From positions 1-34,553 of the IMG/VR virus record IMGVR_UViG_3300035703_000264: DNA of 34,553 bases; one strand, given 5' to 3'. Each line of letters opens with the position of its first letter. Position 1 is the first letter of the stretch. Below the pieces are notes generated by a model. It ran no database searches. It saw only the letters and a list, made by a program, of their open reading frames with translations, and was not told the DNA's origin. The stretch comes from a virus. Positions 1-34,553 of the stretch are shown one piece after another. A program made the translations under genes and the position numbers.

Positions 1-256
1 TGTTTTTTGGATTGTTATCTTTGTGATGAACATCTGATAGATTGTGTGGATTAGGCAAATAAGTTTCTGCTACTAATCTATGCACAGATTTCTTTCTTTG
101 ATTATACAATCCCACTTGTATTCTCACCCTAGCATAACCTCTCTCATCTATACTTTCTTTTAGTTTGCGAGGTGATTTGTAGTTCTTTCCTGTACTATAA
201 ATGCTTCCATCTTTATCAACTAAAATGTTACTATAGAGTGGATGTTGTTTCATCAT
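1..256 (-). CDS. HNH homing-type endonuclease, N-terminal part (cut by window edge)
   Basis: This reverse-strand frame runs off the left edge; about 85 residues are visible. It begins MMKQHPLYSNILVDKDGSIYS, which fits the NUMOD4-like 'Y.vs..G.iyS' pattern. It continues through GYARVRIQ and VHRLVAETYLPNP to VHHKDNNPKN, the start of the HNH core (His-His-Lys-Asp...Asn-Pro-Lys-Asn) typical of phage HNH_3 endonucleases. Such enzymes nick or cut DNA and spread as free-standing mobile genes. The start at 256 was chosen because AGGTG lies four bases upstream on the reverse strand; the adjacent ATG at 253 is equally usable. It is the only gene read on the minus strand, as expected of an independently mobile insertion. 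Completeness of the nuclease domain cannot be judged here. Confidence 0.8.
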   Translation of the reverse strand, partial: MMKQHPLYSNILVDKDGSIYSTGKNYKSPRKLKESIDERGYARVRIQVGLYNQRKKSVHRLVAETYLPNPHNLSDVHHKDNNPKN

Positions 257-275
257 TAAGCACCTAACTTTGTAG

Positions 276-286
276 TATTTATTATA
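276..286 (-). promoter_or_regulatory. Late-type promoter for the HNH gene
   Basis: Read on the minus strand this is TATAATAAATA. It contains the T4-like cyanophage late motif NATAAATA and also an overlapping sigma70-like TATAAT. It lies about 20 bases upstream of the endonuclease start, so either class of polymerase could use it. Identified by motif only. Confidence 0.4.
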
Positions 287-312
287 GCACACTCACATTT
301 GATTAAATTAAC

Positions 313-343
313 TGGGCCCCTGAAAGTGTCACTATGATATGAG
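313..343 (+). promoter_or_regulatory. GGGCCC-18-TATRAR repeated element, copy 1
   Basis: First of three related elements, the others being at 2560 and 2820. TGGGCCC at 313-319 is followed by a shared AAAGTGT and, exactly 18 bases after GGGCCC, by TATGAG at 338-343. The geometry resembles a promoter with an unusual -35 box. If so, transcription would start near 350 and the downstream gene would begin at the ATG at 354 rather than 339, because the ATG at 339 lies inside the -10 box. The alternative is a conserved translational leader. Confidence 0.45.
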
Positions 344-641
344 CACTAACCAAATGACTGAAACCAAAACCTATCCCTACCTCAAATACATTCCACATCT
401 TGTTGCAATTCGGTTGATTGTTCTTAGTCCGTTTGCGATTGCACAAGCAACGGCAGAGTTTATTTCCAATTCTCTGGACAAAGTGTGTCATAAGATTGAT
501 AAGTTTCTTCCATCACCTTATATTGAAAAGCAAGTAGAATGGGATCAGTTGCCCAAACGAAATCAAGAAGCGATTGAGTATCTTGCAAAAAAGCGTGATA
601 CAACTAAAGAGCGAATCCTCATTCAAACTGTAAAACCCTGA
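339..641 (+). CDS. Conserved hypothetical small protein, first of a micro-ORF train
   Basis: This 100-residue protein has a hydrophobic stretch around residues 20-42 (PHLVAIRLIVLSPFAIAQAT), which could be a membrane segment or an amphipathic helix. A charged C-terminal half follows, ending near KKRDTTKERILIQTVKP. No family is recognised. It is first in a chain of seven small genes on one strand, and its TGA overlaps the next ATG by one base (TGATG). The longest frame is given; an in-frame ATG at 354 is plausible if the upstream element is a promoter. Confidence 0.6.
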   Translation: MSTNQMTETKTYPYLKYIPHLVAIRLIVLSPFAIAQATAEFISNSLDKVCHKIDKFLPSPYIEKQVEWDQLPKRNQEAIEYLAKKRDTTKERILIQTVKP

Positions 642-808
642 TGACTGATGAAGACAAAGTGTTTGCCCTAACTGAACTTCTTGGTGATGTGATTCACACT
701 CTTGAGATGAAACAGTATGACATCGAAAATGCACAGTTGTCTTATGAATGTGTGACTGATGCTGATAAGTTTCACCAAAAGATGATCGACATTCTTCATT
801 CAAACTAA
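641..808 (+). CDS. Hypothetical micro-protein (55 aa)
   Basis: This frame encodes 55 residues starting MTDEDKVFALTELLGDVIHT and ending MIDILHSN. It is acidic and predicted largely helical by eye. Its ATG overlaps the previous stop (TGATG) and its TAA overlaps the next ATG (TAATG), so translation is probably coupled. Function is not recognised. Support comes from the tight packing and from the frame remaining open exactly between its neighbours. Confidence 0.6.
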   Translation: MTDEDKVFALTELLGDVIHTLEMKQYDIENAQLSYECVTDADKFHQKMIDILHSN

Positions 809-957
809 TGCAAAAATCGTTCAAAAAGTTCATCTGGAAAGACTCAAGATCCAATCAAGTTAAAGTTATTCTTGCCAGGTCAGAATACTCAGCAAGGAAA
901 CAAAACTTCGGTAATCTTGCTGGTTATCTTTACTCTCACTCTGTTCCTCTTAACTGA
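808..957 (+). CDS. Hypothetical basic micro-protein (49 aa)
   Basis: This frame encodes 49 residues beginning MQKSFKKFIWKDSRSNQVKV and ending YSHSVPLN. Lys and Arg are abundant, so the protein is basic and might contact nucleic acid, which is a guess from composition only. The start overlaps the previous TAA by one base. The next gene begins three bases after its TGA. No family recognised. Confidence 0.55.
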   Translation: MQKSFKKFIWKDSRSNQVKVILARSEYSARKQNFGNLAGYLYSHSVPLN

Positions 958-959
958 CA

Positions 960-1136
960 ATGACTTACAAAGAACTACTCCAACAGTTACAACAACTCAC
1001 TGAAGATCAACTGAATCAAGATGTTTGTATCTTCGACAGTTATGGTGATGAGTATTATCAGGAAAGTGTGGAGATAGTATATTCCACTCAAGAATGTGAT
1101 ACTCTTGATTTAGACCATCCTATCATTCGTTTCTGA
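960..1136 (+). CDS. Hypothetical acidic micro-protein (58 aa)
   Basis: This frame encodes 58 residues. An N-terminal helix-like segment, MTYKELLQQLQQLTEDQLNQ, precedes a short Asp/Glu/Tyr-rich beta-like part containing DVCIFDSYGDEYY and ending DLDHPIIRF. The 'LxxLTxEQLxQDV' style start is familiar from small phage proteins of unknown role. It sits two bases after the previous gene, and its TGA overlaps the next ATG. The small-acidic-protein character could suit a host-takeover factor, but nothing in the sequence proves it. Confidence 0.6.
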   Translation: MTYKELLQQLQQLTEDQLNQDVCIFDSYGDEYYQESVEIVYSTQECDTLDLDHPIIRF

Positions 1137-1270
1137 TGTTCACGATTCGTTATTTCACTCCTTATCAACAACAATGGAGGACACAATCATTCTCTACATT
1201 AGATGAGGCAAATCGTATGATTGAGTTCTACATCTCTTGTGGAAGTCCTGCTGAATTAGTCAACAACTGA
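1136..1270 (+). CDS. Conserved cyanophage-type micro-protein (44 aa)
   Basis: This frame encodes 44 residues: MFTIRYFTPYQQQWRTQSFS, then an EANRMIEFYISCGSPAELV segment. The pattern 'RYF.p....W.t..F.s..eA..mI.fY..cGSPA.LV' resembles a small protein I recall from cyanophage genomes; its function is unknown. Its start overlaps the previous TGA (TGATG). Seven bases separate it from the next ATG. Confidence 0.6.
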   Translation: MFTIRYFTPYQQQWRTQSFSTLDEANRMIEFYISCGSPAELVNN

Positions 1271-1277
1271 AACACAC

Positions 1278-1412
1278 ATGATTGAAACACTGATCGCATC
1301 ACTTATTATTGGTCAATCTATCATCGGACCAAATCTTATACAGACTGAATATCTAACTGAATCGAATCAAGTTATTACTGTAGTAGAAAAGATTCAAGAG
1401 GTTTCTAACTGA
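1278..1412 (+). CDS. Hypothetical micro-protein with hydrophobic N-terminus (44 aa)
   Basis: This frame encodes 44 residues starting MIETLIASLIIGQSIIGPNL. The first 20 residues are strongly hydrophobic and could act as a membrane anchor. The remainder (QTEYLTESNQVITVVEKIQE) is polar. The next gene begins one base after its TGA. It is supported by packing between neighbours rather than by homology. Confidence 0.5.
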   Translation: MIETLIASLIIGQSIIGPNLIQTEYLTESNQVITVVEKIQEVSN

Positions 1413-1413
1413 A

Positions 1414-1605
1414 ATGACTGAACTTCAAAAGGATTCAATGATCGAAATCATCCTCGAACAGGTACAACAACAAATCTGTTATTTGGTCAGTCAAGATCTA
1501 ATTGAAGAGTCAATGGCATTGTATAAGGAATGGGAAGAACATTTCGATAATGATGTAACTGAAGTGGAGATTGTTACTGTTATCGACATGAAAGCAATTA
1601 ATTGA
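1414..1605 (+). CDS. Hypothetical acidic helical protein (63 aa), last of the train
   Basis: This frame encodes 63 residues. The segment IEIILEQVQQQICYLVSQDL and the following EESMALYKEWEEHF look helical, and the C-terminus is acidic and beta-prone (VTEVEIVTVIDMKAIN). It is the last gene before an intrinsic terminator about 100 bases downstream, so genes 339-1605 probably form one transcription unit. The family is not recognised. Confidence 0.6.
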   Translation: MTELQKDSMIEIILEQVQQQICYLVSQDLIEESMALYKEWEEHFDNDVTEVEIVTVIDMKAIN

Positions 1606-1706
1606 TTATGTAACAACTACTGAGGAAGGAGTTTGCCTCTATCAACAGTAAAAGTGACTCTGTAAAGTGAGAGATAATACCAATAAGTTAGGTGGTTGGA
1701 TTATAG

Positions 1707-1735
1707 GCAGGGGACTGGTTATCCCCTGCTTTTTT
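1707..1735 (+). terminator. Strong intrinsic terminator after the micro-ORF train
   Basis: A perfect 8-bp stem, GCAGGGGA (1707-1714) with TCCCCTGC (1722-1729), encloses a 7-base loop and is followed by TTTTTT (1730-1735). This is a canonical rho-independent terminator for the plus strand. Confidence 0.9.
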
Positions 1736-2063
1736 ATGTCTAAAATTACCAAAATAAGGTAAAAAAGTATTAAAAAGGTTTAAAAAAGCCTTTTTTAATT
1801 ATAGCTGAGAGATTGTTATGTGCGATACTTATTGTTATCAATGTGTGATAATAATACGGATTCGTATCAATTAAGACCTGCATTTATGTGTTTATAAATG
1901 TGCTGAGACCTGATACTTATGTGCCTTTTAATGTCTCTCTAGGTCGTTATCTTTGCCTGCAAGCTATCACACATCCGCACAAATGTCAAGCACCCCCTGA
2001 TCACAAAATCCACACAATACCTCAAAAAAACATAAGCACTCCTCATAAATACACTCAACCTCA
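1736..2063. other. Intergenic stretch with hairpins and a G-poor segment
   Basis: No convincing gene lies between the terminator and the promoter at 2064. AAAAAGG at 1772-1778 can pair with CCTTTTT near 1789-1795 as a weak second terminator. ATTGTTATCA (1831-1840) pairs with TGATAATAAT (1846-1855) with one G-U pair, and outer GATAC/GTATC segments at 1824 and 1864 could extend it. CATTTAT/ATAAATG around 1880-1900 forms another hairpin. From about 1970 to 2070 the plus strand is very poor in G and rich in C and A, so it would stay unstructured. A small RNA or a regulatory or replication site is possible. Confidence 0.4.
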
Positions 2064-2092
2064 TTGACATAAACCTCAGAGCATCTTATAGT
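2064..2092 (+). promoter_or_regulatory. Sigma70-type (early) promoter
   Basis: A consensus TTGACA (2064-2069) is followed after exactly 17 bases by TATAGT (2087-2092, five of six matches to TATAAT). The predicted start near 2099 leaves a short leader with AGGAG at 2108-2112, ahead of the ATG at 2120. It is the best host-type promoter in the window and likely drives the second set of small genes early in infection. Confidence 0.75.
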
Positions 2093-2119
2093 AGTCCTAT
2101 ACACATCAGGAGCACACTT

Positions 2120-2293
2120 ATGTCAGTTGCATATCGCCAGGCACAGAAGGTTAAGTATCGTGTGACCTTAGAGCTAGAAGTATTTGAAGACATGAATCCA
2201 CACCAGATTCAGTGGGACAGAGTACTCGACCTCGAACCTGCTGAGAACTGTGAGGCATATGTAGAGGACTTAAGTACACCTGACCGCTGGTAA
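2120..2293 (+). CDS. Conserved cyanophage-type small acidic protein (57 aa)
   Basis: This frame encodes 57 residues, MSVAYRQAQKVKYRVTLELE then VFEDMNPHQIQWDRVLDLEP and ending LSTPDRW. The 'V.LEVFeDmNPH.i.Wd.vL.LE' pattern matches a small early protein I recall from cyanomyoviruses; its role is unknown. The start is supported by AGGAG eight bases upstream and by the strong promoter at 2064. It is probably expressed early. Confidence 0.7.
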   Translation: MSVAYRQAQKVKYRVTLELEVFEDMNPHQIQWDRVLDLEPAENCEAYVEDLSTPDRW

Positions 2294-2323
2294 TTTGTAC
2301 CATTTTATACCAAATAAGGCAGT

Positions 2324-2378
2324 ATAGTTTTGTTAACATAATACGCTAAATATCCAGGAGTTATGTTAACAAAACTAT
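2324..2378. repeat. Perfect 18-bp inverted repeat overlapping translation signals
   Basis: The left arm ATAGTTTTGTTAACATAA (2324-2341) is the exact reverse complement of 2361-2378. The arms are separated by a 19-base spacer that ends in CAGGAG. Each arm contains the palindrome GTTAAC. There is no T tract after it, so it is not a standard terminator. The ribosome-binding sequence sits at the loop end, and a start codon (2363) and the next gene's start (2377) sit in the right arm, suggesting RNA-level control or a dimeric protein operator. Confidence 0.85.
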
Positions 2379-2380
2379 GA
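2363..2380 (+). CDS. Possible leader minicistron (5 aa, MLTKL)
   Basis: ATG TTA ACA AAA CTA TGA follows an AGGAG at 2356-2360 by two bases. Its TGA overlaps the ATG of the next frame (ATGA at 2377-2380). The whole minicistron lies in the right arm of the 18-bp inverted repeat. Such a layout could allow reinitiation control of the next gene. It is very short and may be chance; the spacing to AGGAG is also tighter than usual. Confidence 0.25.
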   Translation: MLTKL

Positions 2381-2556
2381 GACCGCTAAAGTATAAGAAT
2401 CTAGGCGAAATGAGTATTATCAGAGTGCCACAGCTAGTCATCAGTATCCTACCACAACTGCAAGAGGTTATGCAACAGTTAGAGGAGAACGATCGTGACA
2501 GTGTGGAGGCAATATCTACAGTCCTTAGTAACATTCAAGAGACTGTAAGTAACTGA
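2377..2556 (+). CDS. Hypothetical helical micro-protein (59 aa)
   Basis: This frame encodes 59 residues beginning MRPLKYKNLGEMSIIRVPQL. The region LVISILPQLQEVMQQLEEND and the C-terminus AISTVLSNIQETVSN look helical, with heptad-like leucines. The ATG at 2377 has no ribosome-binding site of its own and would depend on coupling with the leader. An internal ATG at 2410, preceded by AGGCG, would give a 48-residue product and is a serious alternative. No family recognised. Confidence 0.5.
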   Translation: MRPLKYKNLGEMSIIRVPQLVISILPQLQEVMQQLEENDRDSVEAISTVLSNIQETVSN

Positions 2557-2559
2557 TAT

Positions 2560-2590
2560 TGGGCCCCTTAAAGTGTATCAGTAGTATAAG
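2560..2590 (+). promoter_or_regulatory. GGGCCC-18-TATRAR repeated element, copy 2
   Basis: GGGCCC (2561-2566), the shared AAAGTGT, and TATAAG (2585-2590) are spaced exactly as in the other copies. Here the ATG seen in copies 1 and 3 is ATA, so the element cannot supply a start codon. The downstream gene starts at 2609, about 12 bases after a predicted transcription start. This supports a promoter reading over a translational one. Confidence 0.5.
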
Positions 2591-2608
2591 CACAGCACTC
2601 AAACATTC

Positions 2609-2812
2609 ATGAGTTCCGCACTGCAACTGATTGATCTGATTGATACACTTAAGGCAGAAGGTTTAAGTCCTAAAGTAACAGTCTTGCCTTCTGCAGTAGG
2701 TTATACTCGCAAGTCAGCTTTAGGAGTCAAGATGAGAGCATCGCGTCGTCGTAGTGGTAACACTCAGATGCAGGATTGCAACAAGTTCTATCACTCTTCT
2801 GGCCACAACTGA
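2609..2812 (+). CDS. Hypothetical basic small protein (67 aa)
   Basis: This frame encodes 67 residues. A helical N-terminus (SALQLIDLIDTLKAEGLSPK) precedes a basic segment, KMRASRRRSGNTQM, and a C-terminus NKFYHSSGHN. The Arg-rich stretch could bind nucleic acid, which is only a compositional inference. It begins downstream of element copy 2 and is followed within a few bases by copy 3, so it may have its own promoter. Confidence 0.55.
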   Translation: MSSALQLIDLIDTLKAEGLSPKVTVLPSAVGYTRKSALGVKMRASRRRSGNTQMQDCNKFYHSSGHN

Positions 2813-2819
2813 TAACAAC

Positions 2820-2850
2820 TGGGCCCTTCAAAGTGTACCAGTAGTATGAA
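2820..2850 (+). promoter_or_regulatory. GGGCCC-18-TATRAR repeated element, copy 3
   Basis: GGGCCC (2821-2826), the shared AAAGTGT and TATGAA (2845-2850) keep the 18-base spacing. An AACTGATA sequence precedes copies 2 and 3. If this is a promoter, transcription begins near 2857 and the following gene would start at the ATG at 2867. Confidence 0.5.
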
Positions 2851-3115
2851 CACCACTCTTCAAACCATGAGCACCACTTACCAGACCAACATCGCTGACC
2901 AAACCTATAACGGTTGGACGAATTATGAGACCTGGAATGTGTCACTCTGGATTCAGAATGATGAAGGTCTATATGATATCGCCCGTCGTTGTGATGATTA
3001 CTCTGACTTCGTAGATTCCATCGAAGGACTTATCTCTAAGACGCCTGACGGAGTATCATTTACCAGTGATATGTTGAACTTCCACGAACTCAACGACATG
3101 ATCGAAGATCTCTGA
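2846..3115 (+). CDS. Conserved 'GWTNYETWNV' small protein (89 aa)
   Basis: The protein has a Thr-rich N-terminus and then YNGWTNYETWNVSLWIQNDE (about residues 21-40). This motif recurs in small proteins of phages and plasmids, including cyanophages; the function is not established. The C-terminal half, from DIARRCDDYSDFVDSIEGLI to NDMIEDL, is acidic. The longest frame is given, although the ATG at 2846 lies in the TATGAA box of element copy 3. The ATG at 2867 would give an 82-residue product that keeps the whole motif. Confidence 0.75.
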   Translation: MNTTLQTMSTTYQTNIADQTYNGWTNYETWNVSLWIQNDEGLYDIARRCDDYSDFVDSIEGLISKTPDGVSFTSDMLNFHELNDMIEDL

Positions 3116-3155
3116 TCTCGTCATCACTTAAGTCCACACAGTTACTAACACTCTC

Positions 3156-3317
3156 ATGACTCAATCACGCACCGTCACCTTCACTAACGTTCAGGACAAA
3201 GTAGAGCGTACTGTAGAGTTTCCTAGTTATCAGTCTGCCTATCAATTCGTCACCACTTTGCATATCGCTGGTGTGGATGCAGTGATTAACCTTCTTCCTG
3301 AAGATATCGCTGCCTGA
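3156..3317 (+). CDS. Hypothetical small protein (53 aa)
   Basis: This frame encodes 53 residues: a beta-like start (MTQSRTVTFTNVQDKVERTV), then EFPSYQSAYQFVTTLHIAGV and a C-terminus NLLPEDIAA. It follows the GWTNYETW gene by 40 bases. Its leader contains CACACAGTTA (3135-3144), which recurs as CACACAGTTC before the next gene. No family recognised. Confidence 0.55.
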   Translation: MTQSRTVTFTNVQDKVERTVEFPSYQSAYQFVTTLHIAGVDAVINLLPEDIAA

Positions 3318-3385
3318 TATACCTTACTCCTGTCGCATGAGTATAAACTAGGCACACACAGTTCACAACACTTTTCTTCTTTATT

Positions 3386-3526
3386 ATGTCCAAGCAAGTT
3401 CTCATCTCTCTGCTGGCTCAAGGTAACACTGGTGCTGAGATTCTTTCGATTCTTGATGCACTGACCAGTGAGCAATCTTCGGAAGGTGCTTATAACGAAC
3501 CAACCGCAGATGTGATCGAGTTCTGA
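3386..3526 (+). CDS. Conserved small protein (46 aa), 'QGNTGAEIL' type
   Basis: This frame encodes 46 residues: MSKQVLISLLAQGNTGAEIL, then SILDALTSEQ and the C-terminus PTADVIEF. The pattern 'LL.QGNTG.EIL.iLD....' with a final 'PTAD.IEF' matches tiny proteins I recall from marine cyanophages and picocyanobacteria; their role is unknown. A -10-like TATAAA at 3342-3347 lies upstream, without a clear -35. Confidence 0.65.
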   Translation: MSKQVLISLLAQGNTGAEILSILDALTSEQSSEGAYNEPTADVIEF

Positions 3527-3745
3527 TGTCGTAGACAGAGCGTTAGCGATACTAACTGTGTGTGCCCTGGTTGACACTGGGGCACGCATATGTTAGACTT
3601 TATGCGTGTCGTATTCGGCAGTGTTTTTGGGCGCGTTGTTTATATCGTCGCGCTGCGATGCGTATATAAAATCGATAACTACCTTAACCTACAGAGGTGA
3701 CAAATCGACCAAGCTATATCAATCTCATAAAAAATTTCCGGAAGT
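3527..3745. other. Intergenic region with a GC-rich structured core
   Basis: No gene is seen here. TGTGTGCCC near 3560 can pair with GGGCACGCA near 3580-3588 (one G-U pair). TTGACA at 3571-3576 followed after 17 bases by TAGACT (3594-3599) is a possible weak promoter. Farther on, GCGCG/CGCGC and TTTATAT/ATATAAA pairings around 3632-3670 could form nested hairpins in an unusually GC-rich patch. The region marks the change from the higher-GC small genes to the AT-rich remainder. Confidence 0.4.
3729..3742 (+). repeat. AAAAAATTTCCGGA leader repeat, copy 1
   Basis: The 14-base AAAAAATTTCCGGA lies immediately before the ATG at 3746 and recurs exactly at 3915-3928 before the next gene. The CCGGAAG part here may double as a ribosome-binding site. 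Two copies in front of adjacent genes suggest a shared leader or recombination seam. Confidence 0.6.
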
Positions 3746-3904
3746 ATGAAAGCACTTAAAAATCGCCGCCGAGGACCATACTGGAATTTTTGGAGAGTGA
3801 TACTTGCAGGTTGGATAATCAGGTATCCAAAGACAATGAGTAGAGTGATACTACTACCTCTTGGATTTTTGATTATACTGATATATAATGCAATAGTAAA
3901 ATAA
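3746..3904 (+). CDS. Small membrane protein (52 aa)
   Basis: This frame encodes 52 residues. A basic N-terminus, MKALKNRRRG, is followed by an aromatic/hydrophobic stretch (PYWNFWRVILAGWIIRYP) and a clear membrane segment, VILLPLGFLIILIYNAIV, near residues 34-51. The positive-inside rule predicts a cytoplasmic N-terminus. The start is supported by GGAAG three bases upstream. Function unknown; small membrane proteins of this kind could act at the host envelope, but that is speculation. Confidence 0.6.
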   Translation: MKALKNRRRGPYWNFWRVILAGWIIRYPKTMSRVILLPLGFLIILIYNAIVK

Positions 3905-3914
3905 GATTTACTAA

Positions 3915-3928
3915 AAAAAATTTCCGGA
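3915..3928 (+). repeat. AAAAAATTTCCGGA leader repeat, copy 2
   Basis: Exact second copy of the 14-base sequence found at 3729-3742, eleven bases before the ATG at 3940. It is preceded by two further A residues. Confidence 0.6.
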
Positions 3929-3939
3929 TATATTTTCAC

Positions 3940-4131
3940 ATGGAAAAGGTTTATCACATCTATGCAAAGGATAGATGTTTATTTCATTCAGTAAAAGAAG
4001 AAGAATTCAAAACAACTTGGAACACACTCAACAATATGGTTGGTCTTATGAGGACTGACTATAGTGTTGAGGATTTGTCTTATGAAGAATTAACCGTGAA
4101 TAAGGATACTATTTTAAACTCTTCACATTAA
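3940..4131 (+). CDS. Conserved cyanophage-type small protein (63 aa)
   Basis: This frame encodes 63 residues: MEKVYHIYAKDRCLFHSVKE, then EEFKTTWNTLNNMVGLMRTD and YSVEDLSYEELTV. The pattern 'vYHiYAKdrCL.H...EEeF..TWntL..MVGLm.T.Ys.EDLSYE' matches a small conserved protein I recall from cyanomyoviruses; its function is unknown. It is preceded by copy 2 of the AAAAAATTTCCGGA repeat. Confidence 0.75.
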   Translation: MEKVYHIYAKDRCLFHSVKEEEFKTTWNTLNNMVGLMRTDYSVEDLSYEELTVNKDTILNSSH

Positions 4132-4132
4132 T

Positions 4133-4162
4133 TTGACAAAGGCATATATACACTGTTAAAAT
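4133..4162 (+). promoter_or_regulatory. Sigma70-type promoter before the glycosyltransferase
   Basis: TTGACA (4133-4138) is followed after 18 bases by TAAAAT (4157-4162, five of six matches). Transcription from about 4169 would leave a short leader with GAAGG ahead of the ATG at 4187. A second TTGACA at 4163 has no matching -10 box. Confidence 0.5.
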
Positions 4163-4186
4163 TGACATTGAAGGTTTATTTCTCTT

Positions 4187-4957
4187 ATGGCAAAAGGATT
4201 CACTGTTAAAGCTTCTGCTCCTACAAAGAAGGCAGAAGCAGAATGGGATTATGATGCGATTAAAGAACGCATGAAAGGAAAGACAATTGTATTTTGTCTT
4301 CCTGGTCGTGGGTGTTCTTTTATTTTCTTGAAGAACTTTGTACAACTGTGCTTTGATATGGTACAGAATGGTATGAGTATTCAAATTAGTCAAGATTATT
4401 CATCAATGGTTAACTTTGCTCGTTGTAAAGTACTTGGAGCAAATGTGCTACGTGGACCAAAGCAAGTACCTTGGGATGGAAAACTTCAATATGATTATCA
4501 ACTTTGGATTGATAGTGATATTGTTTTTACCACAGAAAAGTTCTGGCAACTGTGTGATGTTGCATTTCCTGCAGAAGGTGAGGAGCGTCCTATTAGTGCT
4601 GGATGGTATGCAACTGAAGATGGTCACACAACCTCAGTAGCACACTGGTTGGAAGAAGATGATTTCCGTAAGAATGGTGGAGTTATGAACCACGAAACTG
4701 TGGAATCTATTCAGAAGCGTCGTAAGCCATTCACTGTAGACTACACAGGTTTTGGATGGGTACTCATTAAAAAGGGTGTCTTTGAGAATCTTGACTATCC
4801 TTGGTTTGCACCGAAGATGCAAGTCTTTGAATCTGGTGCAGTTCAGGATATGTGTGGAGAGGATGTATCATTCTGTCTTGATGCTATTGAACAAGGTTAT
4901 CAGATCTGGTGTGATCCTCGTATTCGTGTGGGACATGAAAAAACTCGCATAATCTAA
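4187..4957 (+). CDS. GT-A-fold glycosyltransferase-like protein
   Basis: This 256-residue protein has a beta strand after a charged N-terminus (GKTIVFCLPGRGCS, about 31-44), then a SMVNFARCKVLGAN helix. LWIDSDIVF follows, with a DxD-type motif at Asp109-Ser110-Asp111. Near the C-terminus, GEDVSFCLDAIEQGYQIWCD places Glu225-Asp226 where GT-A enzymes keep an acidic catalytic pair, and it ends RIRVGHEKT. The layout suggests a nucleotide-sugar-dependent transferase using a metal bound by the DxD motif. The acceptor could be phage DNA, a virion protein or host polysaccharide; the sequence does not say which. The next gene starts on its stop codon (TAATG). Confidence 0.7.
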   Translation: MAKGFTVKASAPTKKAEAEWDYDAIKERMKGKTIVFCLPGRGCSFIFLKNFVQLCFDMVQNGMSIQISQDYSSMVNFARCKVLGANVLRGPKQVPWDGKLQYDYQLWIDSDIVFTTEKFWQLCDVAFPAEGEERPISAGWYATEDGHTTSVAHWLEEDDFRKNGGVMNHETVESIQKRRKPFTVDYTGFGWVLIKKGVFENLDYPWFAPKMQVFESGAVQDMCGEDVSFCLDAIEQGYQIWCDPRIRVGHEKTRII

Positions 4958-5106
4958 TGGTAAAATATAACGTACTTTATAAAGGGCGTAAAATTTATAA
5001 GAACCTCAGTTCAGAAGAATGTACTGAGGTTCTTCAAGAACTCTCTGAGCGTTTTTACTCGGATGAAGAGTTTGATATCACTTTAATTGAATTGGAGGAA
5101 ATTTAA
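4957..5106 (+). CDS. Hypothetical small acidic protein (49 aa)
   Basis: This frame encodes 49 residues: MVKYNVLYKGRKIYKNLSSE, then ECTEVLQELSERFYSDEEFD and ITLIELEEI. It reads as a beta hairpin, a helix and a beta strand, typical of compact phage micro-proteins of unknown function. Its ATG overlaps the glycosyltransferase TAA, and its own TAA overlaps the next ATG. GGAGG at 5093-5097 near its end serves the next gene. Confidence 0.65.
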   Translation: MVKYNVLYKGRKIYKNLSSEECTEVLQELSERFYSDEEFDITLIELEEI

Positions 5107-5240
5107 TGGCACTTAAAGGTAATGTATTTCAACCTGGAGCACCTAAAAAAACACGTCAAGGCCGCTCGGCTCGTACACTTCTATCAGCAACCTCTCGCAA
5201 TGGTAAGAAGAAGCGTTATCGTGGACAAGGTAAAGGTTAA
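5106..5240 (+). CDS. Conserved small basic cyanophage protein (44 aa)
   Basis: This frame encodes 44 residues: MALKGNVFQPGAPKKTRQGR, then SARTLLSATSRNGKKKRYRG and QGKG. It is highly basic, with an 'FqPGaPKKTrqG.S' start and a '...SRNGkKkRYRGQGk' tail that I recall from many cyanomyovirus genomes. It looks like a nucleic-acid-binding or virion-packaged peptide, but no function is established. A GGAGG nine bases upstream fits the start. Confidence 0.75.
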   Translation: MALKGNVFQPGAPKKTRQGRSARTLLSATSRNGKKKRYRGQGKG

Positions 5241-5266
5241 ATAGTAATAAGTCCATAAATTTAAAC

Positions 5267-5866
5267 ATGTATTATTTTGATTCCAAAGATGAATGGAATT
5301 CAATTCATGTAGAAGATTTGTGGGTATATGATAAGTTAATTTTAAATCGTCGTCTAAGGCATCTCTGTGGACCTACAGGGATGCCTGTTCCATATCCAGG
5401 AACTTATATCGTCCGACCAAGTATTAATTTACTTGGTATGGGACGATTTTCTCGTATAGAGTGGATTGATTATGATACGGAACACTTTCATCCTTCAGAA
5501 TTTTGGTGCGAAATATTTGAAGGTGACCATATAAGTGTTGATTTTTATAAGAAAAAATCTCAACTGGTTGTACTAGGAGAAAGAGATAATGGTGATCCAC
5601 TATACAAATGGAAAAAATGGACTAAAATTCAATTAAATGTCGAATTTCCAGATATTTTAAATGATTTGAAAGGAGATTATGAGTGGATTAACTGCGAATT
5701 TATAGGAAATAAACTCATAGAAGTGCATTTCAGAAGAAATCCAGACTTCAGATATGGAAATACTGTTGCAATTCCTGTTTGGAAAGGCGATAGACCACAA
5801 AAAAATGGAGATTTAACCTTTGTGTCGGATAAAGACTACTTGAGAAGAGGATTTTTTATAGATTAA
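5267..5866 (+). CDS. Conserved phage protein with ATP-grasp-like features
   Basis: The protein is 199 residues. The order of motifs is a CGPTGMPVPYPG loop, then YIVRPSINLLGMGRFSRIEW (about 47-66), FWCEIFEGDHISVDFY (about 79-94), and INCEFIGNKLIEVHFRRNPD (about 141-160). 'viRP..N..GMG', a conserved 'wCE...G.H.SvD', and a late 'E.I..kLIEvH.R.nPD' resemble the nucleotide- and metal-binding elements of ATP-grasp ligases. Fold membership is therefore suspected, not shown. A CATAAATT 7 bases upstream is a weak late-promoter candidate. It lies directly before the virion genes; the substrate is unknown. Confidence 0.55.
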   Translation: MYYFDSKDEWNSIHVEDLWVYDKLILNRRLRHLCGPTGMPVPYPGTYIVRPSINLLGMGRFSRIEWIDYDTEHFHPSEFWCEIFEGDHISVDFYKKKSQLVVLGERDNGDPLYKWKKWTKIQLNVEFPDILNDLKGDYEWINCEFIGNKLIEVHFRRNPDFRYGNTVAIPVWKGDRPQKNGDLTFVSDKDYLRRGFFID

Positions 5867-5908
5867 CGGGATAGCAACCCCGTAAAAAGTTCTGATTTAG
5901 CAAATCAG
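5866..5908 (+). promoter_or_regulatory. Twin hairpins with matching TAGCAA loops before the 86-aa gene
   Basis: Hairpin 1 pairs ACGGG (5866-5870) with CCCGT (5879-5883) around ATAGCAAC. Hairpin 2 pairs CTGATTT (5892-5898) with AAATCAG (5902-5908). If its top base pairs open, it also presents TTAGCAA. The right arm of hairpin 2 shares bases with the AGGAG (5907-5911) of the next gene, so it could control translation. Neither hairpin has a T tract. Confidence 0.55.
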
Positions 5909-5917
5909 GAGAAAAAA

Positions 5918-6178
5918 ATGACTAAAAAAGTTGATAAAGACCAAAATTTCATGAAAAATGAGTGGGGAACTGAATATTTGGCAAGTGAATATGGTTGGGA
6001 CGAAAGAATTCAAAGGCAAAAGATGCTTCGTGAAATTGCAAACGATGATCTAACACCAAAAAAGCATGATTTTGCAGTCCAAAATGAAATTCACGAAAAA
6101 ATTCGTAATGATGAAGATTATGATGACTGGGAATATGGAACAGAACCTCTTTATGAGTCAAAAAACCTGAATAAATAA
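5918..6178 (+). CDS. Hypothetical acidic protein (86 aa)
   Basis: This protein is 86 residues and rich in Asp, Glu, Lys, Tyr and Trp. It contains NEWGTEYLASEYGWDERIQR, a KMLREIANDDL helix and a strongly acidic tail (NDEDYDDWEYGTEPLYES). AGGAG at 5907-5911, partly inside a hairpin, sets the start. No domain is recognised. The last codons, Asn-Lys-stop, are written with the late promoter of the following wedge operon. Confidence 0.65.
   Translation: MTKKVDKDQNFMKNEWGTEYLASEYGWDERIQRQKMLREIANDDLTPKKHDFAVQNEIHEKIRNDEDYDDWEYGTEPLYESKNLNK
6170..6177 (+). promoter_or_regulatory. Late promoter (AATAAATA) for gp25 and the baseplate operon
   Basis: AATAAATA matches the T4-like cyanophage late consensus NATAAATA. 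It overlaps the Asn-Lys-stop end of the upstream gene, 21 bases before the gp25 start. The 13-mer AATAAATAAGATA here recurs exactly at 27596-27608. Confidence 0.65.
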
Positions 6179-6198
6179 GATAGATTTATAGCATCTAA

Positions 6199-6600
6199 AT
6201 GCCTTTAGAGCGAGTTAGTCAAGGTTTTAAGGATCTGAGTATGTCATTTCAGATCAATCCACTTAATTCTGATCTTATTGCACTCAAAAATGAGAGTGCA
6301 ATAGCTCGTTCTATTCGCAATTTGGTTCTCACTCTTCCTGGAGAAAGATTTTTTAATCAATCTCTTGGTTCAAATGTAAGTGCAAGTCTTTTTGAAAATA
6401 TTGATGAAATTTCTGCATCTATAATCAAAGAAGAAATTGAAAATACGATTAATAATTATGAACCAAGAGTAAGATTAATTAATGTTGCAGTTGCTCCTAA
6501 TTATGATCAGGGAGAATTTAACGTGACTGTTCAATATGAAATCATTGGGATCGATGTTTTATCTCAACAATTATCATTCGCACTACAGCCAACTCGATAA
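6199..6600 (+). CDS. gp25: Baseplate wedge subunit gp25
   Basis: This 133-residue protein is very close in length to T4 gp25 (132). It has the GPW/gp25 family layout: an early SFQINPLNSDLIALKNESAI segment, then RNLVLTLPGERFFNQSLGS (about 42-60), and the conserved 'EPR' in NNYEPRVRLINVAVAP (about 90-105), followed by a beta strand (FNVTVQYEI). gp25 is a sheath-initiator-like wedge component that links the baseplate wedge to the contractile sheath. There is no clear ribosome-binding site, but a late promoter lies just upstream. Its TAA is followed directly by the gp6 ATG. Confidence 0.93.
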   Translation: MPLERVSQGFKDLSMSFQINPLNSDLIALKNESAIARSIRNLVLTLPGERFFNQSLGSNVSASLFENIDEISASIIKEEIENTINNYEPRVRLINVAVAPNYDQGEFNVTVQYEIIGIDVLSQQLSFALQPTR

Positions 6601-8517
6601 ATGGCACTCGTAAATTTTACCAACCTAGACTTCGATCAAATAAAGACTTCGATTAAAGATTATCTGAGATCGAACTCAAACTTTACTGACTACGATTTTG
6701 ATGGGTCTAACTTATCAGTATTAATTGATGTATTAGCATATAATACATACATATCCTCATATAATGCTAATATGATTAGCAATGAGGTTTTTATTGATAG
6801 TGCTACTCTTCGAGAGAATGTGGTTTCTTTAGCCAAAACAATTGGTTACATTCCAAGATCAAGAAAATCTTCAAGAGCAAATATATCTTTCTTTGTAGAC
6901 ACAACTGGATTTCCTACAAATCCTCTAACTTTAACTCTAAAAAGAGGAACTGTTTGTACTTCATCAACATCTTTTGGAAATACTAGTTATACTTTTTCAA
7001 TTCCAAATGACATTACAGTTCCTGTTGTAAATGGAATTGCATTTTTTGATAGTATTAATGTTTATGAGGGAACATTTTTAACATCAAACTTTACTGTTAA
7101 TAGTTTAAATCCATCACCTCCACAAAGATACATTCTTGATAATGCAAATATTGATACTTCGTCAATTCAAGTATCAGTAAGAAATAGTCAGAATAGTAAT
7201 ATCTCTAGAAAATTTTTACCATCTGATAGTATCTTTGAAGTTACATCGTCATCAAGAGTTTTCTTTATTCAGGAAATAGAAGATCAGAGATACGAACTTA
7301 TTTTTGGAGATGGAATTTTTGGAGAAAAATTAGAGAACTTAAATTATGTTGAAGCTTCTTACATTGTTACGAATGGAGAAAATGGAAATGGAGTCTCATC
7401 TTTTATTTTCAATGGAAGAATCTTAGATAACAATGGTGTTGTAGTAACTAGTGGAGTATCTCTCGTTACTACAAATATTATCTCTGAAGGTGGAAAAGAA
7501 GTTGAGTCTGTACAGTCAATTAAAAATTATGCACCAAGAATCTACGCATCACAAAACAGAGCAGTAACTTCAAATGATTATGAAGCTTTGATTCCAAAAA
7601 TTTATCCGGAGACAGATTCTGTTTCTGTTTTTGGTGGAGAAGAGTTAAACCCTCCACAATATGGAAAAGTTTTTATTAGCATCAAACCATTTTATGGTTC
7701 ATTTGTTCCCAATAGCATAAAAGATAATTTAAAGAAAGAACTGAGAAAGTATAGTGTTGCTGGAATTGTTCCAGAAATTATGGATTTAAAATACTTATAC
7801 ATTGAAACTGATTCGACAGTTTATTATAATTCAAATCTTTCACCAAGTCCTGAGTTTGTAAAGACTATTGTTTCGCAAAATATTCAAAATTATTCCGACT
7901 CTACTGAACTAAATCAATATGGAGCAAGATTTAAATACAGTAAATTCCAAAAGATAATTGATGATAGTCATGAGTCGGTTACTTCAAATATCACAAAAAT
8001 TGCAATTAGAAGAGATTTATCCACAAAAGTGAATCAACTTGCACAATATGAAATTTGTTTTGGAAATGCATTTCATATTAAAAATGTAAATGGTTATAAT
8101 ATTAAATCATCGGGATTTACTATTAGTGGAAATCCAAATACCTTGTACATGTCAGATTTGCCAAATAGTGATCAAACTACTGGATCAATATTTTTCTTCC
8201 AACTATCATCAGAGACAGAAGGACTAATTGTTAAACAATCTGCAGGAACTATAGACTATGTAAAAGGTGAGATATTATTAAATCCTGTTAATTTTACTTC
8301 TACTAGTAAATCTATTGGCGGTGATCCAATTATTGAAATTTCTGCCTCTCCAAAGTCTAATGATGTTATAGGATTGCAAGATTTATATCTTCAATTAGAC
8401 ACCACTAAAAGTGTGTTAAATATGTTATCAGATGAAATTTCTTCTGGTGCTGATCCATCAGGTTCAACTTACCAGACTACATCAAGTTACCTTAATGGGA
8501 CCCTAGTAAGATCATAA
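6601..8517 (+). CDS. gp6: Baseplate wedge subunit gp6
   Basis: The length of 638 residues compares with 660 in T4 gp6. The N-terminus (VNFTNLDFDQIKTSIKDYLR, then FDGSNLSVLIDVLAYNTYIS and IGYIPRSRKSS) is characteristic of gp6/baseplate J-like proteins. Later segments include FGDGIFGEKLENLNY (about 238-252) and ASQNRAVTSNDYEALIPKIY (about 316-335), the standard J-domain motifs. gp6 dimers form the inner iris of the baseplate wedge with gp7 and gp25. The gene directly abuts gp25 and is followed after four bases by the giant protein, fitting the T4 order 25-6-7-8. Confidence 0.95.
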   Translation: MALVNFTNLDFDQIKTSIKDYLRSNSNFTDYDFDGSNLSVLIDVLAYNTYISSYNANMISNEVFIDSATLRENVVSLAKTIGYIPRSRKSSRANISFFVDTTGFPTNPLTLTLKRGTVCTSSTSFGNTSYTFSIPNDITVPVVNGIAFFDSINVYEGTFLTSNFTVNSLNPSPPQRYILDNANIDTSSIQVSVRNSQNSNISRKFLPSDSIFEVTSSSRVFFIQEIEDQRYELIFGDGIFGEKLENLNYVEASYIVTNGENGNGVSSFIFNGRILDNNGVVVTSGVSLVTTNIISEGGKEVESVQSIKNYAPRIYASQNRAVTSNDYEALIPKIYPETDSVSVFGGEELNPPQYGKVFISIKPFYGSFVPNSIKDNLKKELRKYSVAGIVPEIMDLKYLYIETDSTVYYNSNLSPSPEFVKTIVSQNIQNYSDSTELNQYGARFKYSKFQKIIDDSHESVTSNITKIAIRRDLSTKVNQLAQYEICFGNAFHIKNVNGYNIKSSGFTISGNPNTLYMSDLPNSDQTTGSIFFFQLSSETEGLIVKQSAGTIDYVKGEILLNPVNFTSTSKSIGGDPIIEISASPKSNDVIGLQDLYLQLDTTKSVLNMLSDEISSGADPSGSTYQTTSSYLNGTLVRS

Positions 8518-8521
8518 AAAT

Positions 8522-11500
8522 ATGTCAGAAAAGAGAGTTAAAATTAGTTCAATTGTTGAGAATCAACTTCCTAATTTTATAAAGGAAGATTTTCCTCTAG
8601 TAGCAGAATTTTTATCGCAATACTATACCTCAACAGAATATCCAGGAGGTTCTGTAGACATTCTACAGAATATAGATCAGCATATAAAATTAGAGTCTCT
8701 CACCGGTCTAACAGACTCAACAACTCTTTCTACTGATATTAGTTTTTTTGAAACTGACATTATAGTCAGCTCAACTAGTGGATTTCCAGATAGTTATGGA
8801 TTAATTCAAATTGATTCGGAAATTATTACATATACAGGAAAGACAGAAACATCTTTCACTGGTTGTGTAAGAGGATTTAGTGGAATTACATCATTTCATG
8901 ATAAAAATCATCCAGATCATTTGGTATTCAGTGATTCAGAAATATCTGAACATGTTTCTGGAACTACAGTACAGAATTTGAGTTCTTTATTTTTAAAGGA
9001 ATTTTTTGATAAAATTAAAAAACAAGTTATTCCTGGATTTGATAACCGAACTTTAGATGCAGATTTAAATCAAAGAGTTTTTATTCAAAGAGCAAAAGAT
9101 TTCTATTCTTCTAAAGGTACTGATGGTTCCTTCTCTATTTTATTTGGAGCTCTTTATGGTGAGCCTGTTCAGGTCATTAAACCTAGAGACTATTTGTTTA
9201 AACCTTCAGATGCTCAATATCGATTAGTTCGTGATTTAGTCGTTGAAGCATTAGATGGTAATCCAGAACTACTTGTAAACAGAACACTTTTTCAGGATCA
9301 AACAAAAGATTTTCCAAAAGCATTTGGATCAGTAACTAGTGTAGAAAAAATCACAAGAGATGGAAAAGAATACTATATCTTAAGTCTTGATTATGATTAT
9401 GATAAAGATATTGATGTAGAAGGATCTGTTTTTGGTAGGTTTTCTATTCATCCTCAAACAAAAATCGTATCTGAAGTTATTTCCGGATCAAATACGATTG
9501 ATGTTGACTCAACTGTAGGATTTCCAGAGTCTGGTAATCTTATAGTAAGATTGGAAAATGAAACCGAATTGAGCATTTCTTACCAATCAAAATCTCTTAC
9601 GCAGTTTTTTGGATGTTCTGGCATAACACAAGATATTCCTGATGCATCAAACATCAGGATAGATGCCTATGCTTATGGATATGTTGGTTTTGACACCAAC
9701 GCAACTGCAAAGGTAAGAGTAACTGGTGTTTTGTCCGATCTTCAAATTGATGATCAAACAAAATATTGTGGTGATAATGACACCATTAAAATTAAGTCAC
9801 TTGGAAAAGAAGTTGATAATATAAAATTTAATAATTGGTTCTACAACATATCTACAAAATATGATGTTAAAAATATCTCTTTAGTTGATTTTTTAAATAA
9901 TTCATATTTGATTGAAACTTATGATGAAAATAATTTTGTTCTTGGCGATTCTATAATTATAGAATCAAACGGCAATATTGCTATAGGTCAAATTTCTACG
10001 ATAGAAAATTTAAATGCATTTGTTGTATCGGGACAAGGGCAATTAAATCTTAATTACAAATATCAAGTCAGAAAAAAAGTATCCAAAACAAATTCTATAA
10101 ATTTTCCTGAGACAAGTATATACTCTACAAATGTCCAAAACACTTACGCCGATAAAAATGAAGATCTTTATGTAGCATCTTCTTCTCTACCTTCATATTT
10201 TGGACAACCTTTAGAAATTAAAGATAGATCGATAACATTCTCAGGATCTTTTTCTGGAGAAACATTAGTTATTGGCAATCATGATTTTTATACTGGCGAA
10301 GCCGTTTACTATGAATCAAATTCTAGTGCAAATTCTTTGGGAATTCCAAATGGAATTTATTATATTAAGAGAGTAAATAATACCACAGTAAAACTATCAA
10401 GAAGTAGAGCAAATATTTACAATGAAAGTTTTATTTCTCTCAATAGCAATGGTGCAATTGTAGACAATAAACTTTCACATCTAGATTTTTACGGTAAAAC
10501 ACTTAAATCACAACATTTAATTAGAAAAATATCAAAACCAATTGAAACTGATACTGATACAACAACAGATTTTGGTCCAACGGGAATTTTAGTTAATGGT
10601 GTAGAGATTCTAAATTATAAATCTAAAGATTCCATATTTTATGGTGCAATTGAAAAAATTGATGTCATAAGTCCTGGAACTGGATATGATGTAATAAATC
10701 CTCCTATCTTGTCAATATTAGATAATCAAGGATCTTCCGCGCAAGGTTTTTGTAGTGTTGAAGGTGGATTAGAAAGAATTGATGTAATTGATTCTGGTTT
10801 TGATTATGTAACGGAACCAGTCATAAACATTACTGGAGGTTCCGGAACTGGAGCAATTGCAAAAGCAAAACTTGCAGAATTTAGACACTCAGTTAATTTT
10901 AACCCCGAAGCTACAGCACTACTAGTTAACTTAACATCTAATACTATTGGATTTTCTTCTTTCCATAAATTTAGAGATGGTGAGAAAGTAACATATCTTA
11001 CCAATAGAGGCGTGTCTGTTGGTGGTTTAAGCACCAATTCGTCTTATTATGTTTATGTTGAAGACTCGTTTAATGTTAAATTACATAAAACTTATGACGA
11101 TGCAATTATTGGAGTAAATACCATAAGTTTGACATCATATGGATCAGGTAATCATTCTTTTGTTGCGGACAAAGTTAAAAAGAAAATTCTCAAAATAGAT
11201 GTTATCAATTCAGGAAGCGGATACAAAAATAGAAAGATTGATACACCTATATCTGGTATCAATACTTATAACAATACTATAGATATAGTAGACCATGGAT
11301 ATAATAGTGGAGAAGTTATTAGATATTCGTCTTCTAATACTCCACCAGATGGATTATCCAATAATTCAGATTACTATGTAACTAAAATATCTGATAATCA
11401 ATTTAAGTTATCTCCAGTTGGACTTGGATCCACAAATATAGATTTTTACTATAACACAAATCAGTTTGTTAAACTTCAATCTACGGGAATTGGCACTCAT

Positions 11501-14500
11501 ACATTCAACTACACTCCAATTGTCGTTACAGTTGATGGAGTAGTAGGAGTTTCTACAAAATCTGGCCAAGATTTTAATGCAAAAGTTCAACCAATTTTTA
11601 GGGGAGAAGTAAAATCAATTTTTATTTCTAATGGTGGTTCTAACTATGGATCACAAGAAATACTCAATTATAATAGGCAACCAATTATTTCGGTAAACAG
11701 TGGTACTGGTGCAGAAGTAATTCCAATTATTTCTGATGGAAAAATTGTTGAGGTATTGGTAGTTAATTCTGGTTCTGGGTATAATTCTTCTCCAGATCTA
11801 ATTATCGAAGGTCCTGGTCAAGGAGCACTACTTACTCCGATAATTCAAGATGGTCTAATATTAGAAATCAAAGTAATAACTGGTGGATTTGGATATGTTG
11901 GAGGATCTACAAAAATAAGAGTAGTATCTTCTGGATCTGGAGCTAAGTTTCAATCACTCACTAAGAAGTGGACAGTTAATCTTGTAGAAAGATACTTACA
12001 GACTAATCAAATTACTGCTGATGATGGATTTATTGCAAAAGGAATAAACAGTGCCAATGAATTGGAATATTGTCACTTGTATGCTCCAAGAAAATTAAGA
12101 CAATCAGTATATTCTTCTAGATTAATAGGTGGAGTTAAAAGATATTTTCCAGATCTTTCAATAATAAACAATACTGAAGTCAATTCATCATATCACTCAC
12201 CAATAATTGGATGGGCTTATGATGGAAATCCAATTTATGGTCCTTATGGATATTCTTTCACTACTGGTGGTCCTATAAAGCAATTAAAGAGTGGATATGA
12301 GTTAGTCAATAAAACAGGTAGACCTTCAACTTCATTATATCCATTGGGACTTTTTGTAGAAGATTATTCCTATAAAGCTTCTGGAGATCTAGATTCACAT
12401 AATGGAAGATTCTGCGTAACTCCAGAATTTCCAAATGGAACTTATGCGTACTTCGCATCTCTTGATCAAGGTATAGAGTCTTCTCCACCTTTCCGTGGAT
12501 ATAAAAAACCAAGTTTTCCATACTTTATAGGTAATTCTTTTAAGTCTGAGAAAATTACAGAAAACTTTGATCCTAAATGGAACCAAAGTGATATTGATAT
12601 CAATGAAAAACAGTGGTTTAGGAATACAAAACCATATGGATTTGCCAACAAAAATAGTTATTATGAATATATTTTAAATCCAAATGATATTAGGCAAAGT
12701 AATTCTATTGTTAGATTTAGTGAAAAAGGATCTATAACTTCTATTGGTATAAAAACTGGCGGAATTGATTATAAAGTTGGAGACACTATAACTTTTAATA
12801 ATGAAGGAACCTATGGAACTGGTGCATTTACAAAGGTATCTTCTATTAAAGGAAAAGAAGTAAACCAAATAAGTGTTGAAAGTACAAATATTTTTAATGT
12901 AGAATTTGCACCTCTATTATCAAACAATGTTTTTGTTGGTTTTTCTACCTTACCACATTCTCTTATAAACTCAGATATTATCAATATAAGTGGTTTAAGC
13001 ACAACTAATACGGGACTGAGTGGTAATTTTGTTGTAGGTGTTAGAACCGATACATTAGTTTTACAGTCTTCAATTGGATCTACTTCTTCGACAGGTATTG
13101 TTACATATTTTTCAGTATATGGATCTATTAATTATCCATATGTGAGAGAGAATGATATATTTGAACTTGACTCCGAAAAGATAAAAGTTCTAAACATTGA
13201 CTCAAGTTCTTCTAGAATTAGAGTTCTTAGAGAGTTTGATTCTACTATAGGATCTTCTCATACTGCATCAACAGTTCTTTACTCTAAGAGTAGAAAGTTC
13301 ACTGTCAATGGCGGCATTTCTTCATCAATTTACAACCTCAATAAAGAAATTTATTTTGATCCAAAAGAATCTCTAGGTATAGGTACAGTATCTGGCGTTG
13401 GAGTAGGATCTACAATATATTTTTCAAATCCTGGTGTTGGAATAACTGCAATATTTGTTCCTACGAAATCAATTTATTTAAAAGATCACAACTTACAAAC
13501 AGGAACGGAGATTTTTTATTCTTCAAATGGCGGAACTTCTATAGGAGTTTCTACTGATGGTGTAACAACTACAACTCTTACAGAAAATCAATCTCTTTAT
13601 GTTGCAAAGATAACAAATGATTTAATACAAATAGCAACATCTAAAGTTGGATTGGGTTCAACTGGTACATTTGTTGGAATTAATAGTTCAGTTGTTACTA
13701 ATACACTATATTTGACCAATGTAGGAACAGGAGATTATCATAGTTTTACTACAAATTATGAAAATGTAGTTACTGGAAGAGTATCTAAAAATTTAGTCAC
13801 AGTTTCAACAGCTACAACTCACGGACTTCGTTTCAATGACTCCGTTAATGTTACTTGTATTTCTGGAGTTACTACGACATATAAAATTTCATACAATGAT
13901 AACAATAGAGTTTTAACATTTAATTCTAAGAATTTTGTTGGAGCAAATGTAAACGTAAACTCAAATACAATTTCAATCCAAAATCACAACTATCATACTG
14001 GTGATTCAGTATTACACACTTCATCATCACCTTCTGGAGGCCTTTTAGATAGTAAGATTTACTATATTATAGTTATTGATTCGGATAATATAAGACTATC
14101 AGAATCTTACTATAATGCAACTATTCTAAATCCAGTATATGTTGATATAACATCAGCATCTTTAGGAACACTTTCTTTAGTAAATCCAAGTATAAATGTA
14201 ACCAAAAATCAAAACTTAGTGTTTGATTTATCGGATAGTTCACTATCATATACGAAAAATTCGATCAAATATTCTGCTTTTGATTTCAACTTATACTATG
14301 ATTCTGAATTTAAGCATCCATTCTTCACAACAGATGATACAAGAATATTCAATGTAATTAAGAGTGGAAGAGTTGGAATCGATACTACAGCAAAACTGAC
14401 TTTAACAATTGACCAAAACGTTCCAGAAACTTTATTTTATAATTTAAATCCAATCAATCAGTCTGATCTTCCAGTCGAAAAACTAAATTTAGTAACTGAT

Positions 14501-17500
14501 ACTGATGTTGCTAATAACAATTCAATTTTCATAAAAGACAGTGTTTATAGTGGAAAACACATCATTTCTGGCGTAGGATCAACAACATTTTCATACAGTG
14601 TTTCTACTATTCCTGAAAGGTCAAGTTATCTCTCTACTGAATCTACAATTTCATATACAACCAATTCTTTATCGGGTGTTGGTGAGATTTCCGAGGTAAG
14701 AGTAACTGCTGAAGGTAGAGGATATAAATCTTTACCATCAGTCAATTCTATTAATTCTGACCTTGGATCAGAAGCAGTATTAGTTATAAATTCAGAAAAC
14801 ATAGGTAAAATTAGAAATGTTGAAATTTTAGACATTGGATTTGATTATCCTATAGATAAAAGTCTGAGACCTCTCGCTCAGATTCCACAGATATTAAAAG
14901 TTATTCCACTTAACACTTTTGAAAGTATTGGAGTTACTTCTACAGGAAGAAATTACTCAGTTGCTCCAGACTTAATTGTTCTTGATGGGTTAACTGGCAA
15001 TGTAATTAAGGATGTTGATTTGAGATATAGTTTAACATCAAATCAAGTAACAATACTAAAAAATACTAAAGGTATAAATGAATCTACACCAACAATATTG
15101 CCCATAAACAATTCTAATGGTGTAGGAATTAATTCAATAACATTCAATTCCACAACTAAAGATGTTACTGTTGGATTAGCTGTAAGTTTTAGTGATGTTG
15201 TTTCTTATCCATTTGCAGTTGGAGATAAAGTTCTAATTGAAAATGTTTCTGTTGGTGTTGGAACTACATCTAAGGGATATAATTCTTCGGCATATAATTA
15301 TTCATTGTTTACACTAACATCAATAGATCCAAATATTGGAGGATCTAATGGAACAATTACGTTTAACTTAAATGAATACTTAGGTCCAAATGAAAATCCT
15401 GGAGTATTTGATGCTATTAACTCTTCTGGAATAGTAGTTCCTGAAAAATATTTTCCAATATTTGATGTAATTCTAACAAAAAATACCTTCTTTAAAGATG
15501 AGATTGTCAAATCAAATCTGTCACTGGGACAAGTTGAAAATTGGGATTCAAATAATGAATTATTGAGAGTGTCATCTTCTGATAACTTCTTTGCAAATGA
15601 TAGAATCATAGGACAATCTTCATTTTCTGAAGGGATTATAGACTTTGTTGAGTCATATAATTCCTCGTATAGTGTAGATTCTTCATCTATTGTTAGAAAG
15701 GGATGGGAATTAGAAACCGGATTTTTGAATAACAATATCCAAAGATTACACGATAATGATTATTACCAGTACTTCTCATATTCACTTAAGTCTAAGATAG
15801 AATATGAAGATTGGAATAATCCGATAAGTTCTTTGAACCATACCGCAGGTTTTAAGAAGTTTAGTGATTTAGTTGTAGAGTCTCAGGATCAACAAAATGT
15901 TGGAATTAATACCAACCAAAATAATGGAGATTTTGTTGGTCTAGCAGACATCATATCTACAATTGATACTAATTGTGTTAACGATTTTGATCTTGCTACA
16001 GAAAGGACCCTGAATATTTCTCCAATTATTTCGAAAGAAATAATTTTCAATACTAGAATACTTCAAGATTATGTCGAATCCGTAGGGAATAGAGTCTTAA
16101 TTATTGATGACATTAGTAATCAATTTAATAGTAATCCTAGAAGCACACAGTATAGCGTCGTAGATATTTTTAAATTGGATCGTGCAAGATCAAGAAAAAT
16201 TATTACTTATGTTCGTGATAGAAGATTCACTGACGAAAGACAAATACTTTTATTAACATTAATAAACGATAATTCAAACGCATACCTTAATCAGTATGGA
16301 AGAGTTGAAACTGTCGCTGATATGGGTTCTTTTGACTATGCAATTTCCGGAAATGAAGGTCTACTTCAATTTTATCCTGTAGATTATACAGTAAACAACT
16401 TTGATATTAGTCACGTTTCTTATAATATGAAAGATACTATTTCCGGAATTGGAACTCAGGATTTTGGAGACACTATTCAGGTCAAAACATCACATGTGAC
16501 ACTTGCACCGGGAACATCAACTGCAACGACAATTGTTGGAATTGCATCAACTTATAGAGCTTCTAAACTTATTGTAGAACTTAGTGATGAATCTGATTCA
16601 TATTACGAATTCAACGAATTTACTGTTCTTCATGATGGATCTAATGTTGAGTTATTGGAATATGGCAAAATAACAAATGATGCTGGTTATGGAATTGGAA
16701 CTTTTGGTGCAAGTATTTTTGGTTCTAATTTAATTTTAGAATTTACTCCTAATGTATCTCTAGCTTCAACTGTTATTGTAGACTCCGTAAGAATATCTGT
16801 TGCATCAACTCAATCAACTGGGGTTGGAACTGTTACTCTAAATACGACACTTTTAAATTCATTTAACACTGGAATAGGATCTACATCAACACCAGTTCAA
16901 AATGTAATTGCGTCATATAATGATCCATATAGTTCTGCATATTATTTTGTTTGTGTAGAAGATACTACAAATAATGAATATCAAGTTTCCGAAGTTGTTG
17001 TTGCTACTGCAGGAACAATCTCTGCTATTACAGAATTTGGTGAAATAGTCTCTAATAATACTCTTGGGTCAATAGATGTTGGAGTTACTGGTGGTACAAC
17101 TGAACTTTATTTCACTCCAAATCCAGACATTAATACTCAAGTTAGAGTTTTCCAAAATGCATTGAGAGTTTTAGATGATACTAATTTATTAAATGAAATA
17201 GATCTAATAGACGCATCTATTAATAGTGGAAGTGGAACTTATACAGGAACATTTAGTGACATTAAGAGATCTTTTAATTTGTCACATAATGGAGATCAAA
17301 TATTTGAAAGATTTTTTAATGGAAGTGATGGAAATATAGTTCAAATTGATGAAAATACTATAAAAGTTCCAAATCATTTTTATGTAACTGGTGAGGAATT
17401 AACTTATATAAATCCTGGCGCCGGAACAACACAAGCAATTGGAATATCTACTGTAAATACTGGAATTGTAGGTATTGGAACAACTGACAAACTTCCATCT

Positions 17501-20467
17501 ACAGTATATGCAGTAAAAATAGACAATCTAAGAATTAAGTTGGCTTCCTCAGCAGAAAATGCTTTGAAAACAGTTCCTATTGTTTATGATTTAACATCGG
17601 TTGGAATAGGAACAACTCATGCTTTTGTGGCAAAAAATCAAAATTCCAGAGTTATAATCGGAATTGATAATGTAATTCAATCTCCTATAGTTTCAACATC
17701 AGTGACAACAACTGTTGCTGAGAATATTTTTACAGTAGATGATGTTATTAAATTTACAGGTATTACATCTATTTTTGGTGGAGATTTAGTTCAAATTGGA
17801 AATGAGATAGTAAAAATCAATAGTGTTGGATTTGGAAGTACAAATGCACTCTTGGTTGATAGAGGATGGATGGGTACAGGATTGACAACACATTCTTCAG
17901 GAACATTAGTCACTAAAATTTATGGGGACTATAACATAGTAGATAACGTTATTAATTTTGTAAGTGCTCCATATGGTGCTATTCCTCTCGGAACATCTAC
18001 AAATCCACCAGACCAAAGAGATTATCTTGGAATTACCACAAGTTCTACGTTTAGTGGAAGATCCTTTATTAGATCTTCGATAGAAAATAGTTCAGTAGAA
18101 CCATACTCTAAGAACTACATATATGATGATATTTCTTCAGATTTTACTGGAGTAACGACTGAGTTTACTTTGAAGTATTCTGATAGCAATATTGGTGGAA
18201 TATCTACAAGTAATGCTGTTGTTTTGATAAATCAAATATTCCAACATCCACAAAGATTAGGTGGTCTAATTGATATTGAAGGTGATTATACTCTTAGAGA
18301 GAGTGTTGGTATTACTAGTATTCAATTTACAGGATCTATTACTTCTGGAAGTGATATTAATACATCCAATGTTCCTATTGGTGGAATAATAGTTTCTGTC
18401 GGATCTACAGAAGGATTTGGATATCAACCATTAGTTTCTGCTGGAGGCACAGCAATTGTTTCAATAGCAGGTACTATTTCTTCTATTAGTATTGGAAATA
18501 GTGGATCTGGATATAGATCAGGAATACAGACAGTAAATGTTGGTGTTTATACTGGTGGCCTTGGAATAGTAGACATTGAATATATTGGCATTGCTACTAT
18601 CGTTGATGGTCATATAACAGGAGTTGCAATTACAAATCCTGGCATAGGATACACAAATACCAATGCTCCATTTGTATTCTTTGATTCTCCATTGTCATAT
18701 ACAAATATTCCTTTAGTTTATAGTTCTTCATCTGTTCAAGGTTCTGGATCAAATGCAACTGTTGATATTGTGGTTGGTCAAGGATCCAGTGTAATTGATT
18801 TTGAAATTAAAAATCTTGGTTATGGATATGGCCAGGGAGAAATTTTAACAGTATCAATAGGTGGAACAGTAGGAATACCAACAAATTCTTCATTAACATT
18901 TGAAGAATTCCAAATATTTGTTGATAGAGTTCAAAGTGACACCTTCTCTGCATGGTCAATTGGTGATCTTCAAGTAATTGATAGTCCAGAAGATCTATTT
19001 GATGGAATTTTGAGATCATTCCCGATCAAAATAAATGGACAACAAACTTCAATAAGAGCAAAACTTGGTTCCATTATTAATGTTGAGGCAACACTTCTTG
19101 TATTTTTAAATGATGTCCTACAAGTTCCTGGAGAGGGATATACCTTCACTGGAGGTAGTTATATAAACTTTGCATCTCCACCAAAAGTAGGAGATAAGTG
19201 CAATATTCTTTTCTACAAGGGAACTGGTGATGTAGACACGACAAATGTTGATATTTTAGAAACTGTAAAGATTGGTGATATTGTTAGATTAAATGATGAC
19301 AATTTGATTTACAAAGAAAACTCAAGAATAGTTACAAATGTAAATTCCACTGATAGTGTGTTTACGAATCCATATGTAGGCCCTGGAATATCTCCAAATG
19401 AAACTTATGAAAGACCAGTCATATGGTGCAAACAAACTGAAGATATATTCATTCAAGGAAGCTATGTTGCAAAAGATAGAGTTCAATATGAACCTTTAAT
19501 ACAACCAACAACAAATATTATCCAAAGTATTGGTATAGGATCTACTGAAATTTTTGTGGAAAGTGTAAAAACTTTCTTTGACAGTAATAAAGAAAATACC
19601 ACAAGCAATATTCAATCAAAAATTAGAATTATTGATCAGAATTTAATTGTTGGTGCATCAGCAACAGCGGTGGTTTCCAGTGCAGGAACTATTTCTTCAA
19701 TCATAATTTCTGATGGTGGTGTTGGATATACTACCTCACCATCAGTTACTATTTCAAATCCTGTTGGTCTTGGTGCGACACAGAGAGCAACATCTCTAGC
19801 ATCAATTTCTGGAGGAACTGTTTCATCAATTACAATTTCATCACCAGGCGCAGGATACACTAGCACAAATCCACCACTTGTTCTCATAGAAGTTCCAACT
19901 TCAATTACTGAAGAAATTGAGGATGTAGTGTATAGTGGTGATTTTGGAATCATAACAGGAGTTAGTACTGTATCAGTTGGTGTGGCATCTACAGGATTAG
20001 TATTTGATTTGTTTATACCTACAAATTCATATTTGAGACAAAGTGCGATAGTCGGAACAGCAATCACTGTTAGTGGAATACAAACAGGGTATTACTTTGT
20101 TGTTAGTAGGTCTAATATTGGCAATGGTGTCACATCTCTACATCAAAATAGTTCCATAGTTGGCAATGGTACATCATTCTTGGATAATGTTTACGAGGTT
20201 GCTGCAGTTTCAATTGCACAAACGGCAGTTCCCGGCATAGGCATTACTGCAGTTGCAAAAGTAACTGTTAGTATTAGCAATTATAATGGTCTAAGTGGCA
20301 CAGGATACAGTAGTTTCTACGGAGATTTTAGTTGGGGCAAGATTGATGCTAGTAATAGAACCAATCCACAATCATTTGGATTTTATAATAATGGTCTAGT
20401 TGGAATTTCAACTTCTCCAATTATTGAAAGAGTAAATCCACTTAGATACTTAAATTATAACTCATAA
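8522..20467 (+). CDS. Giant 3981-residue baseplate/fibre protein in the gp7 position
   Basis: The slot between gp6 and gp8 is where T4 has gp7 (1032 residues). Residues about 193-215 read DFYSSKGTDGSFSILFGALY, and a following region (about 240-310) contains DGKEYYILSLDYDYD. From memory these parallel the C-terminal core of T4 gp7, so a gp7-type wedge core seems buried near this N-terminus. The rest is beta modules: 'GxGY' repeats (for example IVEVLVVNSGSGYNSSPDLI), 'H..hTGe.v.Y' modules near residues 587, 815, 925, 1656, 1821 and 2950, and 'idsEiitYtG....gcvRG' modules. A YHYH-type domain occupies about residues 1220-1315 (GWAYDGNPIYGPYGY ... DLDSHNGRF ... PNGTYAYF). It probably fastens wedge parts and projects fibre-like arms. 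No membrane or signal segment is seen. The reading frame is unbroken. Confidence 0.8.
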   Translation: MSEKRVKISSIVENQLPNFIKEDFPLVAEFLSQYYTSTEYPGGSVDILQNIDQHIKLESLTGLTDSTTLSTDISFFETDIIVSSTSGFPDSYGLIQIDSEIITYTGKTETSFTGCVRGFSGITSFHDKNHPDHLVFSDSEISEHVSGTTVQNLSSLFLKEFFDKIKKQVIPGFDNRTLDADLNQRVFIQRAKDFYSSKGTDGSFSILFGALYGEPVQVIKPRDYLFKPSDAQYRLVRDLVVEALDGNPELLVNRTLFQDQTKDFPKAFGSVTSVEKITRDGKEYYILSLDYDYDKDIDVEGSVFGRFSIHPQTKIVSEVISGSNTIDVDSTVGFPESGNLIVRLENETELSISYQSKSLTQFFGCSGITQDIPDASNIRIDAYAYGYVGFDTNATAKVRVTGVLSDLQIDDQTKYCGDNDTIKIKSLGKEVDNIKFNNWFYNISTKYDVKNISLVDFLNNSYLIETYDENNFVLGDSIIIESNGNIAIGQISTIENLNAFVVSGQGQLNLNYKYQVRKKVSKTNSINFPETSIYSTNVQNTYADKNEDLYVASSSLPSYFGQPLEIKDRSITFSGSFSGETLVIGNHDFYTGEAVYYESNSSANSLGIPNGIYYIKRVNNTTVKLSRSRANIYNESFISLNSNGAIVDNKLSHLDFYGKTLKSQHLIRKISKPIETDTDTTTDFGPTGILVNGVEILNYKSKDSIFYGAIEKIDVISPGTGYDVINPPILSILDNQGSSAQGFCSVEGGLERIDVIDSGFDYVTEPVINITGGSGTGAIAKAKLAEFRHSVNFNPEATALLVNLTSNTIGFSSFHKFRDGEKVTYLTNRGVSVGGLSTNSSYYVYVEDSFNVKLHKTYDDAIIGVNTISLTSYGSGNHSFVADKVKKKILKIDVINSGSGYKNRKIDTPISGINTYNNTIDIVDHGYNSGEVIRYSSSNTPPDGLSNNSDYYVTKISDNQFKLSPVGLGSTNIDFYYNTNQFVKLQSTGIGTHTFNYTPIVVTVDGVVGVSTKSGQDFNAKVQPIFRGEVKSIFISNGGSNYGSQEILNYNRQPIISVNSGTGAEVIPIISDGKIVEVLVVNSGSGYNSSPDLIIEGPGQGALLTPIIQDGLILEIKVITGGFGYVGGSTKIRVVSSGSGAKFQSLTKKWTVNLVERYLQTNQITADDGFIAKGINSANELEYCHLYAPRKLRQSVYSSRLIGGVKRYFPDLSIINNTEVNSSYHSPIIGWAYDGNPIYGPYGYSFTTGGPIKQLKSGYELVNKTGRPSTSLYPLGLFVEDYSYKASGDLDSHNGRFCVTPEFPNGTYAYFASLDQGIESSPPFRGYKKPSFPYFIGNSFKSEKITENFDPKWNQSDIDINEKQWFRNTKPYGFANKNSYYEYILNPNDIRQSNSIVRFSEKGSITSIGIKTGGIDYKVGDTITFNNEGTYGTGAFTKVSSIKGKEVNQISVESTNIFNVEFAPLLSNNVFVGFSTLPHSLINSDIINISGLSTTNTGLSGNFVVGVRTDTLVLQSSIGSTSSTGIVTYFSVYGSINYPYVRENDIFELDSEKIKVLNIDSSSSRIRVLREFDSTIGSSHTASTVLYSKSRKFTVNGGISSSIYNLNKEIYFDPKESLGIGTVSGVGVGSTIYFSNPGVGITAIFVPTKSIYLKDHNLQTGTEIFYSSNGGTSIGVSTDGVTTTTLTENQSLYVAKITNDLIQIATSKVGLGSTGTFVGINSSVVTNTLYLTNVGTGDYHSFTTNYENVVTGRVSKNLVTVSTATTHGLRFNDSVNVTCISGVTTTYKISYNDNNRVLTFNSKNFVGANVNVNSNTISIQNHNYHTGDSVLHTSSSPSGGLLDSKIYYIIVIDSDNIRLSESYYNATILNPVYVDITSASLGTLSLVNPSINVTKNQNLVFDLSDSSLSYTKNSIKYSAFDFNLYYDSEFKHPFFTTDDTRIFNVIKSGRVGIDTTAKLTLTIDQNVPETLFYNLNPINQSDLPVEKLNLVTDTDVANNNSIFIKDSVYSGKHIISGVGSTTFSYSVSTIPERSSYLSTESTISYTTNSLSGVGEISEVRVTAEGRGYKSLPSVNSINSDLGSEAVLVINSENIGKIRNVEILDIGFDYPIDKSLRPLAQIPQILKVIPLNTFESIGVTSTGRNYSVAPDLIVLDGLTGNVIKDVDLRYSLTSNQVTILKNTKGINESTPTILPINNSNGVGINSITFNSTTKDVTVGLAVSFSDVVSYPFAVGDKVLIENVSVGVGTTSKGYNSSAYNYSLFTLTSIDPNIGGSNGTITFNLNEYLGPNENPGVFDAINSSGIVVPEKYFPIFDVILTKNTFFKDEIVKSNLSLGQVENWDSNNELLRVSSSDNFFANDRIIGQSSFSEGIIDFVESYNSSYSVDSSSIVRKGWELETGFLNNNIQRLHDNDYYQYFSYSLKSKIEYEDWNNPISSLNHTAGFKKFSDLVVESQDQQNVGINTNQNNGDFVGLADIISTIDTNCVNDFDLATERTLNISPIISKEIIFNTRILQDYVESVGNRVLIIDDISNQFNSNPRSTQYSVVDIFKLDRARSRKIITYVRDRRFTDERQILLLTLINDNSNAYLNQYGRVETVADMGSFDYAISGNEGLLQFYPVDYTVNNFDISHVSYNMKDTISGIGTQDFGDTIQVKTSHVTLAPGTSTATTIVGIASTYRASKLIVELSDESDSYYEFNEFTVLHDGSNVELLEYGKITNDAGYGIGTFGASIFGSNLILEFTPNVSLASTVIVDSVRISVASTQSTGVGTVTLNTTLLNSFNTGIGSTSTPVQNVIASYNDPYSSAYYFVCVEDTTNNEYQVSEVVVATAGTISAITEFGEIVSNNTLGSIDVGVTGGTTELYFTPNPDINTQVRVFQNALRVLDDTNLLNEIDLIDASINSGSGTYTGTFSDIKRSFNLSHNGDQIFERFFNGSDGNIVQIDENTIKVPNHFYVTGEELTYINPGAGTTQAIGISTVNTGIVGIGTTDKLPSTVYAVKIDNLRIKLASSAENALKTVPIVYDLTSVGIGTTHAFVAKNQNSRVIIGIDNVIQSPIVSTSVTTTVAENIFTVDDVIKFTGITSIFGGDLVQIGNEIVKINSVGFGSTNALLVDRGWMGTGLTTHSSGTLVTKIYGDYNIVDNVINFVSAPYGAIPLGTSTNPPDQRDYLGITTSSTFSGRSFIRSSIENSSVEPYSKNYIYDDISSDFTGVTTEFTLKYSDSNIGGISTSNAVVLINQIFQHPQRLGGLIDIEGDYTLRESVGITSIQFTGSITSGSDINTSNVPIGGIIVSVGSTEGFGYQPLVSAGGTAIVSIAGTISSISIGNSGSGYRSGIQTVNVGVYTGGLGIVDIEYIGIATIVDGHITGVAITNPGIGYTNTNAPFVFFDSPLSYTNIPLVYSSSSVQGSGSNATVDIVVGQGSSVIDFEIKNLGYGYGQGEILTVSIGGTVGIPTNSSLTFEEFQIFVDRVQSDTFSAWSIGDLQVIDSPEDLFDGILRSFPIKINGQQTSIRAKLGSIINVEATLLVFLNDVLQVPGEGYTFTGGSYINFASPPKVGDKCNILFYKGTGDVDTTNVDILETVKIGDIVRLNDDNLIYKENSRIVTNVNSTDSVFTNPYVGPGISPNETYERPVIWCKQTEDIFIQGSYVAKDRVQYEPLIQPTTNIIQSIGIGSTEIFVESVKTFFDSNKENTTSNIQSKIRIIDQNLIVGASATAVVSSAGTISSIIISDGGVGYTTSPSVTISNPVGLGATQRATSLASISGGTVSSITISSPGAGYTSTNPPLVLIEVPTSITEEIEDVVYSGDFGIITGVSTVSVGVASTGLVFDLFIPTNSYLRQSAIVGTAITVSGIQTGYYFVVSRSNIGNGVTSLHQNSSIVGNGTSFLDNVYEVAAVSIAQTAVPGIGITAVAKVTVSISNYNGLSGTGYSSFYGDFSWGKIDASNRTNPQSFGFYNNGLVGISTSPIIERVNPLRYLNYNS

Positions 20468-20474
20468 ATAAATA
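20463..20474 (+). promoter_or_regulatory. Tandem late promoters (CATAAATA/AATAAATA) before gp8
   Basis: Two overlapping NATAAATA octamers, at 20463-20470 and 20467-20474, overlap the stop codon of the giant gene and precede the gp8 ATG by 12 bases. Transcription from either would begin very close to the start codon. Motif match only. Confidence 0.5.
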
Positions 20475-20486
20475 AAAAACCCAAAA

Positions 20487-22040
20487 ATGTCTGCAATTAT
20501 AACTGATCAGTTAAGAATATTGAATGCAAAAAGTTTTGTATCTGCAGCTACAACAGATACAAATTCTTTTTATGCATTTGTTGGTCTTCCCAATGCTTCT
20601 GATTATCAGTCAAATTGGGATTCATTGCCGCCTGCACCAAAGGATAATTTTGATCAGGAAAATGATTATTGGGATACGATGATCGCACTAAAAAAAGTGC
20701 AAGATGGAGATGTCAAACAAGTTGTTAGAAAAATTACTTGGACATCCGGAACGACTTATGATATGTATAGACATGATATAAGTAGAACAAATACATCAAA
20801 ACCTTCTGGAGCAACTAGTTTATATTCTTCAAATTTTTATGTTGTCAATGAAGACTATAAAGTTTATATTTGCTTATATAATGGAATAGATCCAGAAAAT
20901 CCTAATGGAAGACCATCTCTGGATCAACCAACATTTACTGATCTAGAGCCCAGAGCAGCGGGAGATAGCGGAGATGGTTATTTGTGGAAATACTTATATA
21001 CTATCAAACCAAGTGATATTGTAAAGTTTGATTCTACAGATTATATTCCTGTTCCTAGAGATTGGGAATCTAGTTCAGATAATTTTGCGGTTAGAGAAAA
21101 CGCATCTACAAGCGGTCAATTAAAAATAGTAACTATTACAAACAGAGGTGTTGGACTAGGAACCGCAAATAGAACTTATACTAGAGTTCCTATCAAGGGT
21201 GATGGTTCTGGAGCAGAAGCTACTATTGTTATAAACAATGAATCTGAAGTTGAAAGTGTTACTATATCCAAAGGAGGTTCTGGATACACATACGGAACAT
21301 TAGATTTGTTGGCAGGAAGTGTCCCTACAGGATCTAGTTCTCCAACATTTAATGTCATAATACCGCCTAAAGGTGGTCATGGTGCAGATATTTACAGAGA
21401 GTTGGGAGCATATAATGTACTAGTTTATTCGAGAATAGAAAATGATGTAGAAAATCCAGATTTTATAACAGGTAATCAAATAGCAAGAGTTGGCATAGTA
21501 GAAAATCCGGAAGTATTTGGATCTTCCTCTTTACTATCAATAGATAAAGCAAGCGCAGTCTATGCATTAAAACTCGTTGGAACTGGTTATAGTTCAGCAG
21601 TTTTTAATGCAGATTCTAGAATTACACAAACAATAGGTGTTGGTTCAACTGCTATTGGTAGAGTAGTTTCTTATGATCAAAACACTGGTGTTTTGAAGTA
21701 TTGGCAAGATAGAAGTCTTGTAGGATTTAATACAAATGGAACTCAAAATTCATCACCAACTTATGGATTTAATTTGAATAGATTTTCTTCAGAAATAGGA
21801 TCTGGAGGATCTTTAAACATTATTGGAGGAAGTGTTACATTAGGAATTGATACTTCATTTAGTGGTGTATCTACCACAATAAATAGTAGAACATATTATC
21901 TTGGTCAGACTTTTACCAATGGAGTATCTAATCCTGAGGTTAAAAAATATTCAGGAAATATAATTTATGTTGATAATAGACCCTCTATAACAAGGTCATC
22001 CAATCAAAAAGAAGATATCAAAGTTATTTTGCAATTCTAA
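20487..22040 (+). CDS. gp8: Baseplate wedge subunit gp8
   Basis: The N-terminus (MSAIITDQLRILNAKSFVSA ... SFYAFVGLPNASDY) and the region VVRKITWTSGTTYDMYRHDI (about 81-100) are typical of T4-like gp8. So is the stretch from NFYVVNEDYKVYICLYNG (about 116-133) to SGDGYLWKYLYTIKPSDIVK. gp8 dimerises and joins gp7 and gp10 in the outer wedge. The protein is 517 residues against 334 in T4. The excess includes a GxGY module (VESVTISKGGSGYTYGTLDL, about 252-271) of the kind repeated in the giant protein. It starts 19 bases after the giant gene and ends six bases before the next. Confidence 0.93.
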   Translation: MSAIITDQLRILNAKSFVSAATTDTNSFYAFVGLPNASDYQSNWDSLPPAPKDNFDQENDYWDTMIALKKVQDGDVKQVVRKITWTSGTTYDMYRHDISRTNTSKPSGATSLYSSNFYVVNEDYKVYICLYNGIDPENPNGRPSLDQPTFTDLEPRAAGDSGDGYLWKYLYTIKPSDIVKFDSTDYIPVPRDWESSSDNFAVRENASTSGQLKIVTITNRGVGLGTANRTYTRVPIKGDGSGAEATIVINNESEVESVTISKGGSGYTYGTLDLLAGSVPTGSSSPTFNVIIPPKGGHGADIYRELGAYNVLVYSRIENDVENPDFITGNQIARVGIVENPEVFGSSSLLSIDKASAVYALKLVGTGYSSAVFNADSRITQTIGVGSTAIGRVVSYDQNTGVLKYWQDRSLVGFNTNGTQNSSPTYGFNLNRFSSEIGSGGSLNIIGGSVTLGIDTSFSGVSTTINSRTYYLGQTFTNGVSNPEVKKYSGNIIYVDNRPSITRSSNQKEDIKVILQF

Positions 22041-22046
22041 AGAATC

Positions 22047-25000
22047 ATGCCACAAGAAACAAATCTTAATGTCTCTCCATATTTTGATGACTTTGATCAG
22101 AATAAAGGATATTATAAGGTCCTTTTTAAACCCGGATATCCTGTTCAAGCTAGAGAACTAACGACTCTTCAATCAATATTACAAAACCAAATTGAGCAGT
22201 TTGGAACACATGTATTTACTGAAGGATCTGTAGTAATTCCAGGATCTCTTGGGTATAGAAATGATTTAAATGCGGTAATTCTTGAAAATGATATTTTCAA
22301 CGTAAATGTTGAGACATATCTACCATATGCTGTAGGAAAGGTAGTAAGAGGTCAACAAAGTGGAATTCGTGCAAGGATAGATTTTTATTTAAGTTCTCTT
22401 TTTACTGAGTCGGGCAATTCAACTTTATATGTAACCTATTTAAATTCGGATTCTTTAGAAAATGAAAGAAAAATATTTTTAGATTCCGAAAACTTAATAA
22501 TTGAAGAAGATGTTACCGGAGATGAATTTGAATTTCCTGTTGGAACCACTCCAACAGTTATATTGAGATCTGGAGAAGTAATTGCCAGAACTATTAGTAA
22601 TGGCAGTGCTGCTATAGGATCTGCTGTATATTTAACTGAAGGAGTATATTTTGTTAGAGGAAATTTTGTAAAGGTATATGATGACTTTTTAGTAATATCT
22701 CAATATTCAAATGTTCCAAGTGTAAAAGTTGGATTCAAAATAATAGAAAGTGTAGTAAATTCATATGAAGATGAGTCGTTGAATGACAACGCACAAGGAT
22801 TTTCTAATTATGCTGCACCAGGAGCTGATCGATTTAGGATAACATTATCCTTAGTTGCTTTACCAATAGATTCTACAGACCTTGATGATTTTATCTTACT
22901 GAAAGAAATTAGAAATGGTGTAGAAATTACAACTAGAAATTCACCAAATTATAATATTCTAGCCCAAGAGTTTGCAAGAAGAACTTTTGATGAATCTGGA
23001 GATTATTATGTAAAAAAACCTACATTAAAAGTTGCAGAAACTTTAAATGATTTGAAGGGTAATGGAGGTATTTTTAAAGAAGATTCGTTAACATATAATA
23101 ACAACACACCTTCAGAAGATCTCGGAACATATGTCATTTCTCCTATAAAGGCATACATAAGAGGATATGAAGTAGAAAATATTGTTCCAACATATGTTGA
23201 TTTTAGAAAACCAAGAGAAACTAAACTTTTAGAAAATCAAAGTATTAATTATCTTACTGGACCAACTTTTACTTTAAATAGAGTTTATGGTTCTCCAGTT
23301 ATTGGGTTATCAACTACTTATACTCTTTCTCTAAGAGATACTAGAGTTGGTAATAATCAAATTTCTCAAGTAGGAAAGGAAATAGGTCTTGCAAGAGTTT
23401 ATGATTTTGCATTAGAATCGGGATCATATAGTTCTTTAAATCCAGACTCCAATGAGTGGGACATTACTTTATATGATCTCCAAACATTTACAGAGATTTC
23501 TGTAAATGAACCCATTAGTCTGACAGTACCAACTCAAATAAAAGGAAAATCTAGTGGCGCAACTGCATATCTTAGATATACTACTTCAACTTCTGGAATA
23601 ATTACTGCATATAACGTTCAAGGATCATTTTCAGTTGGTGAAAGATTAATATTTGATGGGATAGAGAATACTAGAGTTTCAACTGCAGTGACATCATATT
23701 CAGAAAATGATGTAAAGTCTCTTTATGGAATAGTTGGATCGGCATACACCTTTACTGCGGACTTAAAACAATACGCAAATTACCAAATAGGTTTAGTTAA
23801 TGTTAGTGGAATTAGTGGAGGAGTAAGCACTGTAACTTCAACTAATTCTATTTTTACTGGCATTGCTACTGTAGGAAATCTTGTATCTTTTAGCAATCCA
23901 GGATTAACTGTACCTACATTTGCAAAAATAAATCAAGTTTCTCAAAATAGTTTGGTAATTAGTGGAATCACTACGGTATCTGGTGTTTGTGATGGAAGGC
24001 TTCCAACAACTAATATTACACCAGCAGACTTTTCAATACTGAGTTCTAAATTACAGTCTTCAACAGATAATACGTTATATACCGTCCTTCCTAAACAAAA
24101 TATAGCAAATGTAGATTTAACTAATTCTGATATAATAATTAGAAAACAGTATGATGTGACAATTACATCAAGATCAACAAATACTATAACTGCACTTGAG
24201 ACTGAAACTTTCTTGCCATTTGATGAAGAAAGATATGTTCTTATTAATAAGAATGGAACTACGGAAGAGTTAACACCTGATAAATTTGTTTTTACAAATG
24301 GATCTAGAAGTTTAACTATTAATGGTTTATCTTCATCTGGTGATGCAAAACTCATAGCTACATTAAGAAAAGTCTCAGTAAAATCAAAGATAAAATATAA
24401 AAATAAAGTAAAATCAATAATTGTAGATAAATCCAAATACGATTATTCTGGTATTGGTTCTACTACAATTAATGATGGATTAGCATATGGCAACTATCCA
24501 TATGGAACTAGAATCCAAGATGAAGAACTTTGTTTATTGCATCCAGATGTAACAAAAATACATGGTGTTTTTGAGTCTGATGATATTAATGATCCAAATC
24601 TTCCATCTCTACAGTTAACTTCTCTTACAGGACCAACTTCAAAAACTGGAGATTTAATACTTGGCGAAGAAATTGTTGGAAGTCTAAGTCAATCTGTCGC
24701 AGTATATTGTGAGAAAATTAACGATCTTCAAGTAGGATTTGTATATCTCAATTCTTCTAGATTTATTAATGGCGAAGAAGTAACATTTAAGGAGTCTGGA
24801 ATTAAAGCTACTGTAACTTCTGTGAGTATTGGTGATAATAACATAACATCAAATTATGCATTTATTAACGGACAAAAGAACACAATATATGATTATTCGA
24901 AGTTAATAAGAAATAAAAATTCAAAAGAACCAACTTCAAAACTAAAAATAATCTTCGAATATGCAGAATTTTTATCATCTGATAATGGCGATATAACAAC

Positions 25001-27353
25001 TGCAAATTCATATGAACAATATGACTATTGTGATGTTCAATCAGTTAATGGAATTAGAAATACAGATATAATTGATATTAGACCTAAAGTTTCTAGTTTT
25101 TCAGTATCTGAAGGAGTAAGATCTCCATTTGAATTTTTAGGAAGATCTTTTGATCAATATAATAATTCTGCACCTAATATTTTAGCGTCTGATGAATCTT
25201 CATTGATGAGTTATTCATTTTATCTTGGAAGAATTGATAAAATTTATTTATCTAAAGATGGAGTATTTCAACTTATTTCAGGTGCTCCTTCAGAGGTCCC
25301 ACAACCACCACAACCAATTCAAGATTCTCTAGAAATTTCTACAATTTATCTTCCACCATACCTTTGTAATATTGAAAATACTACAATCAATCTCTCCGAA
25401 CATAAGAGATATAGAATGGTGGACATTCAAAATCTTGAAAATAGAGTTAAAAATCTTGAGTTTTATACCGCTTTAACTCTTCTAGAGATTGATACTTCAA
25501 ACTTGCTAATCACTGATGCGAACGGATTAAATAGATTCAAATCTGGATTTTTTGTCGATGATTTTTCAACTACGGATTCGCAGAAAAAAGTAACTATAGT
25601 TAAAAATTCAATTAATATTAAAGATTCTGAATTAAGACCAACACATTACACTACTCAATTAGATCTTCTTTTAGGTACAAACTCACTGGTGGGAATAGGA
25701 ACATCCTCAAATCCACTAGCAGATGCAAAATACACCAATGACTTAATCGGATCTGGAGTTAAAAGGACAGGCCAAGTCATAACTTTAGATTATGAAGAGG
25801 TTGCTGAAATAAATCAACTCTTATCTACAAGAGTGGTCAATGTAAATCCATATGCGTCAGATTTCTTCGGAGGAACAATAGAATTATTCCCATCCTCGGA
25901 TGTTTGGATTGATCAAGTAAGATTAGAACCAAAAACTGTAGACGCAGAAGGTAATTATTTGCAAACCAGAACGCAACTTATTGCACAGGGATTTGATTCT
26001 CAAACTGGATTTGGTCCAGTAACTTGGGGTTCTTGGGAAACTGTTTGGACTGGAGAAAGTGTATCAAATACAACAAGAGAAGTTACTAGGGGTTATAATG
26101 TTTATTCCGATGAAATTACAGTAACAACTAAAACAGGAACTTCTACTCGCCAAGGAAAAAGGCAGGTACTAAAAGAACAGTTTGATAACACATCTTTTGG
26201 CGATCAAGTTTTAAATAGTCAACTAATACCTTATGTAAGGTCGAGAAATATTGAATTTACCGCAAAGAGATTAAAACCATCAACAAGAATGTATGCTTTC
26301 TTTGATGGAGTAAATGTAAATTCATATGTGGTTCCAAAGTTACTTCAAATAAGTATGCTTAATGGAATTTTTGAAGTTGGAGAAACTGTGATCGGAACAT
26401 TTGATTCTTCTGATCCAAATTCACCTTCTATTCGCTTTAGAGTTGCTAATCAAAATCATAAGTATGGTCCATATAATAATCCAACGGATATTTTTACGTT
26501 AAATCCATACGATATAAACCAATCAATTCCAGAAATATATTCATCAACATCTTCAATTTTAAACATTGACATATACAGTCTTTCTAACCAACCTCAGGGA
26601 CTATATTATGGATATGTCTCGCAAAATATGAAATTGAAAGGACAAACTAGTGGAGCAGAAGCGACAATAACTTCCGTAAGACTAATTACTGATAATGTTG
26701 GAACACTTATTGGATCATTATATATTCCAGATCCAAACATTACAATTAATCCAAAATTTGAGGCAGGAACAAAGGTTTTAAGACTAACTAATAGTTCTAT
26801 TAATTCGCAAATTATTGGTTCTACATTTTCTACTGCTGATGAAAAATATTTTGCAGAAGGTAAAGTTAATACTGTCCAAGAAAATATTATTGTTGTCCGT
26901 AATTCTAGAGTAGAAACAGAAACTCCTATTGAAAGTAAATCCGAAACTCAGGTTGGTCCAGAAAATGTTGTCAAGAGTACTTTAATTAGAACTATTCCAG
27001 TTCCAGCACCTAGTGGTGGCGGAGGAGGTGGAGGAGGACAAAGAACATATCAAGGATTTGCTGCAGGATATGATGCTGCTACAGGAGCAAGTGGTATTGT
27101 TAACCAAAATGCTGGTGGATCACAGTCTGCTGCATTTGGTGGAGGAACATCTGCAGTTCTTGGTGCATCTGCGGTCGAAAGAGCAATTGCAGATGGTTAT
27201 AGTTTAGCATCGATTCAATCTTGGGTTGCTTCTAGCGGAGCAATTGTTGGACCAGTAGCTGCGGCTAGGTTTGGATTGAGTGATTTAGAATTGAAGAGAA
27301 ATATACAAAACATTGATAATGCTCTAAATAGGTTATTGAATATTAAAATATGA
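22047..27353 (+). CDS. DUF4815-type fibre/baseplate protein ending in half of an S74 chaperone
   Basis: This protein is 1768 residues. The start (NVSPYFDDFDQNKGYYKVLF, then KPGYPVQARELTTLQSILQN and FTEGSVVIPG) is characteristic of the DUF4815 proteins of cyanomyoviruses. A VDIQNLENRVKNLEFYTALT helix (about 1128-1147) and a long beta region follow. Residues 1657-1664 are eight glycines, a linker-like seam. Beyond it lies a Gly/Ala-rich stretch and AARFGLSDLELKRNIQNIDN. Ser1745-Asp and Lys1750 match the SDxRLK start of the Peptidase_S74 self-cleaving chaperone of phage fibres, but the frame closes 18 residues after Lys1750. The missing part is encoded by the next ORF. Its place after gp8 corresponds to T4 gp9/gp10, so it may join fibres to the baseplate. 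Confidence 0.82.
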   Translation: MPQETNLNVSPYFDDFDQNKGYYKVLFKPGYPVQARELTTLQSILQNQIEQFGTHVFTEGSVVIPGSLGYRNDLNAVILENDIFNVNVETYLPYAVGKVVRGQQSGIRARIDFYLSSLFTESGNSTLYVTYLNSDSLENERKIFLDSENLIIEEDVTGDEFEFPVGTTPTVILRSGEVIARTISNGSAAIGSAVYLTEGVYFVRGNFVKVYDDFLVISQYSNVPSVKVGFKIIESVVNSYEDESLNDNAQGFSNYAAPGADRFRITLSLVALPIDSTDLDDFILLKEIRNGVEITTRNSPNYNILAQEFARRTFDESGDYYVKKPTLKVAETLNDLKGNGGIFKEDSLTYNNNTPSEDLGTYVISPIKAYIRGYEVENIVPTYVDFRKPRETKLLENQSINYLTGPTFTLNRVYGSPVIGLSTTYTLSLRDTRVGNNQISQVGKEIGLARVYDFALESGSYSSLNPDSNEWDITLYDLQTFTEISVNEPISLTVPTQIKGKSSGATAYLRYTTSTSGIITAYNVQGSFSVGERLIFDGIENTRVSTAVTSYSENDVKSLYGIVGSAYTFTADLKQYANYQIGLVNVSGISGGVSTVTSTNSIFTGIATVGNLVSFSNPGLTVPTFAKINQVSQNSLVISGITTVSGVCDGRLPTTNITPADFSILSSKLQSSTDNTLYTVLPKQNIANVDLTNSDIIIRKQYDVTITSRSTNTITALETETFLPFDEERYVLINKNGTTEELTPDKFVFTNGSRSLTINGLSSSGDAKLIATLRKVSVKSKIKYKNKVKSIIVDKSKYDYSGIGSTTINDGLAYGNYPYGTRIQDEELCLLHPDVTKIHGVFESDDINDPNLPSLQLTSLTGPTSKTGDLILGEEIVGSLSQSVAVYCEKINDLQVGFVYLNSSRFINGEEVTFKESGIKATVTSVSIGDNNITSNYAFINGQKNTIYDYSKLIRNKNSKEPTSKLKIIFEYAEFLSSDNGDITTANSYEQYDYCDVQSVNGIRNTDIIDIRPKVSSFSVSEGVRSPFEFLGRSFDQYNNSAPNILASDESSLMSYSFYLGRIDKIYLSKDGVFQLISGAPSEVPQPPQPIQDSLEISTIYLPPYLCNIENTTINLSEHKRYRMVDIQNLENRVKNLEFYTALTLLEIDTSNLLITDANGLNRFKSGFFVDDFSTTDSQKKVTIVKNSINIKDSELRPTHYTTQLDLLLGTNSLVGIGTSSNPLADAKYTNDLIGSGVKRTGQVITLDYEEVAEINQLLSTRVVNVNPYASDFFGGTIELFPSSDVWIDQVRLEPKTVDAEGNYLQTRTQLIAQGFDSQTGFGPVTWGSWETVWTGESVSNTTREVTRGYNVYSDEITVTTKTGTSTRQGKRQVLKEQFDNTSFGDQVLNSQLIPYVRSRNIEFTAKRLKPSTRMYAFFDGVNVNSYVVPKLLQISMLNGIFEVGETVIGTFDSSDPNSPSIRFRVANQNHKYGPYNNPTDIFTLNPYDINQSIPEIYSSTSSILNIDIYSLSNQPQGLYYGYVSQNMKLKGQTSGAEATITSVRLITDNVGTLIGSLYIPDPNITINPKFEAGTKVLRLTNSSINSQIIGSTFSTADEKYFAEGKVNTVQENIIVVRNSRVETETPIESKSETQVGPENVVKSTLIRTIPVPAPSGGGGGGGGQRTYQGFAAGYDAATGASGIVNQNAGGSQSAAFGGGTSAVLGASAVERAIADGYSLASIQSWVASSGAIVGPVAAARFGLSDLELKRNIQNIDNALNRLLNIKI

Positions 27354-27390
27354 TGATTCTAGAAAAATTATTGAACATAAATGGAAAAAA
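27321..27390 (+). repeat. 35-bp imperfect tandem duplication at the chaperone break
   Basis: Positions 27321-27355 and 27356-27390 align as two 35-base units sharing TTATTGAA and flanking bases; they encode LNRLLNI and LEKLLNI. Because 35 is not a multiple of three, two copies throw the chaperone out of frame and create the ATATGATG stop/restart. Removing one unit joins ...NIDN directly to ILEKLLNINGKKYEW in frame. Confidence 0.65.
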
Positions 27391-27604
27391 ATATGAGTGG
27401 AACGATAAAATGAACAAGTTGACAGGTGTACAGGGAGTTCATCATGGAGTTATAGCTCAAGAAGTTCAAAAAGAATTTCCTGAAATGGTCATGAAAGGCT
27501 CTGATGGTTACTTAAGAGTTGATTATATTCAACTTATTCCAGTTATGATTGAAGCGATAAGAGAATTAAAGATGGAAATAGATCAACTTAAATTAAATAA
27601 ATAA
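27350..27604 (+). CDS. C-terminal part of a split S74 intramolecular chaperone (84 aa)
   Basis: The ORF reads MMILEKLLNINGKKYEWNDK, then VHHGVIAQEVQKEFPEMV (about 34-51) and DGYLRVDYIQLIPVMIEAIR with a helical tail. These are the standard second half of Peptidase_S74: 'G.kYeWn', 'GviAQEVq.efPemV', 'vdY..LipvmieAiReLk'. The catalytic SDxRLK segment is on the preceding gene. The start codon overlaps that gene's TGA (ATGATGA), so it may be translated by reinitiation and associate with the fibre as a separate chaperone subunit. A sequencing or assembly error is the main alternative, although a 35-bp duplication makes simple miscalling less likely. Confidence 0.85.
   Translation: MMILEKLLNINGKKYEWNDKMNKLTGVQGVHHGVIAQEVQKEFPEMVMKGSDGYLRVDYIQLIPVMIEAIRELKMEIDQLKLNK
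27596..27603 (+). promoter_or_regulatory. Late promoter (AATAAATA) for the 833-aa virion protein
   Basis: AATAAATA overlaps the Asn-Lys-stop end of the chaperone ORF, 40 bases before the next ATG. The surrounding 13-mer AATAAATAAGATA is identical to the one before gp25. This supports independent late transcription of the downstream gene. Confidence 0.6.
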
Positions 27605-27643
27605 GATATTAGATTAACGAAAGGAAAATCCCAGATAAAACTC

Positions 27644-30145
27644 ATGAAAGTAGTAGATCCTTTAGCTCAATCATTTTATGTAGAACCTGAAAGTGGCATT
27701 TTTGTAACTTCTGTAGATTTATACTTTCAATCAAAAGATGAACAACTACCGGTTACAATACAGTTAAGACCCATGCAATTGGGCCTTCCTACACAAGTTG
27801 TTTATCCTTTTAGTGAAATAGTTTTAGAACCAGAACAAGTTAATATTTCTGATGATTCATCTGTACCAACAAGAGTAACTTTTAATTCACCTGTTTATCT
27901 CACTGGTGAGACTTTTCACTCGATTGTTATTTTATCAAATTCCGATAGGTATAATGTTTGGGTATCAAAATTAGGTGAGTCAAATGTATCATCAGGGTCT
28001 AATTTAGAGTCTAATCAATTCTTGGTACTAAAGCAACCTTTGCTCGGAGGTTTATTTAAATCACAAAATGCTGCTACATGGAATGAAAGTCCTTTCGAAG
28101 ATTTAAAATTTACTCTTTACAGGGCAAAATTCACACAAACAAGCGGTAATTTTAATTTATATAATTCTGATTTAAGTATTGGCAATGGTCAGGTGTCTAG
28201 ACTTTTGCCAGATTCTTTGGAAATGACTTCTAAAAAAATTAGAGTTGGTCTAGGAACTACAGTTCAAGATAATAACTTTATTATAGGAAATACTATTTTC
28301 CAAAAAACTTCTACAGGAACTGGTACTTATGTTGGGGTTGCCGGAACTGCAAAAGGAAGTTTAAGAATAATAAATGCTGGAATAGGTTATACACCTTCTT
28401 CTGGTTCTAATAGTTTTACTGGAGTTGCATTAACTAGTATCACTGGAAGTGGTAGAAATGCAACTGCAAATATTACTATTAATAACGGAGTAGCTATTGC
28501 AGCTACTATAAGTAATGGTGGAATAGGATATCAAGTTGGCGATGTCTTATCGGCACTTCAAGTTGGAAATGATCTTCTTGGCAGAAACCTGAGATTATCA
28601 GTTTCCGAATTAAATGGATTCAATGAGATTATTATTGATGAAGTCCAAGGTGAATTTGCAACTGGTGTAGGAAATACTATATTTTTCATTAATAGTTCTG
28701 GTATTTCTACGGCATTAAATTCTGGTATTGGCGGAAATGTCATAATTCCTACTAATGGTATTCAAGTTGTTGAGGATGGATTAACCATAAAGGTCAATCA
28801 CAAAAATCATGGAATGCACACCGGAGAAAATATAGTAACAATTTCCAATGTGTTATCTGATATAAAACCAAAACAACTAATTACTGCATATGAAAAAACT
28901 TCTACTGCAGATATACAACTTGATGATGTGACAAACTTAACAACATTTGAAAATGTTGGTGTTGGAACTACCAATCCGGGATATATTTTGATCGGAGAAG
29001 AAATTATTTCATATGAGGGAATTGTCGGAAATTCTCTTACTGGAATTACAAGAGAAATAGATCAATCTAAAGCATTTAGTTACGATCAAGGAACAGAAGT
29101 TTATAAGTATGAACTTAATGGAATTTCACTTAGAAGAATTAACACCAATCATACTTTGCAAGATTCCACGGCCAGTGATCCGATTGATCTAGATTTCTAT
29201 ACTTTAAAAATAGATACTACTCAAGATGGAAAAACAGCACCTCTTCCACAAGGACAGGTTAATAGAGCGGTTGAAGGTTATCCAAAGTTATTTGCAAATA
29301 AGACAAAATCAACTGGTGGATCATCAATCAATGCAACTCAAAACATTCAATTTGAATTAATTCGACCAAATATTCAGACACTTACACTAAACAGTACAAA
29401 TATTTCTGCTAAAGTAAAAACTGTTTCTGGAACTAGTGTCGATGGCAATGAAGTTTCATTTATTGATAAAGGATTCCAAGATATAGATTTAAATACCAAT
29501 AACTATTTCGATAGTCCAAGATTAGTAGCATCAAAAATTAATGAGACTAATAATCTTACAACGATTCCTGGAAATAAGTCTTTCACAGTAAATCTATCTT
29601 TAACATCATCTAATGAATACTTATCTCCCGTCGTTGATTTAGATCGACTTGGAATGATATTTGTTTCAAATAGAATTAATAGTCCGATTCAAAATTATTC
29701 CACAGATAATAGAGTTTCGACTTTAATTGACGATCCTTCTTCTTTCGTTTATGCCACAAATGCAATTTCACTTGAAGCTCCCGCATCTTCGATTAAAATT
29801 TTGGTTGCGGCATATGTGAATATCAATAGTGATCTTAGAGCTTTCTATTCAATTCTCAATGATCCTTTAGATGATCCAATTTATTATCCATTCCCTGGAT
29901 ATTCCAATCTAACTCTTTCCGGTGAAGTTATTGATCCATCAGCGAATGATGGAACATCTGATAAATTTGTTCCAAAAGTCGATAATTTAGATTATGGAAA
30001 TAATGAATCGATATTTAAGGACTATGAATTTACTATTGACAACCTATCATCGTTTAGATATTTTAGTATTAAACTTGTAGGATCATCAACAAATCAAGCA
30101 TATCCTCCAAGACTAAAAGATTTAAGAGTTATTGCTCTTGCATGA
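27644..30145 (+). CDS. Virion structural protein beginning 'DPLAQSF' (833 aa), likely downstream half of the fibre/baseplate polypeptide
   Basis: The protein opens MKVVDPLAQSFYVEPESG and continues IFVTSVDLYFQSKDEQLPVT, then LRPMQLGLPT and VYPFSEIVLEP. It also has SPVYLTGETFHSIVILSNSD. In cyanomyoviruses I recall this 'DPLAQ.F.v..G.f.tSvDlyF.sKD' domain following the DUF4815 part, often in the same chain. Here the upstream frame differs only by one TAA. Residues about 245-305 carry GxGY modules (SLRIINAGIGYTPSSGSNSF), near residue 387 is an HGMHTGENIV module, and about 440-475 an 'IGEEIISYEG...GITRE' module, all shared with the giant protein. The C-terminus, FRYFSIKLVGSSTNQAYPPR, resembles the usual ending of these proteins. 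AAGGA lies 19 bases upstream, rather far. Confidence 0.8.
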   Translation: MKVVDPLAQSFYVEPESGIFVTSVDLYFQSKDEQLPVTIQLRPMQLGLPTQVVYPFSEIVLEPEQVNISDDSSVPTRVTFNSPVYLTGETFHSIVILSNSDRYNVWVSKLGESNVSSGSNLESNQFLVLKQPLLGGLFKSQNAATWNESPFEDLKFTLYRAKFTQTSGNFNLYNSDLSIGNGQVSRLLPDSLEMTSKKIRVGLGTTVQDNNFIIGNTIFQKTSTGTGTYVGVAGTAKGSLRIINAGIGYTPSSGSNSFTGVALTSITGSGRNATANITINNGVAIAATISNGGIGYQVGDVLSALQVGNDLLGRNLRLSVSELNGFNEIIIDEVQGEFATGVGNTIFFINSSGISTALNSGIGGNVIIPTNGIQVVEDGLTIKVNHKNHGMHTGENIVTISNVLSDIKPKQLITAYEKTSTADIQLDDVTNLTTFENVGVGTTNPGYILIGEEIISYEGIVGNSLTGITREIDQSKAFSYDQGTEVYKYELNGISLRRINTNHTLQDSTASDPIDLDFYTLKIDTTQDGKTAPLPQGQVNRAVEGYPKLFANKTKSTGGSSINATQNIQFELIRPNIQTLTLNSTNISAKVKTVSGTSVDGNEVSFIDKGFQDIDLNTNNYFDSPRLVASKINETNNLTTIPGNKSFTVNLSLTSSNEYLSPVVDLDRLGMIFVSNRINSPIQNYSTDNRVSTLIDDPSSFVYATNAISLEAPASSIKILVAAYVNINSDLRAFYSILNDPLDDPIYYPFPGYSNLTLSGEVIDPSANDGTSDKFVPKVDNLDYGNNESIFKDYEFTIDNLSSFRYFSIKLVGSSTNQAYPPRLKDLRVIALA

Positions 30146-30375
30146 TCATGAATTATTCAAAAGTAGATGGGTACAAAAATTTGGTTAGAGATAATTCAAC
30201 TAAAGCAATATTAAATACAAATAAAACTGAATATCAAAACTATATTTCTTTGAGAGAGCAAAAAAACAAAGAGTGTAAAAAAGTACAGGAACTTGAGGAA
30301 GATCTTGCTAATATAAAAAATGATCTTAATGAAATAAAGCAACTACTTAGGAGGTTTTCTGATGGATCCAGATAA
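30142..30375 (+). CDS. Conserved small coiled-coil protein (77 aa)
   Basis: The N-terminal part, YSKVDGYKNLVRDNSTKAIL (about 5-24), is followed by a charged helix with heptad spacing (VQELEEDLANIKNDLNEIKQ, about 48-67) ending LLRRFSDGSR. The arrangement 'GYknLvRDn.tkAIiNt' plus a C-terminal coiled coil is a small protein I recall between virion genes of T4-like cyanophages. Its role may be an assembly factor or a minor virion component. The start overlaps the previous TGA (ATGA); an ATG six bases later is equally possible. It overlaps the next ORF by 14 bases. Confidence 0.75.
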   Translation: MIMNYSKVDGYKNLVRDNSTKAILNTNKTEYQNYISLREQKNKECKKVQELEEDLANIKNDLNEIKQLLRRFSDGSR

Positions 30376-30526
30376 AATAGAATTAGATAGTATCAATAAA
30401 TTATTTGAGTATGAAAAATTATCTAGAGATATAGATAGTATAGATGATATTAAAACTTTGCGAAACTACGCAAAGTCCTACATTAAGTTATATCTAAAAC
30501 AACAAGAAGTTATATTAAATTTCTAA
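30362..30526 (+). CDS. Conserved small helical protein before gp13 (54 aa)
   Basis: This frame encodes 54 residues: MDPDKIELDSINKLFEYEKL, then SRDIDSIDDIKTLRNYAKSY and IKLYLKQQEVILNF. The pattern 'kLFEYEKlsRDid.idd...Lr..Aks.iKLYlkQQEvi' matches a tiny protein conserved in cyanomyoviruses; its function is unknown. GGAGG at 30351-30355 lies seven bases before its ATG. Its TAA overlaps the gp13 ATG (TAATG), implying coupled translation. Confidence 0.8.
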   Translation: MDPDKIELDSINKLFEYEKLSRDIDSIDDIKTLRNYAKSYIKLYLKQQEVILNF

Positions 30527-31374
30527 TGGCACAACCATCTACGAGACAAGAACTAATTGATTATTGCAAAAGAAAACTGGGAGCTCCAGTTTTGGAAATC
30601 AATGTTGCCGATGAGCAAATAGATGACTTGGTAGATGATGCTATTCAATTTTTCCAAGAGAGACATTTTGATGGTGTCTCTCAAATGTATCTAAAATATC
30701 AAATTACTCAAGAAGATATTGATAGAGGAAGAGCACCAAATGGAAATAATCCTACAGCAGGAATAGTCACCAGTACAGCTACTGCAAACATTGCAGGTTC
30801 ATCCGTAGTTTTTAACTATAAGGAAAACAGTAATTATTTACAGGTTCCACCTTCAGTCATTGGAATAACAAAAGTTTTCCACTTTGATGGAACAAACACT
30901 GTAACTAATAACATGTTCAGTGTTAAGTACCAACTATTTTTAAATGATATCTACTATTGGGGTTCCACAGAACTTTTAACCTATGCAATGGTTAAAACTT
31001 ATCTGGAGGATATGGATTTCCTTTTAACTACACAAAAACAGATCCGTTTTAATCAAAGAATGGATAGATTATATCTTGATATTGACTGGGGAAGTGTCAA
31101 TGTTAATGATTATTTGATTATTGATTGCTATAGAACATTAGATCCAAATGATTTTTCAAGAGTGTGGAATGATTCTTTCCTAAAACCATATCTAACCTCA
31201 TTAATAAAACGTCAGTGGGGACAAAACTTAATCAAGTTCCAAGGAGTGAAACTTCCAGGTGGAGTTGAATTAAATGGTAGACAAATATATGATGATGCAC
31301 AGAAAGAAATTGATATGATTATGGAAAAAATGTCTAATACTTATGAACTTCCACCACTAGACATGATCGGATAG
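30526..31374 (+). CDS. gp13: Neck protein gp13
   Basis: This 282-residue protein compares with 309 in T4. The N-terminus (TRQELIDYCKRKLGAPVLEI, then NVADEQIDDLVDDAIQFFQE and RHFDGV) is the gp13 head-completion signature. The central LNDIYYWGSTELLTYAMVKT and MDFLLTTQKQIRFNQRMDRL, and the late DPNDFSRVWNDSFLKPYLTS and LIKRQWGQNL, are also typical. gp13 joins gp14 to form the neck that seals the packaged head and receives the tail. It is followed after four bases by gp14, in the T4 order. Confidence 0.95.
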   Translation: MAQPSTRQELIDYCKRKLGAPVLEINVADEQIDDLVDDAIQFFQERHFDGVSQMYLKYQITQEDIDRGRAPNGNNPTAGIVTSTATANIAGSSVVFNYKENSNYLQVPPSVIGITKVFHFDGTNTVTNNMFSVKYQLFLNDIYYWGSTELLTYAMVKTYLEDMDFLLTTQKQIRFNQRMDRLYLDIDWGSVNVNDYLIIDCYRTLDPNDFSRVWNDSFLKPYLTSLIKRQWGQNLIKFQGVKLPGGVELNGRQIYDDAQKEIDMIMEKMSNTYELPPLDMIG

Positions 31375-31378
31375 TAAT

Positions 31379-32788
31379 ATGCTAAATCCATTCTTTCAGC
31401 AAGGTTCAAAGACAGAACAAGGTCTTATACAAGACTTGATAAACGAACAGTTGAGGATGTATGGTGTTGAGGTATATTATCTACCGAGAGAGTATGTAAC
31501 AGAAAAAACAATTATCAAGGAAGTTATAGAATCAAGATTCCAGAATGCATATCCAATAGAAGCATATGTAGATACATATGATGGATATGAAGGTCAAGGA
31601 ACACTTCTATCAAAATTTGGCATCCAAGAATTAGACTATCTTACACTTATAATATCTCAAGAAAGATATCATGAATATATTGAACCTTTAATTAAGGATA
31701 TAGCAAACATAAAACTTTCATCAAGACCAAAAGAAGGAGATTTAATTTATTTTCCTCTTGGCGATCGCTTATTTGAGATTAAGTATGTCGAGCATGAAAA
31801 ACCTTTCTATCAGTTACAAAAAAACTATGTTTATGAATTGAGATGCGAACTCTTCAGATACGAAGATGAAATAATTGACACTAATGTTGATTTTATAGAC
31901 GATAATATCAAAGAAGATGCGTTTATCCAAACACTCCAAATGGTTGGATTTGGATCTACGGCAACTGCAATTACAGGAATAGTAAATGGTGGCGTTAGAT
32001 TTGTAACTATTACAAATAGAGGATCTGGATATACATCACCACCAAGAGTAGCATTTTCCTCGGCTCAAAGTGGAGGTCAAACTGCTGTTGGTATTGCAAC
32101 AATGATTTCGGGCATTGTTGATTTGTGCGAATCGGATGTTGATCTTTCTAGAGTTCAAGGAGTCCAAATTATAAACGCAGGATATGGATATACAGTAGCA
32201 CCTAAAGTAGCTTTCATAGGTGGTGGAGGATCTGGAGCTGCTGGAACTGCATATATTGGAGATGGTGTTGTTGGAATTATTACTATAACTAATGGTGGAT
32301 CCGGATATACAAATTCACCATCAGTTACATTCACAGGAATCTCTACTACTTCTGCAACTGCATATGCTGTGGTAAATTCTGCAGGAATCGTAACATCGAT
32401 TAATATTACTAACGCGGGTCTTGGGTACACTGTAGCACCAACGATTACAATCGGAGCACCTTCTGTGATAGTTGGATATGGAACATATATTTACAATGAG
32501 ACTATTACTGGAAGTATAAGCAGTGTAACTGCAAGAGTTAAGTCTTGGAATTTAAATAGTAAAATTCTTGAAGTTTCAAATATTAGTGGATCATTTATTG
32601 CAGGAGAAAATCTTACAGGACAAAAATCAGGTGCAATCTATAGTATAAGAAGTATAAATACTGATAATCTTTCTGATTCTGCTGATCCCTCTAACTTGCA
32701 GGACAAATATGCTCAGAACAGACAGATTGAAACAGAGGGAGACCAAATAATAGATTTTAGCGAAATTAATCCGTTTGGAATGCCCTAG
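31379..32788 (+). CDS. gp14: Neck protein gp14 with inserted GxGY repeats
   Basis: Residues 1-190 (MLNPFFQQGSKTEQGLIQDL, then MYGVEVYYLPREYVTEKTII and AYVDTYDGYEGQGTLLSKFG) and the C-terminal QDKYAQNRQIETEGDQIIDF are gp14-like. The length is 469 against 256 in T4. The extra material is mostly residues about 195-365. These hold at least four GxGY modules, including VRFVTITNRGSGYTSPPRVA, IITITNGGSGYTNSPSVTF and SINITNAGLGYTVAPTITIG. These resemble modules in the giant protein, gp8 and the 833-residue protein, and would probably form beta-rich decorations on the neck. The core should still bind gp13 and complete the head. Confidence 0.92.
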   Translation: MLNPFFQQGSKTEQGLIQDLINEQLRMYGVEVYYLPREYVTEKTIIKEVIESRFQNAYPIEAYVDTYDGYEGQGTLLSKFGIQELDYLTLIISQERYHEYIEPLIKDIANIKLSSRPKEGDLIYFPLGDRLFEIKYVEHEKPFYQLQKNYVYELRCELFRYEDEIIDTNVDFIDDNIKEDAFIQTLQMVGFGSTATAITGIVNGGVRFVTITNRGSGYTSPPRVAFSSAQSGGQTAVGIATMISGIVDLCESDVDLSRVQGVQIINAGYGYTVAPKVAFIGGGGSGAAGTAYIGDGVVGIITITNGGSGYTNSPSVTFTGISTTSATAYAVVNSAGIVTSINITNAGLGYTVAPTITIGAPSVIVGYGTYIYNETITGSISSVTARVKSWNLNSKILEVSNISGSFIAGENLTGQKSGAIYSIRSINTDNLSDSADPSNLQDKYAQNRQIETEGDQIIDFSEINPFGMP

Positions 32789-32809
32789 TAAACCTAGTAT
32801 TTTTTAAAA

Positions 32810-33811
32810 ATGTTTGAATACTTTTATCACGAAATATTAAGAAGGACCATCATTGGTTTTGGAAATCTGTTTAATAATATTCAGATTAAACACACTAATG
32901 ATTCTGGTAAAGTTACTTCTGTGATAAAAGTTCCACTTGCATATGGACCCACTCAAAAGTTTCTAGCAAGAATTGAACAATCTCCAAGTTTAAATAAACC
33001 TATTCAAATGACTTTACCTAGAATGTCATTTGAATTTGTTGGATTAAATTATGATAATTCCAGAAAATTAACCACAACTCAGTCATTCTTATCAAAGTCA
33101 TCAACAAATGGAACGGACGTAAGAAAAACTTATATGCCAGTTCCATACAATATGGAATTTGAGTTGAGTATTATGACAAAAATAAATGACGATATGCTCC
33201 AGATTATTGAGCAGATAATTCCATATTTTCAACCTTCATATAATATTACAATTAATCTGGTAGAAACTATAGGAGAAAAGAGAGACATTCCAATTGTTTT
33301 AAATAATATTTCAATGCAAGATGATTATGAAGGTGATTTCACGACAAGAAGAGCATTAATTTATACTCTAAGATTTACCGCAAAAACATATCTATTTGGC
33401 CCCGTTTCTTCTGGAGTCAGTAAGGATATTATCCAAAAAGTTTCTCTTGGATTTATTGCTGGAGATTCAAATTCTACTTCGAGAGATCTTACATATTCCG
33501 TAGAAAAAGTAGCAACCAAAAACTATACAGGGAATGTCACCACAACTATTGTATCAGATGTGAATTTAGACGATACATTAATTGAAGTATTAGATGCATC
33601 TTCGATTGTCGTAAACTCTTATTTTTCTATTGATGATGAAACCATGCAAGTTTCTTCAAAGAGTGGAAATAAATTAACAGTTATTAGGGGAGCATATAAT
33701 ACAAGCATAAACAGTCATGTCTCAGGAACTTCTGTAAGATCAATTACTTCAAGTGATACTGGTCTGATTAAATTTGGAGATGATTTTGGATTTAGTGGCG
33801 GATTCTCATGA
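32810..33811 (+). CDS. gp15: Tail completion and sheath stabiliser protein gp15
   Basis: The protein is 333 residues against 272 in T4 gp15. MFEYFYHEILRRTIIGFGNL, then FNNIQIKHTNDSGK, VPLAYGPTQKFLAR and NDDMLQIIEQIIPYFQPSYN (about 126-145), follow the gp15 pattern closely, including 'FELSImTk..DDMlQIiEQIiPYFqP'. gp15 caps the tail tube and sheath and provides the head-docking surface. Residues about 245-320 are an extension absent from T4 as I recall it, with YFSIDDETMQVSSKSGNKLT and VIRGAYNTSINSHVSGT. They match the 'idsE.itYtg....vRG' module repeated in the giant protein. The gp16 ATG overlaps the end of this gene. Confidence 0.93.
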   Translation: MFEYFYHEILRRTIIGFGNLFNNIQIKHTNDSGKVTSVIKVPLAYGPTQKFLARIEQSPSLNKPIQMTLPRMSFEFVGLNYDNSRKLTTTQSFLSKSSTNGTDVRKTYMPVPYNMEFELSIMTKINDDMLQIIEQIIPYFQPSYNITINLVETIGEKRDIPIVLNNISMQDDYEGDFTTRRALIYTLRFTAKTYLFGPVSSGVSKDIIQKVSLGFIAGDSNSTSRDLTYSVEKVATKNYTGNVTTTIVSDVNLDDTLIEVLDASSIVVNSYFSIDDETMQVSSKSGNKLTVIRGAYNTSINSHVSGTSVRSITSSDTGLIKFGDDFGFSGGFS

Positions 33812-34239
33812 AGATGACAAAAAAATTTGATGACCTAAATGAAACTTTTAATGTTTCTAGCGAAATAGTAGAAAAAAAAGTAGATCATGTAGAAAAGATG
33901 GAAAAAATTTCATCTTCAATAGAAGATGTGAAAAAAGATTATGAATATACCAGAGGAAATTTATACTCATTAATTGAAAAGGGTCAGGAGGCAATTAATG
34001 GAATTCTTGAACTTGCACAAGAAAGTGAAATGCCTAGAGCATATGAAGTTGCAGGTCAATTGATCAAAAATGTTGCTGATGCCACGGACAAACTCATGGA
34101 TCTTCAAAAGAAACTTAAAGATCTAGATGAGGACAAGAATATTAAAGGACCAACAAATGTTACAAATGCATTGTTTGTAGGTTCAACAGCAGAGTTAGCT
34201 AAACTACTCAAAAAACAATCTACCGATGAAAACATTTAA
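33808..34239 (+). CDS. gp16: Small terminase subunit gp16
   Basis: This 143-residue protein compares with 164 in T4. It is almost wholly helical and charged. The central signature ILELAQESEMPRAYEVAGQL (about 71-90) is followed by IKNVADATDKLMDLQKKLKD, and the C-terminus NVTNALFVGSTAELAKLLKK is the typical gp16 ending. gp16 forms rings that recognise concatemeric DNA and regulate the gp17 motor-nuclease. It overlaps the end of gp15 by four bases. The ATG two codons downstream (MTKKFDD) is an alternative start. gp17 should follow just beyond the window, after two small ORFs. Confidence 0.92.
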   Translation: MKMTKKFDDLNETFNVSSEIVEKKVDHVEKMEKISSSIEDVKKDYEYTRGNLYSLIEKGQEAINGILELAQESEMPRAYEVAGQLIKNVADATDKLMDLQKKLKDLDEDKNIKGPTNVTNALFVGSTAELAKLLKKQSTDENI

Positions 34240-34381
34240 AGAGTTTCAAGAAGAGTGGAGTAATAAATATAAAAAGAGTATTGATTGCTCAAATCCAAAA
34301 GGATTTTCTCAACGCGCTCACTGTGCAGCGAGAAGAAAGAGAGCCCACGGTGAAGAAACTAAATCAAAACCAGTTGAATGA
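34226..34381 (+). CDS. Conserved small 'PKGFSQRAHCAARRKR' protein (51 aa)
   Basis: This frame encodes 51 residues: MKTFKEFQEEWSNKYKKSID, then CSNPKGFSQRAHCAARRKRA and a polar tail. The Cys...NPKGFSQ.AHCA.R.kR motif recurs in small proteins and protein tails of marine T4-like phages. Two Cys and one nearby His could bind metal, but no function is known. The start overlaps the end of gp16 by 14 bases in another frame, and its TGA overlaps the next ATG (ATGA). An AATAAATA late motif lies inside it. Confidence 0.75.
   Translation: MKTFKEFQEEWSNKYKKSIDCSNPKGFSQRAHCAARRKRAHGEETKSKPVE
34262..34269 (+). promoter_or_regulatory. Possible late promoter (AATAAATA) inside the 51-aa gene
   Basis: AATAAATA matches the late consensus and lies 116 bases before the next ORF. 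It could add transcription for the last small gene and gp17 beyond the edge. Being intragenic in AT-rich DNA, chance is possible. Confidence 0.35.
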
Positions 34382-34553
34382 AAAATCAAAAGTTTTCACA
34401 TAAAACTCCACATCTAAAAGGAAAACGACATCAGTTGGATCCTAATTTAGATCTAAAACAATTAGTTCATCACTCAACAGTCCAATATGTTGATCGTGAT
34501 GCTGATGGTGATGTGGATGTTTATGACAATCCAAAAAAGAAAACTCCCGACGA
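34378..34553 (+). CDS. Small protein with EF-hand/dockerin-like loop, cut by window edge
   Basis: 58 residues are visible, beginning MKNQKFSHKTPHLKGKRHQL. A basic, His-rich N-terminus precedes QLVHHSTVQYVDRDADGDVD VYDN. The segment DRDADGDVDVYD (about 42-53) has acidic residues at positions 1, 3, 5, 7, 9 and 12, as in calcium-binding DxDxDG loops. A single loop without visible flanking helices may simply be a metal-binding turn. The frame is still open at the right edge. It overlaps the previous stop by ATGA and lies where cyanomyoviruses keep small ORFs between gp16 and gp17. Confidence 0.65.
   Translation, partial: MKNQKFSHKTPHLKGKRHQLDPNLDLKQLVHHSTVQYVDRDADGDVDVYDNPKKKTPD

Follow-up and report, generated by a model that had tools for sequence, protein, structure and literature searches.

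The Peptidase_S74 domain is the textbook intramolecular chaperone, used a single time and then discarded. In the stretch of viral DNA analysed here (the window; 34,553 nucleotides, positions 1 to 34,553 of IMG/VR record IMGVR_UViG_3300035703_000264), one such domain is divided between two neighbouring open reading frames, P1 and P2, raising the question of whether the break is an error, a decaying gene or a chaperone supplied in two pieces. The S74 pair belongs to a baseplate-to-neck gene cluster from a T4-like virus of cyanophage type, in which gp6 (6601-8517) and gp8 (20487-22040) are followed by P1, P2 and P3, and then by neck, sheath-stabiliser and small terminase genes. Among isolates, the gp8 protein is closest to that of Synechococcus phages (about 70% identity). 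The reading developed below, which we consider probable, is that of a naturally split S74 (endosialidase-type) chaperone, whose late-expressed P2 acts in trans on the tail of P1, with P1 then cutting itself.

P1 (22047..27353, + strand) and P3 (27644..30145, + strand) are two parts, in order, of one large VrlC-type virion protein: P1 is the N-terminal part (DUF4815; phrog_358 positions 1-1410) and P3, a separate gene, the C-terminal part (phrog_358 positions 1421-2055). The VrlC-type protein of SynMITS9220M01 (QJT70098.1) is encoded by a single 7.6-kb gene, and it is also a single ORF in 51 related contigs (e.g., L071, L074 and L130). The S74 pair thus occupies the P1/P3 break (22047-30145), where other cyanophages have one continuous protein; this structural protein is of the VrlC type of Kyanoviridae (phrog_358), and its version in the window is interrupted by the pair. 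The break in the VrlC-type protein is also present, with S74 absent, in L059, L064, L070 and L072.

The 1768-aa P1 has a C-terminus reading ...ARFGL-SDLELKRNIQNIDNALNRLLNIKI*, its stop falling 24 residues into the S74 domain. These 24 codons (SDLELKRNIQNIDNALNRLLNIKI; 27279..27350, + strand) form the N-terminal half and include the catalytic Ser1745 (27279-27281) and Lys1750 (27294-27296), and the P1 sequence agrees with the original prediction that the half carrying this pair ends one gene. The Ser-Lys dyad, in the motif SDxxLK, lies at the start of the S74 domain in 34 of 34 relatives, on P1, and is absent from P2. S74 autocleavage takes place after the conserved serine (PMC8217332), and the cleavage site of P1 is predicted to follow Ser1745. 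The stretch before this serine is Gly/Pro-rich or unrelated, without an evident beta-helical stalk of the kind typical of classical S74 proteins.

The remainder of the domain had been placed in an 84-residue ORF in another frame, and this is where it was found: P2 (27350..27604, + strand; 84 aa) is a separate gene in the -1 frame encoding the C-terminal body of the chaperone. It matches positions 17-57 of the 58 in Pfam Peptidase_S74 (PF13884; E 1.7e-10; 41.5 bits vs a cut-off of 22), model positions 1-16 falling in P1. The predicted structure of P2 (pLDDT 89.7) has the characteristic S74 fold, including the C-terminal coiled-coil helix; it aligns over its full length with residues 601-696 of the MyRF ICA (7dc3; Z 8.6, rmsd 1.6) and also matches the K1F, GA-1 and T5 chaperones (structure entries matched: 7dc3, 3gw6, 3gud and 4uw8). 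In MyRF the dyad, S587/K592, lies just upstream of residue 601, trimerisation is driven by the C-terminal coiled coil, and ICA cleavage occurs in the trimer only (PMC8326128). One P2 (L003:5001-5333) is alone in being extended at its C-terminus, by about 27 residues (...TLWTWGSNSYGKIRTK).

Scanning IMG/VR with P2 brought up 41 contigs that share the break, and the P2 alignment as query added one. These 42 contigs come from 35 metagenomes and, counted with the window, give 43 contigs with 34 distinct sequences, which share descent and are not independent. In all 43, that is, in every contig with a close P2 relative, P1 and P2 are separate ORFs broken at the same place, with P2 identities to the window of 59-95% across the split relatives. 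At the end of every split P1, SDxxLKxNI is followed by a helix segment, in most cases NALNRL, and then by the stop codon, from which the P2 start lies -14 to +11 nt away. The roughly 78 S74 domains at greater distance, none above 50% identity, are all continuous, three phage-collection records and two bacterial genomes being among them; L173, a short contig in which the S74 region is cut off, was left out of this judgement. In a tree of 100 domains the split S74 domains form one clade (support 95/95), the inner forks being uncertain owing to the few columns available, and intact S74 occurs only outside this clade. A tblastn search with P2 against the phage collection (555 records, all below 60% identity) recovered no isolate with the split; among the matches listed identity was at most 47%, and the three fetched carry a continuous S74 domain. 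Bacterial and archaeal genomes gave two S74 matches, both continuous, and searches of open-access papers turned up no report of a split or trans-acting S74 domain.

Judged from these contigs, the S74 split is real, old and conserved, and its simplest history would be a single split that was then inherited vertically, with the pair passing to another protein at least once. The original prediction had described an old and perhaps functional split of one S74 domain, and had asked whether related phages share the break or all carry one continuous frame; within the clade every member keeps the break, so the latter does not hold there. Taken with the sequence constraint and the co-occurrence described below, the clade-wide break indicates that the split is probably functional.

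The late promoter of T4 is TATAAATA, and a similar core is found a short distance before P2 in both the window and its relatives. In the window this is CTAAATA (27324..27330, + strand), embedded in P1 codons 1760-1762 (L-N-R) and predicted to be the core of a gp55-type late promoter for P2, from which transcription would be expected to start about 12 nt past the core, near 27336. It is one base off the S-PM2 late promoter, NATAAATA (PMC2984593), and equals the Aeh1 form, (a/g)CTAAATA (PMC2988020). [A/C]TAAATA is present within the P1 tail, upstream of P2, in all 34 distinct sequences, at 26-32 nt from the P2 start in 32 of them, as against six copies in all across 116 kb of P1 bodies; this difference makes P2 look like a separately transcribed late gene. 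Random synonymous recoding of the tails retained the motif in a mean of 4.65 and a maximum of 12 of the 34 sequences. At codons 16-17 of the tail, Leu is CTA in 31 of 33 cases and Asn is AAT in 30 of 30, the share of CTA among Leu codons elsewhere in the same P1 genes being about 12%; the exceptions keep the motif elsewhere, as CTAAATA on other codons (L003, L012) or as ATAAATA encoding I-N-S (L014, L020).

With no motif preset, ATAAATA came out as the 7-mer with the highest enrichment ahead of long genes in the related contigs (175-fold), and CTAAATA stands at -27 to -31 of the neck gene in several of them. In contigs where P3 comes directly after P2, P3 has its own late-promoter-like core (in the window ATAAATA, 27597..27603, + strand, which overlaps the last codons of P2), and the embedded motif can therefore be assigned to P2. 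Intact S74 domains hold [AC]TAAATA in 6 of 64 cases, through either chance or common ancestry. Across the coding sequence of the related contigs, ATAAATA (0.034 per kb) and CTAAATA (0.003 per kb) are approximately 10- to 100-fold rarer than GTAAATA (0.27 per kb) and TTAAATA (0.34 per kb), as if late-promoter cores were avoided inside genes. Both the embedded motif and the location of the S74 pair at the VrlC break had been missed in the original prediction.

Translational coupling could account for P2 synthesis if ribosomes restarted at its overlapping start codon and CTAAATA were inactive, in which case the chaperone would still be two-piece. Stop and start within -14 to +11 nt of each other in all relatives, often overlapping (ATGA, TAATG), are as coupling would have them, and so is a survey by eye in which no consistent Shine-Dalgarno sequence was seen before P2. 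We nevertheless regard coupling alone as unlikely, given that [AC]TAAATA is conserved at the DNA level in 34 of 34 sequences at a promoter-like distance, and that L003, L012, L014 and L020 keep it at other codons with other residues. Since stop and start lie within 14 nt, reinitiation after P1 may supplement the synthesis of P2.

The strong DNA-level constraint in the P1 tail could in turn be taken to mean that the tail is idle, its S74 codons persisting mainly as the P2 promoter, with P2 an ordinary trans-acting chaperone; in L012 the helix residues have indeed diverged with the motif retained. A promoter does not explain, however, why S, D, L5, K6, N8, I9 and I12 of the tail are invariant in all 34 distinct sequences while synonymous change is free, which makes an idle tail improbable. 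P2 is constrained as well, with dN/dS values of 0.03-0.1 in many close pairs and a median of 0.25.

The two halves are also present or absent together. Among 71 classified VrlC loci, both S74 halves or neither were present, and one alone in none; in the 20 loci where P3 is separate and the upstream sequence long enough, both halves occurred in 8, neither in 12 and a single half in 0. A close relative, L058/L059 (P3 81% identical), has neither half, and the P1 of L059 stops, with KFGLR*, where the window has its catalytic serine. As S74 cleavage takes place after that serine (PMC8217332), the S74-less P1 of L059 would encode roughly the mature form. In L012/L013, the split pair is attached to a different upstream protein without a VrlC match, which suggests that the pair moved as a unit; in L012 (3553-5258) the pair, including CTAAATA, sits on a 483-aa protein lacking any Pfam or VrlC match. 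By eye, the L012 fibre seemed to contain a Hint-like stretch, but Pfam gave no match to it and no such domain is claimed.

At the junction ATATGATG (27348..27355, + strand), the P1 stop (TGA, 27351-27353) overlaps the P2 start (ATG, 27350-27352). The break falls at helix alpha-1 of the S74 domain, which is encoded by both halves: the first copy, NALNRLLNI, is in P1 (27318..27344, + strand) and the second, ILEKLLNI, at the start of P2 (27356..27379, + strand). A 35-bp tandem duplication had originally been proposed here, and it is at the protein level that this proposal stands, as the two segments align to one S74 helix. At the DNA level, the two 35-nt units are identical at only 20 of 35 positions and were reported by neither of two repeat finders, and a tandem-repeat element as such was rejected. 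Equally well-matching adjacent 35-mers make up 0.05% within the window, and 4 of 300 random 121-nt regions contained a tandem pair, of whatever unit length, that matched as well; by itself, the DNA repeat is weak evidence. The spacing from Ser to helix in P1 is 15 codons, as in intact S74 domains, and in the intact relatives the serine lies nearly always 45 nt before the helix. Duplication of the helix makes sense in that P1 ends with the first copy, within which the promoter motif lies, and the second completes the P2 fold.

The occurrence of TTATTGAA at both helix copies, together with a 35-nt gap that fits the frame offset, would also suit a programmed frameshift or a ribosomal bypass of the T4 gene 60 type fusing P1 and P2 into one S74 domain, frameshifting having been among the options first put forward. 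In the relatives, however, the gap between the helix copies is 34, 35, 40, 41, 43 or 44 nt and both non-zero frame classes are found, and on account of this variable gap and frame such a fusion was rejected as very improbable; moreover, many relatives differ in their take-off and landing codons, matched pairs of which are not conserved, and in all relatives P2 has its own start codon near the P1 stop and its own promoter motif. An assembly error or a recent pseudogene, which the window alone could not exclude, is scarcely credible when the break recurs in 42 further contigs (35 metagenomes, 59-95% identity) under purifying selection, and both artefact and decay are refuted as far as the contigs allow.

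For the split chaperone we therefore return to the reading outlined at the start, in which P1 would be a late virion protein whose C-terminus holds the cleavage site, the Ser/Lys dyad and helix alpha-1. P2 would be transcribed from the gp55-type promoter within the 3' coding part of P1, translation by ribosomes finishing P1 being probable as well, and would supply the remaining chaperone fold with its C-terminal coiled coil. A P2 trimer would then capture three P1 tails in trans, the binding rebuilding the S74 active site and the P1 C-terminus becoming trimerised or folded, after which P1 would cut itself behind Ser1745 and the 23-residue tail would be shed together with P2. Because alpha-1 is duplicated, either copy may fill the active site, a point counted against this explanation, as is the lack of an evident stalk ahead of Ser1745 for P2 to fold. 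The more specific proposal that a substrate bearing its own Ser-Lys dyad stays inert until a separate P2 trimer completes the site, and that P2 then leaves and is perhaps re-used, we consider evenly balanced.

The described S74/ICA proteins (endosialidase NF/K1F tailspike, GA-1 neck appendage, T5 L-shaped fibre, S16 fibre and MyRF) share with the split pair the P2 fold, the SDxxLK dyad motif and the order of elements. They are single polypeptides, whereas the pair divides dyad and body between two genes, encodes helix alpha-1 twice and has no evident beta-helical stalk before the cleavage site. With chaperone and substrate on separate ORFs in 43 of 43 contigs, the pair falls outside the intramolecular definition of Peptidase_S74. 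T4 gp38, Mu Tfa and V22 gp27 resemble P2 in being encoded by a small chaperone gene directly 3' of a structural gene, and we know of no sequence kinship between P2 and any of them; P2 differs in that its substrate, P1, carries the catalytic half of the chaperone and should cut itself. Separately encoded tail-fibre chaperones are expected to act in trans and not to be retained in the virion (PMC7289586). The P2 motif has the core of T4-type late promoters and a similarly short distance to the gene start, and is unlike them in lying within codons for a self-cleaving domain, so that late promoter and catalytic domain share bases.

The two-piece encoding in this group of uncultured cyanophage-like viruses suggests that a built-in 'use once' chaperone became a separately supplied one. 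If P2 does complete the site in trans and is re-used, the locus would represent an evolutionary step from a 'use once' intramolecular to a catalytic intermolecular chaperone. A conserved natural split would reveal how an S74 domain turns into a separate chaperone. The pair would also offer a ready two-piece system for testing trimerisation-triggered self-cleavage, and could serve as a conditional C-terminal cleavage tool. Small S74-like ORFs annotated behind fibre genes may likewise be functional halves, not debris.

Other features were observed around the pair. In one subgroup a SET-domain gene lies between P2 and P3 (L022:5276-5695, L023:5266-5676 and L026:5258-5725), identified by Pfam SET in L022 (E 7e-13) and by resemblance in L023 and L026. 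A SET methyltransferase is unusual in a phage tail operon; lacking a late-promoter motif of its own, the gene is perhaps co-transcribed with P2. In the window, a single ORF of 3981 aa (8522-20467) has gp6 on one side and gp8 on the other, and its product is probably a giant protein of the baseplate or of a fibre. A 34-nt element, TGGGCCCCTTAAAGTGTATCAGTAGTATAAGCAC, recurs in the left part of the window at 313-346, 2560-2593 and 2820-2853 (three copies, 76-100%), close to where small ORFs start.
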